Assembly (NCBI RefSeq): GCF_003852705.1
Contig: NZ_REFA01000015.1
Coordinates: 1-64,000 of the forward strand
Source: Amniculibacterium aquaticum
GTDB taxonomy: Bacteria > Bacteroidota > Bacteroidia > Flavobacteriales > Weeksellaceae
Length of the DNA: 64,000 bases
Reading direction: 5' to 3'
Position 1 is the first letter of the stretch; each line of letters starts with the position of its first letter. This document shows, piece after piece, positions 1 through 64,000 of this stretch. The position numbers and the translations under genes were made by a program. Under the pieces are notes generated by a model, which had not been told where the DNA came from, searched no databases, and saw only the letters and a list, made by a program, of their open reading frames with translations.

Positions 1-21
1 ATTGAAAGGGTAATAAATATT

Positions 22-771
22 TTAAACAACAGACCACGAAAAAGATTTGGTTTTAAAACGCCCAATGAAATTTTCGCTCAAAAATTGAATGAAAACTGTG
101 ATGTTGCATTTATAACTTGAATCCACCATATTTTGTTCTTTAAGAAGTTTTAGATACTGTGATTTAGAAATCATTCGTGCGCCAAGACTTTCCAAATGGT
201 CGGTATGAGTCTGACAATCGATCAAGCTGAAACGATTTCTGTTTTCCTGAACAAATTGTATAAAACCGGCCTTAGAAGCATTGCTAACCTTTGCAAACAT
301 GCTTTCCCCACAAAAGACATTTCCCATAACAACACCATAAAATCCACCAACCAATTCGTTGTTTTTCCAAACTTCAATACTTTCTGCCCAACCCAATTGG
401 TGAAGTTTCTCAAAACTGTCGATCAATTCTGTGGAAATCCATGTCCCGTCTTGATCTCTTCTGTTGATGGACATACAGGCTTCCATAACTTGTCTGAAAC
501 ATCGATTGTTTGTAAAAGAAAATTCTTGATTTTTAAGAATTTTCTTCATGGATTTTGAAATTTTCAAGTCATCAGGAAAAAGCACAAATCGAGGATCTGG
601 AGACCACCAAAGGATCTCTTCACCGGGATTGTACCATGGAAAGATACCATTTTCATAGGCCAAAAGTAGCCTTTCCACAGAAAGATCCCCTCCACAAGCG
701 ATAATTCCACTGGGCGGGTGATAAAATTCCGGGTCCGGAAAGCTAATTTCGTTGAGATCCAATTCTACCAT
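22..771 (-). CDS. aat: Leucyl/phenylalanyl-tRNA--protein transferase
   Basis: Transfers Leu or Phe from aminoacyl-tRNA to the N-terminal Lys/Arg of proteins, making them ClpAP/ClpS substrates (N-degron pathway, cytoplasm). The 249-aa product has the family's N-terminal signature NGIFPWYNPG (residues 41-50) and WWSPDPR (55-61), then GTWIS and GESMF blocks typical of the GNAT-like catalytic half. The length is slightly above the usual 200-240 aa because of a C-terminal tail. The ATG at 771 gives the canonical N-terminus. The gene downstream on the same strand lies outside the window. Identification rests on clear family motifs; no oddities seen. Confidence 0.95.
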   Translation of the reverse strand: MVELDLNEISFPDPEFYHPPSGIIACGGDLSVERLLLAYENGIFPWYNPGEEILWWSPDPRFVLFPDDLKISKSMKKILKNQEFSFTNNRCFRQVMEACMSINRRDQDGTWISTELIDSFEKLHQLGWAESIEVWKNNELVGGFYGVVMGNVFCGESMFAKVSNASKAGFIQFVQENRNRFSLIDCQTHTDHLESLGARMISKSQYLKLLKEQNMVDSSYKCNITVFIQFLSENFIGRFKTKSFSWSVV

Positions 772-775
772 AATT

Positions 776-806
776 AAAAAATCCTACTCACAAAGAAGTA
801 GGACTG
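776..806 (-). terminator. Rho-independent terminator after the DUF3127 gene
   Basis: A hairpin with TCCTACT/AGTAGGA arms (782-804) is followed on the minus strand by a run of T. It lies between the DUF3127 stop (828) and the aat start (771), so aat probably has its own promoter or depends on read-through. Confidence 0.75.
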
Positions 807-827
807 TATTTTGATTGATGTTCTTAA

Positions 828-1214
828 TTAGAAAGGCAAATCATCATCTTCATCCTCTGTAAAAGGATTCCCCTGACTTGCTGGACTTGCAGCTTGTGCA
901 GTATTAGGCGCAGCCTGGGTTGGTTGAGCAGCGGCATTGTCAAATACTTTTTCCAATCTCCATCCTGTGATGCTGTTGAAATATTTAACTTCTCCTTGTG
1001 GCGAAGTCCATTCTCTACCTCTAATATTGATTCCGATTTTTACATTTTCACCTTCAACAACATTATCAAGAAGATTAATTTTATCTTGTAAAAATTCAAT
1101 ACTAATCGGTTGTGGGTATTGCTCTTGTGTAAGCAAGATCAATTCTCTCTTTTGAAATCCGCTTGCAAATGTTTGAATTTCAGTTAATTTCTTTACCGTT
1201 CCTTGTAGTTCCAT
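828..1214 (-). CDS. DUF3127 domain-containing protein
   Basis: Small cytoplasmic protein of the DUF3127 family found across Bacteroidota. It is OB-fold-like and often described as ssDNA-binding-like, but its function is unproven. The true start is the ATG at 1214 (MELQGTVKKL); the frame is open further upstream but that extension runs into the AT-rich promoter of the divergent tRNA operon and is not family-like. The product is 128 aa: residues 1-85 form the conserved beta-rich domain, followed by an Ala/Gln/Pro-rich linker and an acidic tip ending DDDLPF. That tail is typical of single-stranded DNA-binding proteins, where the tip recruits partners. The resemblance is inference only. Confidence 0.85.
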   Translation of the reverse strand: MELQGTVKKLTEIQTFASGFQKRELILLTQEQYPQPISIEFLQDKINLLDNVVEGENVKIGINIRGREWTSPQGEVKYFNSITGWRLEKVFDNAAAQPTQAAPNTAQAASPASQGNPFTEDEDDDLPF

Positions 1215-1310
1215 ATTCTTAATAATTGAGAGTGTAAAAGTAGTAAATAGAATTTTAAAAGCGAAGACAAAAAGGGAATAATGAAAAAAAATATTTTTTT
1301 TTGAAAAAAG

Positions 1311-1341
1311 TTTGCAGTTATCAAATATTGCCCTATATTTG
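1311..1341 (+). promoter_or_regulatory. Bacteroidota promoter for the tRNA operon
   Basis: TTTG at 1311-1314 and TATATTTG at 1334-1341 are separated by 19 bp. This matches the -33 TTTG / -7 TAnnTTTG promoter of Bacteroidota and lies just upstream of the first tRNA-Leu. Confidence 0.85.
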
Positions 1342-1378
1342 CACTCACAAAAACAGAACAAAAGATCTTTAAATACTA

Positions 1379-1460
1379 GCGGATGTGGTGTAATTGGTAG
1401 CCACGCCAGACTTAGGATCTGGTGCCGTGAGGCGTGGGGGTTCGAGTCCCTTCATCCGCA
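1379..1460 (+). tRNA. tRNA-Leu (anticodon TAG)
   Basis: An 82-nt cloverleaf. The acceptor GCGGATG pairs with CATCCGC, the anticodon loop is CTTAGGA, there is a long variable arm (class II), and the T-loop is GGTTCGAGTCC. It is the first gene of a three-tRNA operon. CCA is not encoded. Confidence 0.97.
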
Positions 1461-1497
1461 CAATGAGAGATTTCTAATTTATTTAGAAATCTTTTTT

Positions 1498-1570
1498 GCG
1501 AAAATAGCTCAGCTGGTAGAGCACAACCTTGCCAAGGTTGGGGTCGCGGGTTCGAATCCCGTTTTTCGCT
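1498..1570 (+). tRNA. tRNA-Gly (anticodon GCC)
   Basis: A 73-nt cloverleaf with acceptor GCGAAAA/TTTTCGC, anticodon stem CAACC/GGTTG around loop TTGCCAA, T-loop GGTTCGAATCC and discriminator T. It is the second gene of the operon. Confidence 0.97.
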
Positions 1571-1582
1571 CTATTTCTACTC

Positions 1583-1666
1583 GCCCTGGTGGTGGAATTG
1601 GTAGACACGCAGGACTTAAAATCCTGTGTCCGCAAGGACGTACGGGTTCAAGTCCCGTCTGGGGTA
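1583..1666 (+). tRNA. tRNA-Leu (anticodon TAA)
   Basis: An 84-nt class II tRNA: anticodon loop CTTAAAA, long variable arm TGTCCGCAAGGACGT, T-loop GGTTCAAGTCC and discriminator A. It is the third gene of the operon. Confidence 0.97.
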
Positions 1667-1669
1667 CTT

Positions 1670-1708
1670 AAAAGACTGTTAATCATTTGATTTTCAGTCT
1701 TTTTTTTA
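1670..1708 (+). terminator. Terminator of the Leu-Gly-Leu tRNA operon
   Basis: AAAAGACTG (1670-1678) pairs with CAGTCTTTT (1695-1703), followed by a T-rich run. Confidence 0.8.
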
Positions 1709-1734
1709 TTTTTTCTCGCAAACTCTTTTTGTCA

Positions 1735-1916
1735 ACAATTTACCGGTATAGAATGCATCTTTGAAATGGAGTAGGAGAGGTGAGGATTTTTTAAATTTGC
1801 TTTGATCTCATCAAAGTAAAGGCGAGGCACTTTATTTTTTCAAATTTTATAATTTCGAAATAAGAAACCGGATATTCAGGAAGTAAAAACTTCAATAATT
1901 CGTGATCATTAGACAT
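1735..1916 (-). pseudogene. Decayed N-terminal fragment of an ISAon1-like transposase
   Basis: Reading the minus strand from the ATG at 1916 gives MSNDHELLKFLLPEYPVSYF and then a stop after 41 codons (1791). That opening resembles the N-terminal segment of the split ISAon1-family (IS1595/ISL3-type) transposases common in Flavobacteriia. In a second frame the sequence continues LYFDEIKANLKNPHLS and Y/ISK before another stop near 1735, matching where such proteins carry an LYFEE...LISKG stretch. I therefore read it as one frameshift plus truncation. No terminal inverted repeats or catalytic part remain. The family match is from memory of the N-terminal motif, so certainty is moderate. Confidence 0.45.
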
Positions 1917-2007
1917 AATGCAAAAATAGAGTTTTTATAATTCTCCCCAGGTTTTGTTACTGATCCCTTTTGTTGCTGATTTGGATGATGAAAGTTTTAG
2001 AAACAAT

Positions 2008-2055
2008 AAAAAATCTCCCAATTTCTTGAGAGATTTTTGTGGGTCCTGAGGGATT
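2008..2055. repeat. 48-bp direct repeat, copy 1 (tRNA-Val terminator plus tRNA 3' end)
   Basis: Identical to 2388-2435, offset by exactly 380 bp. Each copy carries an AAATCTC...GAGATTT terminator hairpin (minus strand) followed by the first bases of a tRNA-Val 3' end. Confidence 0.9.
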
Positions 2056-2136
2056 GACTTCGTCGAATCTTCGATTTCGAACCCCCGACCCTCCCGATGT
2101 TTAATCGGGATGTTCTGAACCAACTGAGCTAAGAAC
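2039..2136 (-). pseudogene. tRNA-Val-derived pseudogene with an inserted segment
   Basis: Minus-strand sequence matches the two intact tRNA-Val genes at 21387-21569 over the D arm (TTCTTAGCTCAGTTGGTTCAG), the T arm (GGGTCGGGGGTTCGAA) and the 3' acceptor. It is broken in three ways. About 21 bp (2056-2076) are inserted between the T arm and the acceptor. The anticodon arm is replaced by a TCCCGAT/ATCGGGA stem whose loop does not hold a TAC anticodon. The 5' acceptor GGGTTCT is not preserved because the neighbouring GIY-YIG reading frame ends in the D arm. A functional tRNA is unlikely. Confidence 0.75.
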
Positions 2137-2371
2137 TGATTAAATTTAAAATCATTTTCTTGCTTTTCCAATTTTTTATTTGAGCTTCTCTTTTCAAAGC
2201 GGAAGATTTATCATCAAATTCTTGGGTAAAAACTATTTTCCAATCCTTGGCTTTGCTAGTAAAACCGTCGTGATTTTCCAAATGCTTTTGCATTCGTTTT
2301 TCTATATCCGAAGTCATTCCGATATAAAACTTGCCTAAAGTTTGAGAAAATAAAATGTATACCAAAAACAT
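2129..2371 (-). CDS. GIY-YIG domain endonuclease-like protein
   Basis: An 80-aa stand-alone GIY-YIG nuclease-fold protein of the UPF0213/UvrC-N type. The start at 2371 (MFLVYILFSQ) puts the first motif VYIL at residues 4-7, followed by FYIGMT and an Arg in IEKRMQKHL, the expected catalytic core. It ends KNWKSKKMILNL. The stop codon TAG lies inside the D arm of a tRNA-Val pseudogene, and a 48-bp repeat containing a tRNA-Val 3' end lies on each side of the gene. Such genes are common next to tRNAs in flavobacteria. A homing-like role is inference; DNA repair or structure-specific cleavage is also possible. Confidence 0.8.
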   Translation of the reverse strand: MFLVYILFSQTLGKFYIGMTSDIEKRMQKHLENHDGFTSKAKDWKIVFTQEFDDKSSALKREAQIKNWKSKKMILNLISS

Positions 2372-2387
2372 ATACAAAATTAAACAA

Positions 2388-2435
2388 AAAAAATCTCCCA
2401 ATTTCTTGAGAGATTTTTGTGGGTCCTGAGGGATT
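2388..2435. repeat. 48-bp direct repeat, copy 2
   Basis: Identical to 2008-2055. It contains the chromosomal-side terminator hairpin of tRNA-Val (minus strand) and runs into the left attachment repeat of the integrative element. Confidence 0.9.
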
Positions 2436-2441
2436 CGAACC
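2419..2441. other. Left attachment site (direct repeat of the tRNA-Val 3' end)
   Basis: GTGGGTCCTGAGGGATTCGA followed by ACC. Identical to 21386-21408. After it the sequence diverges from tRNA (TTATCTC...), marking the element's left border. Confidence 0.85.
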
Positions 2442-2514
2442 TTATCTCTTTACCTGTTGATATTTAATATTTTACAGTTTTTTCTGAATTAGGGTATGCC
2501 TAAAAGTATGCCTT

Positions 2515-2946
2515 TTAGTCTGAAATTTCTTCTAGAACATTAGATTTTATTTCTTCTAAAGAAGTTGAGTTGCCATAGATTATGAGAAGTGTGTTAGGCT
2601 TCTTTAAAATTAGAAATACTTGTAGTTTTACTGCATGATACTCACATACCACATAATTGGCATGTAGTTCATTGATGAGATAGTGATACTTGTACTTTAG
2701 AATATTCTTAATCTCCTCAATGGTTTTCATTTCTATATGAAAGAAAGTTAAGATTACAGCTTCTAGTCTATCCCAATAAAAAATCAGTTCAGTTTTATCT
2801 GAATGATAATTAAGAAATTTCTTTACTTCTCCTAAGTACATATAGCTGTCATAATTGGTTATTCTTTCTACATCCATAACTTCTAAATCAAACTCCCAAA
2901 CTTCATAATACTGCCCTATCTCAAAAGGTAATTTGAAATTTTCCAT
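2515..2946 (-). CDS. Hypothetical protein in the integrative element
   Basis: 143-aa protein with no family I recognise. The ATG at 2946 (MENFKLPFEI) is preferred; the frame can be extended to a GTG at 2970, but that lies in the stem of a terminator hairpin. The protein appears soluble, with alternating hydrophobic beta strands (EVWEFDLEVM, LIFYWDRLEAVILTFFHIEM) and an acidic C-terminus. No catalytic motif is visible. It is the first gene inside the left border and is separated by a terminator from the minus-strand cluster upstream (3008-4483). A cargo role is inferred only from position. Confidence 0.65.
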   Translation of the reverse strand: MENFKLPFEIGQYYEVWEFDLEVMDVERITNYDSYMYLGEVKKFLNYHSDKTELIFYWDRLEAVILTFFHIEMKTIEEIKNILKYKYHYLINELHANYVVCEYHAVKLQVFLILKKPNTLLIIYGNSTSLEEIKSNVLEEISD

Positions 2947-2954
2947 AATCTTTG

Positions 2955-2980
2955 GGTATAAAAAAACCACTCATTTCGAG
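2955..2980 (-). terminator. Terminator at the end of the left minus-strand cluster
   Basis: CCACTC/GAGTGG hairpin (2967-2983 region) followed on the minus strand by TTTTTTT (2961-2967). It separates the small membrane protein gene (3008-3172) from the gene at 2515-2946. Confidence 0.75.
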
Positions 2981-3007
2981 TGGCTTTGAAGTATAATATT
3001 TCATTAG

Positions 3008-3172
3008 TTATTGCTTCTTTTTAGAAACTAAAAACCAACCTAATGCTATAATTGCTAAAGAAAGAATTACATTAAATGTGTTTGCATTTTCTCCTCCTTT
3101 ACTTATATACAGTAATCTTCCTATGAAGATAAATATTCCAAAAATTAAAAATATGTAACCAAGTATTTTCAT
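3008..3172 (-). CDS. Small two-helix membrane protein
   Basis: A 54-aa reading frame starting at the ATG at 3172: MKILGYIFLIFGIFIFIGRL, then a polar loop (YISKGGENAN), then a second helix (NVILSLAIIALGWFLV) ending SKKKQ. There are two predicted transmembrane segments and a basic tail, with codon use like its neighbours. It lies 17 bp downstream of the secreted-protein gene and just before a terminator, consistent with being the last gene of the minus-strand cluster. Its function is unknown. Small two-helix proteins next to unknown soluble genes can be effectors of abortive systems, but there is no motif to support that here. Confidence 0.55.
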   Translation of the reverse strand: MKILGYIFLIFGIFIFIGRLLYISKGGENANTFNVILSLAIIALGWFLVSKKKQ

Positions 3173-3189
3173 TTTATATGTTATTGTAT

Positions 3190-3588
3190 TTATTTTAAAT
3201 ATTTTATGATTCTAACCTTATCAGAATAGTAAGATTTTATAATTTCAACAACACCTACAATTCCATCTTTAGTCATATATATTTGGTAGCCTCTAAAGCC
3301 ATATGTTTGGAAAATTGGGCTATTGTAATTATTAGGTGTTACATCTGCTTCTAATATTATTATTGCAGGTGTCTCTTGGTCTTTTACATCAGATAATTTC
3401 AATGGATAATTTTTTATATTCAATCCATTTGTATGATGAATACTATTATTACCAAAATCAAAGTAAATTGTATTTGAAGTATTATAAGGCTCATCATTTA
3501 CTTTATAGTGAGTTGAATTAAACACATACTGTGCATTAATTTGCATAAATCCTAAAAGCAGGAATATTGTATAAATATGTTTCATCAT
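3190..3588 (-). CDS. Secreted or periplasmic hypothetical protein
   Basis: 132-aa protein with an N-terminal signal peptide (MMKHIYTIFLLLGFMQINAQ, likely cleavage after the NAQ end), then a beta-rich polar region (YFDFGNNSIHHTNG, GFRGYQIYMTKDGIVGVVEI). No family recognised. The start overlaps the stop of the upstream gene by one base (stop/start TAATG-type junction), so translation is probably coupled. It belongs to the minus-strand cluster 3008-4483, diverging from an XRE regulator. Confidence 0.65.
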   Translation of the reverse strand: MMKHIYTIFLLLGFMQINAQYVFNSTHYKVNDEPYNTSNTIYFDFGNNSIHHTNGLNIKNYPLKLSDVKDQETPAIIILEADVTPNNYNSPIFQTYGFRGYQIYMTKDGIVGVVEIIKSYYSDKVRIIKYLK

Positions 3589-3893
3589 TAAAAAATTTGA
3601 GGGTTTCTATTAATTCTTTTGTTTAACCTAATGAGGTTAGGTGTTTGTTCTTGTGTCATTCTCTCTAAATCATAATAGAGTTCTAGAAATACACAATCTT
3701 GTTCTTTTACAGAGCAACAGCAAGGCAATGGCTTTTCATCTTTGTAAAAATATTTATACCATTTTTTGCAGTTAGTTATGGGTAAGGTTTTATAAAATTC
3801 ATCTTCATAATTCATCAGCCACCAAATAATATGATTGAGTTCTAGTGGATTTGAAAGGTTTTGAAGTTCTTCTATGTAGGATTGGTATTTCAT
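3588..3893 (-). CDS. Hypothetical protein with a CCC cysteine motif
   Basis: 101-aa soluble protein: MKYQSYIEELQNLSNPLELN, a Trp/Tyr-rich middle (IIWWLMNYEDEF, KKWYKYFY), then KPLPCCCSVKEQDCVF with four cysteines, which could bind a metal. No family recognised. It overlaps the gene upstream (3890-4483) by 4 bp (ATGA-type overlap) and the gene downstream by 1 bp, so the three are probably co-translated. Confidence 0.65.
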   Translation of the reverse strand: MKYQSYIEELQNLSNPLELNHIIWWLMNYEDEFYKTLPITNCKKWYKYFYKDEKPLPCCCSVKEQDCVFLELYYDLERMTQEQTPNLIRLNKRINRNPQIF

Positions 3894-4483
3894 TTTTTCC
3901 TATACCATCTATTGTATGAGTAAATTGCAAAAGCAACTAGAAACAAACCAAAAGTGAATCTTAAATAGTCAATATCCTTTTCACCATCTGTTTCCATTTC
4001 GTAAATATTCTCTCCCATAATCAGTGCAAAAATCAGTTTAATTGCAACTAACCCAAATGGTATAAAAGCAAATATTAAGCATCCCTTTGTATCACTATCA
4101 TTTTCCTCATCTTTTGGAATGCTATTATTTTTAATTTCCTTATCTTCTTCAATTTGAGAATACTTATCATCATTATTTGAAATTTCATTTTCAGGTGATA
4201 TAGATTTGTGAAAGTACTTATAATAAACTATCTTAAAATCAGAAGTATCTCTACCTATATTACTCCAAGCATATTTTAATCCTTCAAACATTTCATCTAC
4301 TTTATCATATCCAAACTGTTCAATTTGAGATTTAATAAAGTCTCCAAAGTTTGCTTCTCTACCTAATTTATTATCAAGTCTGTTGGCTGTATTGTAATAA
4401 ATACTTTTTAACTTTTCTTTATGTTCATCTGTAATATAATAGGCTTTAAACTCTCTACTTGAAAAAATAAAATCATTTTCCAT
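3890..4483 (-). CDS. Hypothetical membrane protein with acidic linker
   Basis: 197-aa protein, first gene of the minus-strand cluster. Residues 1-95 are a soluble, helical-looking domain (REFKAYYITDEHKEKLKSIY; YDKVDEMFEGLKYAWSNIG). Residues 96-135 form a disordered, Asp/Glu/Ser-rich linker. Two hydrophobic segments follow (GCLIFAFIPFGLVAIKLIFALIM and LRFTFGLFLVAFAIYSY) before the basic end NRWYRKK. A soluble N-terminal domain tethered to two C-terminal helices is a layout used by membrane effectors, but no named family is recognised. The start at 4483 diverges from the XRE gene at 4561, with two palindromes between them. Confidence 0.65.
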   Translation of the reverse strand: MENDFIFSSREFKAYYITDEHKEKLKSIYYNTANRLDNKLGREANFGDFIKSQIEQFGYDKVDEMFEGLKYAWSNIGRDTSDFKIVYYKYFHKSISPENEISNNDDKYSQIEEDKEIKNNSIPKDEENDSDTKGCLIFAFIPFGLVAIKLIFALIMGENIYEMETDGEKDIDYLRFTFGLFLVAFAIYSYNRWYRKK

Positions 4484-4496
4484 ATCAAAATAAACT

Positions 4497-4510
4497 TGCC
4501 ATATATGGCA
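4497..4510. promoter_or_regulatory. 14-bp perfect palindrome between divergent genes
   Basis: TGCCATATATGGCA is a perfect palindrome 14 bp upstream of the start of the 3890-4483 gene. It is a candidate operator for the divergent XRE protein. Confidence 0.5.
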
Positions 4511-4538
4511 TTTAATTAAACAAATATAAGGAGCAACT

Positions 4539-4559
4539 TTGACTTGTCAAATAAGTCAA
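4539..4559. promoter_or_regulatory. Inverted repeat upstream of the XRE gene
   Basis: TTGACTT (4539-4545) and AAGTCAA (4553-4559) are perfect arms around a 7-bp spacer and end two bases before the XRE start codon. This is a likely autorepression operator. Confidence 0.55.
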
Positions 4560-4560
4560 G

Positions 4561-4788
4561 TTGGAAAAATCTGAAATTCTTAAAAAAGTAGGTAAAAGAA
4601 TTAAAGAAGTGAGAGAATCTAAGGGTTTATCTCAGGTAGAACTTGTTGGCAAAATGCAAGGAGAAATAGACCCCACTAATATTTCTAGAATAGAATCTGG
4701 CAGAACCAATCCTACTATCTATACACTCTATAGAATTGCTGAGGCTTTGGAAGTGAAAGTTATTGAACTAATAGATATTGAAAATTAA
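4561..4788 (+). CDS. XRE-family HTH regulator
   Basis: 75-aa single-domain DNA-binding repressor, essentially one HTH_3 fold: VGKRIKEVRESKGLSQVELV (helices 1-2), NISRIESGRTNPTIYTLYRI (recognition helix and helices 4-5). The start is a TTG at 4561, because in-frame stops lie at 4540 and 4552. No strong Shine-Dalgarno is visible, which is normal in Bacteroidota. It diverges from the 3890-4483 cluster; the inverted repeat at 4539-4559 and the palindrome at 4497-4510 make it the likely regulator of that cluster and of itself. Confidence 0.85.
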   Translation: MEKSEILKKVGKRIKEVRESKGLSQVELVGKMQGEIDPTNISRIESGRTNPTIYTLYRIAEALEVKVIELIDIEN

Positions 4789-4985
4789 CATTTCGCTATT
4801 AGGTAGTTAGCCCTGTAAAATCCTTTGTTCCTTCTAGAACTACAGAATATTATCCTATAAAGTTTCAAAGTAGCTTCCCAAAAATAATTTTCTTCACAAT
4901 TTGGCTATAATACTATATCTTGAATTTTTATTTCTAATGGAATTTAGGCTATTTTAAGTGGTATAATGGCACTTTCACGCACGCA

Positions 4986-5168
4986 TTACATTTCTTGAAA
5001 TTTATCCAACTCAACCTCTAAAATGACTACTTCAGTTTTGTGAGTGTAGCAATTATTCTCCTTAGCATATAGATTGGCTAATTCAAAACTACTAAATACC
5101 CCTAGAAATACTCTGCTGAACTTGGATTTATACAAATCTGTTTCAAATAAGACATATACATTTTTCAT
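4986..5168 (-). CDS. Small hypothetical protein
   Basis: 60-aa protein MKNVYVLFETDLYKSKFSRV, then FLGVFSSFELANLYAKENN, ending EVVILEVELDKFQEM. The pattern of an initial strand, a LGVFSS-x-ELA turn/helix and a final EVELD strand resembles small DUF7336-like proteins of Bacteroidota; no function is known. It follows the 5280-5669 gene and the 5216-5272 hairpin on the same strand. Confidence 0.5.
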   Translation of the reverse strand: MKNVYVLFETDLYKSKFSRVFLGVFSSFELANLYAKENNCYTHKTEVVILEVELDKFQEM

Positions 5169-5215
5169 TATTTCAAAGTATTAAAAACTACTACCATAAT
5201 AGAGTGAAAAAATAA

Positions 5216-5272
5216 AATCCTTCCAGTCTTGTCTCTACCCTATATAAGAGTAAGTACAAAACTGGAAGGATT
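5216..5272 (-). terminator. Long-loop hairpin terminator
   Basis: Perfect 12-bp arms AATCCTTCCAGT (5216-5227) and ACTGGAAGGATT (5261-5272) around a 33-nt loop. On the minus strand the hairpin is followed by T-rich sequence (TTTTATTTTTTC) and starts 8 nt after the stop of the 5280-5669 gene. The loop is much longer than in ordinary terminators; compare 17282-17336. Confidence 0.7.
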
Positions 5273-5279
5273 GTTAATT

Positions 5280-5669
5280 TTAGGTAAATGCTTCTTCTAA
5301 ATCATACTTTCCATTTCTAGAGAAAGTATTTACATCTGCCTCAAAATTCTTTTCTACAGCAGGCTTAGTTGGTGCTTCTGGAACATACATATACCTGTGA
5401 GTAAGCAAAATAACCTCTCCTGTATCTTTTACAGTATATTCATATGGTGGGCATTCTACCTTCTTTACACTACCTGCAATTTCACTACCTATTAAGGCTT
5501 TGCAGGTTTCTTCATCAAAAGTGGAGGTAATGTAGGCTTTCTTGGCTGTAGCATAGAAACTGCCTGTACTTTGAGATTGTACCATTTCAATACCTCCTGA
5601 AATTTCTAGGGCAAAAAATTCTCTTCCATCTTCTGCCATTCTTTTTTTGTAACTGATTATTCGTACCAT
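5280..5669 (-). CDS. Hypothetical protein of Bacteroidota mobile elements
   Basis: 129-aa soluble protein starting MVRIISYKKRMAEDGREFFA. The N-terminal half is beta-rich (FFALEISGGIEMVQSQSTGS, FYATAKKAYITSTF) and is followed by a Tyr/Pro-rich stretch (ECPPYEYTVKDTGEVILL) and an acidic end (KYDLEEAFT). The overall look recalls small OB-fold or ssDNA-handling proteins carried beside Sak4-like ATPases on such elements, but I cannot assign a family. It has its own upstream non-coding region (5670-6226) and a long-loop terminator. Confidence 0.6.
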   Translation of the reverse strand: MVRIISYKKRMAEDGREFFALEISGGIEMVQSQSTGSFYATAKKAYITSTFDEETCKALIGSEIAGSVKKVECPPYEYTVKDTGEVILLTHRYMYVPEAPTKPAVEKNFEADVNTFSRNGKYDLEEAFT

Positions 5670-6226
5670 TGTTTTTGATTTTTTGAGTTAAACTTTTATT
5701 ATTTGAGATTTACACATACTTACAGCCTATTTCTACAACTATCACCTAGAGAAATAAGGCTATGAACTATCTACAAAGCCCAACACACAGGTGTCTGCGT
5801 GCAGTAATAAGTGGGGGTATTTCGTGGGAGTGTGGGGTTAATAAATTACTAAACTTATTAGTGCAATAGAACTAAAACACTAGAAGTTTCCTAAAGTTTC
5901 CTTTGAAAGTCTATGAGTTAAAACCTATGCCAAGAAGTAGCAGAACTTTCATAACATTCTGTACCCTTTGTTTAGTTATCATTCCTATAAGGCTAGAAGA
6001 TAAACCATATCAAACCTAACTCTTCATTTTTATCTGCCTGAAAATAAAAAGTTTTTTCTTCAGTTGGGTGGGGAGTTTGGGATTTCTATATAAAGGTGGG
6101 GGTATAATTGAAGGAAGCTCATAAATGCATGATTTAGAGTTGTCTGAAATTTTTTCAAAAATATTTTTCTTAATAAATTTTGTTTTATAAATTTGACAAA
6201 ATTTGACAAGAAAATTAAATTCTAAA
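5670..6226. other. 557-bp non-coding region in the element
   Basis: No credible reading frame. It holds an imperfect hairpin (AGCC-TATTTCT near 5724 pairing with AGAAATAAGGCT near 5750), a G-rich stretch containing GTGGGGGTAT at about 5812 that recurs near 6091, and the promoter and operator of the plus-strand defence operon at its right end. It could hold the element's origin, a transfer site or a small RNA; nothing decides between these. Confidence 0.5.
6188..6210 (+). promoter_or_regulatory. Promoter -7 box overlapping a tandem operator
   Basis: TAAATTTG (6188-6195) fits the TAnnTTTG box. ATTTGACAAA (6191-6200) and ATTTGACAAG (6201-6210) form a direct repeat overlapping it, 17 bp before the XRE start codon. 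This arrangement fits autorepression by the downstream XRE protein. Confidence 0.6.
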
Positions 6227-6529
6227 ATGGAGTTGAAAGATATTTTAAAAAATGCTAGAGAAAAAAAATCAATGCTTATGAGAGAAGTTGCTGCTTTAAT
6301 TGAAGTTGATACAGCAATGATAAGCAAATTTGAAAAAGGAGACAGAAACCCTACTAGAAATCAAGTTGAAAAATTAGCAGATATTTTAGAACTAGATAAT
6401 AATATATTGATGAAAATATGGCTTAGAGATAAGTTGGTGAATGAACTAGAAAATGAAGAATTAGCCCTAGAAGCACTAAAAATGGCAGAGAAAAAAATTA
6501 AAGCATTAAATAAGAAACAACAAGGCTAG
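6227..6529 (+). CDS. XRE-family regulator at the head of the defence operon
   Basis: 100-aa protein with an N-terminal HTH_3 domain: MELKDILKNAREKKSMLMRE, VAALIEVDTAMISKFEKGDR, NPTRNQVEKLADILELD, then a charged helical C-terminal extension (residues 65-100, KMAEKKIKALNKKQQG) probably for dimerisation. The ATG at 6227 is chosen over an upstream in-frame TTG at 6203 that would lie inside the direct-repeat operator. The stop is 3 bp from the helicase start, so it is co-transcribed with the Mokosh-like and qat genes and is their likely transcriptional switch. Confidence 0.9.
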   Translation: MELKDILKNAREKKSMLMREVAALIEVDTAMISKFEKGDRNPTRNQVEKLADILELDNNILMKIWLRDKLVNELENEELALEALKMAEKKIKALNKKQQG

Positions 6530-6532
6530 TAT

Positions 6533-9500
6533 ATGACTAATGAAAAACTAAAAAATTGGCTACAATATTATAGAGCATCTTTGATAGATGCATCTAGAGG
6601 AAATAAGTATTCATATTTAGGAGACCCTATTGTTAGAGATAATTTTAGTATTGAAGAACTATCTCAAGAAGAAACTAAATTAATATGGGATGAAAAAAAT
6701 ATGTATTCCTTCAAATTTGAGGAATATGTAACTGATATAGACCAATTAGAAACTTTATATGATGAGGAAGAAGAAGGTTTTGAAGTTGTCAATCTAGGTA
6801 AAGGAGGTAATGATGTAAATTCTGTTAAATTCAATAAAATAGAAATAGCCCCCATTTTTATTCAAAATTCAAAAGAACATACAGAATTTGAGGGTAATGA
6901 TGAAATTCATTATCCCTATTGGATTCCAGCATATTTAAGACAAGATGGCAAACTATTTCCCCCAAAACAAGATGAGATACCTGCATTTCTAAGGGAGTAT
7001 TTAAGCCCCAATCCTAAAGACAGCCCTACTATAGCTGAAATGAGTAAGCTAGATTCTGAATTATCAAATTTTGAATTTAACAAGAATACTTGGAAACAAT
7101 ATTGGAAGGATTGCGAGATTTATTTTACCAAAGTAACAGATAAAAAATACGCTGACTACCAGCAACACATTGTAAAATTAAGAATATGTAAGTACGAAGA
7201 TATTAATACAACAAAGCATATCCTTAATCTCTACAATGACCTTGTTTTTAAGAATAAGGACTCTAACGCAAGCTACAATGTTCTAGAAAAGCTACTGAAT
7301 ACAAATGCTCCTCAAAAAATAAATGGAAGTAAAGAAATTGAAGATATCCTTATTCCCAATCATTATGGGCATATGGGAGAAGAATTTCCATTGTCTAAAT
7401 CACAAAGAGAAGCATTTGCTAAATCACAATACAAAAATCACTCTGATATTTTTGCAATAAATGGTCCTCCTGGTACTGGTAAAACAACTATTCTACAAAG
7501 TTTTATAGCAAATAGTTTAGTTAATGCTGTACTGAATAATACAACACCTCCATTAATTGTGGGTTGTTCTACCAATAATCAAGCTATTACTAATATTTTG
7601 GATAGTATGAAATTAGAAAATAAAACTAATGACATACTACAAGAAAGATGGTTACCTGATGTATCTTCATTTGGATTGTACCTGACAGGAACTTCTAAAA
7701 GTGCAGAAGAATTAAAAAATTACCAATATACTACGAGTCCATTTTTTAGTGATGGTTTTGTTTATCAGCTTGATAAAAATTTAGATATTGTAAAATATGA
7801 AAACTACATTATTAGTAAATTTTTGGAATATGCAAAAGAACAAAAACTTAACTATGATTTCTCAAAAGAAACCACTATTGATAAAGTAAAATCCTATTTA
7901 AAGTACCTTATAGATAATTGTAAAAAAGATATAGACAATTATGTAGATGTAGCACTTTTGGAATATACCATTCCAAGTTTTTTAAAATCACATCATTTTG
8001 AAAATGAAAATGATGTAATACAATCGATTGAAAATACAAAGCAGAATATTGAAAAAACAAAACAACTTATTAGTTCTCTAGAAAGGTATAAAGTGCTTTT
8101 GGAAGAAAAGCATAAGAGCTTCCCTTTTTATATAAAATACTTCCCTTTTTCTAGCTTCAAAAAGATTAAAGAAAATGCTTTTAAATTAGTGCTTCAAGAG
8201 CATTTGGATTTATATACTACACAAACAAAATTTTATCATTATTTTGAAATTCAATCTACCACAGATGAATTGATTTTAAATACTCAAAAACACCTTAATC
8301 AACTAAAAAATAAACTTTCGCAATTAGAAAAAATAATAGAAGAGTGTAGGATAAGACATCAAAAATATGCTCATAAATTACAATCATGGCAAAAGGACTA
8401 TCAATATAAATGGAATAGTTTAATAGAAAAAACTCAAGAAGAGTATCAAAACCTAAATGTAATTGAAGATATTGCTGTAAAACTGGATATTTCTTTAAGA
8501 CATAAATTATTTTGGCTTTGTGTTCATTATAGAGAAGCTGAGTTTATAAAAGAGCAGTTTGATAAAGAAACTACCAGCAAATATGAAAGAAGTGCAGAAG
8601 AATATAGAATAAGACTTGAAAGATTAGCCAAAATAACACCTCTTTTTATTTCCACCTTTCACACTTTACCAAAGTATTGTTCCTACTATTCTTATTCAGA
8701 AGGAAATGTATTTTACAGCAACCTTTTTGATTTTATGATTGTGGATGAGGCAGGGCAAGTTTCCCCAGAAGTAGCAGTTCCTTCCTTTGTGTTTACAAAA
8801 AAACTCCTTACAGTAGGAGATATACACCAAATAGAACCTATTTGGGGGATTTCAGAATCTGTAGATTATAAAAATGCTGAAAAATACAGTATAATAGATA
8901 CAGAAGAACATTTTAAATTTCTTAGAGATTGTGGTTACTTAGCTTCTAGTGGGAGTGTAATGAAACTATCTTTATACAAATCTTATTTCACCTATCAATC
9001 TAACAATGGAGAGATAAAAGATGGGGTATTGCTTAGAGAACACAGAAGATGTTTAGACCCCATCATTCACTATTCTAACAAGTATGTATATCAAAATAGT
9101 TTAATTCTTAAAGGAGGAAAAAAGCATACAAAATCCCATAATCTTCCTAGTGTAGGCTATTTACATATTAATGGATTTTGTGAAAAATACCATTCAAGCA
9201 ATAGAAATATTGCAGAAGCTAACACTATTATTCAGTGGCTAAAAGACCAAAAGGAAATCTTAGAAAAAGCCTATGATAAGTCTTTGCACGATATAGTGGC
9301 TATAGTTACACCCTATTCAGCACAAAAAGATTACTTGAAAAATTTGGTTAAAATCAATTTTTCTCAAGAAATTTCAGATTCTATGACTGTAGGTACTGTA
9401 CATGCTTTGCAAGGTGCAGAAAGACCAATTATCTTATTTTCTCCAACCAATTCAGACCCTAAAAAGCCTTTGTTTATGAATTATGGGGGTAAAAGCAATA

Positions 9501-10147
9501 TGCTAAATGTAGCAGTTACTAGAGCCAAACATTCCTTTTTAGTATTTGGCAATATGGTTGTTTTTAAACAAGGTCAAAATAATCCATCATCTAATCTAGC
9601 AGAACTTTTATATACCTATCCAGATAATACTTTGGATGACACTTTTATTTATTCAAAAAACACTTTGTTTACAGATGATAAAGACAAAGTAAATCATTTA
9701 ACCACATTAGATGAACATAGAAGTGCCTTAAAGAAATGCTTCAAAATTGCAACCTCTGAAGTAATTATTAGCTCTCCTTTTATTTCTATAAATGCTATTA
9801 ATGATGATGGTATTTCAGAACTAATTAAAGATGCAATTAATAGAGAAATTAAAGTGACCATACTCACAGATGAAAATCTGGACATGAAAGATGGCGAGCT
9901 AAAACCACATTCACTAAAGGGCAGAAAATTATTAGAAGAATCTGGAGCAAAATTGATTACATACAAAGGAATACATAATAAGACTATTTGTGTAGATGAC
10001 AAATTACTTATTGAAGGTTCTTTTAATTGGCTTTCTGCTTCTAGGAATGAAGAGAGTGAGTTTGCAAGAAAAGAAATATCACTAGTTCTACAAGGAGCTA
10101 ATGTGCCTTATAAAGTAGATAGAATAAAAGAAATGTTTAATTTGTAA
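6533..10147 (+). CDS. mkoC: SF1 helicase-PLD nuclease fusion, Mokosh type II-like
   Basis: 1204-aa fusion. The helicase part is of the DNA2/NAM7 (COG1112, AAA_11/AAA_12) type: Walker A GPPGTGKT at 311-318, a long coiled-coil-rich insertion (about 440-700), Walker B VDEAGQ at 737-742, then HRR, VTPYSAQKD and VAVTRAKH motifs. The C-terminal 140 residues are a phospholipase-D nuclease domain with one HxKxxxxD motif (H1148, K1150, D1155) followed by EGSFNW. This helicase-PLD order is the single-protein architecture described for type II Mokosh anti-phage systems (MkoC). One PLD motif implies dimerisation for catalysis. It sits between an XRE regulator and qatABCD. Assignment is by architecture; a related but distinct helicase-PLD family is possible. 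Confidence 0.8.
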   Translation: MTNEKLKNWLQYYRASLIDASRGNKYSYLGDPIVRDNFSIEELSQEETKLIWDEKNMYSFKFEEYVTDIDQLETLYDEEEEGFEVVNLGKGGNDVNSVKFNKIEIAPIFIQNSKEHTEFEGNDEIHYPYWIPAYLRQDGKLFPPKQDEIPAFLREYLSPNPKDSPTIAEMSKLDSELSNFEFNKNTWKQYWKDCEIYFTKVTDKKYADYQQHIVKLRICKYEDINTTKHILNLYNDLVFKNKDSNASYNVLEKLLNTNAPQKINGSKEIEDILIPNHYGHMGEEFPLSKSQREAFAKSQYKNHSDIFAINGPPGTGKTTILQSFIANSLVNAVLNNTTPPLIVGCSTNNQAITNILDSMKLENKTNDILQERWLPDVSSFGLYLTGTSKSAEELKNYQYTTSPFFSDGFVYQLDKNLDIVKYENYIISKFLEYAKEQKLNYDFSKETTIDKVKSYLKYLIDNCKKDIDNYVDVALLEYTIPSFLKSHHFENENDVIQSIENTKQNIEKTKQLISSLERYKVLLEEKHKSFPFYIKYFPFSSFKKIKENAFKLVLQEHLDLYTTQTKFYHYFEIQSTTDELILNTQKHLNQLKNKLSQLEKIIEECRIRHQKYAHKLQSWQKDYQYKWNSLIEKTQEEYQNLNVIEDIAVKLDISLRHKLFWLCVHYREAEFIKEQFDKETTSKYERSAEEYRIRLERLAKITPLFISTFHTLPKYCSYYSYSEGNVFYSNLFDFMIVDEAGQVSPEVAVPSFVFTKKLLTVGDIHQIEPIWGISESVDYKNAEKYSIIDTEEHFKFLRDCGYLASSGSVMKLSLYKSYFTYQSNNGEIKDGVLLREHRRCLDPIIHYSNKYVYQNSLILKGGKKHTKSHNLPSVGYLHINGFCEKYHSSNRNIAEANTIIQWLKDQKEILEKAYDKSLHDIVAIVTPYSAQKDYLKNLVKINFSQEISDSMTVGTVHALQGAERPIILFSPTNSDPKKPLFMNYGGKSNMLNVAVTRAKHSFLVFGNMVVFKQGQNNPSSNLAELLYTYPDNTLDDTFIYSKNTLFTDDKDKVNHLTTLDEHRSALKKCFKIATSEVIISSPFISINAINDDGISELIKDAINREIKVTILTDENLDMKDGELKPHSLKGRKLLEESGAKLITYKGIHNKTICVDDKLLIEGSFNWLSASRNEESEFARKEISLVLQGANVPYKVDRIKEMFNL

Positions 10148-10157
10148 AATTATTTTT

Positions 10158-11966
10158 ATGTGGAAAGATAGTGAAACAGATATTGATTTATTGGATTTTG
10201 ATTATTTAATTGAAATCACAAAAGATATTGTTGAAAATGACGAATTATCTCCTTGTACGATTGGGGTTTATGGTGATTGGGGAAGTGGAAAATCTAGTCT
10301 AGTTGAGATGATATTGAAAGATTATGAGAAAAAGGAAAACTACTTATGTTTAAAATTTAATGGTTGGCTGTTTGAGGATTATGAAGATGCTAAAAATGCT
10401 TTGTTAGGAAGTATTCTTGATGAAATAAATAAGAAAAAAGGAATAACTACAAAAGCAAAAAATACAATCAAAAAACTATTTAAGAATATTGACTACATTG
10501 ATTTGGCAAGTAAAGGGTTAAAGTATGGAACTGATTTTTTATTGACTGGAGGCATAGGGACAATTGCAGATATAACTATTCAAAATGTTTTAAATAAAAC
10601 AAAATCATTGGGGGATGGAGTAACTTCAGAAGAAATAAAAAAAGTACTTGAGGGAACATTTAAAAAAGAAGAGGTAAGAAAGAATTTAAGAGAATTTCAA
10701 TCTGATTTTGAAAAATTACTTAAGGAAACTAAAATTGAAAAATTGGTTGTTTTTATTGATGAACTGGATAGGTGTAATCATGATACTATCTTGGAAACAT
10801 TAGAAGCAATAAGATTATTTCTTTTTACAAAAGGAACGTCATTTATTATTGGTGCTGACGAAAGGCAAGTTATGTATGCTGTTAGAAAAAAATTCCCAGA
10901 GGTAAAGGGTAATCAAATGGATATTGGGAAAGAATATTTAGAAAAAATGATACAATATCCTATAAAAATCCCTCAATTAGGAGTTAATGAAGTTGAGTTT
11001 TATATTACATGCTTATTCTTTCAAAATGAGTTTAAAGAGAATTATTCTGAAATAATAAAATTTATTAAAACTAAAAGAAAAGAAGATTTTCTAAATTTTG
11101 AAATTACTTATGATTTGATTAAAAATGAGTTTGATTATTTAGATGAAAGTAAAATTAGAGAAGTCATATCAATTAGTAAACAAATATCGTCTGTTTTATC
11201 CAATAGCTTAAATGGCAATCCCAGACATTGTAAAAGATTTTTAAATTCTTTATCAATGCGTATAAAAATGGCTAGCTTCAAAAATATAATTCTGGATAAA
11301 AAAGTATTAGCAAAACTTATGCTGATTGAATATTTTAAAGATGAGGTATTTAAAAAGATAGGTCAATTACAATCAAATGAAAAAGGCAAACCAAATGAGC
11401 TTAAATTAATTGAAGATGATGAATGGGAAAATGTCAAAGATTTGAAATTATGGGAAAATGATGAATGGTTTTTAAAATGGGCTAAAACAGAACCTAAACT
11501 TTCAGAATATGATTTACAGAAGTATTATTACTTTACAAGAGAAAGTTTAAAAAGTAATTCTTTTAAAACTATTTTGTCTTTAAGTCCAGAAGCTGAAGCT
11601 GTTCTAAATAATCTACTATCAAATTCTGATAGTTTTAGAAAAGAAGCAGTAAAAAAAGCTTCAATCATTAATGATTATGAATCACTTGAAATCCTTAAGT
11701 CAATTTTTTATTCTATAGAATCTTCATCAGATATTGAAACTAATATGTTTAAATCATTCATGGAATGGGCTTCCACAAAAGAAGTGTTATACACTGATGC
11801 AATTTCAAAGTTATCAAGTTTACCAGCAGAAAGTATAAAAATTTCATTTATACCTAATATATTTGAATTTGGCAAAATATCCAATAAAGAAGCAGAAATT
11901 AAAGCACTTACAGACAAGTGGAAAGTTGAAAATCCTAAATTAATAACAGCAATTAAAAATAAATAA
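10158..11966 (+). CDS. qatA: QatA: KAP-family P-loop ATPase
   Basis: 602-aa KAP NTPase. The Walker A GDWGSGKS is at residues 39-46 and the Walker B FIDELDRC places Asp201/Glu202. Between them is the KAP insertion, with a hydrophobic, glycine-rich stretch (YGTDFLLTGGIGTIADI) that may touch membrane. The C-terminal third is helical. With the three following genes it reproduces the qatABCD anti-phage system (KAP ATPase, QatB, QueC-like, TatD-like). It begins 10 bp after the helicase-PLD gene and its stop is 1 bp from the qatB start. The QatA role in sensing or energising is not established; the identity rests on order plus motifs. Confidence 0.92.
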   Translation: MWKDSETDIDLLDFDYLIEITKDIVENDELSPCTIGVYGDWGSGKSSLVEMILKDYEKKENYLCLKFNGWLFEDYEDAKNALLGSILDEINKKKGITTKAKNTIKKLFKNIDYIDLASKGLKYGTDFLLTGGIGTIADITIQNVLNKTKSLGDGVTSEEIKKVLEGTFKKEEVRKNLREFQSDFEKLLKETKIEKLVVFIDELDRCNHDTILETLEAIRLFLFTKGTSFIIGADERQVMYAVRKKFPEVKGNQMDIGKEYLEKMIQYPIKIPQLGVNEVEFYITCLFFQNEFKENYSEIIKFIKTKRKEDFLNFEITYDLIKNEFDYLDESKIREVISISKQISSVLSNSLNGNPRHCKRFLNSLSMRIKMASFKNIILDKKVLAKLMLIEYFKDEVFKKIGQLQSNEKGKPNELKLIEDDEWENVKDLKLWENDEWFLKWAKTEPKLSEYDLQKYYYFTRESLKSNSFKTILSLSPEAEAVLNNLLSNSDSFRKEAVKKASIINDYESLEILKSIFYSIESSSDIETNMFKSFMEWASTKEVLYTDAISKLSSLPAESIKISFIPNIFEFGKISNKEAEIKALTDKWKVENPKLITAIKNK

Positions 11967-11967
11967 A

Positions 11968-12813
11968 ATGGGGACATCTAGTATGTATAGTGGTTATTCT
12001 AATGGGAGTTCACAAAAAAATCCATTACTACCAAGTGATTTTGATGATGATGTAGGTGCTGGGAATGACAATGATAATAGTGAGGGAAATGAGCAAAATG
12101 AAAACCAAAATGCAGATAATCAACAACAGCCCCCTCCATCTATCTCAAACTGGCAGTCTGCTAAGAATTTAATGTCAAAACTAGCATCAGGGACCTCAAA
12201 ATCAACAAATGCAAGGGGAAGAGCTGTTTCAAAATATATAAAAGCCTATGGAGGTTCAAAATCTGCAACTAAAAATGCAGTATCAGGTATTAATACCACT
12301 TATGGATTAGGAAGTTTTATAAATAGTGCTTCAACACAAGGCATAAAAGAAACCCTTGATATTTATAAGATTGAATACCAAAATAAATCTACAAGTGAGG
12401 TGCTTTTTGATTTGATTAATTTTTTAGCACCTAATCCTATAACAAAAGAAGATTCTATTGCTAGAAAAGCATTGATTCTTACTATGGAAAAATTATACGA
12501 ACTTATAGAAAATGAAGGATTAGAAATTGAGTCCATAGAAAAGCTAGATATTAATACTATTAATGTAATTATCCCTCTAAATATAGAAAATTACATTTAT
12601 GAAAGATTATTAAATGACTTAGGAAGTAGAATTGAAAACAATTCTATTAATTCAACAAGTGCTGTAAAATTGGAAAAAGAATTAAAAGATTATATAAATT
12701 CTAAAGTTGAAATAGCCTTTAAAGGCAAGGACCTTTCTGGTGCTAACTTATCTAAACCTGAAATTGAGAGTTTATATAATCAGTGTTACACTGTAATGGA
12801 AAATATGATATGA
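11968..12813 (+). CDS. qatB: QatB
   Basis: 281-aa protein of unknown biochemical role and second member of the Qat system. Residues 1-65 are low complexity (Asn/Asp/Glu/Gln and PPP). Residues 60-120 contain a Gly/Ser/Lys-rich segment (GTSKSTNARGRAVSKYIKAY; YGGSKSATKNAVSG) that is typical of QatB, and the rest is alpha-helical (FLAPNPITKEDSIARKALIL). Its stop overlaps the qatC ATG in an ATGA. Identification depends on position between qatA and qatC as well as the RAVSKYIKAYGGS-type block. Confidence 0.88.
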   Translation: MGTSSMYSGYSNGSSQKNPLLPSDFDDDVGAGNDNDNSEGNEQNENQNADNQQQPPPSISNWQSAKNLMSKLASGTSKSTNARGRAVSKYIKAYGGSKSATKNAVSGINTTYGLGSFINSASTQGIKETLDIYKIEYQNKSTSEVLFDLINFLAPNPITKEDSIARKALILTMEKLYELIENEGLEIESIEKLDINTINVIIPLNIENYIYERLLNDLGSRIENNSINSTSAVKLEKELKDYINSKVEIAFKGKDLSGANLSKPEIESLYNQCYTVMENMI

Positions 12814-14108
12814 AAAATATAGTTTTTAAATTAAATAAAGGTGATAGTTTTCAAGTTGATAATTCTGACTATGAAATTGATTTTACTAAAAAGAATGATT
12901 TTCATTCGACATTTTATAAATTCAAAAGAAGAATTTATAAAATGCCTAATTTTTTTCAGAAAGAGGCTCTGGATTTATATTATATTTCTTTAATGATATA
13001 TTATGCTGATAGAAAGATTTTAAGAACAGGTACATATGACAACTGGACAAGACAATTTAAGCTATACATTCCTGTTTTAGAATTAGATAAATGGAATAAC
13101 AACAAATTGCTCTTTACTGACATGATGAATTATTTAAGTGGTGATTTGTGGGAGTTTGAATTTAGACAAAGAGAATTAAACTTAACAGAAGAAAAGTATT
13201 TATCAAGCATTAAAAATCATTATGTTAATAAAAAATTAAGTATTGATTATATCTGTATGCTTTCAGGAGGCTTGGATTCTTTTATAGGTGCAATAGACAT
13301 TCTTTCAAATAATAAAGATGTTGCTTTTGTTGGACATTATGGAGGGGGCAAAGGGGTAAAGCCTTTTCAAGATAAAGTAAGAGAACTTTTAAAAAATAAA
13401 TTTTCTATTAATGATGAACAATTTTTTAATTTTAATGCAACAGCAATAGGAGGAATTGAAGATAGTACTAGGACTCGTTCATTCTTGTTTTTCTCTCTTG
13501 CAATAATTTTAGCATCTTCCTTTGATAAAGAAATACGATTATATATTCCGGAAAATGGGCTTATTTCATTAAATATCCCTTTAACAAATACTAGATTAGG
13601 TAGTAGTAGTACAAGAACTACCCACCCTTATTATTTAAGTTTGTTTCAAAAATTACTAGATAATTTAGGGGTTAAGGTAAAATTGTATAATCCATATCAA
13701 TTTTTTACAAAAGGAGAAATGCTCAAAAACTGTATTGATAATGAATTTATTAAAGAAAATTACATAAGCACAATGTCTTGCTCTCATTCAGACCAAGTTA
13801 GATACTCAAAAGGAAAAAAACCAAAACATTGTGGCACTTGTTTACCTTGTACAATTAGAAGAGCATCAATTGTTGAAGCTTTTAATATTGATAATACAGA
13901 ATATGAAGACCCTAATTATAAGAAACCTAAAGCTAAAAATGAATTAAAATCATTCAAAATAGGAGTTCTTGATTACAAAGCAAATCCAAATAATCAATTT
14001 ACGATTCAAATTGCAGGAAATTTGAAAACCAATTTTGGAGAGTTTAAAGATTTATACAAAAGAGGGATGAAAGAACTATCAAATTTTTTAGATTCTATAA
14101 ATGAATAA
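12810..14108 (+). CDS. qatC: QatC: QueC-like (7-cyano-7-deazaguanine synthase fold)
   Basis: 432-aa protein. The start is the ATG at 12810, overlapping the qatB stop (ATGA) and preferred over a GTG 27 bp upstream. An N-terminal extension of about 145 residues precedes the QueC-like PP-loop ATPase domain: SGGLDS at 152-157 binds ATP. A four-cysteine zinc site (C324, C341, C344, C347; CGTCLPC) is preserved as in QueC. Real QueC makes preQ0 and is about 220 aa, so the extension and context mark the Qat branch. In such systems the QueC-like protein is thought to modify a protein or nucleotide substrate; the substrate is unknown here. It overlaps qatD by 8 bp. Confidence 0.93.
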   Translation: MKNIVFKLNKGDSFQVDNSDYEIDFTKKNDFHSTFYKFKRRIYKMPNFFQKEALDLYYISLMIYYADRKILRTGTYDNWTRQFKLYIPVLELDKWNNNKLLFTDMMNYLSGDLWEFEFRQRELNLTEEKYLSSIKNHYVNKKLSIDYICMLSGGLDSFIGAIDILSNNKDVAFVGHYGGGKGVKPFQDKVRELLKNKFSINDEQFFNFNATAIGGIEDSTRTRSFLFFSLAIILASSFDKEIRLYIPENGLISLNIPLTNTRLGSSSTRTTHPYYLSLFQKLLDNLGVKVKLYNPYQFFTKGEMLKNCIDNEFIKENYISTMSCSHSDQVRYSKGKKPKHCGTCLPCTIRRASIVEAFNIDNTEYEDPNYKKPKAKNELKSFKIGVLDYKANPNNQFTIQIAGNLKTNFGEFKDLYKRGMKELSNFLDSINE

Positions 14109-14838
14109 TTTTCTTTATGATACACATTCGCATTTAGATTTAGTTAAAGATTTAGACTCACTAGTTTCAGAAATAGAAAAGAGAAAAATATATACTATTG
14201 GAGTAACAAATTTACCTCCTTTATATAAAAAACTAAATGATAGGCTTAAATCAAAGTATATCAAACCTGCTTTAGGTTTTCATCCAGAACTTATAAAGCA
14301 GTATCAAAAATATATTCCTGAAATGTGGGAATTATTAACTGATGCAAAATATATAGGAGAAGTTGGGCTAGATTTTAAAGTATCGTTGGAATCTAAATTA
14401 ATTCAGATTAATTTCTTTGAAGAATTAATAAAAAGATGTAATGAACTAGGGGGTAAAATTCTTACTATACACTCTAGAGGAAGTGCTGAAGATATTGTAT
14501 CAATTATTGGTGAAAATTTTAATAGTAAATATATTTTACACTGGTATTCTGGAAATTTGAAAACTTTGAATAATGCCTTAAATAATGGAGCATACTTTTC
14601 AATTAATTACTCTATGACTAATACTATTTCAGGACAAAAAATAATTGCTAATATTCCCAATGAAAAATTATTATTGGAATCTGATGCCCCTTTTGTTAAG
14701 TATAATGGAAATAGAAATTTTAGTACTTTAGATATAGATATTATTGTTAAGAAATTATCAGAAATTAAAAAAATTGAATATCAAGATATGAGAAGTATTC
14801 TGTGTAATAATTTTAAAAATCTTTTAGTTGATGTATAA
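14101..14838 (+). CDS. qatD: QatD: TatD-family metal-dependent nuclease
   Basis: 245-aa TatD-like amidohydrolase-fold DNase. All metal-site residues of the family are seen: DTHSHLD (H9, H11), GEVGLDF (E87), TIHSRGS (H124), LHWYSG (H147) and LESDAPF (D195). The gene overlaps qatC by 8 bp and ends the defence operon, before a bidirectional hairpin at 14844-14870. Presumed to be the nuclease effector of QatABCD, acting in the cytoplasm; this is established only at the level of the family system, not for this protein. Confidence 0.93.
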   Translation: MNNFLYDTHSHLDLVKDLDSLVSEIEKRKIYTIGVTNLPPLYKKLNDRLKSKYIKPALGFHPELIKQYQKYIPEMWELLTDAKYIGEVGLDFKVSLESKLIQINFFEELIKRCNELGGKILTIHSRGSAEDIVSIIGENFNSKYILHWYSGNLKTLNNALNNGAYFSINYSMTNTISGQKIIANIPNEKLLLESDAPFVKYNGNRNFSTLDIDIIVKKLSEIKKIEYQDMRSILCNNFKNLLVDV

Positions 14839-14840
14839 TA

Positions 14841-14870
14841 AAACCACCCCAAATTAATGGGGCAGTTCCT
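14841..14870. terminator. Bidirectional terminator between qatD and DUF3871
   Basis: CCCC/GGGG stem around AAATTAAT. T-rich runs follow in both directions (CCTTTT on plus, TGGTTTTATT on minus). It separates the convergent defence operon and replication-like module. Confidence 0.65.
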
Positions 14871-14871
14871 T

Positions 14872-16077
14872 TTAACTCAAAAACCAATGATAATCTGAAT
14901 TACCATTGAGAGTTTTTTGAATGCCCTTTGAGAATTCAAAGGCATTCAAATTCCTATCTAGGAAAGTATCTATATACGAAGATTTATTAGCCTGTGTAAA
15001 GAGATTGTACACATCCCACAAGTTTATCCTGCCATCTTCTTGCCTACAGAAATTATTGTCCTCGTAATAATCTTTTGCCATAGTGTTGATGTGGCTGTCA
15101 TTAAAATTAAGTAGAGGAATTTTCTGTTTTTCTGCTTTAGGCAGGTGTTGGTATAATCTTGATTTCCCAATGAGCTGAGCAAATTGATGTTCAGAAAGAT
15201 AATCTTGGGTAAGTTCCTTCATTTCCATGAGGTGCAGTTCTGCATTATAGTTTTGCATCACTTCTAGGGCTTTAGATTGTAATTCTAGAGCATTAGAAAC
15301 TCGCATATCTTCTACAAAACCATCACTCCAAACACAGAGATTCATGCATACTTGATTTTGAAAGCCTATAAAGAATTTGAATTTCTCTAAGGTTTTTTTG
15401 TTGTATAAATTCTCTTGATTATATGCCCTTACTCCTCCTATGCACAAGGCTAATTCATTTCCATTCACCACTTCTGTAATGCTAGGGATTTTCACTATAA
15501 AAGCCATTCTTTCGTAGTAAATGGTTTTCTCATGGTCTAATAGGTCTTTTGCATTTTTGTAAATGGAATCTGGAGTTCTGCCTTTCACAATATGGCTTAC
15601 TCGTATCTCTGGCTCTGTAATGCTATGATGTGGAAATACCTTTTGGGTAGCATTGAGTACCACTTCTATAAACTCCTGATGTGCTACAGTTCTCTCATTA
15701 TCTTTGCTAAAGACTGGCACTATGCAATCTTGTTTTAGATGGTGTAAAGGCACTTCTGTAGTATTAGCTATAATAAAAGGATTGGGTTCACTTTCTTTTG
15801 GTGCTTTTACAGCAGAAGTAACTACAGAATTAGGCATTAAAAAAGCCTGAACTTCATTTTTAGGTTCAGGCTTGGGTTCTTCATTCATTTTACTAGGATA
15901 GAAAATTTCAGCATCTTCTATGCTATCAGAATTATCTAGAAATATATCCCTTATAGGTTTCTTAGCTACATTCCTTAATTCCATTGTACTAGTTTCTTTC
16001 CCTATTATGGTAGTAGAATTTGGAATTTCAAAGGCTTGTTCTAAAGTGGCAGGTTTAATGATGTTTTGCGTGTCCAT
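14872..16077 (-). CDS. DUF3871 family protein
   Basis: 401-aa protein. Residues 1-110 are low-complexity and Pro/Glu-rich. From about residue 112 (PLHHLKQDCIVPVFSKDNER) it matches the DUF3871 family of Bacteroidota mobile elements, with conserved blocks such as EPEIRVSHIVKGRTPDS, ERMAFIVKIPSI, ALCIGGVRAYNQENL and INLWDVYNLFTQANKSSYID. The family's role is unknown; LCIGG and WDVYNLFT segments recall DUF932-like plasmid/phage proteins. The start overlaps the 3' end of the upstream RecA-like ATPase gene by 23 bp, suggesting they are expressed and perhaps act together. Confidence 0.85.
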   Translation of the reverse strand: MDTQNIIKPATLEQAFEIPNSTTIIGKETSTMELRNVAKKPIRDIFLDNSDSIEDAEIFYPSKMNEEPKPEPKNEVQAFLMPNSVVTSAVKAPKESEPNPFIIANTTEVPLHHLKQDCIVPVFSKDNERTVAHQEFIEVVLNATQKVFPHHSITEPEIRVSHIVKGRTPDSIYKNAKDLLDHEKTIYYERMAFIVKIPSITEVVNGNELALCIGGVRAYNQENLYNKKTLEKFKFFIGFQNQVCMNLCVWSDGFVEDMRVSNALELQSKALEVMQNYNAELHLMEMKELTQDYLSEHQFAQLIGKSRLYQHLPKAEKQKIPLLNFNDSHINTMAKDYYEDNNFCRQEDGRINLWDVYNLFTQANKSSYIDTFLDRNLNAFEFSKGIQKTLNGNSDYHWFLS

Positions 16078-16951
16078 TTTGACTGAAATTTTGAGGGTTG
16101 GTTAATTGCATTAAAAGAGATTTCTTAGCTTCAAAGTCAGGTTTTAAATTCTCTTGATAGTGTGGATATTGTTTGTACAATGCCAATAGTTCTGCAATAG
16201 AATTACACATTTGTATTTCTTGATATACTTCTTGTTCAGATAATTCTTTAGGACTAGAAGGAACTTCTTGCTTTCCAGAATTACACCAGTCTAGAATTTT
16301 CTTACCTGTTTCTGTAGTTATTACAAATTCTGGTTTGTTCATAAATAAGCCAGTCCTATCTTTTGAGGCTTTACAGAGATGATTTTCATTTACTAACTCA
16401 AAATTTACTGTAAGCTCATATTCAAATCCTTCTCTGGTAATTTCTTTAGTACCATGCTTAACTACTTGGGTTTTGCCATTGCTTCCAATATCTAAAGAAT
16501 AATCAATCTTTCTTCTTGTAGTGGTAATGATATGGCAAGGAGATTGAAGGATTTTATTAATAAAGGCTTGATGTCTTGGAGTTACATTTGCCCAATCTTG
16601 AAATCTCCCACCTAATTTCTCGTGGATTTCTAAGCATCCACCTATACCATTCCATTCATGACTTGCAGAATCAATGATAATAACTGAAATGTTAGATTCC
16701 TCACACAGCTCAATTGCCTGTATGTATCTTTCAGGGCTATAAGGAGCTTGTAAGTCCAATACATTATAGTTCCCTAAATCTGAATACAGGGAAGCAGAGG
16801 AGTTTTCTGTATCTATTACAGCAATTTTACTCCAATCATTAGTCATTCCATAGGCTAATAAAAGGGCTGATTTGGTCTTTCCAAATCCACTAGCTCCAGA
16901 TAATCCTAATCTGAGCTTTACTTGTTTTCTTTCACTTTGTCTTAGTTGCAT
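16055..16951 (-). CDS. RecA/Sak4-like AAA ATPase
   Basis: 298-aa P-loop ATPase. The start at 16951 (MQLRQSERKQVKLRLGLSGA) matches the family N-terminus; an in-frame ATG at 17062 would add 37 unlikely residues. Walker A is GASGFGKTK (19-27) and Walker B is SVIIIDSASHEWNG; a later TTTRRKIDYSL segment is the sensor region. This resembles phage-encoded Sak4/RecA-core single-strand annealing or recombination ATPases. It overlaps DUF3871 by 23 bp. Likely part of the element's replication or recombination, by analogy only. Confidence 0.8.
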   Translation of the reverse strand: MQLRQSERKQVKLRLGLSGASGFGKTKSALLLAYGMTNDWSKIAVIDTENSSASLYSDLGNYNVLDLQAPYSPERYIQAIELCEESNISVIIIDSASHEWNGIGGCLEIHEKLGGRFQDWANVTPRHQAFINKILQSPCHIITTTRRKIDYSLDIGSNGKTQVVKHGTKEITREGFEYELTVNFELVNENHLCKASKDRTGLFMNKPEFVITTETGKKILDWCNSGKQEVPSSPKELSEQEVYQEIQMCNSIAELLALYKQYPHYQENLKPDFEAKKSLLMQLTNPQNFSQNGHAKHH

Positions 16952-17344
16952 AATTTTATAAAATTTTTTGGGGTTCAAAAATGATTTCTTTTGTTGAATA
17001 AACATAATTTGGCTATTAGCTCTATTGTTGATGAATAGGGCTAAAACACTGGATTTTGTCATTTATTTTTTGTAACTTTGTGTACCAAAAGTTGTTGGAA
17101 CAAAAACTTACAACAGAGTTGTCCTCCTCTAAATTCGTGCGTTGTTAAATCTTAGATTTTTAAGGATGGGGAGATTTCTAAAGAACCCCTATGAATTGTA
17201 AAGTAGCTTACGAAATTTCAGCTAGGTTACCTATGTGTATGGTAGATTGTTAATTGAGGCTAGAAAAATAATAACTTGTAAAAAGTGTGCATTCTTCGTT
17301 TTGATAGTATATACCCCTACGAGAAATGCACACTTTCCACAATT
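16952..17344. other. 393-bp intergenic region with an orphan promoter-like box
   Basis: Contains no credible ORF. TAACTTTG at 17073-17080 fits the -7 box on the plus strand, preceded by TTTG at 17055-17058 (spacing shorter than usual). TAGGTTACCT at 17223-17232 is an inverted, 9-of-10 match to the GGGTAACCTA repeats near the integrase. The region ends with the large hairpin 17282-17336. A small RNA between the promoter and hairpin is possible but unproven. Confidence 0.4.
17282..17336 (-). terminator. Long-loop hairpin terminator after the helicase gene
   Basis: Perfect 12-bp arms AAAGTGTGCATT (17282-17293) and AATGCACACTTT (17325-17336) with a 31-nt loop containing TATATACCCCTA. It starts 9 nt after the helicase stop and is followed on the minus strand by TTTTTAC. 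Same layout as 5216-5272. Confidence 0.7.
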
Positions 17345-19840
17345 TTATAGATTGATATAATCTTGATTTTCCACTAGATTCATTGAGTTGGTAGAAGTAG
17401 GAATAATTTTGATAGAATTTATAACCTTACAATATCTTCTGCTAGAGTACAATGTGATATATGGGTCTCTTTCTCTATTTTCAACATCTAGAAAATCTTC
17501 TACTAGAATAGAGTAAAATGTTTTTAATTTGGCTTCTAATGTCCTATTGTCCTGAAACCTTCTCTTGAACTCAAATACATTTTCAGAAAGAATAGTGTCT
17601 GATTCTAAAAGCACAATAATATCTTGTATTCTAGAAATATCTTCATCATCAAAAAAATCTCTCCAAAGGTTAGTTGGGGTACAAAAATAATGTTCACCCC
17701 TCCTATTATACTCATGTAAAGAGTTGATGAGTTTCTCTCTAAAATAATTAATGAGTTGGAAAAGCCTAATCCTATCCTTGTATTTACCATTCTCAATTTC
17801 TGACACATCTATGTTCCTAGAATGAGCAATGCATTCTAAAAAATAATCACTTCTCGTGTATTCAATATCTGTATTGCTAGGAATAATTCCCTTGCTCCAA
17901 AGGGTATAGACAAAATGGAGCAATTGGATTTCAAATTTTTTAGCAGTTGGGGTGTTGGGTTTAATGTTTTCCCATTTGTTATTGTCTGCTCTTTTCAGTT
18001 TTAAAGAATAGTCATTGTACAGGCTATCTCTAATATCTGTGTAAAACAATTTGAAATTACTATACCTCCCTAGAGACTCATAGTGGTCTAGCCCAAAAAA
18101 ATTCTCATACACAAAGGATAAAACACTTTGGATTTCTCCTTCTGGAAATACAAAGACTGGTTTAAATCTCATTTCTTGTAAAGAGCAATTTATAAACTGG
18201 TTGGTTAGGGCTGCATAAGTGAGGTAAGCACTTATATCTTCTCCAAATATGGGGTATTCATTGGCTAAAAATTCTTCTCCATTTTCTAGTTTAAACTCAT
18301 CATAGGTTGGATAGCTTAATTTAGCTAGATTGAACCTAGATAAATTATTCTCAATAACTTCAATTTCATTCTGAACATTTTTTCTTAGTTTGTTTTCATA
18401 AAACTCTCTTAGGAAAAAATCTTGCCTGTTGAGCTTGATATACTTTACTAGTTTTTCAGGGTCTTTATGATAGGTAATGATATTGTAATAATTCTCAAAC
18501 TCTTCTTTTTGTAGAGAGTTCATCTCTGTGTATTCTAGGGAAGAAAAATCAAACTTATCTGGTTTAGGTAAAACAAGGTGTATTTCTCCTTTATTTCTTT
18601 GCCTTGCTAATGCTTGAATAACAGAGTTAATACCTCCTGAAAAAATACCATATTTATTTCTGAACCACATTCTTGTGCTTCTAGGTGGAAGAATAATGAT
18701 AAATGCATGGTTTTCTTTCTTAATACTTACTCCTGTCTTAAAGTTAGTGCCTATATTGCATTTAGTATTATCAAACTGGTTTTTAGGCTCTTCATTTTCA
18801 GGTCTTTGATTGGTTATGAGTTCAGAGGTACAGTCTTTTATTTCTCCATAAGTTTCTATAAGAAGTTTCCCTATTTCATCTTTAGGACTAAGCAGACTTT
18901 TTGCTAAGGTTTTAGAATAGCATAAGATGTCTAGTTTCTTTTCCTTAAAGATAAGTTCAGTTATTAGATTTTTAATTTCTAGAGTGCTAGAAGTAAAATT
19001 ATATGCAGAAGAATAGTGTAGGTGTAAAGAACTTTGTTTTTGAGGAAACCTAATTCTTTCAGATTCAATAATTTGAATTTTAAACTCTGTGAGTTCAGCT
19101 AGATATTCTATAACTATCTTAGAAGCCTCATTGTAGGTGGCACTTAGCACAAAATTTTTGTGTATTACATTCCTCCATTTCCAAAGATTAAAAATGTACT
19201 CTTGTTTGAAATTATGGAATGAATCATGCAACTCATCATAAATAAAAACTACTTTGATGTTGTTTCTCTCGCAGTATGCAGTTAGGTGATTGAGATATTC
19301 TCTTTTGATATCAGAGTTTTTAAAGCCATCTTCCCCAGGGTTTCCAAGTAGTGTATTGGCTGTAATGACTTGTATAGCCCTGCCAACATAGTTTATTTCA
19401 GTATTTCTCCCAAGATTGTCATAGTTGTAAATTTGGTTTTCAGGGATTCCTGCTTCTGCTATATCATTGCAATATTGCTTTACTAAACTCACAAATGGAC
19501 TAGCTACAAAAATGAGATATTGTTGCCCTCCATTTTGCATAGCATCATAATACCTTTTTATGGTCTGTATAATTGCATAAGACTTACCTTGCCCTACTGC
19601 TGCATTGATTACTACAGTATTTTTGTGTTCTAGTTCAATGTAGCTTTGCAATTCTTCATTAATATAGCCTTCTTCATTAGGAGAAATAATGATTTTCTCT
19701 CCCCCATTTTCTATCTCAAAACTGTTCCTTTCTTCTCTGGTTCCATTAGGATTAAAAATATACTGAAAATCTTCTGGGTTGATTTCTTTGAACTCTATTG
19801 GGTAGTTTTTGAAATTAGAATTGTTTATTTCTAGTTGCAT
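17345..19840 (-). CDS. Large DEAD/DEAH-like helicase of the element
   Basis: 831-aa protein. The N-terminal half has an SF2-type ATPase core: NAAVGQGKSYA (P-loop variant GQGKS at 83-87), FVASPFVSLVKQYC (motif Ia), IYDELHD (D202-E-L-H205), FVLSATYNEAS (motif III), ILCYSKTLAKSL, and IQALARQRNKGEIHL (motif VI). The C-terminal 400 residues are unlike known helicases and appear helical. Proteins like this accompany integrases and Sak4-like ATPases on Bacteroidota elements and probably serve element replication or excision; that is inference. It has its own terminator downstream. Confidence 0.75.
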   Translation of the reverse strand: MQLEINNSNFKNYPIEFKEINPEDFQYIFNPNGTREERNSFEIENGGEKIIISPNEEGYINEELQSYIELEHKNTVVINAAVGQGKSYAIIQTIKRYYDAMQNGGQQYLIFVASPFVSLVKQYCNDIAEAGIPENQIYNYDNLGRNTEINYVGRAIQVITANTLLGNPGEDGFKNSDIKREYLNHLTAYCERNNIKVVFIYDELHDSFHNFKQEYIFNLWKWRNVIHKNFVLSATYNEASKIVIEYLAELTEFKIQIIESERIRFPQKQSSLHLHYSSAYNFTSSTLEIKNLITELIFKEKKLDILCYSKTLAKSLLSPKDEIGKLLIETYGEIKDCTSELITNQRPENEEPKNQFDNTKCNIGTNFKTGVSIKKENHAFIIILPPRSTRMWFRNKYGIFSGGINSVIQALARQRNKGEIHLVLPKPDKFDFSSLEYTEMNSLQKEEFENYYNIITYHKDPEKLVKYIKLNRQDFFLREFYENKLRKNVQNEIEVIENNLSRFNLAKLSYPTYDEFKLENGEEFLANEYPIFGEDISAYLTYAALTNQFINCSLQEMRFKPVFVFPEGEIQSVLSFVYENFFGLDHYESLGRYSNFKLFYTDIRDSLYNDYSLKLKRADNNKWENIKPNTPTAKKFEIQLLHFVYTLWSKGIIPSNTDIEYTRSDYFLECIAHSRNIDVSEIENGKYKDRIRLFQLINYFREKLINSLHEYNRRGEHYFCTPTNLWRDFFDDEDISRIQDIIVLLESDTILSENVFEFKRRFQDNRTLEAKLKTFYSILVEDFLDVENRERDPYITLYSSRRYCKVINSIKIIPTSTNSMNLVENQDYINL

Positions 19841-19851
19841 AAAGGAGATTT

Positions 19852-19884
19852 TAACTGCCTTGTAAATTTACTACAAAGCAGTTA
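19852..19884 (-). terminator. Terminator after the integrase gene
   Basis: AACTGC-TTGTA/TACAA-GCAGTT inverted repeat (19853-19864 and 19872-19883, one mismatch per arm) just after the integrase stop on the minus strand, followed by TTAAAAT. Confidence 0.6.
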
Positions 19885-19894
19885 AATAGGGAAA

Positions 19895-21079
19895 TTACTT
19901 CAGCTTATTATTAAGTCTTTCCATCTGTTCTCCTACTTTCTTCTTCACTACTTTTGCATAGTGATTTTGGGTAATACTCATCTCTGAATGCCCTAACAGT
20001 TCTGATACTATTTCCATAGGCACATCATTATACAAAAGTATGGAAGATGCAAAGGTCTTCCTTGCTAGATGGTGTGTTAGATTCTTTTCTATGCCTACAA
20101 TCTCTGCTATTTCTTTAAGATAAGCATTAAACCTCTGATTAGATATTATAGGTAATTCTCCCTTGTATTTATCCAAGATTTCTTCTGCTTTAGTAAGCAA
20201 TGGGATTTCATATTTCTTATTGGTCTTTTGTCTAAATACAGTAATCCACTTTTTGCCATCAAACCCTAAGACTAAATCTTTAGGTTTTAAATTCGCCATC
20301 TCTTTATAAGCTAATCCAGTGTAACAACAAAACACAAACATATCTGCTACTTGTTGTAACCTTAAAGAAGCATATTTGTGTTTCTCAATCTCTAAAAGTT
20401 CTTCTTTGGTAAGGAAGATAACCTGCTTTTTAGGTCTTTTATTCTTGTGGAGTAGAAAAGGGTCTTTAGCAATAAAATCTAATCCTACTGCTAATTTAAC
20501 CATCTGCTTAAACCTCTGTAAAGTCTTGTGAATTGTATTTTGTTCAAACTTCTTTTCTGCTTTTAGATAATACTCAAATTCTGTTATAAAGGACATTTTC
20601 ATATCATTAAGCAGATAGTCTGACTTATTAAATTTCCATTTAATGAAATTCTTTACATGGGTTTTAGTTTGGTAGAACTTTCTTACAGATACTCTTGTGG
20701 TGGATATACCAATCAATTTCTCTTGCTTGGCTATATGCAGGTTAAATATCTCCATAATGGACTTATCTTCCTTAATGTTTTCCCCTTTGTACTGCCTGTA
20801 AATATCATCTACATCAAAGTTCTTTTCCTGAACTTGTAGGAATAAAAAAGCCTGATTAATATTTTGCTTAATCAGGCTGAGTTGGGTATTGATTTGTTGA
20901 TTTTTGGAATTTGTTGGAAATGCTTTTTGTTTTTCAGAACTCCAATTTTTTGGGTTAATAAATATTCCTGTTGAGAATGGTTTTCTTTCCTTGTCTAGAG
21001 TAATTCTGCACTCAATAGGACACTCATTTTTAACATTTATTTTATTCCTCCTTAAAAGAAACAGTATTGACAACTTCAT
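19895..21079 (-). CDS. int: Tyrosine recombinase (integrase)
   Basis: 394-aa integrase of the Bacteroidota type: an N-terminal arm-binding domain (LRRNKINVKNECPIECRI...), a SAM-like core-binding domain (about 110-210) and a C-terminal catalytic domain. The catalytic residues seen are Lys in RQKTNKKYEIPL, HLAR (H337, R340), LLGH (H364) and nucleophile Y374 (NHYAKV). The first catalytic Arg is replaced: the TGxR motif reads TGLAYKEM, as in several Bacteroides-type integrases. The gene lies 310 bp from the tRNA-Val attachment site and would catalyse integration and excision there. Direct repeats lie in its promoter region. Confidence 0.95.
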   Translation of the reverse strand: MKLSILFLLRRNKINVKNECPIECRITLDKERKPFSTGIFINPKNWSSEKQKAFPTNSKNQQINTQLSLIKQNINQAFLFLQVQEKNFDVDDIYRQYKGENIKEDKSIMEIFNLHIAKQEKLIGISTTRVSVRKFYQTKTHVKNFIKWKFNKSDYLLNDMKMSFITEFEYYLKAEKKFEQNTIHKTLQRFKQMVKLAVGLDFIAKDPFLLHKNKRPKKQVIFLTKEELLEIEKHKYASLRLQQVADMFVFCCYTGLAYKEMANLKPKDLVLGFDGKKWITVFRQKTNKKYEIPLLTKAEEILDKYKGELPIISNQRFNAYLKEIAEIVGIEKNLTHHLARKTFASSILLYNDVPMEIVSELLGHSEMSITQNHYAKVVKKKVGEQMERLNNKLK

Positions 21080-21100
21080 AGAATTAATGGGGGTTTAAAT

Positions 21101-21248
21101 GGGTAACCTAAAATTAGATTGGGTAACCTAATGGGTAACCTAGTTTAACATTTAAAAATTAAAATTTTGAGGATTTTTGAGCAATATTTTCCAATGATTT
21201 TGGATTGTTATTAAAAGTGGGTAACCTAGAAAAAAAATGGGTAACCTA
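21101..21248. repeat. Five GGGTAACCTA repeats upstream of the integrase
   Basis: Copies start at 21101, 21121, 21133, 21219 and 21239, all in one orientation. Two pairs are spaced exactly 20 bp, about two helical turns. They lie between the integrase start and the right attachment site. They may be arm-type integrase sites, excisionase/regulator sites, or iterons. Confidence 0.7.
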
Positions 21249-21351
21249 AAAATCACCCTTTTTTTATTAATTTTTTACAAATCAACTCTTCCTATTTTTG
21301 GCACTGAAAAGCCCTGAAAAACCTCTATAAATAGAGGGGTTGGTATAAACA

Positions 21352-21377
21352 AAAATCTCACATTGCTGTGAGATTTT
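21352..21377 (-). terminator. Terminator downstream of tRNA-Val (element side)
   Basis: AATCTCACA/TGTGAGATT hairpin followed on the minus strand by TTTTTG. It replaces the chromosomal terminator now stranded at 2388-2418, and also uses an AATCTC/GAGATT stem base. Confidence 0.75.
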
Positions 21378-21385
21378 CTTTTTAA

Positions 21386-21408
21386 GTGGGTCCTGAGGGA
21401 TTCGAACC
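21386..21408. other. Right attachment site in tRNA-Val
   Basis: Same 23 bp as 2419-2441, here forming the T-arm and acceptor end of an intact tRNA-Val gene. Confidence 0.85.
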
Positions 21409-21461
21409 CCCGACCCTCTGGGTGTAAACCAGATGCTCTGAACCAACTGAGCTAAGAACCC
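21387..21461 (-). tRNA. tRNA-Val (anticodon TAC), integration target
   Basis: 75 nt on the minus strand: acceptor GGGTTCT/AGGACCC, anticodon stem TCTGG/CCAGA around TTTACAC, T-loop GGTTCGAATCC, discriminator A. The gene remains intact after integration because the element supplies an identical 3' end. Confidence 0.96.
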
Positions 21462-21494
21462 GAATTTTTTTTTAAAGGTTTCGTTTCCTTTCTG

Positions 21495-21569
21495 TGGGTC
21501 CTGAGGGATTCGAACCCCCGACCCTCTGGGTGTAAACCAGATGCTCTGAACCAACTGAGCTAAGAACCC
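21495..21569 (-). tRNA. tRNA-Val (anticodon TAC), second copy
   Basis: Identical 75-nt tRNA-Val, 33 bp upstream of the first on the minus strand. Co-transcription of the tandem pair is likely. Confidence 0.96.
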
Positions 21570-21615
21570 TAAATTCCGAGAATGTCTCTCGTTTTTAGTG
21601 GTGCAAATATACAAC

Positions 21616-22860
21616 TTATTTTTTACGCTCCAAATTTTTTTCTAAAAATTCTCCCACAACAAAATTACTTCCTCCTATAAAAATAAGTTCATTGTTTTTA
21701 ACCGTTTGTTTTGCAGCAATATAACCTTCTTGTACGGATTCGAAAATTTTATACTTAATTCCGGATTCTATCAATAAATTTTCATACTCTTTCGGGGGTC
21801 GCCCTCTGTTGATTGCTGGTTTCACAAAGAAAAACTCGGAGTTTCTTGGTAAAATGGTCAGGACTTCATCTATTTTTTTGTCGTTTACAAAACCCAGAAC
21901 TATTTTTTTATGACAGTCCATGCTGTTAAGTTGTTCAAAAACAAGCTCCAATCCGGCTTGGTTGTGTGCAGTGTCACAGATGATAAGCGGCTTTTCTGAA
22001 AACAGATACCAACGGCCGATAAAGCCTGTATTTTTTTGTACATTCTTTAATCCGTTTTCAATGTCTTTTTCGGAAATGGAATACTTGTTTTCAATCAACT
22101 CATCAACAATTCCTAAAACAACTTTTATGTTTTTTTGCTGATATTTACCTTTCAGGTCGGTTTCTAAACTGTTTGAAATTGCAGTAGCATCAACAAATTC
22201 GGATTGGCACTCTTTAGCTTTTTTCTTGATGACATTTCTAACTTCATCGCGATCGTCGCCACAAATTATTTTTATCCCAGGCTTGATGATTCCTGCTTTT
22301 TCCACAGCAATTTTTTCAAGGCTGTCGCCCAAGATGTCCTGATGATCCAGATCGACATTGGTAATTGCCGTCACCAAAGGTTGGATGATGTTGGTAGAAT
22401 CCAATCGACCGCCCAATCCCACTTCGATAATGGCAAAATCTACCTTTTGTTGGTAGAAATATTCAAACGCCATGATGGTGGTAAATTCAAAAAAAGAGGG
22501 TTTTATTTCTGCTGGCAGATTCTTCAGTTTCTGTATGAATTCATAGACGAAATTTTTATCGCAGTTTTTACCGTTAATTTTAATTCTTTCTGTAAAATCG
22601 ATTAAATGTGGCGAATTGTAGAGGCCAACTTTATAGCCGGCTTCTTGCAACACCGATGCGAGCATGTTGCTGGTTGAGCCTTTGCCATTGGTGCCGCCTA
22701 CATGTATGGTTTTGAGTTTTTCTTGTGGATTACCGAAAAAATTGCACAATGCTCTAATGTTGTCAAGGCCCGGTTTGTAGGCCTTTTTACCATCAAGTTG
22801 ATAATTGGGCATTTGTACAAACAGCCAATCCAAAGCTTCAGCGTATTCAGAATTTGTCAT
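21616..22860 (-). CDS. folC: Dihydrofolate/folylpolyglutamate synthase
   Basis: 414-aa Mur-ligase-fold enzyme that adds glutamate to dihydropteroate or tetrahydrofolate using ATP. The P-loop HVGGTNGKGSTSNML starts at residue 53. Other blocks are GLYNSPHLIDFTERI, EVGLGGRLDSTN (folate loop), TNVDLDHQDILG, and ICDTAHNQAGLE in the C-terminal domain. The length is normal (about 400-430). It lies just upstream of the tRNA-Val pair on the same strand and marks the return to the core chromosome. Confidence 0.95.
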   Translation of the reverse strand: MTNSEYAEALDWLFVQMPNYQLDGKKAYKPGLDNIRALCNFFGNPQEKLKTIHVGGTNGKGSTSNMLASVLQEAGYKVGLYNSPHLIDFTERIKINGKNCDKNFVYEFIQKLKNLPAEIKPSFFEFTTIMAFEYFYQQKVDFAIIEVGLGGRLDSTNIIQPLVTAITNVDLDHQDILGDSLEKIAVEKAGIIKPGIKIICGDDRDEVRNVIKKKAKECQSEFVDATAISNSLETDLKGKYQQKNIKVVLGIVDELIENKYSISEKDIENGLKNVQKNTGFIGRWYLFSEKPLIICDTAHNQAGLELVFEQLNSMDCHKKIVLGFVNDKKIDEVLTILPRNSEFFFVKPAINRGRPPKEYENLLIESGIKYKIFESVQEGYIAAKQTVKNNELIFIGGSNFVVGEFLEKNLERKK

Positions 22861-22928
22861 GATGCAAAAATATTTCTATTATTTTCAATTTTGTGTTGTT
22901 TGGACAAAAAAGTTTAAATTCGCTTATT

Positions 22929-23516
22929 ATGTCATTGAATTTATTAGAAGAGTTTTTCCCGAAAGAAGGCGTTCCGTTTTTTAGAAAATGGATAGAGCAC
23001 CATGCCATTCATTTTGTAGTTACTCGAGATCGAGCATCAAAATTGGGCGATTATAGAAAATTACCCAACGGTGGTCATAAAATTACGATAAATGCTACAC
23101 TTTCACCGGACTTGTTTTTCTTCGTGCTCACCCACGAGTTGGCGCATCTTATTGCAAGAGAAACTTATGGAAGGGAGATACTGCCTCACGGCTCCGAATG
23201 GAAACATACCTACAGAAATCTTTTGTTGGAAAGCATTTCCGTATATCCAAAAGATTTACAACCTCTAATAGTTCAATTTTCAAAAGCGCCAAAAGCCAAC
23301 TTTATGGCAAGTACCGATCTGGTTCGGTATTTTTTTAAAGACAAATTGGAAAAAAACGAAGTTTTTTTGTGTGATTTAGATATTGGGCACAGTTTTGTTT
23401 ATAGAAAACAAGAATTTAAGATTTTTGGTAGAAACAAAAAAACTTATCTTTGTAAAAATCTTGTTAATGAAAGAGTGTATCACTTTCAGCCGTTAGCAAG
23501 TGTTCAGAAAATTTGA
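22929..23516 (+). CDS. SprT-like zinc-metalloprotease domain protein
   Basis: 195-aa SprT/Spartan-like protein. The start is the ATG at 22929 (MSLNLLEEFF), rejecting an upstream in-frame extension that overlaps the folC promoter region. The zinc site HELAH is at residues 69-73, with a further histidine-rich block HGSEWKHTYR (87-96), as in the SprT family. The C-terminal zinc ribbon is only partly seen (one Cys in VFLCDLDIG and one in TYLCKNLV). The family cleaves DNA-protein crosslinks in eukaryotes; the bacterial role is unclear. It overlaps no neighbour and is followed 5 bp later by manC. Confidence 0.82.
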   Translation: MSLNLLEEFFPKEGVPFFRKWIEHHAIHFVVTRDRASKLGDYRKLPNGGHKITINATLSPDLFFFVLTHELAHLIARETYGREILPHGSEWKHTYRNLLLESISVYPKDLQPLIVQFSKAPKANFMASTDLVRYFFKDKLEKNEVFLCDLDIGHSFVYRKQEFKIFGRNKKTYLCKNLVNERVYHFQPLASVQKI

Positions 23517-23521
23517 TAAGA

Positions 23522-24604
23522 ATGACGGATTCTAATAGATATTGCGTAATCATGGCAGGAGGTGTCGGAAGTAGATTTTGGCCCATGAGTACGAAGAAAT
23601 TTCCAAAGCAATTTCAAGACATTTTGGGTGTGGGCAGAACCATGATCCAACAAACTTATGATCGTATTTCACAGATTGTGAGCAAGGAAAATATTTTTGT
23701 CATTACCAATTCCGAGTATATTGATCTTACTTGCGAACAATTGCCGGAAGTGCCAACAGATAACATTGTAGGCGAACCCATGGTGAAAAATACTTCGGCA
23801 TGTAATCTTTACATGGTCAAAAAAATTAGCCAAAAAAATCCAAATGCCAAGATCGTGGTGCTCCCATCGGATCATTTGATTATGAAAGAGCAAGTTTTTT
23901 TGGACAAACTGAATATTGCCTTTGATTTGGTTGACAAAAACGACTATCTTGTTACTTTAGGGATCACACCTACCCGTCCGGATACCGGTTACGGATATAT
24001 TCAATTTGTGGATAAGAAAAATGAAGAATATTTCAAGGTGAAAACCTTTACCGAAAAACCAAATTTGGAATTTGCCAAAACTTTTATTGAAAGTGGAGAT
24101 TTTCTTTGGAATGCAGGGATCTTTATCTGGAGTGCAACCTCTATTCTTCAGTCGTTTGAAGAGTTTTTGCCCGAAATGATGCAAGAGTTTAACCATTGCG
24201 AATACAACAGCGATGGCGAGAAAAAATGCATAGAAACCATCTACCCCAAAGTAGAAAAAATCTCGATCGACAACGGGATTTTGGAAAAAGCAAAAAATGT
24301 TTTTGTAATACCGGCCGATTTGGGTTGGAGCGACTTGGGGACTTGGACTTCGGTGTTTGAAAATGCCAAGAAAGATAAGGAAAACAACACCATGAACTCC
24401 AAATACATACAAACCTATCATTCCAAAGGAAATATTGTTCGGATTAAAAATAAAAATAAAGCCGTAATTCTTGATGGGTTGAAAAATTATATTGTGGTCG
24501 ATACGGATAAAGCACTTTTGATTTGTCCAAAAGACAACGACCAGATTATCAAAGATTATGTTAACGATCTTCGTACTTTGAAAAAAGGCGAAAAATTCAT
24601 GTAA
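23522..24604 (+). CDS. manC: Mannose-1-phosphate guanylyltransferase
   Basis: 360-aa nucleotidyltransferase making GDP-mannose from mannose-1-P and GTP for surface polysaccharide or glycan synthesis. The signature GGVGSRFWP (13-21) is followed by STKKFPKQF, VLPSDHLI, GYGYIQF, FTEKP and LWNAGIFIW, all typical of the ManC/GMP family. It has the short single-domain form, without the fused isomerase domain of about 480-aa enzymes. The ATG at 23522 is chosen over a TTG at 23513. Confidence 0.92.
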   Translation: MTDSNRYCVIMAGGVGSRFWPMSTKKFPKQFQDILGVGRTMIQQTYDRISQIVSKENIFVITNSEYIDLTCEQLPEVPTDNIVGEPMVKNTSACNLYMVKKISQKNPNAKIVVLPSDHLIMKEQVFLDKLNIAFDLVDKNDYLVTLGITPTRPDTGYGYIQFVDKKNEEYFKVKTFTEKPNLEFAKTFIESGDFLWNAGIFIWSATSILQSFEEFLPEMMQEFNHCEYNSDGEKKCIETIYPKVEKISIDNGILEKAKNVFVIPADLGWSDLGTWTSVFENAKKDKENNTMNSKYIQTYHSKGNIVRIKNKNKAVILDGLKNYIVVDTDKALLICPKDNDQIIKDYVNDLRTLKKGEKFM

Positions 24605-24614
24605 TGTTTTTGAA

Positions 24615-25232
24615 ATGAAGAAGTTAAGTCAGTTGTTTTTTATGCTTTCGTTTACGCTTTTTTTTAGTCAAGAAAAAAAGATGATCGATCACACCTACAC
24701 GGTATTTAAGAATCTTCAACCCAATGAGAAGTTTGATTGTTGGGCAGTTTATTTTTTTGATGGTGACAATTTGCATCAATTAAAACAATACGGCGGGAAA
24801 AAGAAGAATGAAGTCTCGGATAAAGGGTTTCTACAATCGCCAATCGACCATTCCTACTATTACATCGTTACCGAAAAAGGAAATACCAAAAATGTAATTA
24901 CCGATAACGAAGGTTTGAAAAAATTCATTGGGAAAATCGATAATGCCTACGAAGCTGCTGCCATGATGCTGCTAAAAGGTTATTTTATAGATGAAGAATA
25001 CCAAAGTGTTGCAGGATCCTTTGTGGAGGGCAAAGAGAATTATCAATTAGAAATGGGCTTGGTTTCTTCTGAAAATTGCCCATTTGCCAAGAAAAGCTAT
25101 ACTCTTTTTGTGGACAAAACAACGGGCTTGCTGTTGGATCTCAAGGAAGGGACGGTCTATTTCGAAAAGTACCGAAAAGAATGCAAGAACAACCCGCATC
25201 AACAATACAAACTCAACATAAAAAAGCCTTAG
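24615..25232 (+). CDS. Secreted hypothetical protein
   Basis: 205-aa protein with a signal peptide (MKKLSQLFFMLSFTLFFSQ) and a soluble mature part rich in Lys and aromatic residues. It has three cysteines (FDCWAVYFF, SENCPFAKK, RKECKNN). No family recognised. It lies 10 bp after manC, so may be in the same transcript. The stop codon is inside the left arm of a strong terminator (25219-25248). Confidence 0.6.
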   Translation: MKKLSQLFFMLSFTLFFSQEKKMIDHTYTVFKNLQPNEKFDCWAVYFFDGDNLHQLKQYGGKKKNEVSDKGFLQSPIDHSYYYIVTEKGNTKNVITDNEGLKKFIGKIDNAYEAAAMMLLKGYFIDEEYQSVAGSFVEGKENYQLEMGLVSSENCPFAKKSYTLFVDKTTGLLLDLKEGTVYFEKYRKECKNNPHQQYKLNIKKP

Positions 25233-25248
25233 CGATAAGGCTTTTTTT
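25219..25248 (+). terminator. Terminator embedding the stop codon of the preceding gene
   Basis: AGCCTTA/TAAGGCT hairpin with flanking A and T runs (25219-25248). The TAG stop at 25230-25232 is at the loop. Confidence 0.8.
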
Positions 25249-25255
25249 CATGATT

Positions 25256-25702
25256 TTATTTTAAAATTTGCTTGCTGTGGTTTTTGGTATTTACCTTTTC
25301 TATAACTTCGGTGCAGATGCCGTTTTCGTCAAATAAAAAAGTGGTTCTAACGATGCCCATAAACTCCCGACCCATAAATTTTTTAAGTTGCCAAACCCCG
25401 AAAAGAGTGCATATTTCTCGATTTTCATCGGCAATTAAATCGTAGGGGAAAGAAAATTTATCATGAAATTTTTTCTGATTTTTAATTGGATCTGCGGAGA
25501 CTCCTAAGATTTCAAATCCTTTGTTTTTTAAAGATAAATAATTTTCGCTCAGATTGCAGGCTTCTGCAGTGCAACCGGGTGTGTTGGCTTTTGGGTAGAA
25601 AAAAATCACCAATTTTTTGCCTAAAAATTGCACAGATTTTATTTCAATTCCGTCTTGGTTCAGTCCAGAAAATTCGGGTAATGCATCGTTTACTTTCAAC
25701 AT
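25256..25702 (-). CDS. bcp: Thioredoxin-dependent thiol peroxidase (Bcp/PrxQ)
   Basis: 148-aa atypical peroxiredoxin reducing H2O2 and alkyl hydroperoxides. The peroxidatic Cys44 in NTPGCTAEACN and the resolving Cys49 five residues later are the PrxQ-alpha pattern. The second block FPYDLIADENREICTLFGVW and MGREFMGIVRTTFLFDENG complete the family. Cytoplasmic. Convergent with the 24615-25232 gene, sharing the terminator region. Confidence 0.94.
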   Translation of the reverse strand: MLKVNDALPEFSGLNQDGIEIKSVQFLGKKLVIFFYPKANTPGCTAEACNLSENYLSLKNKGFEILGVSADPIKNQKKFHDKFSFPYDLIADENREICTLFGVWQLKKFMGREFMGIVRTTFLFDENGICTEVIEKVNTKNHSKQILK

Positions 25703-25795
25703 AATTTTTTGATTTTATTCAAAGTTAGTCCTTTTTCTGTCGAATATAAAATGAGGATTAATAAAGATTGAATATTTTTGTAAAAAGTAGAAATT

Positions 25796-26413
25796 ATGAC
25801 CAAAAAAGAAAGAGCAAAAATTGTAATGGAAGAATTGGAAAAATGTTTTCCTGTAGTAGGCATACCGTTGGATCATACAAATCCCTATGAATTATTGGTA
25901 GCCGTTGCTCTATCTGCGCAAACCACCGATAAAAAGGTTAATGAAGTTACGCCTGAACTTTTTCGCATAGCCGGAACGCCCGAAAAAATGGCGGCTTTAG
26001 AAGTCTTTGAAATTAAAGAACTAATCAAAGAAATCGGCTTGTCCAATACCAAAGCCAAAAACCTAAAACTGATGGCCGAACAATTGGTAGAAAGGCACGG
26101 TTCCGAAGTTCCACAAAATTTTGAAGACTTAGAAAATCTTGCAGGTGTAGGCCATAAAACAGCGTCTGTTGTCATGAGCCAGGCCTTTGGTATTCCTGCT
26201 TTTCCTGTGGACACCCACATCCATCGACTGATGATACAGTGGAAACTGACTGCAGGTAAAAATGTTACTGAAACAGAAAAAGACGCCAAAAAATTGTTTC
26301 CAAAATCCTCTTGGAACAAGCTTCATATTCAAATAATACTTTATGGAAGAGAGTACTCTCCGGCTCGTGGAAAAGGAAAAGACTACATTACTCCGCTATT
26401 GTTTGGGAGCTAA
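25796..26413 (+). CDS. nth: Endonuclease III-like DNA glycosylase lacking the Fe-S site
   Basis: 205-aa HhH-GPD DNA glycosylase/AP lyase for oxidised pyrimidines. The helix-hairpin-helix LAGVGHKTASVV carries the catalytic Lys121, and FPVDTHIHR carries Asp139, matching E. coli K120/D138. Unlike E. coli Nth, the C-terminus (IILYGREYSPARGKGKDY to the end) has no cysteines, so the [4Fe-4S] loop CX6CX2CX5C is absent. The 3' end overlaps the convergent 26396-26650 gene by 18 bp. Confidence 0.92.
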   Translation: MTKKERAKIVMEELEKCFPVVGIPLDHTNPYELLVAVALSAQTTDKKVNEVTPELFRIAGTPEKMAALEVFEIKELIKEIGLSNTKAKNLKLMAEQLVERHGSEVPQNFEDLENLAGVGHKTASVVMSQAFGIPAFPVDTHIHRLMIQWKLTAGKNVTETEKDAKKLFPKSSWNKLHIQIILYGREYSPARGKGKDYITPLLFGS

Positions 26414-26650
26414 ATAATCTTTTTTATTCAAATGATAGATTTGAACAAAACAAATGATTAAATTCGGAATGATAACCGGCCAATACATTGCCGAAATCTG
26501 ACCTTCTCCTTTCATGATGCCATAAGTAACAAAAAGTGAACAGCCAATAAAATTGATGATCCTAATTTTTTTTACATCCTTCATCATGAAACTTAGCACC
26601 ACAAATAACGATGCCCCATACCCCATAAAATCTGAAATTTCTGTGCCCAT
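26396..26650 (-). CDS. Small membrane protein, YgjV/SemiSWEET-like
   Basis: 84-aa protein with three hydrophobic helices: FMGYGASLFVVLSFMM, INFIGCSLFVTYGIM and YWPVIIPNLIICFVQIY. The pattern GYGASL...KDVKKIRIINFIG...VTYG...P-x-I-x-x-N resembles small three-helix proteins grouped with YgjV or the SemiSWEET/MtN3 sugar-transporter fold, which work as dimers. Assignment is tentative. Convergent with and overlapping nth by 18 bp. Confidence 0.65.
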   Translation of the reverse strand: MGTEISDFMGYGASLFVVLSFMMKDVKKIRIINFIGCSLFVTYGIMKGEGQISAMYWPVIIPNLIICFVQIYHLNKKDYLAPKQ

Positions 26651-26781
26651 AAATTGTTTTTTACCATAAATAATCTACTGTAAAATAAAATAATATATTT
26701 GAATTACAGAAAGATGCGTGTCAAAAATATGAAAAATTCACTCTGCCAAAAAGTCACCATTGTATTTTGGTAAAGAATTTG

Positions 26782-26789
26782 TAACTTTG
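26782..26789 (+). promoter_or_regulatory. -7 box of the clpC promoter
   Basis: TAACTTTG fits TAnnTTTG, 44 bp upstream of the clpC start codon. Confidence 0.55.
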
Positions 26790-26833
26790 AGAAAGTCGAG
26801 GAATTCCTCAACGATAAAATCAAGAGCAAAATT

Positions 26834-29353
26834 ATGGATTATAAATTTTCTGAAGGTTTGGACCAAGTGTTCAAACAAAGTAAAAGCGAAGCAAAACGAT
26901 TGAGAAGTGAGTTTCTTAATACGGAACATTTGCTGTTAGGAATCATCGAAACAGAAAATTCCGCAAAAGATATTTTGATTTCGTTACAAGCGGATCTTCC
27001 TCAGATTCGTCGAAAGATTGAAACCATGAATGCCACCAATCCCAATCCTTTTTCTGGAGCGGTTGCCAATATTTCTTTAACAAAAATGGCAGATCAAGCC
27101 GTAAAAAGAGCCGAATTGGAAAGAAGGCAATATCAAGGTGCCGAGATCAATACGGTGCATCTGTTGTTGGGCATTCTTTTTAAACAGGAAGATCCGGTTA
27201 CCAATATTTTAGGTGCTTACGACATCGATTACGAAAAAGCCACTCAAGAATACAGAACCATGCTAAAAAACCTTGGACAAAGTCCTAAAATGAGCGCCTA
27301 CGACGACGATGAAGAAAGGGATGAATACGGGCAAATGAGAAAACCTTTGGGCACCATTGCTGCAGGAAAAAGCAAGACCCCAACCTTAGATAATTTTGGT
27401 AGGGATCTAACTGCCTTGGCAAGAGATGGAAAATTGGATCCTGTAATTGGTAGAGAAAAAGAAATAGAACGCGTTTCTCAAATTCTTTCCAGAAGAAAGA
27501 AAAATAACCCGTTGCTTATCGGTGAACCGGGTGTAGGAAAATCGGCCATTGCTGAAGGTTTGGCTTTAAGAATCCAACAGAAAAAAGTGTCCCGTGTTTT
27601 GTACAACAAAAGGGTGATCACTTTGGATTTGGCCAGCCTTGTTGCCGGAACCAAATACCGTGGACAATTCGAGGAAAGAATGAAAGCCATCATGACCGAA
27701 TTGGAGAAAAATAGAGATGTCATCTTGTTTATCGACGAGTTGCACACCATTGTTGGTGCGGGAAGTTCTACAGGAAGTTTGGATGCTTCCAACATGTTCA
27801 AACCGGCATTGGCAAGGGGAGAGGTGCAATGCATTGGAGCAACAACTTTGGACGAATACCGTCAATACATCGAGAAAGATGGCGCTTTGGAAAGACGATT
27901 CCAAAAAGTAATGGTAGAACCGACTTCCATTGCAGAAACCATCCTGATTCTAAACCAAATCAAAGACAAATACGAAGAGCATCACAATGTGATATACACA
28001 CCAGAAGCGATTACGGCTTGTGTCAATCTAACCTCCAGATACATCACCGATCGTTTCCTTCCGGACAAAGCCATCGATGCTTTGGACGAAGCCGGATCCA
28101 GAGTGTACATCAAAAACATGAAAGTACCTTCCACCATCATCGAAAATGAGAAAAAAATCGAAGAGATTAAAGATCAAAAACACGATGCGGTAAAAAGACA
28201 AGATTATCTTGAGGCCAGAAAGTTGAAAGATGAAGAAGAAAGACTGCAAAGGGAACTTGCCGTAGCTCAAGAAGAATGGGACAAAGAAGTAAAAGAGAAA
28301 AAAGAAACCGTAACCGAGGAAAATGTAGCTGAAGTGGTTTCTATGATGAGTGGAGTGCCGGTAACCAAAGTGGGGAAAAACGAGTTGGACAAACTGGCTC
28401 AAATGGACAATAAACTGAACGGAAAAGTGATCGGTCAGGAAGACGCTGTGAAAAAAGTGGTGAAAGCCATTCAAAGAAATCGCGCCGGCTTGAAAGATCC
28501 CAACCATCCAATTGGTACATTTATTTTCCTAGGAACAACAGGGGTCGGAAAAACCGAATTGGCAAAAGTAATGGCAAAAGAACTGTTCGATTCCGACGAT
28601 GCTTTGATCCGTATCGATATGTCCGAGTACATGGAAAAATTTGCCGTTTCCCGATTGGTTGGAGCGCCTCCAGGATATGTTGGTTATGAAGAAGGAGGGC
28701 AACTGACAGAAGCCGTAAGAAGAAAACCGTATTCTGTAGTTCTTTTGGATGAGATAGAAAAAGCACACCCGGATGTATTCAATATTTTATTGCAAATATT
28801 GGATGAAGGTCATGTAACGGACTCTTTGGGTAGAAAAATTGACTTTAGAAATACCATCATCATCCTTACCTCTAACATCGGAACCCGAGATTTAAAAGAT
28901 TTTGGAGATGGGGTAGGCTTTGGCACAACAGCCAAAAAAACCACTTCGGATGCACGAGCCAGAAGTACCATAGAAAATGCTTTGAAAAAGGCTTTTGCAC
29001 CGGAATTCCTCAACAGAATTGATGATATTATCATCTTCAACTCGTTGGTACAAGACGATATCAGAAAGATCATCGATTTAGAACTTTCCAAATTGTACAA
29101 ACGATTAGAAGCTCTTGGGTACCAAGTAGAATTGACGGACGAAGCCAAAGATTTTATCGTAGAAAAAGGCTGGGACAAAGATTTTGGAGCACGACCTCTG
29201 AAGAGAGCCATTCAAAAATACATTGAAGATCTTTTGGCCGATTTGTTGGTCAACAAACAAATTGTTGAAGGAGAATCCTTGGTTTTGGAGCTGAATGAAG
29301 CTAAAGATGCTCTGCAAAAAAAAGAGAAAAAAAGCAAAAAAACAGAAGGATAG
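26834..29353 (+). CDS. clpC: AAA+ unfoldase ClpC
   Basis: 839-aa Hsp100 ATPase that unfolds substrates for ClpP. It has two Clp_N repeats (residues 1-145), first AAA+ module with Walker A GEPGVGKS (231-238) and Walker B VILFIDELH, a UVR-like middle segment (DYLEARKLKDEEERLQREL), and a second AAA+ module with GTTGVGKTE and VVLLDEIEKAHPDVFN. The C-terminal D2-small domain ends in a lysine-rich tail. Length is typical. Monocistronic. Confidence 0.96.
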   Translation: MDYKFSEGLDQVFKQSKSEAKRLRSEFLNTEHLLLGIIETENSAKDILISLQADLPQIRRKIETMNATNPNPFSGAVANISLTKMADQAVKRAELERRQYQGAEINTVHLLLGILFKQEDPVTNILGAYDIDYEKATQEYRTMLKNLGQSPKMSAYDDDEERDEYGQMRKPLGTIAAGKSKTPTLDNFGRDLTALARDGKLDPVIGREKEIERVSQILSRRKKNNPLLIGEPGVGKSAIAEGLALRIQQKKVSRVLYNKRVITLDLASLVAGTKYRGQFEERMKAIMTELEKNRDVILFIDELHTIVGAGSSTGSLDASNMFKPALARGEVQCIGATTLDEYRQYIEKDGALERRFQKVMVEPTSIAETILILNQIKDKYEEHHNVIYTPEAITACVNLTSRYITDRFLPDKAIDALDEAGSRVYIKNMKVPSTIIENEKKIEEIKDQKHDAVKRQDYLEARKLKDEEERLQRELAVAQEEWDKEVKEKKETVTEENVAEVVSMMSGVPVTKVGKNELDKLAQMDNKLNGKVIGQEDAVKKVVKAIQRNRAGLKDPNHPIGTFIFLGTTGVGKTELAKVMAKELFDSDDALIRIDMSEYMEKFAVSRLVGAPPGYVGYEEGGQLTEAVRRKPYSVVLLDEIEKAHPDVFNILLQILDEGHVTDSLGRKIDFRNTIIILTSNIGTRDLKDFGDGVGFGTTAKKTTSDARARSTIENALKKAFAPEFLNRIDDIIIFNSLVQDDIRKIIDLELSKLYKRLEALGYQVELTDEAKDFIVEKGWDKDFGARPLKRAIQKYIEDLLADLLVNKQIVEGESLVLELNEAKDALQKKEKKSKKTEG

Positions 29354-29382
29354 TTAAGATAATTTAGTCCGAAATTAATCAC

Positions 29383-29390
29383 TATCTTTG
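29383..29390 (+). promoter_or_regulatory. -7 box upstream of the bacilliredoxin gene
   Basis: TATCTTTG fits TAnnTTTG, 57 bp upstream of the start. Confidence 0.55.
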
Positions 29391-29446
29391 CAACTTAAAA
29401 TTGTTATACAGCAAATATTTAGTTTAATTTAATATACAAGTACACT

Positions 29447-29857
29447 ATGTATCCACAAGAACTTGTTTTGCCTATGAAGGCAGAACTTACAGATAAAGGC
29501 TTCCAAGACCTTACAACAGCTGAAGCGGTAAATGAAGCTATGAAAAAATCAGGAACCACTTTGGTAATGATAAACTCCGTTTGCGGATGTGCAGCTGGTG
29601 CAGCTAGACCGGGAGTTGTGATGTCATTGACCGGCGAGAAAAAACCTGAAAATTTATTGACGGTTTTCGCGGGTTTTGATAACGACGCTGTTGCTGAAGC
29701 TAGAAAATTTATGGCACCATTCCCGCCAAGTTCTCCAAGTATTGCTCTTTTCAAAGACGGAGAATTGGTACACATGTTGGAAAGACACCACATCGAAGGG
29801 AATCCGGCAGAAGCGATTGCAGCCAATCTTTATGCTGCTTTCGAAGAGTATTGCTAA
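29447..29857 (+). CDS. BrxA/BrxB family bacilliredoxin
   Basis: 136-aa thioredoxin-like protein of the YphP/YqiW (DUF1094) family with the active-site CGC motif at Cys46-Gly47-Cys48 (NSVCGCAAGAARPG). In Bacillus these remove bacillithiol from proteins; Bacteroidota members are homologous, but their thiol partner is uncertain. The ending GNPAEAIAANLYAAFEEYC carries a last-residue cysteine, as in the family. Followed by a strong terminator. Confidence 0.92.
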   Translation: MYPQELVLPMKAELTDKGFQDLTTAEAVNEAMKKSGTTLVMINSVCGCAAGAARPGVVMSLTGEKKPENLLTVFAGFDNDAVAEARKFMAPFPPSSPSIALFKDGELVHMLERHHIEGNPAEAIAANLYAAFEEYC

Positions 29858-29875
29858 ATCTCACACAACACGAAT

Positions 29876-29907
29876 AAAACCGCAAAGAAATTGCGGTTTT
29901 TTTATTT
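29876..29907 (+). terminator. Terminator after the bacilliredoxin gene
   Basis: AAAACCGCAA/TTGCGGTTTT hairpin followed by TTTATTTTT. Confidence 0.85.
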
Positions 29908-29915
29908 TTACAATC

Positions 29916-30650
29916 ATGGAAAACGACATCATAACCCACCTCAAAATCATTCAAAATCGCATCAATTTGGCATGCGAAAAAGCCAACAGACAACCTTCGG
30001 AAGTGCAATTGTTGCTGGCAACAAAAACCGTAAAACCAGATCGTATAAAACAGGCTGTTAATGCCGGTTATCAATTGATCGCTGAAAATAAAATTCAGGA
30101 GCTAAAAGAAAAATATGAGGCGTTACAAGAGACTCCTCATCAATCTCATTTTATTGGGCATTTGCAAACCAATAAAATCAAAGAAGTTATACGATACGGC
30201 GTAACTTGTATTCAGTCCGTGGATCGATTGGATTTGGCCGAAAAACTACAAGCACGATTGGAAATGGAAGACAAAAATGTGGACATCCTTATCCAAGTGA
30301 ACACTTCCAATGAAGACAGCAAATTTGGTGCAGCTCCAGAAAATGTCTTAGATCTTACCCAAGCCATTGCCAAGCTGGATCGCATCCACATCAAAGGATT
30401 GATGACCATTGGGCTTTTTTCTGATGATGAATCTAAAGTAAGGCCGTGTTTTCAGTTGTTAAAAAAAATTCAACAAGAAATTAATGACGCCAATATCCCA
30501 AATGTAGAAATGAAAGAGCTTTCTATGGGAATGTCTGGGGATTTGGAAATCGCCATAGAAGAAGGAGCTACCATTGTTAGAGTGGGAACTGCAATTTTTG
30601 GAAAAAGAATTTATCCCGATTCTTATTATTGGAATGAAGGTCAAGGCTAA
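29916..30650 (+). CDS. YggS-family PLP homeostasis protein
   Basis: 244-aa fold-type III PLP-binding protein (YggS/PROSC). The PLP lysine is K37 in LLLATKTVKP. Other family blocks: FIGHLQTNKIKEV, IQSVDRLDLAEKL, VNTSNEDSKFGAAPENV, GLMTIG, ELSMGMSGDLEIAIEEGATIVRVG-type phosphate site. Acts in the cytoplasm in vitamin B6 balance; it is not a catalytic enzyme. The ATG at 29916 follows the bacilliredoxin terminator directly, so the upstream in-frame extension is rejected. Confidence 0.93.
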   Translation: MENDIITHLKIIQNRINLACEKANRQPSEVQLLLATKTVKPDRIKQAVNAGYQLIAENKIQELKEKYEALQETPHQSHFIGHLQTNKIKEVIRYGVTCIQSVDRLDLAEKLQARLEMEDKNVDILIQVNTSNEDSKFGAAPENVLDLTQAIAKLDRIHIKGLMTIGLFSDDESKVRPCFQLLKKIQQEINDANIPNVEMKELSMGMSGDLEIAIEEGATIVRVGTAIFGKRIYPDSYYWNEGQG

Positions 30651-30766
30651 TTTTTCATTTATGAGATTATGATTTTAAGTTTAAAACAAAGTGTGTCAGA
30701 GTTTTATATTGCTTTTTATGTTAAATTAAAAAAGTTTAAATTAGGGCACACGAAAGAACTATAATT

Positions 30767-32017
30767 ATGAATTTTGAAGAAATGATGAGACCCGAGTCTC
30801 AAATGATGTCCTTAGGATATCAACCCCATTTGTCCGAGGGAGCAATTAAGTGCCCCATTTTCCAAACCTCTACTTTTGTTTTTAAAAATGCAGAAGAAGG
30901 AAAGGCTTTTTTCGAATTGGCTTATGGACTTAGAGAGTCCAATCCTAACGAAGAAATGGGATTGATCTATTCTCGATTAAACAATCCCAATTTGGAAATT
31001 TTAGAAAACCGCTTGTCTGTATGGGACAAGGCGGATGATTGTGCTACTTTTATTTCCGGAATGGCGGCCATTTCGACCGTACTTTTAGAGTTTCTAAAAC
31101 CAGGAGACCTTTTGGTGTATAGCGAACCTTTGTACGGCGGGACCGAGCATTATATCACATCGTATTTACCATCAATAGGGGTCGAAGTCCTTCCTTTCCG
31201 ACCGGGTGAAGAGCTTACTTCCTTGCATGAAAAAATTAAAAACACAGGAAAAGCCGATCGATTGGCCATGATCTACATAGAAACTCCTGCCAACCCAACC
31301 AATGTTTTAATCGACATTGCAGCGTGTAGAAAAGTGGCGGACGGTTTTGGAAACGAAAGAAAAGTAATCTTAGCGGTGGACAACACCTATATGGGGCCCA
31401 TCTGGCAACACCCATTGCAGCACGGTGCCGACTTGTCTATTTATTCGGCAACCAAATATATCGGTGGACATTCCGACCTGATTGCAGGTGCCGTTTGTGC
31501 CAATATAGAACTGATCCAAAGGATCAAAGTACAAAGAACTTTCTTAGGAAATATGCTTTCGCCGTTTACCGCTTGGTTGATGCTGAGAAGCTTGGAAACT
31601 TTGAAAATAAGAATGGAAAAAGCAGCTGAAAATGCTGAAAAAGTCAATGCTTTTTTATCCAACCATCCCAAAGTGGAGAAAACCTATTATCTGGGAAATT
31701 TAAAAAATGGAGATGCTGAATTTGAGACCTATCAAAAGCAATATTCATCGGCTGGAGCCATGATTTCTTTTGATGTCATTGGTGGAGAAAAAGAAGCTTT
31801 CATTTTGTTGAACAATTTGAAAATGATAAAATTGGCAGTTAGTCTTGGTGGAACTGAATCTTTGATCGAGCATCCAAAAACCATGACACATTCCAGTTTG
31901 CCAAAAGACTTGGCCGATCATCTGCAAATTACCGACAAATTGGTAAGGCTTTCAGTAGGTATTGAGCATTACGAAGACATCATCGCCGATATTTCTCAGG
32001 CCTTGGATAAAATATAA
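30767..32017 (+). CDS. Cys/Met metabolism PLP-dependent enzyme
   Basis: 416-aa member of the cystathionine gamma-synthase / methionine gamma-lyase family. The PLP lysine is K230 in SIYSATKYIGGHSD; substrate-binding blocks are YSRLNNPNLEILENR, SGMAAISTVLL, YGGTEHYI and SLGGTESLIEHP...VRLSVGIEH. Fold-type I, tetramer in the family. Sequence alone does not decide between lyase and synthase; the residue pattern YGGTEHY and ESNPNEE insertion suggests a methionine gamma-lyase-like branch, with low certainty. Confidence 0.85.
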   Translation: MNFEEMMRPESQMMSLGYQPHLSEGAIKCPIFQTSTFVFKNAEEGKAFFELAYGLRESNPNEEMGLIYSRLNNPNLEILENRLSVWDKADDCATFISGMAAISTVLLEFLKPGDLLVYSEPLYGGTEHYITSYLPSIGVEVLPFRPGEELTSLHEKIKNTGKADRLAMIYIETPANPTNVLIDIAACRKVADGFGNERKVILAVDNTYMGPIWQHPLQHGADLSIYSATKYIGGHSDLIAGAVCANIELIQRIKVQRTFLGNMLSPFTAWLMLRSLETLKIRMEKAAENAEKVNAFLSNHPKVEKTYYLGNLKNGDAEFETYQKQYSSAGAMISFDVIGGEKEAFILLNNLKMIKLAVSLGGTESLIEHPKTMTHSSLPKDLADHLQITDKLVRLSVGIEHYEDIIADISQALDKI

Positions 32018-32027
32018 TTAAAAATAA

Positions 32028-32058
32028 AGCGGAGATTTCTAGATGAAGTCTCCGCTAA
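32028..32058. terminator. Bidirectional terminator
   Basis: AGCGGAGA (32028-32035) and TCTCCGCT (32049-32056) form a perfect stem between convergent genes; T-rich on the plus side. Confidence 0.8.
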
Positions 32059-32077
32059 TATTTTTATTGAATCGTTT

Positions 32078-32578
32078 TTACAAATCGAAAGAAGCACCAA
32101 TGGTAAAGTTGAATTGGTTGTTCAGATTGTGGAACAATTTGTTCTTGTCGCTGTATTTGGCAAAAGGAAACTGTACTTCAGAGAATACGCCAAAACCTTT
32201 GTCAAAGAAATAACGAGCACCAATATGTCCTCCAAAATTTTTAAGTCCAAGATCCAAACCTGGGTACACATCAATATTAGAAGGCAATTTCAATACAGAA
32301 CCTAAGTTGGCATTGAATCTTACTTTTGCATCAATTCGGTCTCCGAAATCAGGTTTTACACCGGCAATTTCATCAACACCAAGCAAGTAGCTCATTTGTG
32401 CTCCGATGGAGAAGCTTTCTCCCAAACCATAATCCACACCGGCCAAAACTCCAGTTCCACCTTTTTGGAAATTAGCGGCCAATTGTCCTTTTACATCTCC
32501 TTTGCCTTTGTACGCTACGGTCTGTGCATTGGATAATCCAAATATTGCCAATGCAGCTACAAAAAATACTTTTTTCAT
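32078..32578 (-). CDS. Small outer-membrane beta-barrel-like protein (DUF6646-type)
   Basis: 166-aa protein with a signal peptide (MKKVFFVAALAIFGLSNAQ) and a mature part of alternating, aromatic-ended beta strands ending in the barrel-like C-terminus FTIGASFDL. It is paralogous to the protein at 42856-43296: both have AYKGKGD/AYTGKGD, VDYGLGESFSIGA/FDYGLSKIISIGA, DVYPGLDLG and HIGARYFF/HIGVRYFF blocks. Outer-membrane location is inferred. Function unknown. Confidence 0.75.
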   Translation of the reverse strand: MKKVFFVAALAIFGLSNAQTVAYKGKGDVKGQLAANFQKGGTGVLAGVDYGLGESFSIGAQMSYLLGVDEIAGVKPDFGDRIDAKVRFNANLGSVLKLPSNIDVYPGLDLGLKNFGGHIGARYFFDKGFGVFSEVQFPFAKYSDKNKLFHNLNNQFNFTIGASFDL

Positions 32579-32664
32579 AATTTATATTAAAAATTTTACG
32601 GCACAAAGATACATATTTGAATGATGAAATAAAAAAGGTTAAAATGAAGTATCAACTTATTGCT

Positions 32665-32672
32665 TAATTTTG
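32665..32672 (+). promoter_or_regulatory. -7 box immediately upstream of uvrB
   Basis: TAATTTTG fits TAnnTTTG and ends 4 bp before the uvrB ATG, implying a very short or leaderless 5' end. Confidence 0.5.
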
Positions 32673-32676
32673 CAAA

Positions 32677-34668
32677 ATGAAGTTCCAACTGCAATCCGAA
32701 TTTTCTCCAACCGGAGATCAACCTCAAGCCATAGAAAAGTTAACTCAAGGTATTGAGCAAGGCGAAAAATTCCAAACTTTATTGGGAGTAACCGGTTCTG
32801 GAAAAACCTTTACCATAGCTAATGTCGTACAGAATATACAGAGACCAACTATTGTTTTGGCGCACAATAAAACTTTGGCGGCACAGTTGTTCATGGAGTT
32901 CAAAGAATTTTTTCCCAACAATGCTGTGGAATATTTTGTATCCTACTACGACTATTATCAACCAGAAGCGTATATAGCCAGTACGGGAACTTATATTGAA
33001 AAAGACCTGAGCATCAATGAAGAGGTGGAAAAACTAAGACTTTCGGCCACAGCGAGTTTGCTTTCCGGAAGGAGAGATGTTTTGATTGTGGCATCTGTTT
33101 CTTGCATTTACGGTATCGGAAATCCTACGGAGTTCCATAAGTCGTTGATCTCTATTGAAAAAGGAGAGAGCATGACCAGAACTCAGTTTCTTCATGCTTT
33201 GGTCAATGCGCTTTATGCCAGGACTTTGAATGAATTTCAAAGAGGGACTTTTCGTGTAAAAGGAGATGTGATCGATGTTTTCCCTGCCTATGCCGATAAC
33301 GCTATTCGTGTGCAATTTTTTGGAAATGAAATTGAAAAAATTCAAACTTTTGATCCGGTTAATGGTAGTGTAGAAGAGAATTTTGAACAAATTCAAATCT
33401 ATCCGGCCAATTTATTTGTGACCACCAAAGAAACCATGAACCATGCCATCAGAGACATACAAGATGATCTGGTAAAACAGGTTGATTTTTTTGCCAATAC
33501 CGAAAGGCCTTTAGAAGCTAAACGATTGCAAGAAAGAACGGAGCTGGATCTGGAAATGATTAAGGAATTGGGGTATTGCAGTGGTATAGAAAATTATTCG
33601 AGATACATGGATGGGAGAGAGCCCGGAACGCGACCGTTCTGCCTGTTGGATTATTTTCCGAAAGATTACCTTATGGTGATCGACGAAAGTCATGTGACCA
33701 TACCGCAAGTTCATGCCATGTACGGAGGCGACAGAAGCCGAAAGGAATCTTTGGTAGAATTTGGCTTTAGATTGCCGGCTGCGATGGACAATAGACCCTT
33801 GAAATTTCAAGAATTTGAAGCCATACAAAATCAAGTCATCTATGTTTCTGCAACACCGGCAGATTATGAACTTCAAATGACCGAAGGCGAATATATTGAG
33901 CAGATTATCCGTCCTACAGGACTTCTAGATCCCATTATCGAAGTAAGGCCAAGCGTGAACCAAATTGATGATTTGATAGAAGAAATCCAGAAAAGAGCAG
34001 AAGTGGATGAAAGGGTTTTGGTGACCACTCTCACCAAAAAAATGGCTGAAGAACTGACCAAATATTTCACGAAATTCGGAATTCGTTGCCGGTACATTCA
34101 TTCTGATGTTGAAACTTTGGAAAGAATACAGATCATGCAGGATCTTCGTTTGGGCTTGTTCGATGTTTTGATAGGGGTCAATCTCCTTCGTGAAGGACTT
34201 GATTTGCCAGAAGTATCATTGGTTGCTATTTTGGATGCCGACAAAGAAGGGATGCTGAGATCCAGACGATCGATGATACAAACGGTTGGTAGGGCTGCGA
34301 GAAACATCAACGGTAAAGCAATTATGTATGCGGATAAGATGACCAAAAGCATGCAGGCTACTTTGGACGAAACCAGCTACAGAAGGGAAAAGCAGATGAG
34401 GTACAACGAAATAAATGGATTGAAACCCATGCCGCTCAATAAGAAAATTTCTGAAAATCTGGTGGGCCGATCCAAAGATTTCCCGGATACCCGATATACC
34501 CAAAAAGAAATCATACAAAAAGTTGCCGAGGTCAAAGAAAGCTATGACCAAGAAGGTTTGGCTGAACTTATTAATCAAAAACAAAAAGAAATGGAAACGG
34601 CTGCAAAAAATTTAGACTTCATTACAGCTGCCAAACTAAGGGACGAAATAGCAGCGTTGAAATCGTAA
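32677..34668 (+). CDS. uvrB: Excinuclease ABC subunit B
   Basis: 663-aa nucleotide excision repair helicase-like protein that verifies damage and loads UvrC. Walker A GVTGSGKT is at 37-44; the beta-hairpin region YYDYYQPEAYIASTGTYIEKD, DEVH-equivalent VIDESHVTIPQ, YVSATPADYE, helicase motif VI QTVGRAARN and a C-terminal UVR motif (EMETAAKNLDFITAAKLRDEI) are present. Length and start are standard. Confidence 0.97.
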   Translation: MKFQLQSEFSPTGDQPQAIEKLTQGIEQGEKFQTLLGVTGSGKTFTIANVVQNIQRPTIVLAHNKTLAAQLFMEFKEFFPNNAVEYFVSYYDYYQPEAYIASTGTYIEKDLSINEEVEKLRLSATASLLSGRRDVLIVASVSCIYGIGNPTEFHKSLISIEKGESMTRTQFLHALVNALYARTLNEFQRGTFRVKGDVIDVFPAYADNAIRVQFFGNEIEKIQTFDPVNGSVEENFEQIQIYPANLFVTTKETMNHAIRDIQDDLVKQVDFFANTERPLEAKRLQERTELDLEMIKELGYCSGIENYSRYMDGREPGTRPFCLLDYFPKDYLMVIDESHVTIPQVHAMYGGDRSRKESLVEFGFRLPAAMDNRPLKFQEFEAIQNQVIYVSATPADYELQMTEGEYIEQIIRPTGLLDPIIEVRPSVNQIDDLIEEIQKRAEVDERVLVTTLTKKMAEELTKYFTKFGIRCRYIHSDVETLERIQIMQDLRLGLFDVLIGVNLLREGLDLPEVSLVAILDADKEGMLRSRRSMIQTVGRAARNINGKAIMYADKMTKSMQATLDETSYRREKQMRYNEINGLKPMPLNKKISENLVGRSKDFPDTRYTQKEIIQKVAEVKESYDQEGLAELINQKQKEMETAAKNLDFITAAKLRDEIAALKS

Positions 34669-34963
34669 AAACGAACAAATACAGAAAATGATATCTATTG
34701 CATCCTTTCGTACTAAAAAAAGAAAAACCGCAAAGTCCTGATAGACAATGCAGTTTGAAATAAATCTAATAAAAAGTAAAAATGAAAGGCGACAAAGGTA
34801 TATTTTATTTTGTTATCATCCAAAAGAAAAGATTGTTTTTTTACATTGTAGCATTCTTTAGCGAAAGAGTAGGGATCAATTTTTGGTGTTAAAATGATTT
34901 TTAGCGAATAACTTTCACGGAACTTGTTATTGTTCATTATAAAGTTTTTCCTATTTTAGCTTT

Positions 34964-35617
34964 ATGTTTATAAAAGACTATATCTCCAAGGATTACCCCA
35001 TTTTTAGTTTCAACGATACCATTGAAGAAGCCTATGAGACCGCAAAAGATTTCGGTTATACCCATGTTTTTGTAAAGAAAAAAGGAACTTATTTCGGTGC
35101 ACTTTCCGTATCTTTTTTAGAAGATGCGGCAGAAGGAAATTTAGGAAGTCTTGAAATGCATTTTGAAAAATTTGCCATTTTAGCCGACGGAAATTTGTTG
35201 GATACGGTCAAGTTGTTTCATATTTTCAATTCGAATGTAGTTCCTGTCATCGGATCAACAGAAAAATATTTGGGCTATATTTCCAGTGACGATGTTTTTA
35301 GTGAGTTTTCAAAATTTCCATTGTTTTCAGAAAACGGTGCGGTGCTCACCATACAAACGGCAACAAAAAACTATTCGTTCACAGAAATTTCCAATATTGT
35401 AGAGTCCAACAATGCCAAGATTTACGGATGTTACATCAGCCAGATTAATGAAGATAATTTTTGGATTACCCTGAAATTATCCAGTGAAAATCTGAGTTCC
35501 ATAGATGAAACTTTCGAGAGATACGGTTATTTGGTGGTTCACAAACATTATGACGACTCTAGGGACGCATTGATGAAAGACCGATTTGGATTTTTTCAGA
35601 AATATTTAGAATTCTAA
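34964..35617 (+). CDS. CBS-domain protein
   Basis: 217-aa cytoplasmic protein with a pair of CBS motifs (about 1-60 and 65-125; VVPVIGSTEKYLGYISSDDV) followed by an ACT-like C-terminal region (GAVLTIQTATKNYSFTEISN onward). Such proteins sense adenine nucleotides in other families; the target here is unknown. It lies 3 bp upstream of nadK, which suggests co-transcription and makes a nucleotide-related role plausible but not shown. Confidence 0.8.
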   Translation: MFIKDYISKDYPIFSFNDTIEEAYETAKDFGYTHVFVKKKGTYFGALSVSFLEDAAEGNLGSLEMHFEKFAILADGNLLDTVKLFHIFNSNVVPVIGSTEKYLGYISSDDVFSEFSKFPLFSENGAVLTIQTATKNYSFTEISNIVESNNAKIYGCYISQINEDNFWITLKLSSENLSSIDETFERYGYLVVHKHYDDSRDALMKDRFGFFQKYLEF

Positions 35618-35620
35618 CTC

Positions 35621-36487
35621 ATGAAGGCAGCGATTTATACTCAGAAAACCGATTTGGATACTTTTTTGTATCTCAGCAAATTTATATCAGAACTCGATAA
35701 AAGAGGAGTTGAAGTGACTCTGCATAAAGATATGGCCGAAGCCATGCAGTTTTCTAAAGATTTTGATACTTTCGATTCTAAAAAAGAACTTCAAGAAAAA
35801 GAAGTCAATTTGTTTTTTACATTTGGCGGCGATGGGACCATCGTAAGTTCTCTACTTTTTATAGAAAATTTGGAAATTCCCATCGTTGGAGTCAACACCG
35901 GAAGACTGGGTTTTCTTTCCAGTTTTACCAAAGCCGAGGTGTTCAACCGTCTGGACGACATTATTGAAGGGAACATCGCTATCAGCAAACGATCGGTAAT
36001 CGAGGTCGTTTCGCCAAAAAAAGAAGGCGTTTTTCCGTATGCTTTGAACGATGTTACCATTTCCAGAACCGAGACGACTTCCATGATCACCATAGATTCT
36101 TATGTGGATGGCGAGTTTCTCAATGTTTTCTGGGGTGATGGATTGATTGTTTCTACACCAACGGGATCTACAGCATATTCACTCAGTTGCGGCGGCCCCA
36201 TCATTTCGCCCAATAACAATAATTTGGCATTAACACCCATTGCTCCTCACAACCTGAATGTTCGACCGTTAATCGTAAATGACGATGTCGAAATAAAATT
36301 AAACATCGAAAGTCGCGCTGCCCAGTTTTCACTTTCTTTGGACTCCAGACTTATCCATTTTAATGTGGATGAAGAAGTTATACTTAGAAAAGCAAAGTTT
36401 CAGATCTTATTGTTGCATCCAAAAGATTTGAGTTTTTATGAAACCATCAGGCAAAAACTACTCTGGGGAAAAGACAAAAGAAATTAA
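35621..36487 (+). CDS. nadK: NAD kinase
   Basis: 288-aa enzyme phosphorylating NAD to NADP with ATP or polyphosphate. The GGDGT motif is at 69-73 (FTFGGDGTIVSS). Also NTGRLGFLSSFT, ALNDVTISRTETTSMI, and the glycine-rich STPTGSTAYSLSCGGPIISP. Standard length. Starts 3 bp after the CBS gene. Confidence 0.96.
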   Translation: MKAAIYTQKTDLDTFLYLSKFISELDKRGVEVTLHKDMAEAMQFSKDFDTFDSKKELQEKEVNLFFTFGGDGTIVSSLLFIENLEIPIVGVNTGRLGFLSSFTKAEVFNRLDDIIEGNIAISKRSVIEVVSPKKEGVFPYALNDVTISRTETTSMITIDSYVDGEFLNVFWGDGLIVSTPTGSTAYSLSCGGPIISPNNNNLALTPIAPHNLNVRPLIVNDDVEIKLNIESRAAQFSLSLDSRLIHFNVDEEVILRKAKFQILLLHPKDLSFYETIRQKLLWGKDKRN

Positions 36488-36599
36488 AGTTAATTGTTGT
36501 AAATCAGAGATTAACAGAATCCATAGAGACCTGTTTTTTTTTCAGTATTAATTTGTATTTTTACGCGGTAAAAAAATCCCATAAAAAAACTAAAAAATT

Positions 36600-37670
36600 A
36601 TGAGCAAAATGTTTCCGGCAGGAGTTGCCACAGGACAAACGGTTACGGATATTTTCCAATATGCAAAAGAAAATAAATTTGCACTTCCGGCAGTTAATGT
36701 GATCGGATCCAGCAATGTGAACGCAACCATGGAAGCTGCGGCAAAGTTAAATGCACCTGTTATCATCCAGTTCTCCAACGGCGGAGCAGCTTATAACGCT
36801 GGGAAATCGTTGAGTACAGAAGGTCAAAAATCGGCCATTTTGGGTGGGATTGCCGGTGCAAAACACATCCATACCTTGGCTGAAGCTTACGGAGCAACGG
36901 TAATTTTGCATACCGATCATGCTGCAAAAAAACTATTGCCTTGGATTGATGGTTTGTTGGATGCCAGCGAAGAATTTTACAAGCAAACCGGAAAATCGCT
37001 CTACTCTTCTCATATGTTGGATCTTTCTGAAGAGTCTTTGGAAGAAAACCTAGACATTTCTTGCAAATATTTTGAAAGAATGGCAAAAATGGGAATGACT
37101 TTGGAAATCGAATTGGGAATTACAGGTGGTGAAGAAGACGGCGTGGACAATACCGATGTCGACTCTTCAAAACTGTACACACAACCCGATGAAGTAGCGT
37201 ATGCTTATGAAAGATTGAAAGCCATTTCTCCGAATTTTACCATTGCAGCCGCCTTCGGAAATGTACACGGAGTGTATAAGCCAGGAAATGTAAAATTAAC
37301 TCCGAAAATTTTAGACAACTCACAGAAATTTGTTCAGGAAAAATTCGGAACCGGCGAAAAACCGGTGAATTTTGTATTCCACGGAGGATCGGGATCTACT
37401 TTGGCAGAAATTAGAGAAGCTATCGATTACGGTGTGATAAAAATGAACATCGATACCGATTTGCAATTCGCATACAACGAGGGAGTTAGAGATTATATCG
37501 TGAATCACATCGATTATTTGAAAACCCAAATAGGCAATCCAGAAGGAGAAGAAAAACCGAATAAAAAATACTACGACCCAAGAGCTTTCCTTAGAAAAGG
37601 AGAAGAAACTTTCGTAAAAAGGCTAATCACAGCTTTTGAAGACCTAAACAATGTTGATACATTGAGATAA
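36600..37670 (+). CDS. fbaA: Class II fructose-bisphosphate aldolase
   Basis: 356-aa zinc-dependent aldolase of glycolysis and gluconeogenesis. Zinc ligands and active-site blocks: ILHTDHAAKKLLPW (catalytic Asp and His), ELGITGGEEDGVDN, AAFGNVHGVY, FVFHGGSGSTLAEI and GVIKMNIDTDLQFAY. This is the longer E. coli FbaA-like (class IIA) form. Followed by a strong terminator. Confidence 0.96.
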   Translation: MSKMFPAGVATGQTVTDIFQYAKENKFALPAVNVIGSSNVNATMEAAAKLNAPVIIQFSNGGAAYNAGKSLSTEGQKSAILGGIAGAKHIHTLAEAYGATVILHTDHAAKKLLPWIDGLLDASEEFYKQTGKSLYSSHMLDLSEESLEENLDISCKYFERMAKMGMTLEIELGITGGEEDGVDNTDVDSSKLYTQPDEVAYAYERLKAISPNFTIAAAFGNVHGVYKPGNVKLTPKILDNSQKFVQEKFGTGEKPVNFVFHGGSGSTLAEIREAIDYGVIKMNIDTDLQFAYNEGVRDYIVNHIDYLKTQIGNPEGEEKPNKKYYDPRAFLRKGEETFVKRLITAFEDLNNVDTLR

Positions 37671-37679
37671 TAAAAAATC

Positions 37680-37710
37680 AAAGTTCCTTAGTCGATAAGG
37701 AACTTTTTAA
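37680..37710 (+). terminator. Terminator after fbaA
   Basis: AAAGTTCCTTA/TAAGGAACTTT perfect stem with a 5-nt loop and T tail. Confidence 0.88.
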
Positions 37711-37734
37711 CCTTATACCCTAAAAGAATAGACT

Positions 37735-38583
37735 ATGGCATTCGATTGGTTTAAAAGAAAAACGCAAAATATTACAACCTCTACAGAGGACAAAAAAGAT
37801 GTTCCTAAAGGATTGTGGCACCAAACGCCTTCCGGAAAAGTGGTGGAACACGAAGAGCTAAAGAAAAATAATTTCGTATCTCCTGAAGACGGCTTCCATG
37901 TGAGAATTGGAAGTAACGAATTTTTCGACATCTTGTTCGATGCCAATTTCAAAGAATTGGACAAAGATGTGGAGAGTGTGGACATGCTGAACTTTAAAGA
38001 TACCAAGGCCTACACCGATAGATTAAAAGAAGTTACCGCAAAAACCAAGTTGAAAGATTCCATCAGAAATGCGGTGGGTAAAGTAAACGGTACTGAAATG
38101 GTCATTTCTTGTATGGATTTTGCTTTTATTGGAGGATCTTTGGGTTCTGTTATGGGCGAAAAAATCCGTAGAGCAATTGATTATTGCATGGAAAACAAAC
38201 TTCCTTACATGATCATTTGTCAGTCCGGTGGTGCTAGAATGCAAGAGGCCACTTATTCCCTAATGCAATTGGCAAAAGTTCAGAGTAAATTGGCTCAGCT
38301 GTCAGAAGCAGGACTGCCGTACATTGCTTATCTATGCGACCCTACTTTTGGAGGTATTACAGCATCTTTCGCCATGACTGCCGATGTAATTATGGCGGAA
38401 CCAGGAGCTTTAATCGGATTTGCTGGACCAAGAGTGATCCGTGAAACGATAGGGAAAGATTTGCCTGAAGGTTTTCAAACTTCTGAATTTTTACAAGATA
38501 AAGGATTTGTCGATTTCATTGTAAAAAGAACAGATGCGAAGGAGGTTATTTCCAAAACATTATGCTTGTTAATGAACAAATAG
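37735..38583 (+). CDS. accD: Acetyl-CoA carboxylase carboxyltransferase beta, no zinc ribbon cysteines
   Basis: 282-aa crotonase-fold subunit transferring carboxyl from biotin to acetyl-CoA, first step of fatty-acid synthesis, working with AccA. Core blocks: [57 protein letters not shown] and [15 protein letters not shown]. The N-terminal ribbon position (residues 26-58, [10 protein letters not shown] ... [14 protein letters not shown]) has the family's spacing but every one of the four expected zinc cysteines is replaced. This appears to be a flavobacterial trait rather than damage. Confidence 0.95.
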
Positions 38584-38608
38584 ACATTCTCATTAAAAAA
38601 AAACATTT

Positions 38609-39076
38609 ATGAAATTAAAAAAAAACATTATCGGTACTTTTACCGTATTAATGATGTCTTTTTCTGTAGTATCTTGTGTTGGTGTAAATGCAAATACAAT
38701 TACCGTGGAGTCAGGTGAAATCCCACCGGATATGGCTACCGATGCATCTACTCTTATTGCGGTGATAAAAGATAGATCGAGTTATGATAAATATGTAAAA
38801 TCTGCTTTTGAAAATTATTCAGGAAAATACATTCTTGCCACAGAACAAGAGGTTAAAACTAAATATAGTGATGTTAATGTGTATCGTTATGTTATGGATT
38901 ATGAACGAGAGTCCGGTTCGGTAAGCGAAATAGGGACTGGAAAATCATATAGTGTACCTGGGAAAAGATTTTTTATTATTGATAGAAAGACCGATAAAAT
39001 ATATAAAAGAAAATCATGGTCTAGCTTTTATGGTAAAGAATTAAAAGCGTATGTATCAGCAATTAATAAGCTTTAA
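38609..39076 (+). CDS. Putative lipoprotein
   Basis: 155-aa protein with a lipoprotein-type signal (lipobox VVSC, Cys23) and a mature region with a mixed alpha/beta look (DASTLIAVIKDRSSYDKYVK, RFFIIDRKTDKIYKRKS). Not a family I recognise. Anchored in the inner or outer membrane by inference. Followed by a strong terminator; its AT-rich upstream spacer is only 25 bp after accD. Confidence 0.65.
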   Translation: MKLKKNIIGTFTVLMMSFSVVSCVGVNANTITVESGEIPPDMATDASTLIAVIKDRSSYDKYVKSAFENYSGKYILATEQEVKTKYSDVNVYRYVMDYERESGSVSEIGTGKSYSVPGKRFFIIDRKTDKIYKRKSWSSFYGKELKAYVSAINKL

Positions 39077-39095
39077 AACAAAGTAATCGTAATAG

Positions 39096-39133
39096 AAACG
39101 AAGAGGTTAATTTTTAGCCTCTTCGTTTTTTTT
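39096..39133 (+). terminator. Terminator after the lipoprotein gene
   Basis: AAACGAAGAGG pairs with CCTCTTCGTTT, followed by TTTTT. Confidence 0.88.
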
Positions 39134-39187
39134 ATAACATTTCTCTTTTATGTAGATTGAATGAATTGAAGTAAACAACCCATTGTC

Positions 39188-39622
39188 CTAATCCCAATCT
39201 GCAGCTACAAATTTCATGGTGTTGCCTTTTTCGTCAGACAATGTCAGAAAGTGTCCTTCTATTTTATAACGGGACATCGTCTGTAGTGACGCGATAAATT
39301 TTCTTTCCAAGTCCATATTTCCTTCACAAAACTGCATGGTAACGCCAGTTACTTCTAATTTTATTTTGGAATTGCCCTTCACCTCACCACTCACCATCAT
39401 TTGGTTGCACCCCATGTAGGCAGAAAACTGAGGGTTTTCAGGATCTGATTGGGACAAGTTTAGTTCTGCCTTATTTTTCATCAAAAAATCTTTTGAATAG
39501 TCCTGAAAAGAAACAAGCATCCATTGCCTTTGGTAACGGGACTTTGTATTTTTTTTAACCTGACAAGACCATGCCAAAAAAAGGGACAATGCCAGTAAAA
39601 AGGTGGTTTTTTTGAAATTCAT
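39188..39622 (-). CDS. META-domain lipoprotein (HslJ-like)
   Basis: 144-aa lipoprotein: signal peptide with lipobox AWSC (Cys20), then a META domain with the diagnostic YMGCNQMMVSGEV block and a later MQFCEGNMDLERKFIASL segment, pairing two cysteines as in HslJ. HslJ-type proteins are linked to stress or novobiocin tolerance; the function here is unknown. Convergent with the 38609-39076 gene. Confidence 0.85.
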   Translation of the reverse strand: MNFKKTTFLLALSLFLAWSCQVKKNTKSRYQRQWMLVSFQDYSKDFLMKNKAELNLSQSDPENPQFSAYMGCNQMMVSGEVKGNSKIKLEVTGVTMQFCEGNMDLERKFIASLQTMSRYKIEGHFLTLSDEKGNTMKFVAADWD

Positions 39623-39719
39623 GTCTAAAATTTGAAGCTAAATAACCAATTTTATGCCGTTTTAACTATTTTTTGTAGTATAAATTAGTAAATTAGCCGA
39701 AAAATTTATTTTTTATAAA

Positions 39720-41909
39720 ATGAAAAGAATATTTCTAGCACTCACTTTCTTGTTGAGTTTCCTGCAAATGCGTGCAGATGAAGGGATGTGGCTTATGATG
39801 CTCATCAAAAGACTGAACGGAGTAGATATGCAAAAAGAAGGTTTGCACCTCACTCCTGAAGAAATTTACTCGGTTAACCAATCCAGTATGAAAGATGCCA
39901 TCGTAAGTTTTGGAGGCTTCTGTACCGGTGAGATCGTTTCCGAAAAAGGGATGATATTTACCAACCACCACTGTGGTTACGGAGCAATTGCCGCAGCTTC
40001 TACTCCAGAAAAAAACCACTTGAAAAACGGATTCTGGGCACAAAGACAAAACGACGAAATCCACGCGAAAGATCTTTATGTTCGTTTCTTGGTAAGAATG
40101 GATGATGCAACACAAAGAATCAATTCTAAACTAAACAATAAAATGTCTGCCGATGAGAGAAAAAACATCATCGAAGCAGAATTTAAAGCCATCGAAAAAG
40201 AAAACTCCGAAAACGGAAAATATACGGTAGTTACCAAGTCGTTCTTTAACGGAAATGAATTCTATTATTTCGTATATCAAGATTATAAAGATGTTCGTTT
40301 GATAGGGACTCCGCCTGCTTCTTTAGGTAAATACGGAGGCGATACAGACAACTGGGAATGGCCTAGACATACAGCCGACTTCTCTGTTTTCCGTGTTTAC
40401 GCTGACGAAAAAGGAAACCCAGCAGAATACTCTCCTAAGAATGTTCCGTTGAAACCTAAACATTTCCTACCAATTTCTTTGAAAGGTGTTAAAAAAGGAG
40501 ATTTTGCCATGATCGCAGGATATCCTGGGACTACCAACAGATATCTTACTTCTTTCGGAATTCAGCAAATGGTAACCAAAGACTATCCGGCTTGGGTAGA
40601 GGCTTCTAAAGTTGCCATGGATGTAATGAAAAAATACATGGACAAAGATGTTGCTACAAAACTGAATTATGCATCTCAATATGCATCGGTGGCTAACTAT
40701 TGGAAAAACAGACAAGGTACCATTGATGCTGTTAACAAAAACGGTACAATTGGTGACAAGCAAGCATTGGAACAAAAATACATTTCTTGGTCTTTGCAAC
40801 CGGGCAACCAAGAGTACGAAGATATTTTGGACAACATCAACATGTACTACAAGCAAGCTTCTAACAGAAATGTAGAGAAAATGTACATGGGGCAATTGCT
40901 TAGAAATGCAAAATACATTCAAGTTTCTGCGCAATTAAGTTCATTGTTCAAAACTTATGCAGAACAAGATATGCAAGGTAGAATTGCCATGAAACCTAAA
41001 GTTATGGAAGCGGTAATGAAGGTGTACGACAAATTCAATGTAGAATTGGAAGGCGAAATGCTAAACTCTATGGCCAATTTGTATAAAACAAAAGTTGATA
41101 AAGAAGTAGCAGCAATACACTTGACCAATATCGATGTGAAGTCCCTTTCTTTGGTTGCTCAATCTTCAATTTTTGCAAGCAAAATGTCTGCTGTTAACTT
41201 TGTAAACAACCCGGATAAACTGAAATTGGATGCAGACAACTTGAGAAAATTTGCTCTTGGTGTATTGGACGACAACAGATTGCAAGGTGAAAAATTCAAA
41301 TTGATCGATGAGGCATTTGCTAAAAACACAAGAATTTTCATCAACGGATTGATGAAATCCATGCCGGAGAAAAAATTCTATCCGGATGCCAACTCTACCA
41401 TGAGATTAACCTACGGTACGGTAGAAGACTTACCAATGAGATCGGATAGAGAGTATTACGGTGTTACCGATAACTACTATACCGATATGGCAGGTATGAT
41501 TGCTAAGTACAAAAAAGACGATGAAGAGTTCGATTTGCCACAAAGAGTTATCGACCTTTACAATGCTAAAGATTTTGGTCAATATGCAGATGCTGCTGGT
41601 CACATGCCTATCAACTTCCTGTCCAACAACGACATTACAGGAGGTAACTCCGGATCGCCTATTATCGATGCGGACGGTAACTTAATCGGATTGGCTTTTG
41701 ACGGAAACAGCGAAGCACTAAGTGGAGATATCGTTTTTGAAAAAGAATGGCAAAGAACCATCAACTTGGATGTAAGATATGCACTATGGATTATGGACAA
41801 ATTTGCTGGAGCGAATAAACTAATCAAAGAAATGAAATTGGTTAGAGACGAAAACACTCCAAAAAATACAAAAACGGTAATGCCAACCGACAAAAAGAAA
41901 AAGAAATAA
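39720..41909 (+). CDS. S46 family dipeptidyl-peptidase (DPP7/DPP11 type)
   Basis: 729-aa periplasmic serine exopeptidase that removes dipeptides from oligopeptides, feeding amino-acid catabolism in Bacteroidota. A signal peptide (about residues 1-19) is followed by the chymotrypsin-fold half with catalytic His in TNHHCGYG (82-88), a helical lid domain, and the nucleophile Ser644 in GGNSGSP. The residue 18 positions after the Ser is Gly (AFDGN), where as I recall DPP7-type enzymes have Gly and DPP11-type Arg; this suggests hydrophobic rather than acidic P1 preference. Ends in a lysine-rich tail. Confidence 0.92.
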   Translation: MKRIFLALTFLLSFLQMRADEGMWLMMLIKRLNGVDMQKEGLHLTPEEIYSVNQSSMKDAIVSFGGFCTGEIVSEKGMIFTNHHCGYGAIAAASTPEKNHLKNGFWAQRQNDEIHAKDLYVRFLVRMDDATQRINSKLNNKMSADERKNIIEAEFKAIEKENSENGKYTVVTKSFFNGNEFYYFVYQDYKDVRLIGTPPASLGKYGGDTDNWEWPRHTADFSVFRVYADEKGNPAEYSPKNVPLKPKHFLPISLKGVKKGDFAMIAGYPGTTNRYLTSFGIQQMVTKDYPAWVEASKVAMDVMKKYMDKDVATKLNYASQYASVANYWKNRQGTIDAVNKNGTIGDKQALEQKYISWSLQPGNQEYEDILDNINMYYKQASNRNVEKMYMGQLLRNAKYIQVSAQLSSLFKTYAEQDMQGRIAMKPKVMEAVMKVYDKFNVELEGEMLNSMANLYKTKVDKEVAAIHLTNIDVKSLSLVAQSSIFASKMSAVNFVNNPDKLKLDADNLRKFALGVLDDNRLQGEKFKLIDEAFAKNTRIFINGLMKSMPEKKFYPDANSTMRLTYGTVEDLPMRSDREYYGVTDNYYTDMAGMIAKYKKDDEEFDLPQRVIDLYNAKDFGQYADAAGHMPINFLSNNDITGGNSGSPIIDADGNLIGLAFDGNSEALSGDIVFEKEWQRTINLDVRYALWIMDKFAGANKLIKEMKLVRDENTPKNTKTVMPTDKKKKK

Positions 41910-41931
41910 TTTTTTCTGTTGTATACAATTT

Positions 41932-41957
41932 AGCCACCTGTTTAGGTGGCTTTTTTG
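41932..41957 (+). terminator. Terminator after the S46 peptidase gene
   Basis: GCCACCT/AGGTGGC hairpin followed by TTTTTTG. Confidence 0.85.
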
Positions 41958-41985
41958 TTGATGAATGATTTGATGAATGATTGGC

Positions 41986-42744
41986 TTATAAAAGCTGAAA
42001 AGAATCCCTGTCGTTCAAGAATTGAAATTTTTCTCTAAATTGTTGAAGGTTATTTTTGTTAAATTCAGCAAAAATAAGAGCTCCCTTCTTGGTGGAAATC
42101 AAAGTTCCATCCGCAAAAAAACAAGAACTGCTTTCGGTATAATGCAAGCGGTTGCCATCGGTGCCAATTCGGTTAACCCCAAAAACATAAGCCTGATTTT
42201 CTATCGCTCTGGCTTTTAGCAAATGATTCCACGCATCGACTCTTGGTGTAGGCCAATTGGCGACATACAACACCGCGTCGTAATCGTTGTTGTTTCTGGA
42301 AAAAACAGGAAATCTCAGGTCGTAGCACACTTGCAAAAGGATGCTAAATCCTTTGTAATCGATAACCTTTCTTTCCGTTCCCGGACTGTACACTTTGTCT
42401 TCGCCTGAGTAAGAAAACAAATGGGCTTTATCGTAATATTCGTAGGATCCATCGGGCTTTACAAAGTAAAAACGGTTGTAGAATTTGTTGTTTTCAAACA
42501 CGGAAACAGAACCGCAAATGGCGGTATTTTTTTGTTGAGCAAAGGATTGCATCCAGGTCAGTGTTTCGCCGTCTTGATCGGCAATTTCTTGGGCATCCAT
42601 ACAAAAGCCGGTGGCAAACATTTCGGGCAATATGAAGAGGTCTGCAATAATTCCGTCAAAATTTCGTTCAATAGTAGAAAAGTTATTCTTTTTGGATTTC
42701 CATTCGATGTCCAAATTCAAACCCACAATTTTTAAAACATCCAT
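41986..42744 (-). CDS. Nitrilase-superfamily amidohydrolase (omega-amidase-like)
   Basis: 252-aa C-N hydrolase. The catalytic triad is visible as E41 (LPEMFATGF), K106 (YDKAHLF) and C140 (QVCYDLRFP). The sequence around it, including AHLFSYSGED and NWPTPR, is of the YafV/Nit2 omega-amidase branch, which hydrolyses alpha-ketoglutaramate or alpha-ketosuccinamate in glutamine-transaminase salvage. Cytoplasmic. Confidence 0.9.
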   Translation of the reverse strand: MDVLKIVGLNLDIEWKSKKNNFSTIERNFDGIIADLFILPEMFATGFCMDAQEIADQDGETLTWMQSFAQQKNTAICGSVSVFENNKFYNRFYFVKPDGSYEYYDKAHLFSYSGEDKVYSPGTERKVIDYKGFSILLQVCYDLRFPVFSRNNNDYDAVLYVANWPTPRVDAWNHLLKARAIENQAYVFGVNRIGTDGNRLHYTESSSCFFADGTLISTKKGALIFAEFNKNNLQQFREKFQFLNDRDSFQLL

Positions 42745-42855
42745 TGATTTCAGATTTTACACAAAGATACTTGAAATAAATGTAGAAGTTTTTCTATGGG
42801 TTTAATTTCTTTTTTTGAGCTATTTTTGTACAATCTAAAATTAATATTTTACATT

Positions 42856-43296
42856 ATGAAAAAACTATTTTTAGCCCTTTCATTGGCATTAATGGGAGGT
42901 TTGGTTTCTGCACAAGCATACACAGGAAAAGGAGATAAGAAATTGTCCGTTGGCTTCAACGGTTGGGGTTATGGTACCGGTTTGGTAGGTACTTTTGACT
43001 ACGGTTTGTCCAAAATTATCTCCATCGGAGCGGGTGCTAATGTTTATTTCTCTGGGTATAAAGACAACAACCACGACAACAATGTTTTCCTTTTTGGAAG
43101 GGTAAATGCACACTTGCAACAACCCCTTAACTTACCAAAAGAATGGGACATCTATCCAGGATTGGATTTGGGCGTTTTGCACGACGATTTTGGTATTGGT
43201 GCTCACATCGGTGTTCGTTATTTCTTCAACAACAATGTTGGTATCTATGGAGAATTCGGAAACAACGGATCTCTAGGTCTTTCTTTCAACTTCTAA
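42856..43296 (+). CDS. Small outer-membrane beta-barrel-like protein (DUF6646-type)
   Basis: 146-aa protein with signal peptide MKKLFLALSLALMGGLVSAQ and a beta-strand-rich mature region ending in GNNGSLGLSFNF, an outer-membrane-type terminal strand. The ATG at 42856 is preferred over an upstream in-frame codon because it gives a clean signal peptide. Paralogue of the protein at 32078-32578. Function unknown. Confidence 0.78.
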   Translation: MKKLFLALSLALMGGLVSAQAYTGKGDKKLSVGFNGWGYGTGLVGTFDYGLSKIISIGAGANVYFSGYKDNNHDNNVFLFGRVNAHLQQPLNLPKEWDIYPGLDLGVLHDDFGIGAHIGVRYFFNNNVGIYGEFGNNGSLGLSFNF

Positions 43297-43316
43297 GACC
43301 GATTACGAATATATTA

Positions 43317-43346
43317 AAAGCCGGACCATCGAGTTCGGCTTTTTGT
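43317..43346 (+). terminator. Terminator after the 42856-43296 gene
   Basis: AAAAGCCG/CGGCTTTTT hairpin. Confidence 0.8.
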
Positions 43347-43399
43347 ATTTGACCCAACCGTTATTCGTAAAAATCCATCGTTTTTCTTGTCTTTTCCAC

Positions 43400-43430
43400 T
43401 TTGGCATGGATTTGATAATTAGTACATTTG
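43400..43430 (+). promoter_or_regulatory. Promoter of rseP
   Basis: TTTG at 43400-43403 and TACATTTG at 43423-43430 with a 19-bp spacer, 31 bp before the rseP ATG. Confidence 0.7.
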
Positions 43431-43460
43431 CAAATCTTTAATTCAATTTAAAATAAATTC

Positions 43461-44789
43461 ATGACATTAGTACAGTTATTTCAATTTATTCTTAGCATTT
43501 CCATTTTGGTTATTCTACACGAATTGGGACATTTTATCCCAGCAAAACTTTTCAAAACCAAAGTAGAAAAATTCTATCTTTTCTTTGATCCATGGTTTTC
43601 CATTGCCAAAAAGAAAATCGGTGATACCGAATACGGAATTGGGTGGTTGCCTTTTGGCGGTTATGTAAAAATTGCCGGTATGGTCGATGAAAGTATGGAT
43701 ACCGAACAATTGAAAAAACCTGCCGAACCTTGGGAGTTTCGTAGCAAACCCGCTTGGCAAAGACTCATCATCATGTTGGGAGGGGTTACGGTTAACTTTT
43801 TCTTGGCTTGGTTAATTTATGGATGTCTAAGCTTTTTCAAAGGAGAAACCTATCACGATAACAGCAAATTCGAATACGGAATTGCGGTAACTCCGGCTGC
43901 AGAGAAAATGGGTCTGAAAAATGGTGATAAAATTCTGAAAATTGATGATAAAGAAGCTCCAAAGTTTGAAACTTCGGCAATCAACATGTTATTTGCCAAC
44001 ACTGTTACCGTAGATCGAGGCGGCAAAGAAGTGACTTTCCCGGTGAATGAAGACGGTGTAGCAGAAATATTGAAATCCAACGAAGCCAAGGCGTATTTCC
44101 TGGCCAGAACACAAGCTGTAGTAGATACGGTTGTGGCAAACAGTCCTGCACAGAAAGCCGGCCTTTTGATTGGGGACAAAATTACGGCCATCAACGGAAA
44201 TCCCATTCAGTTTTATGATGAGGTGGGTACATCCATTCAGAATTTTAAAAACAAACCTGTAGAATTTTCTGTACTAAGAAACAATACAACACAGACGCTT
44301 ACCGTAACTCCGGATAAAGAAGGGAAAATAGGTTTTTCTAATTTTAAAACTTTAGGAAAGGTTTTCAACGCATCGGAGGTCAATCAACAATTTGGATTTT
44401 TTGAAGCCCTTGGTAGAGGTTTAGAAAGGACCATAGATGTTTTGGTGATGCAGGTGAAACAGTTTAAAATCGTTTTTAACACCAAGACCGAAGGATACAA
44501 GAAAGTTTCTGGTCCCATAGGAATTATTAAGCAAATGCCGGAGACGGTAAATTGGGAGTTTTTCTGGGGCTTTACCGCCATGTTTTCGGTGTGGTTGGCA
44601 TTCCTTAACCTTATCCCAATCCCAGGTTTGGACGGTGGACATGTGTTGTTCACCCTTTGGGAAATGATTACCGGGAAACCGGTGCCTCAAAAAGTATTGG
44701 AAAATGCCCAAATGATCGGTGTTATTTTCTTAATGGGACTTATGGTTCTCATATTTGGAAGTGATATTTTTAAATTGATTTTCAAATAG
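43461..44789 (+). CDS. rseP: RIP metalloprotease RseP (site-2 protease)
   Basis: 442-aa inner-membrane zinc protease cleaving transmembrane anti-sigma factors or signal peptides. The first helix carries HELGH (20-24). Two PDZ regions (about 130-300; TPAAEKMGLKNGDKILKID and SPAQKAGLLIGDKITAING) lie in the periplasm. The C-terminal LNLIPIPGLDGGH supplies the third zinc ligand. About four transmembrane helices. Length normal. Confidence 0.95.
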   Translation: MTLVQLFQFILSISILVILHELGHFIPAKLFKTKVEKFYLFFDPWFSIAKKKIGDTEYGIGWLPFGGYVKIAGMVDESMDTEQLKKPAEPWEFRSKPAWQRLIIMLGGVTVNFFLAWLIYGCLSFFKGETYHDNSKFEYGIAVTPAAEKMGLKNGDKILKIDDKEAPKFETSAINMLFANTVTVDRGGKEVTFPVNEDGVAEILKSNEAKAYFLARTQAVVDTVVANSPAQKAGLLIGDKITAINGNPIQFYDEVGTSIQNFKNKPVEFSVLRNNTTQTLTVTPDKEGKIGFSNFKTLGKVFNASEVNQQFGFFEALGRGLERTIDVLVMQVKQFKIVFNTKTEGYKKVSGPIGIIKQMPETVNWEFFWGFTAMFSVWLAFLNLIPIPGLDGGHVLFTLWEMITGKPVPQKVLENAQMIGVIFLMGLMVLIFGSDIFKLIFK

Positions 44790-44823
44790 TAAAGAAATTT
44801 TAGTTTAAATATTAAAAAAAATA

Positions 44824-44855
44824 TTTGCAAGATATGTAAAGTGTTCCTATATTTG
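44824..44855 (+). promoter_or_regulatory. Promoter of the tRNA-Asn pair
   Basis: TTTG at 44824-44827 and TATATTTG at 44848-44855 with a 20-bp spacer, 22 bp before the first tRNA-Asn. Confidence 0.82.
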
Positions 44856-44877
44856 CACCACCTAAAACAAGGGACAT

Positions 44878-44951
44878 TCCTCCTTAGCTCAGTTGGTTAG
44901 AGCATCTGACTGTTAATCAGAGGGTCGCTGGTTCGAGCCCAGCAGGAGGAG
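44878..44951 (+). tRNA. tRNA-Asn (anticodon GTT), copy 1
   Basis: 74 nt: acceptor TCCTCCT/AGGAGGA, anticodon stem TCTGA/TCAGA around CTGTTAA, T-loop GGTTCGAGCCC, discriminator G. Confidence 0.97.
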
Positions 44952-44954
44952 CAA

Positions 44955-44986
44955 GACTCAAATCGTAAGGTTTGAGTCTTCTTTTT
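44955..44986 (+). terminator. Terminator between the two tRNA-Asn genes
   Basis: GACTCAAA/TTTGAGTC hairpin followed by TTCTTTTT. Confidence 0.7.
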
Positions 44987-45011
44987 AAAGTTTTAGGCAA
45001 AAAAAGGACAT

Positions 45012-45085
45012 TCCTCCTTAGCTCAGTTGGTTAGAGCATCTGACTGTTAATCAGAGGGTCGCTGGTTCGAGCCCAGCAGGAGGAG
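45012..45085 (+). tRNA. tRNA-Asn (anticodon GTT), copy 2
   Basis: Identical to copy 1, starting 134 bp after it, including part of the 5' flank (GGACATTCC). Directly followed by CCA in the genome. Confidence 0.97.
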
Positions 45086-45093
45086 CCAACAGC

Positions 45094-45131
45094 AATCCAG
45101 TAAGTCAATGATTTACTGGATTTTTTGTTTT
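45094..45131 (+). terminator. Terminator after tRNA-Asn copy 2
   Basis: AATCCAGTAA/TTACTGGATT hairpin followed by TTTTG. Confidence 0.8.
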
Positions 45132-45228
45132 TATTCGGTTTTTTACCCACAACTTTTGTCATTGATCTTTGGTTGCCGTCATCATTATCAATAAGAATAC
45201 TGTATTTTAGCATTTTCTAAATAACAAC

Positions 45229-46686
45229 ATGTTCACACAAGAATTACAATCCAAGATAGACCAAGTTTGGTTGGCGTTTCACAGTGGTGGTTTGTCCAAT
45301 CCGCTTTCTGTTATCGAGCAGATTACTTTTTTACTCTTCATCAAGCAGTTGGACGAGCTCCAAAATAGGGCGCAACAAGAAGCCCTTATCACCGGCGACC
45401 CATCCGGATTTATCTACACCACAGAAAATCAGGACTTGAGATGGAGCAATTTCAAAAATATTTCGCCCGAAGAAATGTTCAGGTTGTTTCAAAAAGAAAA
45501 CGGTGTGTTTGATTTTATGAAAAACTTTGGCGGAAAAAGCACCGCCTTCTCCAAGTTTATGAAAAATGCCGCATTTATGATTCCCACGCCCAGACTTCTG
45601 GCGCAGGTGGTAGAAATGTTGGACAACATAGACATGAAAGACAAAGACACCAAAGGCGACCTTTACGAATACATGTTGAGCAAACTCTCTACTGCCGGCA
45701 GCAACGGACAGTTTAGAACGCCAAGACACATCATCAAAATGATGGTAGAACTCATGAAGCCCACCACAGAAGATGTGGTGTGCGATCCCTCCGCCGGGAG
45801 TTGCGGCTTTTTGGTAGGTGCGGCAGAATACATCAATACCCATTATAAACAAGAATTGCTAAAACCTGCGGTGCAAAATCATTATCAGAACAGCCTGTTC
45901 CAAGGGATGGAGTTTGACCCGACCATGATCCGGATTGGTGCTATGAACCTCATTTTGCACGGTATAGAAAACCCACAGCTGAAAGATGTAGATTCTCTGT
46001 CCCAAGCCAATGCCGATTTTGAAGACAAGGTATCTTTGATACTTGCTAATCCGCCTTTCAAAGGGAGTTTGGACAAAGATGCGGTGGACGAAAAAGTAAT
46101 TGCTATGGTAGATTCCAAAAAAACAGAACTCTTGTTTTTGGGATTGATGCTGAAAGGTCTAAAAATAGGTGGTAGATGTGCGGTGATTATCCCAGACGGT
46201 GTCTTGTTTGGCTCTTCTACTGCCCACAAAAAAATTAGAAAAGAACTGGTAGAAAACCAGGCGCTGCAAGCGGTAATCTCTATGCCTTCCGGGGTTTTTA
46301 AGCCTTATGCCGGAGTATCTACCGCCATCCTTATTTTTACCAAAACCAATGCCGGAGGTACAGACCAAGTTTGGTTTTACGATATGAAAGCCGATGGCTA
46401 CAGCTTGGACGACAAGAGAAACCCTGTGAAAGAAAACGATATCCCAGATGTGGTTGCACGCTACCACAACCGAGAAAACGAAACCCATAGAGCCAGAACA
46501 GAACAAAGTTTCTTTGTACCCAAACAAGAAATTGCAGACAATGGATATGATCTTAGCATTAACAAATACAAAGAAGTAGTCTATGAGCAAAAAATATACG
46601 CCAAACCTGTAGAGATTATTGCCAATATCCAAAAACTAGATGAGGAGAGGAGAGAGTTGATGGTTGAACTTTTAAATCTAAATTAA
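45229..46686 (+). CDS. hsdM: Type I restriction-modification DNA methyltransferase
   Basis: 485-aa N6-adenine methyltransferase subunit. The HsdM N-terminal helical domain is at residues 1-130; then comes the SAM-binding motif DPSAGSCGFLVGA and the catalytic NPPF at 274-277 (LANPPFKGS). It works with HsdS for sequence recognition and with HsdR for cleavage. Its last base overlaps the hsdS start (TAATG). It lies 143 bp downstream of the second tRNA-Asn gene. Confidence 0.96.
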   Translation: MFTQELQSKIDQVWLAFHSGGLSNPLSVIEQITFLLFIKQLDELQNRAQQEALITGDPSGFIYTTENQDLRWSNFKNISPEEMFRLFQKENGVFDFMKNFGGKSTAFSKFMKNAAFMIPTPRLLAQVVEMLDNIDMKDKDTKGDLYEYMLSKLSTAGSNGQFRTPRHIIKMMVELMKPTTEDVVCDPSAGSCGFLVGAAEYINTHYKQELLKPAVQNHYQNSLFQGMEFDPTMIRIGAMNLILHGIENPQLKDVDSLSQANADFEDKVSLILANPPFKGSLDKDAVDEKVIAMVDSKKTELLFLGLMLKGLKIGGRCAVIIPDGVLFGSSTAHKKIRKELVENQALQAVISMPSGVFKPYAGVSTAILIFTKTNAGGTDQVWFYDMKADGYSLDDKRNPVKENDIPDVVARYHNRENETHRARTEQSFFVPKQEIADNGYDLSINKYKEVVYEQKIYAKPVEIIANIQKLDEERRELMVELLNLN

Positions 46687-47777
46687 TGTATAAAAAAGTT
46701 GAGCTTGGAGAGGTACTTCAATATGAGCAACCAACAAATTACATTGTTGATAGTGATTTGTATAATGATGAATTTGAAATTCCAGTATTAACAGCAGGTA
46801 AATCTTTTATTCTTGGTTATACAAATGAAAATCACAATATATACACTAAATTACCTGTAATAATATTTGATGATTTTACAACAGCTACAAAATTTGTAGA
46901 TTTTCCTTTTAAAGTAAAATCTTCAGCAATGAAAATTTTGAGTTGTAATGAAAATGTTGCTGATATTAGGTTTTTGTTTTATTTAATTCAGACTATCAAA
47001 ATAAATTCAGAACAACATCAAAGATATTGGATTTCTAAATTTTCTAAAATCCAAATCCCACTTCCCTCTCTTTCTACGCAAAAAGCGATTGCGGAGAAGT
47101 TGGACAAAGCCGATGCTTTAAGGAAAAAAGACCAAGAACTCCTTGCACAATATGATGAATTGGCACAGTCTATTTTTATAGAAATGTTTGGCGACCCGGT
47201 GAAAAATGAAATGGGGTGGGAGAAAGTGATAGTAGATAAAATTACATTACCAATAAAAAATTTAGGTAAAATAACAGAACCTGATTATATTGAATATGTA
47301 GATATATCATCTGTGGATAATATAAGAAAGAAAATTGTTAGTACAACTTCGTATAAGATTGATGAAAGACCTTCAAGGGCTCAACAAATCCTAAAAGCTG
47401 GAGATGTATTATTATCAACAGTTCGTCCAAATTTAAAAAATATTGCAGTAAATAATTGTGATGGATTTATTGGGTCAACAGGATTTTATGTTTTTAGGTG
47501 TAAAAATGAATTAATAGATGAAAATTTTCTATTTGAATTCTTAAATTCAGATTCTGTAACTAGTAAGTTTGAAGGAATGGTATCTGGTGCTAATTACCCT
47601 GCTTTAAAAGCATCAGATATTAGAAATTTTCATGTAATTATCCCACCTCTCGCTCTCCAAACCGCATTTGCAGAGAAGATAAAGAACATAGAGTTACAGA
47701 AGGCATTGGTAAAAAGGCAGGCAGAGCAGTCAGAAGATTTGTTTCAGGCATTGTTGCAAGAGAGTTTTTCTTTTTAG
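46686..47777 (+). CDS. hsdS: Type I restriction-modification specificity subunit
   Basis: 363-aa HsdS with two target-recognition domains. TRD1 is residues 1-115, then the first conserved helix (LPSLSTQKAIAEKLDKADAL ...), TRD2 about 175-315, and the second helix (IPPLALQTAFAEKIKNIELQ ...). The two helices act as a ruler setting the spacer of the bipartite target. The TRD coding DNA is visibly more AT-rich than hsdM and the helix regions, consistent with domain shuffling. The target sequence cannot be read from this. Confidence 0.93.
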   Translation: MYKKVELGEVLQYEQPTNYIVDSDLYNDEFEIPVLTAGKSFILGYTNENHNIYTKLPVIIFDDFTTATKFVDFPFKVKSSAMKILSCNENVADIRFLFYLIQTIKINSEQHQRYWISKFSKIQIPLPSLSTQKAIAEKLDKADALRKKDQELLAQYDELAQSIFIEMFGDPVKNEMGWEKVIVDKITLPIKNLGKITEPDYIEYVDISSVDNIRKKIVSTTSYKIDERPSRAQQILKAGDVLLSTVRPNLKNIAVNNCDGFIGSTGFYVFRCKNELIDENFLFEFLNSDSVTSKFEGMVSGANYPALKASDIRNFHVIIPPLALQTAFAEKIKNIELQKALVKRQAEQSEDLFQALLQESFSF

Positions 47778-47782
47778 TCAAA

Positions 47783-47842
47783 ATAGCAAATGTTAGTTGT
47801 GCTATTCCGCAAATGTTGCAACAGGGTTTTGGCAAATAACCG
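47783..47842. repeat. 60-bp direct repeat, copy 1
   Basis: Matches 48015-48074 over 60 bp, starting 6 bp after the hsdS stop. Each copy contains two GCAAATGTT words and ends with GGCAAATAACCG. Confidence 0.92.
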
Positions 47843-47910
47843 TACAAGCCACACTATACTCATGTGAAAGCAAAGCTTCTATTCCTACTTCTGTTGATTG
47901 TTGACACAAC

Positions 47911-47955
47911 CTATGTTTCTATGTGGTAAAAATGTTAAACCACTTAGAAACATAG
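47911..47955. repeat. 17-bp-arm inverted repeat between the 60-bp repeats
   Basis: CTATGTTTCTATGTGGT (47911-47927) and its inverted match (47939-47955, one mismatch) around an 11-nt loop. This looks like the short dispersed palindromes of flavobacterial genomes. Confidence 0.7.
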
Positions 47956-48014
47956 AACAATTGGTGTTAAAGAATCCATAGAACCTAAAGGTTTTCACAT
48001 AGTTTTTAGATGAG

Positions 48015-48074
48015 ATAGCAAATGTTAGTTGTGCTATTCCGCAAATGTTGCAACAGGGTTTTGGCAAATAACCG
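48015..48074. repeat. 60-bp direct repeat, copy 2
   Basis: Second copy of the 47783-47842 repeat, offset by 232 bp. Confidence 0.92.
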
Positions 48075-48128
48075 GAAAAGGAACAACGCTGTAAAACACT
48101 ATTAATGAATACTTTTTCTGTTTTTTTT

Positions 48129-48182
48129 GCAAATAATTATTTTTTTAGTGGCAAATAATTATTTACTTTGTAGCAAATAATT
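48129..48182 (+). promoter_or_regulatory. Three GCAAATAATT boxes with a 22-bp period upstream of fic
   Basis: GCAAATAATT begins at 48129, 48151 and 48173; the third ends 4 bp before the fic ATG at 48187. Regular 22-bp (two-turn) spacing indicates protein binding on one DNA face, probably a repressor of fic. Confidence 0.6.
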
Positions 48183-48186
48183 GTCT

Positions 48187-49347
48187 ATGACAGCAAAGTT
48201 TAATCCATACGAGCTAACTTTATTACAACCAGATTTTGATTCGCCTCTAACAGATCTAATTATAGAGCTGGAGCATCTTCGTAAAAAAGAATTAGGAGGC
48301 TCTACCCATCCTGAAGTTTTTTTTCAGTTAAAAACTATTTTTCATTGGTTAGAAAGTATGGGTTCTGCTAGAATAGAAGGGAATAACACGACCATTGCAG
48401 AGTATGTAGAAACCAAGATTGAAGACGAACCTAAAAAACAAAATTTTAAGCTTTTAGAAATTGATAATATAGATGAAGCTATGGCGTTTATTGAGGATAG
48501 TGTTGTAGAATATCCTATAAATAAAATAATGATTAGCGAACTGCATAAAATTGCGGTCAACAATCTACCTCCTCCACCAAATGGAGAAGGAGATTTAACC
48601 CCCGGAAAATACAGAAGTCACAATATCAAAATTAATAATTCTGCCCATTTACCTCCAGATTCTTATTTAATAGAGTCTTATATGGATGAATTGTTTCGTT
48701 TTATCAATACCGAACACTCTACAAAATATGACTTATTAAAAGCTGCTATTGCACACCATAGGTTTGTGTGGATTCACCCTTTTGGAAACGGAAACGGTAG
48801 AGCTGTAAGGCTTTTTACTTATGCCATGCTGGTAAAAAGTGGTTTGAATTTAAATGCAGGAAGAATTATAAACCCAACAGCCGTATTTTGCAGCAATAGA
48901 AATACCTATTACGATATGCTTTCTAAAGCGGATACAGGCACTAGAGAAGGGATTTTAGAATGGTGTGAATATGTATTGAGAGGATTAAAAGAGGAAATTG
49001 AAAAAATTGATAAGTTGTCGGACTATAATTTCCTGAAATCGTATATCTTAATTCCTGCTATTAATTATTCATTTGAAAGAAAATTTATTACAGATATAGA
49101 AGCAAAAATACTTAGAAAAACGATAGAAGAACAAATCATTAAAAATGATGATTTAAAGGAAATTTTCTCTTCTAAAAACACTTCACAAATCTCTAGAGAA
49201 ATTAAGAAATTGGTCGATAAAAAAATGTTGATTCCGGAAGAATTGGGAGCTAGGAGATATATTCTCAATTTCCAGAACAACCATCTTCTAAGAGGAGTTA
49301 TCAAAATTCTAGGAGACGAAGGATTTTTACCTGTAAATGATAATTAA
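48187..49347 (+). CDS. fic: Fic family protein (class II AMPylator-like)
   Basis: 386-aa protein with a Fic core IHPFGNGNGRAVRL (HPFxxGNGR from His197), the catalytic motif for transfer of AMP or other nucleotide groups to target hydroxyls. Upstream it has the autoinhibitory motif SARIEGN (S60 to N66) with Glu64, which marks class II Fic proteins. A C-terminal helical region (about 300-386, TSQISREIKKLVDKKM) resembles a winged-helix DNA-binding domain. It lies between hsdS and hsdR, 12 bp before hsdR, so is likely co-expressed with hsdR. Fic genes recur in type I loci; whether it regulates HsdR is unknown. Confidence 0.92.
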   Translation: MTAKFNPYELTLLQPDFDSPLTDLIIELEHLRKKELGGSTHPEVFFQLKTIFHWLESMGSARIEGNNTTIAEYVETKIEDEPKKQNFKLLEIDNIDEAMAFIEDSVVEYPINKIMISELHKIAVNNLPPPPNGEGDLTPGKYRSHNIKINNSAHLPPDSYLIESYMDELFRFINTEHSTKYDLLKAAIAHHRFVWIHPFGNGNGRAVRLFTYAMLVKSGLNLNAGRIINPTAVFCSNRNTYYDMLSKADTGTREGILEWCEYVLRGLKEEIEKIDKLSDYNFLKSYILIPAINYSFERKFITDIEAKILRKTIEEQIIKNDDLKEIFSSKNTSQISREIKKLVDKKMLIPEELGARRYILNFQNNHLLRGVIKILGDEGFLPVNDN

Positions 49348-49359
49348 ACCCAACCCACT

Positions 49360-52300
49360 GTGAGCAATTTTTACAACTATCCCCAAAAGTTTGAAAGCAT
49401 CATGTATTCTGCCAAAGAAGCAGAAAAATACATTCATGAAAACCTAGATGTTGCCGGGCTTTTCCTAAGAAAGACCTTAGAAAATTGGGTTCATTACATC
49501 TACGAAAGCGAACCCAGCCTAAGGCTGCCTTACGACACCTCTATCTATTCTTTGATGAAAGATCCTGCTTTTATAGAAGTTTTGGGAAATACCACTTTGC
49601 TCAATATGATGCACGGCATACGACAGATTGGGAACAAAACGGTACACAACACGGGCAGAACCAAGATCTCCACAGAACAAGCCATACACAGCTTGCAACT
49701 TCTACAGACGGTAAGTTATTATCTGATGTCTCTGTACAACGGAGATCATGTAACCAAACCGGTCTTTGACGAAAACCTGATTCCGGCTTCTTTCTCTAGC
49801 CGAGTAGAAGCCCAACAAAGAAAAATTAAAGAATTACAAACCGAACTGCAAACCAAAACCGAACTGGAGAAAAAATCTGCAGAAGAACAAAAAACACTAG
49901 AACACAACAGAAAAGACAGCCAGAAAACCTTACTCCCACCGGTAGATCCTAATGAGGCCAAAACCAGAGAGCTGCTGATAGATTATATGTTGGAAGAAAT
50001 GGGTTGGGACTTGTCACAATCTCATGTTAAAGAATTCCGGGTAGAAGGCATGCCCAACACCAAAGACGAGGGTTTTGCAGACTATGTACTTTGGGGCGAC
50101 GATGGCAAACCACTGGCGGTGGTAGAAGCGAAAAGAACTTCTAAAAGCCAACATTCCGGAAGACACCAAGCCGAACTCTATGCAAAATGTTTGGAGAAAA
50201 CCTACGGACAGTTGCCCAATATTTTCCTGACCAACGGTTACGAAATCTCTTTCTACGATTGGCATTACCCGATAAGAAATGTCAACGGTTATTACACCAA
50301 AGACGAACTGCAGCTGAACATCCAAAGAAGAACTTCTAAACACCACCTGAACGATATCACCATAAACGAAGACATCACCAACAGGTATTATCAGATAGAA
50401 GGGATAAAAGCAGTAGCCGAAAGATTTGAGAGCAGACACAGAGGAGCATTGCTGGTGATGGCAACCGGAACCGGAAAAACCAGAACTGCGGCTTCGCTAA
50501 TCGACCTGTTGTCCAAAGCCAATTGGGCAAAAAAAATATTGTTTCTGGCAGACCGAACGGCATTGGTTACCCAAGCCAAAAACAACCTGAATGATTATCT
50601 CCCCAACTTGCCTTCTGTAGATCTAAGAGAAGAGAAAGAAGATGTGGGCAGCAGAATTGTGTTCTCTACTTACCAAACCCTCATCAACATTATAGATACC
50701 GAGAAAGATGGAGAAGCCAGAGCCTACGGCGTAGGACATTTTGATGTAATCATCTTTGACGAAATCCACAGATCCATCTACAACAAGTACAGAGCGATAT
50801 TCAACTATTTTGATGGGTTGAAAATAGGACTTACCGCTACGCCTGTAGATTTTGAATCTGAGAAAAATACCTACGAACTTTTTGGCTTGCAAAGTGGTAA
50901 TCCTACCTACAATTATGATTTAGAAAAAGCTATTGGAGATGGTTATCTTGTGCCGTACAAATCGTATTCTGTTCAAACTAAATTTCACAGAGAAGGGATA
51001 AAATATGCCGACCTTTCACTAGAAGATCAAAAAGAATACGAAGAGAAATTCGGGGATCCCATTACAGGAGAGTTTCCAGATGAGATAGAAGCGAGCGCTC
51101 TAGACCAATGGATCTACAACACCCATACTGCAGACGCCATTGTACACTATCTGATGGAAAACGGTATAAAGGTTGAGGGCGGCAGCAAACTGGGTAAGAC
51201 CATTATTTTTGCCAAGAAAAATAAACACGCAGAATTTATAAAAGAAAGATTTGATGCGACCTATCCGGAATTGGGAGGTTCTTTTCTAAAAGTGATTGAT
51301 TATACCATTTCGTACAGACATGACCTTTTGAATGATTTTAAACTGAAACACAAATCTCCTCAGATTGCATGTTCTGTAGATATGTTGGACACCGGGATCG
51401 ATGTTCCGGAAGTGGTAAACCTGGTTTTTCTGAAACCCGTAAAAAGTAGAGTGAAGTTTTGGCAAATGATCGGTAGAGGCACCAGATTGTGCCAGCACCT
51501 TTTTGGACATGAAGATCATAAAAAAGAATTCTTAATTCTGGACTTCTGCGAAAACTTTGAATTTTTCAAAGAAAACCCAAAAGGTGTTGAACCCAACAAG
51601 CAAATGTCTTTAGCCGAAAGCCTTTTCAGAATAAAATTAGAATTAAGTCAAATTCTTCTTATTCAGCAAGATACCGAGCAAAAACAATTGGGTGAAGATC
51701 TTTTGACCTTCTTGCATGAACAGGTATCACAAATGCACAGAGAAAAGAAAACTTCATTTGTAGTAAGACCACACCTAAAAGCGGTAGAACATTATTTGGA
51801 AAAATCTAATTGGTACAACATCACAACAGCTTCATTACAAGAAATATACAACGAAATTGCCCCTTTGGTATTTGAAAACACTCAGGACAATGCCGCATTA
51901 ACATTTGACTTGTTAATGTATGATTTCATGGTTTCTAACTTAAAAGGTACAAAAAAGCAAGTGGGGCTTACCCAAAGGGTGATAAAGATGAGCACTGCGC
52001 TACAAAAACAAAACAGCATACCGCAAGTTATTGCAAAAATGCCTATCATAAAGAAAATTGCCTCAGCTTCTTATTGGGAAGATGCTTCTATAAATAAATT
52101 GGAGTACATAAGAACAGAGCTTAGGGAGCTTATCAAATTTCTTTCTCAACCGCCTATTCCTATTGTTGAAACCGGCTTTACCGACCAGATAGAAGGAGTG
52201 AGAGAATCGCCGGCAATCTATGAAATCCACAGTTTTGATAAAGAAGCTTATAAATTGAAATTAGAACAATTTGTAAAGGAAAATAAACTCAATCTAACGA

Positions 52301-52707
52301 TCGATAAGATTAGGAAAAACATTAAAATTACCCAAAGTGATTTGGATTATCTTGAGCAATTTTTATTTGACCAAGGATCTTTAGGTTCTAAAGAAGTTTT
52401 CAAAGAAGCCTATGGCGAAAAACCTTTGGGCGAATTTATCCGATCTGTGGTAGGAATTGAAAAGGTAGAAGCAAAAAATGCGTTCTCCAAGATTGTGAAT
52501 TTTGCCAGTTTAAATTCTCAGCAAATCCAATTTATGGATCTTGTCATAGAATACTTTGCGGTAAATGGAGTGATGGATGTAAAGCAACTCTTTAATCCGC
52601 CCTTTTCAAATATCTATGCCGGTGGAATGATTGAACTCTTTGACCAAGGCATCGCGATGAATATTGCCCATGCCATAAAGGAAATCAATGAAAACTGTGT
52701 GGCGTAA
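49360..52707 (+). CDS. hsdR: Type I restriction enzyme endonuclease/translocase subunit
   Basis: 1115-aa HsdR of the EcoEI-like branch. Residues 1-140 form a DUF4145-like N-terminal domain; a coiled coil follows (140-195); the nuclease HsdR_N domain (about 200-330) has VVEAKRTSKS. The SF2 motor has MATGTGKTRTA (368-374), DEIHRSIYNKY, GLTATPVDF and QMIGRGTRLCQHL; the C-terminal EcoEI_R_C domain ends the protein. The start codon is GTG at 49360, giving MSNFYNYPQKF. It moves DNA past the methyltransferase complex and cuts when stalled. Confidence 0.94.
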   Translation: MSNFYNYPQKFESIMYSAKEAEKYIHENLDVAGLFLRKTLENWVHYIYESEPSLRLPYDTSIYSLMKDPAFIEVLGNTTLLNMMHGIRQIGNKTVHNTGRTKISTEQAIHSLQLLQTVSYYLMSLYNGDHVTKPVFDENLIPASFSSRVEAQQRKIKELQTELQTKTELEKKSAEEQKTLEHNRKDSQKTLLPPVDPNEAKTRELLIDYMLEEMGWDLSQSHVKEFRVEGMPNTKDEGFADYVLWGDDGKPLAVVEAKRTSKSQHSGRHQAELYAKCLEKTYGQLPNIFLTNGYEISFYDWHYPIRNVNGYYTKDELQLNIQRRTSKHHLNDITINEDITNRYYQIEGIKAVAERFESRHRGALLVMATGTGKTRTAASLIDLLSKANWAKKILFLADRTALVTQAKNNLNDYLPNLPSVDLREEKEDVGSRIVFSTYQTLINIIDTEKDGEARAYGVGHFDVIIFDEIHRSIYNKYRAIFNYFDGLKIGLTATPVDFESEKNTYELFGLQSGNPTYNYDLEKAIGDGYLVPYKSYSVQTKFHREGIKYADLSLEDQKEYEEKFGDPITGEFPDEIEASALDQWIYNTHTADAIVHYLMENGIKVEGGSKLGKTIIFAKKNKHAEFIKERFDATYPELGGSFLKVIDYTISYRHDLLNDFKLKHKSPQIACSVDMLDTGIDVPEVVNLVFLKPVKSRVKFWQMIGRGTRLCQHLFGHEDHKKEFLILDFCENFEFFKENPKGVEPNKQMSLAESLFRIKLELSQILLIQQDTEQKQLGEDLLTFLHEQVSQMHREKKTSFVVRPHLKAVEHYLEKSNWYNITTASLQEIYNEIAPLVFENTQDNAALTFDLLMYDFMVSNLKGTKKQVGLTQRVIKMSTALQKQNSIPQVIAKMPIIKKIASASYWEDASINKLEYIRTELRELIKFLSQPPIPIVETGFTDQIEGVRESPAIYEIHSFDKEAYKLKLEQFVKENKLNLTIDKIRKNIKITQSDLDYLEQFLFDQGSLGSKEVFKEAYGEKPLGEFIRSVVGIEKVEAKNAFSKIVNFASLNSQQIQFMDLVIEYFAVNGVMDVKQLFNPPFSNIYAGGMIELFDQGIAMNIAHAIKEINENCVA

Positions 52708-52772
52708 AAAGAAACCGAAATCTTAGTGGAAAAACGGTAGGGTTAGATTCATAAAATCATTAATAAGAAGAA

Positions 52773-53186
52773 ATGGAGGAAAGTGTATATAAATTTCAAA
52801 ACTTAGTTTCTTACCTGGAAAAGTTCAATTACGATTTTGTTGTGGAAAATAACAAGGTCAGAATATTTTTAAAATTCAAACTGATCGTTGTGGTTGAGCT
52901 GATGGACAATTCATCGTTCAAAATATCCCATGTCATCCGTCGCGGAAGTTTGCTTATGGGGTTCCGGGAAGGGACTTTGTTTAGCTCATTGGTTTTGCAA
53001 TCCATATTTTATCCCTTAGCCTTACTTGTAAGTTTTACAATAAAACGATTGGATCCATCATTGGAACTTGGCTGGTACGAAATGCTGCTGCCGATATTAA
53101 TGGGTTTGTGCATAATTTGGGATTTTTATTATCTCTCCACCTACTACCACACGAAAAAATTGCTTGAAGAAAAATTGGATTCTTAA
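52773..53186 (+). CDS. Hypothetical membrane protein
   Basis: 137-aa protein: a soluble N-terminal half (about 1-75) with beta strands (NKVRIFLKFKLIVVVELMDN), then two hydrophobic helices (SIFYPLALLVSFTIKR, YEMLLPILMGLCIIWDFYYL) and a lysine-rich end. Not recognised. It has GC content like the flanking core genes, so probably lies outside the type I locus. Confidence 0.6.
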   Translation: MEESVYKFQNLVSYLEKFNYDFVVENNKVRIFLKFKLIVVVELMDNSSFKISHVIRRGSLLMGFREGTLFSSLVLQSIFYPLALLVSFTIKRLDPSLELGWYEMLLPILMGLCIIWDFYYLSTYYHTKKLLEEKLDS

Positions 53187-53206
53187 TTTCAAATTTATTG
53201 TGAGCT

Positions 53207-53665
53207 TTAGAATTTAAACATTTCAGTATGTGGGATACCATCTTCCACATACCTTTTTTTGGTACTTACGAAACCTAAGGATTCGTAAAAAGTCAATAGA
53301 TAATCTTGGGCAGATATTCTTATGGCTGTCGTATTGTAAAGTTTTTCAATGGTTGAGATTGCTTTTTGCATCAACATTCGCCCATGGTTTTTGCCTCGAA
53401 AATTGGGATGGCAAACCACCCTGCCGATGGAGGCTTCTTTATATTTTATTTCGGGTGGGAAAATCCTGCAATAGGCCAAGGGTTCTCCGTTGTTTTCCAA
53501 CCAGATATGCGTGGCTTTTTGGTCGTCGTTGTCCAATTCCGGATAGGGACAGTTTTGTTCAACAACAAATACATCAACTCTCAATTTTAGGATGTTGTAG
53601 AGCTCTTGTGTGTTGAGTTCTTCAAAAGATTTTATGTGCCACTGGATGTTATTTAACATCGTCAA
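53207..53665 (-). CDS. elaA: ElaA-family GNAT N-acetyltransferase
   Basis: 152-aa GNAT protein. The ElaA signature is LRVDVFVVEQNCPYPELDNDD, followed by the acetyl-CoA loop VVCHPNFRGKNHGRMLM (R/Q-x-x-G-x-G/A variant, RGKNHG) and the C-terminal YESLGFVSTKKRYVEDGIPH. Substrate unknown. The first codons overlap the 3' end of engB by 17 bp, so the two are translationally linked on the minus strand. MLNNIQW (53659) is an alternative start. Confidence 0.9.
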   Translation of the reverse strand: MTMLNNIQWHIKSFEELNTQELYNILKLRVDVFVVEQNCPYPELDNDDQKATHIWLENNGEPLAYCRIFPPEIKYKEASIGRVVCHPNFRGKNHGRMLMQKAISTIEKLYNTTAIRISAQDYLLTFYESLGFVSTKKRYVEDGIPHTEMFKF

Positions 53666-54278
53666 ATTTCACTTTGTTTTTCACCAAAAATTCATTGGTG
53701 GTTTGGATCAACGATAAGATTTCATCGCCGCCTTCTTTTTTCTCTGCAGAGGTAATGAAGGATTGTGGCAATTCATCCCAAAATTTCAACATTTCCTCAT
53801 GGTATTTCTCGACATTGGCTTTCACGGCACCCGGTTTTAGCTTGTCGGCTTTGGTAAATACGATGGAGAACGGCACGCTACTTTCCCCGCACCATTCCAT
53901 AAATTCCAGGTCTATTTTCTGAGGACTATGACGAATGTCCACCAGCACAAAAAGGTTTACCAAATTTTTTCTGTTAAGGATGTAGTTGGTAATAAGTTTT
54001 TCAAAATCTTTCCTTTGCACTTTGGATACTTTGGCATATCCATATCCGGGAAGGTCGGTTAGGAACCACTCGTCATTCACAATAAAATGGTTGATGAGCT
54101 GGGTTTTTCCCGGTGTTTGTGATGTTTTAGCCAGGTCTTTTCTATTCATCATCGCATTGATGAGGGAGGATTTTCCCACATTGGATCTGCCGATAAAGGC
54201 ATATTCTGCAAGTGTTGGTTCTGGACAATTTTGCCATTTTTCCGAACTTTTTACAAATTCTACCGTTTTGATGATCAT
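53649..54278 (-). CDS. engB: Ribosome-biogenesis GTPase EngB/YsxC
   Basis: 209-aa circularly standard TRAFAC GTPase assisting 50S assembly. G1 is GRSNVGKSS (30-38), G2 TPGKTQLINH, G3 DLPGYGYAKV, G4 TKADKL, G5 ITSAEKK. The ATG at 54278 (MIIKTVEFVK) is chosen over an upstream codon. Overlaps elaA by 17 bp. Confidence 0.96.
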   Translation of the reverse strand: MIIKTVEFVKSSEKWQNCPEPTLAEYAFIGRSNVGKSSLINAMMNRKDLAKTSQTPGKTQLINHFIVNDEWFLTDLPGYGYAKVSKVQRKDFEKLITNYILNRKNLVNLFVLVDIRHSPQKIDLEFMEWCGESSVPFSIVFTKADKLKPGAVKANVEKYHEEMLKFWDELPQSFITSAEKKEGGDEILSLIQTTNEFLVKNKVKFDDVK

Positions 54279-54328
54279 GATGTATCGTTTAAAAAAAAAT
54301 ACCTCCACAGAGGTATTGGGTTGTTGGA

Positions 54329-55090
54329 TTATTTTTGTTTCTCTACAAAATTATAGAGCAATTCATTAAATTTTTGCGGTTGTTCCATCATGGCAGCATG
54401 TCCACATTGGTCTATCCAGTGCAATTCCGAATTTGGAATCAGCCGATCCATTTCTATAGCCACTTCTGGTGGGGTTACATTGTCTTGTTTGCCCCAAATG
54501 ATGCAAGTAGGAACGGCGATTTTGTGCAAATCTTTTTCCATATTGTGTTTTATGGCACTTCTGGCGAGCATCACGGTTTTTATTCCTTTGCCTCTGTCGT
54601 TTACCACAGAAAAGACCTCGTCCACCAATTCTTCAGTAGCTACTTTAGGATCAAAAAAAACTTCTTCGGCTTTTTTACGAATATAGTCCCTGTCATTTTT
54701 TCTTGGAAAAGAGTCACCGAAACTTCTTTCGTAAAGGCCAGAACTTCCTGTAAGAACCAGACTTTTTACCAATTCGGGTCTGGATAGAGTTAGGATTAGT
54801 CCAATATGGCCACCCATGGAGTTTCCTACAACTATTGCGGGTTGTTGTACTTCTTCTTCAATAAATTTTGCAACATGTTTAGCAAGGCTGGACAGATTGG
54901 TGTTCAGGATGGGCAAGTCATAAATCGGAAGATCCGGGAAATAAACTTTATATCCTTTGGTAGAGAAATAATCGATCAGTTGGGTGAAGTTACTGAGTCC
55001 ACCCATCAAGCCTTGGAGCAAAACGATAGGTTGTCCTTCGCCTTCCTCTATGAACTGAAATGTTTTTCTTTTTTTAGCTTTAAATAACAT
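54329..55090 (-). CDS. Alpha/beta-fold hydrolase
   Basis: 253-aa hydrolase of the MhpC/BioH-like type. The oxyanion region LLQGLMGGLSNF, the nucleophile elbow GNSMGGHIG (Ser91), the acid in IWGKQDNVTP and the His in DQCGHAAMMEQP form a complete triad. Substrate unknown. Cytoplasmic. Precedes engB on the minus strand with a 50-bp gap. Confidence 0.9.
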   Translation of the reverse strand: MLFKAKKRKTFQFIEEGEGQPIVLLQGLMGGLSNFTQLIDYFSTKGYKVYFPDLPIYDLPILNTNLSSLAKHVAKFIEEEVQQPAIVVGNSMGGHIGLILTLSRPELVKSLVLTGSSGLYERSFGDSFPRKNDRDYIRKKAEEVFFDPKVATEELVDEVFSVVNDRGKGIKTVMLARSAIKHNMEKDLHKIAVPTCIIWGKQDNVTPPEVAIEMDRLIPNSELHWIDQCGHAAMMEQPQKFNELLYNFVEKQK

Positions 55091-55303
55091 GTAGAATAAT
55101 GTCGTACCCGCAAAATTACAAATTACTAGGCATATAGATTGATAAAATTGATAAAATAATCTATTTTATACATTCATTTTTTTCTTTTTTCCTAAAAATC
55201 ACTTTTAAAAAGTAAGTTTTACATGAAATATCGGGGATGCAAGGTTAATTTATTTTTCTATTTTTTTTGAAAAAGATAAATTAATGATCTTGAAAATTAA
55301 TGA

Positions 55304-55318
55304 GTTAAATGTTTTAAC
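55304..55318. promoter_or_regulatory. 15-bp inverted repeat upstream of the RIC gene
   Basis: GTTAAA-TGT-TTTAAC, a perfect inverted repeat 54 bp upstream of the promoter -7 box. Candidate binding site for an NO- or redox-responsive regulator. Confidence 0.4.
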
Positions 55319-55371
55319 ATAAATAATTTAAGTAAAAAAGTACTTCAATACTTTTATATAGAAAAAATGTT

Positions 55372-55379
55372 TATCTTTG
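55372..55379 (+). promoter_or_regulatory. -7 box of the RIC gene promoter
   Basis: TATCTTTG fits TAnnTTTG and ends 10 bp before the ATG. Confidence 0.65.
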
Positions 55380-55389
55380 CAATGTAAAA

Positions 55390-56910
55390 ATGATTCAACA
55401 AACTGTATCAACCTCAAAAAAAAGAACTCTTATGCAAGCAACAGACGAAATCATCATTAATGTTCAGGAAATTGAACCTCGATTTAGACATCAAACCATA
55501 TTCGAAACTTTCAGTCAATTATTGGATGGCGAAAGTTTAATCATCCACAACAACCACGATCCACTTCCGGTATATTATCAATTGTTGGATATGTGGGGCG
55601 AGATTTTCACATGGGAATATCTACAACAAGGTCCTGAATGGTGGGATATTCGTGTGACAAAAACGCTTCATGCACACGACGATCATGAAGGACAAGAAGC
55701 CATTTTGATCAATGTGCCGGCCATAGAGCCAAGTCAGAAACATGCAACTATTTTCCAGGTATTTGATGAACTCCAACCGGGGGAATCACTAATTATTCAT
55801 AACGACCACGATCCAAAACCGGTTTACTTTCAATTATTGGGCGAGAGGGGAGACATCTTTACCTGGGAATATTTAGAACAAGGTCCTGAATTTTGGGACA
55901 TTCTAGTGACAAAAAATGTATTAGAAACTGAAAAATCAAATCAAGAAATGACAACATCAGAAAACAACACTCAAGTAATTGTAAATGTGCCAAGCCTAGA
56001 ACCAAGACTGAAGCACCCAACCATTTTCCAAACTTTTGACGATACCCTACCCGGAGAATCGTTTATTATTCATAACGATCATGATCCAAAGCCGGTTTAC
56101 TATCAATTGTTAGGCGAAAGAGGAGATGTCTTTACTTGGGAATATCTGCAACAAGGACCGGATTTGTGGGATATTCTTGTCACCAAAAGAGGCGAAGACC
56201 AGCAAGAAACCATAGGTCAAATTGCAGCTAAAGATCTTAGAAAAGCAGAAGTTTTCAAAAAATACGGCATCGATTTTTGCTGCGGCGGAAAGAAAACGGT
56301 AAGAGAGGCTTGTGCTGAAAAAGGGATCGATGCAAGCATTGTCGAGCAAGAACTGCAACAACCCGTAGCCAATGTGACCAATGCCAATATGAATTTTACT
56401 GAATGGAACATCGATTTCTTGGCCGATTATGTGGTGAATACGCATCACAATTATGTTAGAAAATATTTACCGGAAATCACTGCTTATTCTAGTAAAGTAG
56501 CAAAAGTACACGGTGCGCACCACCCAGAACTTGCGCAAATTGATGACTTGGTAGGAAAAGTGAATGCCGAACTTTCTGCGCACATGGTGGACGAAGAAAC
56601 CATTCTGTTTCCAAGAGTAAAAGAAATTGTGAATGCTCAGAAAAATAACAGTCCATATTCCATCGAGGGAAGAGAAGCGTTGGAAGCCCTGATCGACGAG
56701 ACGGAAAAAGAACACGACAGCGTGGGAAGAGCCATGGAAAAAATTAGAGAACTGAGTGACAACTATGCCATCCCTTCCGATGCATGTGCCAGCTACAAAT
56801 TGTTATTCAAAATGTTAGTAGAATTTGAGTCGGATTTATTCATTCATATCCATTTGGAAAACAACATCATGTTTCCAAAAGCGATCGAAATAGAAAAAAC
56901 TCTTTCTTAG
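55390..56910 (+). CDS. Triple-DUF2249 fused to an iron-sulfur repair di-iron protein (RIC/ScdA-like)
   Basis: 506-aa fusion. Three tandem DUF2249 domains (about 20-91, 105-175, 195-268) share the pattern IEPRxRHxTIFxxF...GESLIIHNDHDPxPVYYQLL...GDIFTWEYLQQGPxxWDI. Then comes a ScdA_N (DUF542) domain with FCCGGKKT (about 270-325) and a hemerythrin-like domain (about 340-500) with conserved His/Glu residues. RIC/ScdA/YtfE proteins restore Fe-S clusters damaged by NO or oxidants. Repeats 2 and 3 are closest and are also similar in DNA, indicating internal duplication. Heads the NO-stress cluster; it has its own promoter and terminator. Confidence 0.9.
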   Translation: MIQQTVSTSKKRTLMQATDEIIINVQEIEPRFRHQTIFETFSQLLDGESLIIHNNHDPLPVYYQLLDMWGEIFTWEYLQQGPEWWDIRVTKTLHAHDDHEGQEAILINVPAIEPSQKHATIFQVFDELQPGESLIIHNDHDPKPVYFQLLGERGDIFTWEYLEQGPEFWDILVTKNVLETEKSNQEMTTSENNTQVIVNVPSLEPRLKHPTIFQTFDDTLPGESFIIHNDHDPKPVYYQLLGERGDVFTWEYLQQGPDLWDILVTKRGEDQQETIGQIAAKDLRKAEVFKKYGIDFCCGGKKTVREACAEKGIDASIVEQELQQPVANVTNANMNFTEWNIDFLADYVVNTHHNYVRKYLPEITAYSSKVAKVHGAHHPELAQIDDLVGKVNAELSAHMVDEETILFPRVKEIVNAQKNNSPYSIEGREALEALIDETEKEHDSVGRAMEKIRELSDNYAIPSDACASYKLLFKMLVEFESDLFIHIHLENNIMFPKAIEIEKTLS

Positions 56911-56919
56911 TTTTTAATG

Positions 56920-56958
56920 TTCCATCCTGTAGCGAAAGTTACAGGGTGGATTTTTTAT
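56920..56958 (+). terminator. Terminator after the RIC gene
   Basis: TCCATCCTGTA/TACAGGGTGGA stem (one wobble) followed by TTTTTTA. Confidence 0.82.
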
Positions 56959-57043
56959 TTTATTTAGTTTATATTTCTTTTATTAAAAGTAATTCCGTAC
57001 TTTTATTCTTTGAAAATTCACATCCATATCAATTCCTATTTTC

Positions 57044-57859
57044 ATGCTTATAAACGAACAAACCAAAATCGCAGCCTTGCTCAAGCATCATCCGGATGCA
57101 TTGGAAACCATCATTAGCATCAGTCCGGATTTTAAAAAACTTAGAAATCCCATTCTTCGAAAACTGATGGCGGGAAGGACGAGCATTGCCATGGCATCAA
57201 AAATTGGAGGGTGCACTCCTGAAGATTTTTTTAAAGCATTGAAGCCTTTGGGTTTTGAAGTCGATGCACAAGCCGTAGCGGTTGAAGCTGAAGAAGAAAG
57301 AAAGCCCATTCCACAAGAACTGAAAGCTATTGGAGCCGATAAAATTATAGATTTTGATGTTCGGGAAATGTTGGCAAGTGGTAGCGATCCCTTGAAACAA
57401 ATTCAGCAAAAAGTGAAAGATTTGAAAGCCGACGAAGCCTTGAAAATTGTAAACACTTTCGAACCGGTACCCCTGATAAAATTGTTGGAAAAACAAGGAT
57501 TTCAGTATTTTGTAGATCGTGTATCGGCCGATAAAATCGATACTTATTTTTACTCCAAAAAAGAACAAAATACCGTACAAGATGCCGTTGTGGAAGGACA
57601 GGATAGTGGAGATTGGGAAATTTTGTTAAAAAAATATGAAAATAATTTGGTAGAGGTCGATGTAAGACAAATGGAAATGCCCATGCCGATGATGACCATT
57701 TTGGAAAGTTTGGAGACCCTATCTTCCGGGAAAGCGTTGTTCGTTTATCACAAAAGAATCCCGGTATTTTTATTAACCGAACTGAAAGATAGAAACTTCG
57801 ACTACCGCATCAAAGAAGTGCAAGAAGGCGAAGTGTATTTGTTGATATTTAATTTCTAA
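57044..57859 (+). CDS. DUF1858 / DUF2249 protein
   Basis: 271-aa protein. Residues 1-75 form a DUF1858-like helical domain (LLKHHPDALETIISISPDFK), then one DUF2249 (about 100-175, FDVREMLASGSDPLKQI) and a second DUF2249-like region (about 195-271, EVDVRQMEMPMPMMTILESL). DUF2249 proteins accompany NO and Fe-S stress genes. It is 4 bp upstream of the membrane-protein gene and starts an apparent operon through 59898. Function unproven. Confidence 0.82.
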   Translation: MLINEQTKIAALLKHHPDALETIISISPDFKKLRNPILRKLMAGRTSIAMASKIGGCTPEDFFKALKPLGFEVDAQAVAVEAEEERKPIPQELKAIGADKIIDFDVREMLASGSDPLKQIQQKVKDLKADEALKIVNTFEPVPLIKLLEKQGFQYFVDRVSADKIDTYFYSKKEQNTVQDAVVEGQDSGDWEILLKKYENNLVEVDVRQMEMPMPMMTILESLETLSSGKALFVYHKRIPVFLLTELKDRNFDYRIKEVQEGEVYLLIFNF

Positions 57860-57863
57860 AATT

Positions 57864-59141
57864 ATGTTTCCAGTTGCTGGACTGCAGCAGACTACTTCAT
57901 ACAAAGTGGTATTGCCTTTTTATTTTTATGCCGCCGTTTCATTTTTATTGGCGTGCATTTTTCTGTTTACGCATTCAGATGCTGGACAGGATCATTATTT
58001 CAGCCCTATAGTTCTTTCCATCACGCATATTATGGCGCTGGGTTGGGGCACCATGATTATTTTGGGAGCCTCTCACCAATTGCTGCCAGTACTGATCGAA
58101 GGCAGGTTGTACAGCACCGTTTTAGGATACATTTCTTTTGTATTCACCGCATTGGGGATTCCGATGTTGGCTTACGGTTTTTATGAGTTTAATTTTGGGC
58201 ACCTTACCCAATGTGGTGCCCTACTTATCAATACGGGTGTTCTGTCTTTTTTTATCAATGTTTTGGTAAGTGTTTTTAGAAATCACAAAGCCAATATGCA
58301 TGCGTGGTTCATGTCCACAGCAACCGTTTGGCTTTTGACCACCACCGTTTTTGGGATGCTTTTGGTATTTAATTTTACCTATGCTTTTTTACCTTCAGAA
58401 TCGGTGAAATACCTTTCTTTGCATGCGCATCTTGGGATTTTAGGTTGGTTTTTGATGATGGTTTTAGGAGTGGGTTCCAGACTGATACCCATGTTTTTGA
58501 TTTCAAAGTATCAAAGCAAAAAGACATTACAATGGATTTATGGATTGGTCAATTTTTCTTTACTGGCTTTCATTGCCATCAAGTTAATGGATTTTGGGAG
58601 CGTAACTTTGCTATTGCCTATCGTTTCGGCATTAGTGGGAATATTTTTATTTGGAAATTATTGTTATCAAGCCTACAAGGTAAGAATTAGAAAGAATGTG
58701 GATCTGCAAATGAAAACCTCACTGATTTCGGTTGTTCAAATGTTTATACCCATTGTGGTCATTTCTTTTGTAATAGCTCTATCCAACAGCGAAAATCAAG
58801 GGAAGTTGGGCATGCTGTACGGGTTTTGTATTTTCTTTGGGTGGATAACCGCCATTATTTTCGGGATGACCTTCAAGACCTTGCCCTTCATCGTTTGGAA
58901 TCGTTCGTATCACAAAAAAGCACACGCCGGAAAAACTCCTGCGCCCAAAGAGTTGTTCAACGATTCTATTTTTTACATCATGCTCATCGCCTACTTAGTA
59001 GGATTTATTATATTTATTTTTGGAATTGTTACCGGCCACGACATGGTGCTGAAGTCAGGAGCTGCGCTTCTGGTACTTTCGGCCCTTTTGTATGTGATGA
59101 ATGTAATGATCGTATTTTTACACAAACCTAAACAGATATGA
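57864..59141 (+). CDS. Multi-pass membrane protein, heme-copper oxidase subunit I/NnrS-like
   Basis: 425-aa protein with about 12 transmembrane helices and several conserved histidines in helices (THIMALGWGTMIILGASHQL, LSLHAHLGILGWFLMMVLG), a layout like the CcoN/NorB or NnrS family. Such proteins bind heme and are linked to nitric oxide tolerance. Whether it is an NO reductase-like enzyme or a heme/copper protein is not decided. The stop overlaps the next ATG by 4 bp. Confidence 0.8.
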   Translation: MFPVAGLQQTTSYKVVLPFYFYAAVSFLLACIFLFTHSDAGQDHYFSPIVLSITHIMALGWGTMIILGASHQLLPVLIEGRLYSTVLGYISFVFTALGIPMLAYGFYEFNFGHLTQCGALLINTGVLSFFINVLVSVFRNHKANMHAWFMSTATVWLLTTTVFGMLLVFNFTYAFLPSESVKYLSLHAHLGILGWFLMMVLGVGSRLIPMFLISKYQSKKTLQWIYGLVNFSLLAFIAIKLMDFGSVTLLLPIVSALVGIFLFGNYCYQAYKVRIRKNVDLQMKTSLISVVQMFIPIVVISFVIALSNSENQGKLGMLYGFCIFFGWITAIIFGMTFKTLPFIVWNRSYHKKAHAGKTPAPKELFNDSIFYIMLIAYLVGFIIFIFGIVTGHDMVLKSGAALLVLSALLYVMNVMIVFLHKPKQI

Positions 59142-59464
59142 CAGTAGAAACCAATGACCAAGAAAAGTGCGAATTGGCACTTAAAGGATTGTATTTTGTA
59201 GATGACCCAGAAATTGGACTGAATGTGGTCGATTTGGGACTGATCTATCAAATCGAATTTATTGAAGAGGAAGAAAAAACCGTGTACACCATCATGACAC
59301 TAACTTCGCAGTTTTGCCCAATGGGCGACAGCATTGTGAGTAATGTTACCGAATCCATACAGTCGGCATTTACAGATTGGAAAATAAAAGTTGAATTGAC
59401 TTTTGAACCGGCTTGGGACTCCAGTAAAATTTCTCCGGAAGGTCAAGAATTTTTAGGATATTAA
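59138..59464 (+). CDS. MIP18/DUF59 Fe-S assembly protein (SufT/PaaD-like)
   Basis: 108-aa protein with the DUF59 fold: DDPEIGLNVVDLGLIYQIEF and LTSQFCPMGDSIVSNV, with the conserved Cys in the second block. Family members carry or insert Fe-S clusters. The start overlaps the upstream stop (ATGA). Part of the NO/Fe-S operon. Confidence 0.9.
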   Translation: MTVETNDQEKCELALKGLYFVDDPEIGLNVVDLGLIYQIEFIEEEEKTVYTIMTLTSQFCPMGDSIVSNVTESIQSAFTDWKIKVELTFEPAWDSSKISPEGQEFLGY

Positions 59465-59466
59465 CC

Positions 59467-59898
59467 ATGTTGAGCCTAACTTGTAAAACAGCCATAAAAG
59501 CGGTTATCTACCTTTCCGGGAAAAGCTCGGAAGGCGAAAAAACGGGCATCAAAGAGGTGGCAGAACAGATCAATGCCAGTGAACATACCGTGGGCAAAAC
59601 CTTACAAACTTTGGTAAAACATAAGATCATCAACAGTTTGAAAGGGCCCAGTGGTGGGTTTTATTTAACCGAAATTCAACAAGAGCAACCCATCTTCAAT
59701 ATTGTGGAAACCATAGAAGGGAAAACCATTTTCAAAGAATGTGGCTTGGGATTGAGTAAATGCTCAGAAACCCATCCGTGCCCCATTCATAACGAATACA
59801 AAGTGGCAAGAGAGTTGGTTGAAAAAATTTTCCGAGAAAAAAGAATTATGGATCTCTGCGATCCTGTAACGCACGGTTTGGCTTTTTTAATGGATTAA
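59467..59898 (+). CDS. Rrf2-family regulator, NsrR-like
   Basis: 143-aa winged-helix repressor. The HTH is in residues 28-65 (IKEVAEQINASEHTVGKTLQ...GPSGGFYL); a three-cysteine cluster C92-x6-C99-x5-C105 (ECGLGLSKCSETHPC) fits a [Fe-S]-ligating loop as in NsrR/IscR. Such regulators sense NO by cluster damage. It is 2 bp after the MIP18-like gene and probably autoregulates this operon and the RIC gene. Confidence 0.92.
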   Translation: MLSLTCKTAIKAVIYLSGKSSEGEKTGIKEVAEQINASEHTVGKTLQTLVKHKIINSLKGPSGGFYLTEIQQEQPIFNIVETIEGKTIFKECGLGLSKCSETHPCPIHNEYKVARELVEKIFREKRIMDLCDPVTHGLAFLMD

Positions 59899-59953
59899 CG
59901 ACCCAGGCTTTTATTTATTTTTTGTAACTTTAAATCATTCTAAATCAATTATT

Positions 59954-60265
59954 ATGGAAACAAATTACGGAACACTTTCCGAAACCATCAATGCTCTAAG
60001 AAAAGAAGGTTACATCTTGGATTTTAATTTACACGATGATTGTGTCGTATGCCACAAAAACGAACATCAGCTAACCGCCGACGAGTTCGAAATTGATGCA
60101 ATTTATCGTTTTGACGGACAGACCGATCCGGATGATGAAGCTGTGGTCTATGCCATTTCTTCTTCAAAATTTAATACCAAAGGAATATTGGTAAATGGAT
60201 ACGGTGTTTATTCTGATGAATTTTCATCGGCATTAATTGAAAAGTTGAGAAAACACAATTCATAA
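59954..60265 (+). CDS. Conserved hypothetical protein (Bacteroidota)
   Basis: 103-aa soluble protein: METNYGTLSETINALRKEGY, then HDDCVVCHKNEHQLTADEFE with a CxxC pair, and VNGYGVYSDEFSSALIEKL. Homologues in the phylum are often mislabelled as phosphoribosylpyrophosphate synthetases; no such active site is present. A TAACTTTA near 59925 may be a weak -7 box. Function unknown. Confidence 0.65.
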   Translation: METNYGTLSETINALRKEGYILDFNLHDDCVVCHKNEHQLTADEFEIDAIYRFDGQTDPDDEAVVYAISSSKFNTKGILVNGYGVYSDEFSSALIEKLRKHNS

Positions 60266-60278
60266 AAATAAATTGAGA

Positions 60279-60668
60279 ATGGAACAAAAATCAAACGACG
60301 CTACACCCTTAAGACCGGAAGGAAATAGAATCTTGAACGATAATTTGGTTGAAATGGATTTGCAAAAATACATTCAACAAATAAAATCCGAGACCACTTG
60401 GAAAACCGGTGAGAAAAATGCCATCACCATTTTCAAATCCGAGAAAATGAAAATTGTACTTATCGGACTTCACGACCAAGCCGAATTGAAAAAACATACG
60501 GCAAATGCTCAGATTTCTGTTCAGGTATTGGAAGGCGAAATTCAGTTTTCTACAGAAGAAACCTCAGTGGTATTGACGGTTGGCAAAATGATTTCTTTGC
60601 AACCCTTGATCCCGCATCATTTGTTAGCAAACAAGGAAAGTTTTATTCTATTGACCATGGCTTCCTAA
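60279..60668 (+). CDS. Cupin-domain protein
   Basis: 129-aa protein with a single cupin barrel (about 45-128): ITIFKSEKMKIVLIGLHDQA, HTANAQISVQVLEGEIQFS, VGKMISLQPLIPHHLLA. Most metal ligands of cupins are reduced to a few His (HTAN, PHHL), as in small stress-linked cupins of Bacteroidota. The ATG at 60279 is chosen over TTG 60273. Ligand unknown. Confidence 0.82.
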   Translation: MEQKSNDATPLRPEGNRILNDNLVEMDLQKYIQQIKSETTWKTGEKNAITIFKSEKMKIVLIGLHDQAELKKHTANAQISVQVLEGEIQFSTEETSVVLTVGKMISLQPLIPHHLLANKESFILLTMAS

Positions 60669-60718
60669 AATTTTAGAGACCCATGAAAATTTAGATTATT
60701 GACCAATTATGGTCAAAA

Positions 60719-60753
60719 CAAAAGGCTGAACCACTTTGTCGTTCAGCCTTTTG
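60719..60753. terminator. Bidirectional terminator between the cupin gene and rho
   Basis: CAAAAGGCTGAAC (60719-60731) and GTTCAGCCTTTTG (60741-60753), perfect 13-bp stem. Confidence 0.88.
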
Positions 60754-60772
60754 TTTGGGTTTCAGAGAGGGA

Positions 60773-62581
60773 TTATTTGTTCATGCTCATTAAAAATTCC
60801 TCATTGCTTAGGGTGTTGCGAATGCTTTTGTCCACAAATTCCATAGCCTCTAAAGGATTCATTTCTGAAAGGTATTTTCTAAGAATCCACATGCGTTGTT
60901 GCGTAACGGCATCCATCAAAAGGTCGTCTCTTCTGGTGCTGGATGAAACCAAGTCAATTGCCGGATAGATTCTCTTGTTGGCAATTTTTCTATCCAATTG
61001 CAGTTCCATATTTCCTGTTCCTTTAAATTCTTCAAAGATCACCTCGTCCATTTTCGAGCCGGTATCGATCAATGCTGTGGCAACAATGGTTAAAGATCCT
61101 CCACCTTCAATTTTTCTTGCTGCACCAAAAAATCTTTTTGGCTTGTGCAGGGCATTGGCATCAACCCCACCAGAAAGAATTTTTCCTGAGGCCGGTGTTA
61201 CGGTGTTGTACGCTCTCGCCAATCGGGTGATGGAGTCCAAAAGGATTACCACATCGTGTCCGCATTCAACCATTCTTTGGGCTTTTGCAAGTACCAGATT
61301 GGCGACTTTCACATGCTTGTCAGCAGCTTCATCAAAGGTAGATGCGATCACTTCTGCATTCACACTTCTTTCCATGTCGGTTACCTCTTCCGGTCTTTCG
61401 TCGATCAAAAGTACCATCATGTAGGCTTCCGGATGGTTGGCAGAAATGGCATTGGCAATGTCTTTCAGCAACATGGTTTTACCCGTTTTTGGTTGGGCAA
61501 CAATCATGGCTCTTTGTCCTTTTCCAATCGGTGCAAAAAGATCGACAATTCTTGTAGATTTTGTTGAGTTCTTTCCGGCTAAATTAAATTTTTCCTGTGG
61601 GAAAAGCGGTGTAAGATACTCAAATGCAACCCGGTCTTTGATGAAGGCCAAATCTCTACCGTTCACCTCAGTAGGTTTCATGAGAGAAAAATATTTTTCG
61701 CCTTCTTTTGGCAATCGAACGATGCCTTTTACCGTATCGCCGGTTTTTAATCCATAATTTCGGATTTGGCTGGTAGAAACATACACATCATCCGGTGACG
61801 AAATGTATGAGAAGTCCGGGGATCTCAAAAATCCGTAATTATCCGGTAATATCTCCAAAACGCCTTCTATCGTAACCATGCCATCAAAGTTGAATTCTTT
61901 TTTGGCCTCCACTTCGGGTTTATTTTCCGAGTTTTGTTGGTTTTGATTTTGGTTTTGCTGGTGTTGCTTGTTGTTGGGATTGTTGTTTTGGGATTGCCTG
62001 TTTTGATTTTTTTGTGGATGCTGTTTTTTTGGCTGTGGCAATGCTGGTGTTTCGGTAGTGCTGGTTTCGGCAGTTACTTGCTCGTTTGCGATAGGACTGT
62101 TTTCAGTAGCGGTAGCGGTAAGATTCTCTGCAGTTTCACTTGCGGTTGCTGGTGGATTTGCAGGAGCTAATCTTTGTCTTTTCTTTTTCTGTGCAGCAGT
62201 TGGTTGGTTTGCTGTGCTTTCGGTTTCAGCGGGTTGTTCCGTAGAGATTTCTATCTCTTGTATGGGTTCTGCTGTTGGTGTTTCTTCCAATTTAGGCGCA
62301 GCTTCTGCAGTTTCTGGTGCCGATTTTGCTTTTGTCGTCGGTTTTTTCGGTGCTGCTTTGGGTTTTCTCGCCTTTGGTTTTTCTGTTATTTCTGGTTCTA
62401 AAGGTTTTTCGTTGGTGTTGAAGTACTCTTTTGCAACTTTAGGATTAGAAGCCTGAAAATCAAGTATTGCAAAGATTTTGTCGTTTTCGCTAGCATTTTT
62501 TGCCGCCTTCAAACCCAAACCTTTTAGAATAGTGGTCACCTCCGTGTCGGATTTAGACCTTAAGGTTTCAATGTTATACAT
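60773..62581 (-). CDS. rho: Transcription termination factor Rho with long N-terminal insert
   Basis: 602-aa RNA-dependent hexameric ATPase. The RNA-binding cold-shock-like domain (about 225-300; [20 protein letters not shown]) and the ATPase domain (Walker A AQPKTGKT at about 355-365; [12 protein letters not shown]-loop/R-loop regions) are standard. Between the N-terminal helical part (1-50) and the RNA domain there is a 170-residue low-complexity region rich in Ala, Thr, Glu, Pro, Asn and Gln. E. coli Rho is 419 aa; such inserts are common in Bacteroidota and may promote condensation or RNA binding. Confidence 0.95.
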
Positions 62582-62710
62582 ATATTATTAATGTTCGTAA
62601 ACTATTTTAATTAGTTGTTTAAGATAGTGAAAGTCAGGTGACTTCCATTTGGAATGTGAAGTATTTCTATTGCAAAACTACATTAATTTTTGAAAAACAC
62701 AAAATTTTAT

Positions 62711-62718
62711 TACTTTTG
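62711..62718 (+). promoter_or_regulatory. -7 box of the DUF4293 gene
   Basis: TACTTTTG, 16 bp before the ATG. Confidence 0.6.
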
Positions 62719-62734
62719 TCCAGATTTAACGAAA

Positions 62735-63124
62735 ATGCTACAAAGAATTCAAACCATCTGGATGTTATTAGCAGTACTTTGTGCTGTTGCACTCTTTGTG
62801 ACTTCACAAGATGTAGAAATCGTATCGGGATTTCCAGTACTGAACATTGCTACGGTTATTCTGATCCTCATCGGAGGCTTGGGTATTTTTAGTTATAACA
62901 ACAGAAAAAGACAAATCCTACTGAATACCATCGGTATGTTGATAAACGCTTTGTTGATAGGATTATTGTCGTTTTGGCTACTTAACTTATCCGGAGGAAT
63001 TTCCTTTCCTGAGAAGGGTATTGAGCTGATCTTTCCAATCTTGGCAATCACTTGTTTGCTTATCGCGAATGTTTTTATTCGCAAGGACGAGAAGCTTGTA
63101 AAATCTGTAGACCGACTTCGATAG
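62735..63124 (+). CDS. DUF4293 membrane protein
   Basis: 129-aa protein with four hydrophobic segments: IQTIWMLLAVLCAVALFVTS, NIATVILILIGGLGIFSY, GMLINALLIGLLSFWLL and LIFPILAITCLLIANVFI. The MLQRIQTIW start is typical of DUF4293 in Bacteroidota, and the ATG at 62735 follows the promoter. Divergent from rho. Function unknown. Confidence 0.82.
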   Translation: MLQRIQTIWMLLAVLCAVALFVTSQDVEIVSGFPVLNIATVILILIGGLGIFSYNNRKRQILLNTIGMLINALLIGLLSFWLLNLSGGISFPEKGIELIFPILAITCLLIANVFIRKDEKLVKSVDRLR

Positions 63125-63151
63125 ACCAACAACGATTTTTTTTTGAGTGAG

Positions 63152-63185
63152 AGCAGTTTTCCAATTCGGGAGACTGCTTTTTTTA
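63152..63185 (+). terminator. Terminator after the DUF4293 gene
   Basis: AGCAGT/ACTGCT stem with extra pairing in the loop and a T7 tail. Confidence 0.7.
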
Positions 63186-63236
63186 TCTATTTTATTTCGG
63201 ACCTTTCATTTAGTCGTTTGTTTCTCCAAGAAAGCG

Positions 63237-63244
63237 TATTTTTG
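63237..63244 (+). promoter_or_regulatory. -7 box of the ABC transporter gene
   Basis: TATTTTTG fits TAnnTTTG, 17 bp before the start. Confidence 0.6.
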
Positions 63245-63261
63245 TCTCTTAATTTTTATAA

Positions 63262-64000
63262 ATGAAACCCACAAAAAGAATACTTTACTTCGCCAAACCT
63301 CATCAAAAATATCTTTGGATCAGTATGTTTTTTAACCTCTTGTATTCGTTACTCAATATATTTTCAGTTGGAACGATGCTGCCTATTCTTGGTTTGATGT
63401 TTGGGACGGTAGAAAAAGTAGATACCTCAAAATCACCAGTGTGGAACGGTAGTTTTGGAGATTATTTTTCCTACATAAAAGACTTGGGTTACTACAAAAT
63501 CCAGTTGAATATTGAGCAACACGGCGCCGTTTCGGTACTTGCAGTTTTGTGTGCGGTTACGGCTTTTGCCTTTTTGCTAAGAAATATTTTCAGATACTTG
63601 GGGGCATATCTTTTGGTGAATTATCGAGTGGGGATTACCAAAGACCTTAGAACCGCTATGTACGACAAGTTCTTAAAACTTCCGGTTTCCTTTTTTACGG
63701 AACAAAGAAAAGGCGACATGATGTCCAGGATATCCAACGACATCGGTGCAGTAGAAGCCGGGATTATGGGAAGTTTGGTAGACATCATCAACGCACCCTT
63801 CATGATCATTTCGTCTTTGGTAGCATTGTTTTTACTTTCTCCCAATTTAACATTGTTTTCCCTATTGGTATTTCCGATTATGGGATGGATAATCTCAGCA
63901 GTTGGAAAGTCTTTGAAAAGACAGGCGCATTTTGCACAGGCTGAATTGTCCAACCTTTTTTCTTTAGTCGATGAAACTTTGAAATCGTCCAAAGTCATAA
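63262..64000 (+). CDS. ABC exporter, permease part (cut by window end)
   Basis: The first 246 codons of an ABC_membrane/ATPase fusion of the MsbA/lipid-exporter type. The frame (MKPTKRILYFAKPHQKYLWI...) shows the first helices (SMFFNLLYSLLNIFSVGTML, VSVLAVLCAVTAFAFLLRN) and the coupling-loop region FFTEQRKGDMMSRISNDIG characteristic of this class. The ATPase domain would lie beyond the window. Substrate (lipid, drug or peptide) cannot be told. Confidence 0.9.
   Translation, partial: MKPTKRILYFAKPHQKYLWISMFFNLLYSLLNIFSVGTMLPILGLMFGTVEKVDTSKSPVWNGSFGDYFSYIKDLGYYKIQLNIEQHGAVSVLAVLCAVTAFAFLLRNIFRYLGAYLLVNYRVGITKDLRTAMYDKFLKLPVSFFTEQRKGDMMSRISNDIGAVEAGIMGSLVDIINAPFMIISSLVALFLLSPNLTLFSLLVFPIMGWIISAVGKSLKRQAHFAQAELSNLFSLVDETLKSSKVI

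What the first reader, a model, noticed from the sequence alone, without database searches (positions are those of the whole stretch)
6227..14838. Mokosh-like and Qat systems packed as one XRE-headed operon
XRE, helicase-PLD, qatA, qatB, qatC and qatD are on one strand with gaps of 3, 10 and 1 bp and overlaps of 4 and 8 bp. Two systems usually described as separate seem to share one promoter and one regulator. They could act jointly or be co-regulated.
Basis: partly seen in the sequence, partly recalled or inferred. Interest (0 to 1): 0.75.

Follow-up and report, generated by a model that had tools for sequence, protein, structure and literature searches.

The report
Two defence systems stacked in one slot
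A mobile DNA element in a Bergeyella-like bacterium carries two known virus-defence gene sets packed head to tail in its cargo slot; they probably share a promoter, but relatives carry each set alone, so they look like stacked modules rather than one joint machine.

Summary
An XRE gene, a complete Mokosh type II gene (mkoC) and a complete qatABCD operon lie on one strand (6227-14838) with the stated gaps and overlaps; catalytic motifs are intact. There is no terminator-like site on that strand until just after qatD, and no TAnnTTTG motif in the 560 bp before qatA. One transcript headed by the XRE promoter is likely, but unproven.

Joint function is not supported. Of 12 mkoC-bearing and 17 qat-bearing genomes found in two samples of the phylum, only this one has both. 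E. coli ATCC 11775 also has both, over 200 kb apart. The closest XRE-mkoC relative (87% aa) lacks qat, and its DNA match ends at the mkoC stop. A qatABCD relative (60-69% aa) lacks mkoC and sits between remnants of the same flanking genes. The locus is the cargo slot of a 19-kb tRNA-Val element, whose empty site is seen in a same-genus genome.

The broader finding is the slot: in 43 of 56 related loci a variable 1.6-12 kb cargo lies between DUF3871 and a conserved small gene, and in 19 of 37 tested slots the largest cargo protein matches a PADLOC model.

The parts
6192..6209 (+). tandem direct repeat TTTGACAA-NN-TTTGACAA, candidate operator/promoter region of the XRE gene; overlaps a TAnnTTTG motif at 6188
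   Evidence: only match in the window with up to 1 mismatch, 0.04 expected; largely conserved in the relative G217. Function inferred.
6227..6529 (+). XRE/HTH_3 regulator (first gene)
   Evidence: PF01381 38 bits on the frame from 6203; 78% identical over 76 aa in G217, where it also precedes mkoC
6533..10147 (+). mkoC: SF1 helicase with C-terminal PLD nuclease domain (Mokosh type II)
   Evidence: PADLOC MkoC 1039 bits full length; AAA_11, AAA_12, PLDc_2; GPPGTGKTT at 311, DEAG at 738, HxKx4D at 1148
10158..11966 (+). qatA, KAP NTPase
   Evidence: PADLOC QatA 398 bits; NCBIfam QatA 463 bits, below its cut-off of 600; KAP_NTPase; GDWGSGKSS at 39
11968..12813 (+). qatB
   Evidence: NCBIfam QatB 108 bits over cut-off 100; N-terminal MGTS invariant among 5 aligned QatB
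12810..14108 (+). qatC, QueC-like
   Evidence: NCBIfam QatC 452 bits over cut-off 280; SGGLDS at 161, STRTTHP at 276, cysteines 333, 350, 353, 356
14101..14838 (+). qatD, TatD-family nuclease
   Evidence: PADLOC QatD 200 bits; NCBIfam QatD 222 bits, just under its cut-off of 230; TatD_DNase
14847..14862 (+). terminator-like hairpin just after qatD
   Evidence: pattern scan; not evidence of function by itself
5280..5669 (-). w5280: conserved small gene that bounds the cargo slot on the left
   Evidence: homologue downstream of DUF3871 on the same strand in 43 of 56 related loci; no Pfam match
14872..16077 (-). DUF3871 gene, right boundary of the cargo slot
   Evidence: PF12987, 495 bits
16055..17062 (-). 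AAA_24 ATPase, element core
   Evidence: PF13479
17345..19840 (-). DEAD/ResIII helicase, element core
   Evidence: PF04851, PF00270
19895..21079 (-). tyrosine integrase
   Evidence: PF00589, Arm-DNA-bind_5
2419..2441 (+). left attachment copy of the 23-bp tRNA-Val 3' end
   Evidence: perfect 23-bp repeat of 21386-21408; uninterrupted site in G401
21386..21408 (+). right attachment copy, 3' end of tRNA-Val

Best explanation
Two complete, separately known anti-phage systems (Mokosh type II with its own XRE regulator, and qatABCD) have been stacked head to tail in the cargo slot (between DUF3871 and w5280) of a ~19-kb integrative element inserted in a tRNA-Val gene. Shown: gene content, intact catalytic motifs, slot boundaries, integration site, and the existence of each module alone in relatives. 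Inferred: the XRE protein autorepresses from tandem TTTGACAA repeats at the promoter; because qatA has no leader of its own, the qat genes are co-transcribed with mkoC and fall under the same control. Each system then works by its own route: MkoC as a helicase-coupled PLD nuclease acting on phage nucleic acid, and Qat through a QatC-dependent modification of the QatB N-terminal glycine, with QatA and QatD affecting the phage range. The benefit of stacking is shared expression and shared mobility, not a joint biochemical machine.
For: Full-length family matches. XRE-mkoC alone in G217 / Bergeyella sp. STEG19: 87% aa, 84% DNA match from 5643 to 10148, ending at the mkoC stop, no qat. qatABCD alone in G272 between a w5280 remnant and a DUF3871 3' remnant. 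23-bp att repeat and empty site in a same-genus genome. Slot conserved with variable cargo. No leader or TAnnTTTG motif just before qatA here, whereas in G272 about 430 bp separate w5280 and qatA. qatABCD follows other defence genes elsewhere. MGTS, SGGxDS and TxT features of Qat present (PMC13279940).
Against: No transcript or binding data. The lack of a -7 motif is weak evidence in AT-rich DNA; one TAnnTTTG lies at 11858 before qatB and many sigma-70-like matches exist. G272's leader was not itself tested for a promoter. Codirectional neighbours are as common downstream of qatD as upstream of qatA (6 of 15 each), so tight packing may be ordinary defence-island crowding. The operator role of the repeat is inference.
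Confidence: 0.74

Rival explanations
1. One reading: Mokosh and Qat form one joint immune operon whose proteins act together, for example MkoC feeding a substrate or signal to the QatBC complex.
For: Tight packing on one strand and probable shared transcript. Both systems contain nucleic-acid enzymes. Co-occurrence in one genome, not adjacent, is seen in E. coli ATCC 11775 and, position not stated, reported for a Tenacibaculum (PMC10013915).
Against: Adjacent in 1 genome only, of 12 with mkoC and 17 with qat in the samples. Each module occurs alone in close relatives. QatB and QatC alone protect E. coli from phage lambda-vir with no added Mokosh (PMC13279940). qat neighbours vary.
Confidence: 0.07
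2. Adjacent but independently transcribed: qatA is driven by a promoter inside the mkoC 3' end, so nothing is shared except position.
For: A sigma-70-like scan gives matches throughout the region, at chance density. Real promoters need not fit a simple motif.
Against: No TAnnTTTG motif in 9600-10160, and no separate leader before qatA. No terminator-like site on the + strand between mkoC and qatA.
Confidence: 0.17
3. Assembly chimera: the mkoC-qatA junction is an artefact of joining two elements in a draft genome.
For: The genome is a 74-contig draft; elements of this family are repeated in some genomes (5 DUF3871 matches in G541).
Against: This genome has one mkoC (E <= 0.001), one QatC (E <= 1e-40) and one DUF3871 match (E <= 1e-30), so there is no second copy to join. 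The element's genes are in order and both att copies are present.
Confidence: 0.03

Closest known systems
Mokosh type II (MkoC)
   Same: Single protein with N-terminal helicase and C-terminal PLD domain, full-length match to the PADLOC model
   Different: Preceded by its own XRE gene and followed by qatABCD; neither is part of the definition as I recall it (Millman et al. 2022, not read; type II description seen in passages of PMC11672841 and PMC10013915)
qatABCD (Qat)
   Same: All four genes in canonical order, with QatB MGTS, QatC SGGxDS, a TxT motif and four cysteines
   Different: No leader of its own; starts 10 bp after another system. QatA and QatD score below NCBIfam cut-offs. The conserved Pro16/Trp18 of P. 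aeruginosa QatB (PMC13279940) is not evident in the alignment
RptR-, BrxR- and CapKS-controlled defence loci
   Same: A regulator encoded with, or upstream of, several defence genes; RptR represses by binding direct repeats in the promoter of an island in which DarTG2 lies inside a type I RM system (outlines and abstracts of PMC12255303, PMC9122601, PMC13373217)
   Different: Here the regulator is an XRE protein and the systems are Mokosh II plus Qat. No binding or repression shown
Defence-cargo hotspots in mobile elements (E. coli and Pseudomonas islands)
   Same: Defence genes clustered at recurrent sites or islands (search listing and start of abstract only for PMC10121019 and PMC12629846)
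   Different: This slot lies between DUF3871 and w5280 in elements of this bacterial family; the only paper in the library naming DUF3871 concerns iron response (listing)

Membership tests
Mokosh type II | one protein with SF1 (COG1112-like) helicase and C-terminal PLD nuclease domain | tested here: met
   MkoC model 1039 bits over its full length; AAA_11/AAA_12 and PLDc_2
Mokosh type II | intact helicase and PLD catalytic motifs | tested here: met
   GPPGTGKTT at 311, DEAG at 738, one HxKx4D motif at 1148; motif meanings recalled
Mokosh type II | phage defence activity | not testable with these tools
   needs plaque assays
qatABCD | qatA, qatB, qatC, qatD in order on one strand | tested here: met
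qatABCD | NCBIfam cut-offs for all four proteins | tested here: inconclusive
   QatB and QatC over the cut-off; QatA 463 of 600 and QatD 222 of 230 below. One PADLOC model of each family matches over most of the protein
qatABCD | QatB N-terminal MGTS with disordered tail; QatC SGGxDS, TxT motif and Zn cysteines (PMC13279940) | tested here: met
   MGTS invariant; SGGLDS, STRTTHP, C333 and CGTCLPC aligned to the solved QatC 9vlk. That TRT equals the paper's T278/T280 is inferred from the alignment. Tail disorder not tested
Single joint Mokosh-Qat system | recurrent linkage across genomes | tested here: not met
   only G000 among 12 mkoC and 17 QatC genomes; none in 5 mkoC and 2 qatA viral contigs; in E. 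coli ATCC 11775 the two are over 200 kb apart
Integrative element at tRNA-Val | integrase next to tRNA 3' end, flanking direct repeat, empty site in a relative | tested here: met
Co-regulated operon under the XRE | one transcript and XRE control of both parts | not testable with these tools
   only indirect sequence evidence

The most novel reading that the evidence does not exclude
This bacterial family carries an undescribed group of tRNA-integrating elements (integrase, helicase, AAA_24, DUF3871, w5280) with a dedicated defence-cargo slot between DUF3871 and w5280. In that slot whole defence systems are swapped and sometimes fused end to end, so that a system lacking its own leader (here qat) is captured by the regulator of its new neighbour (XRE-mkoC). 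If so, the slot makes composite, co-regulated defence operons, and its many unassigned cargo genes are good candidates for unknown defence systems.
Probability: 0.35. Interest if true: 0.58.

Novelty: new member of a known kind. Interest (0 to 1): 0.38.

Why it matters
It shows how defence operons can be built by stacking modules in a mobile element's cargo slot, with one regulator possibly taking over a second system. It also warns that tight gene packing alone does not make two systems one machine. The DUF3871-w5280 pair offers a simple marker for finding new defence genes: in 18 of 37 tested slots the largest cargo protein had no PADLOC match at E <= 1e-20.

Tried and rejected
Joint system: rejected as the main reading for lack of adjacent recurrence. 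I followed this up: E. coli ATCC 11775 has a full mkoC at about 0.87 Mb, a fragment at 4.12 Mb and qat at 4.33 Mb, and the qat neighbourhood holds no mkoC. That the control is this same strain is my assumption. My E. coli DNA queries for qat (19 genomes; 16 genomes) did not list this strain, so they undercount qat in E. coli.

'Qat is always appended behind another system': tested and not upheld. Upstream codirectional ORFs (150 aa or more, within 350 bp) occur at 6 of 15 qat loci of the phylum, but downstream ones also at 6 of 15. Two of the 17 QatC genomes were left out of that count: G627 (no qatA found) and G803 (contig edge); in G877 no qatD was found and distance was taken from qatC. Named qat loci opened: 20, 19 scorable (starts at the record end); 9 of 19 have an annotated codirectional gene within 150 bp of qatA, 3 of 19 with a defence-like product (SIR2 plus ATPase; ATPase plus restriction endonuclease; NERD plus DUF3883). 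PLSDB gene tables are incomplete.

Mokosh or Qat in other DUF3871 slots: none found among cargo ORFs of 120 aa or more in the 43 other slots. Structure of w5280: model too poor to use (mean pLDDT 55, two sequences), no fold search made. The search for related loci in genome contigs returned one relative only. Scans of 104 cargo proteins as two alignments show only the 25 commonest families of 215 and 272, so they were not used for counts. E. coli mkoC and qat hit lists were not intersected, being shown in part or searched with one query. Paper searches on the pairing and the element.

Full report
What is there. The window is contig C15 of a 2.55-Mb, 74-contig genome. The only named relative found for mkoC in genome contigs is a Bergeyella sp. 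MAG. MkoC is a full-length Mokosh type II protein (PADLOC 1039 bits; helicase and PLD domains). QatA-D all match their own families, with QatA and QatD under the NCBIfam cut-offs. The features required for Qat defence in P. aeruginosa (QatB N-terminal MGTS; QatC SGGxDS and TxT; PMC13279940: abstract, first part of the text and two results sections read) and the Zn cysteines are present; Pro16/Trp18 of QatB is not evident. All six frames are open.

One transcript? The evidence is indirect. No terminator-like site lies on the + strand between 5500 and 14847, which is right after qatD. Before the XRE there is a TAnnTTTG motif (6188) overlapping a tandem TTTGACAA repeat (6192-6209), the only such repeat in the window (0.04 expected) and largely kept in the relative G217. 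In 9600-10160, before qatA, there is no TAnnTTTG motif; one lies at 11858, before qatB. In G272, a qat locus in the same slot, about 430 bp separate the w5280 start from qatA; the w5280 end of this stretch resembles the window's (78% over 67 bp) and the rest does not. In the window mkoC coding sequence, matched in G217 up to its stop, runs to 10 bp before qatA, so no separate leader remains. I infer co-transcription from the XRE promoter. The use of TAnnTTTG as the Bacteroidota -7 motif is recalled, G272's leader was not tested for promoters, and the general promoter scan found no more matches than chance. The model that XRE represses its own promoter from direct repeats follows the RptR example (PMC12255303, abstract) and is not shown here.

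Two modules, not one. The DNA match runs from window 5643, just inside w5280, to 10148, the mkoC stop, and no qat gene is found in the 10-kb flanks. In G272 qatA-D (69, 62, 64, 60% aa) sit alone, with a w5280 remnant on the left and the 3' remnant of DUF3871 on the right, next to DNA matching the window's tRNA-Asn genes. The window's composite therefore joins what these relatives carry separately, and the seam falls between mkoC and qatA. Whether XRE-mkoC was inserted in front of a resident qat or two elements recombined cannot be told. G+C is 0.29 for mkoC and 0.25-0.30 for qat, against 0.32-0.36 for the element core and 0.38 for nearby chromosome.

No adjacent recurrence. mkoC (E <= 1e-100) was found in 9 of 395 genomes of the order sample and 6 of 395 of the phylum sample, 12 distinct genomes. 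QatC above its cut-off was found in 7 of 395 and 13 of 395, 17 distinct genomes; five more with only sub-cut-off QatC-like matches also lack mkoC. Only this genome has both. The other two genomes of the genus lack mkoC at E <= 1e-60. Viral contigs gave 5 mkoC and 2 qatA loci without the other partner. Phage hits share no record. Plasmid rows shown for the two queries do not overlap, but most rows were not shown. Against this, the control 'Escherichia coli' rings for both families; in E. coli ATCC 11775 the nearest mkoC piece, a fragment, is about 210 kb from qat and the full gene lies at the other side of the chromosome map, with no mkoC beside qat. A published Tenacibaculum genome lists both systems without saying where (PMC10013915, passages). 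With such low frequencies a single adjacent case says little either way.

Qat next to other systems. Among 15 scorable qat loci of the phylum, 6 have a codirectional gene of 150 aa or more within 350 bp upstream of qatA, and all 6 are defence genes: MkoC here, a type II methyltransferase behind a IIG enzyme (G110), a IIG enzyme (G591), type I specificity subunits (G677, G697) and BrxL behind a PglX (G593). An Mrr-like candidate (PDC-S02) lies 534 bp upstream in G057. But codirectional genes downstream of qatD are just as common (6 of 15; their identity was not tested). Among 19 scorable named qat loci, 3 have a defence-like annotated gene within 150 bp upstream. Qat thus joins different neighbours, and the arrangement shows no special upstream bias. 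XRE or HTH genes near qatA without mkoC also exist (L028; Vagococcus; Acinetobacter).

The element. The locus is the cargo of an integrative element: integrase, helicase, AAA_24 ATPase and DUF3871 on the minus strand, then the cargo, then w5280. A perfect 23-bp repeat of the tRNA-Val 3' end lies at 2419-2441 and 21386-21408 (also in the second tRNA-Val, 21494-21516), 18.9 kb apart. In the same-genus genome G401 the tandem tRNA-Val genes are directly followed by a GIY-YIG gene (60% aa) whose counterpart in the window lies beyond the left repeat; this is the empty site. Synteny further left differs in G401.

The slot. DUF3871 (E <= 1e-30) occurs in 48 of 246 family genomes. I fetched all 56 matching loci outside this genome. 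A w5280 homologue lies downstream on the same strand in 43 of 56; two of the 13 without it are on fetched stretches under 5 kb. The interval is 1.6-12.1 kb and its gene pattern differs in most elements. Three slots with repeated gene patterns (L069, L091, L116) were dropped; 3 of the remaining 40 had no ORF of 300 aa. The largest protein of each of the other 37 was scanned: 19 of 37 match a PADLOC model at E <= 1e-20, including Lamassu LmuB, Gabija GajA, Tmn, type I, IIG and III restriction enzymes and candidate systems. Of three housekeeping controls one (a Clp-type ATPase, name recalled) also matched, probably through shared AAA motifs, so single AAA or methyltransferase hits should be read with care. 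A small XRE gene lies beyond w5280 in 36 of 45 loci (the 43, the window and G272); in the window this is 4561-4788, distinct from the XRE that heads the cargo.

Verdict. A shared promoter is likely but unproven. A joint system is unlikely. The wider, more useful result is the defence-cargo slot of these DUF3871 elements; I found no description of it in the searches made, and the library lacks most subscription journals.

Noticed in passing
window 2008-2435: A GIY-YIG gene (2129-2401) lies between two identical 48-bp copies (2008-2055, 2388-2435) of a hairpin plus tRNA 3' end, beside a tRNA-like relic with an insertion (about 2039-2136). G401 has a similar GIY-YIG beside a tRNA-like gene called with anticodon tta.
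   Followed up: partly
window 44878-52707: Type I RM genes (N6_Mtase 45229-46686; HSDR 49360-52707) with a Fic gene (48181-49347) lie beside tandem tRNA-Asn genes; in G272 the decayed qat element lies next to DNA matching this tRNA-Asn region.
   Followed up: partly
L020 10931-14836 and L021: In two genomes mkoC is followed by three codirectional genes, the first within 8 bp; in L020 the third matches candidate PDC-S58 and the Cas13-ApeA model.
   Followed up: no
L149 6972-11462: On a Hymenobacter plasmid a WYL-domain regulator gene lies 9 bp upstream of the mkoC relative, another regulator-headed Mokosh II.
   Followed up: no
L093, L083, L084, L080, L097 cargo slots: Large cargo proteins (971-2242 aa) without a PADLOC match at E <= 1e-20, in the same slot as known defence systems: candidates for new systems.
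   Followed up: no
L162 (G627): A qatBCD cluster in which no qatA was found next to qatB by the queries used.
   Followed up: no
E. coli chromosomes: The mkoC query is covered at 80% or more in 837 of 5426 E. coli genomes; in many of the 30 rows shown, K-12 included, the helicase gene yjhR matches about a third of it at 69% DNA identity, perhaps a remnant.
   Followed up: no
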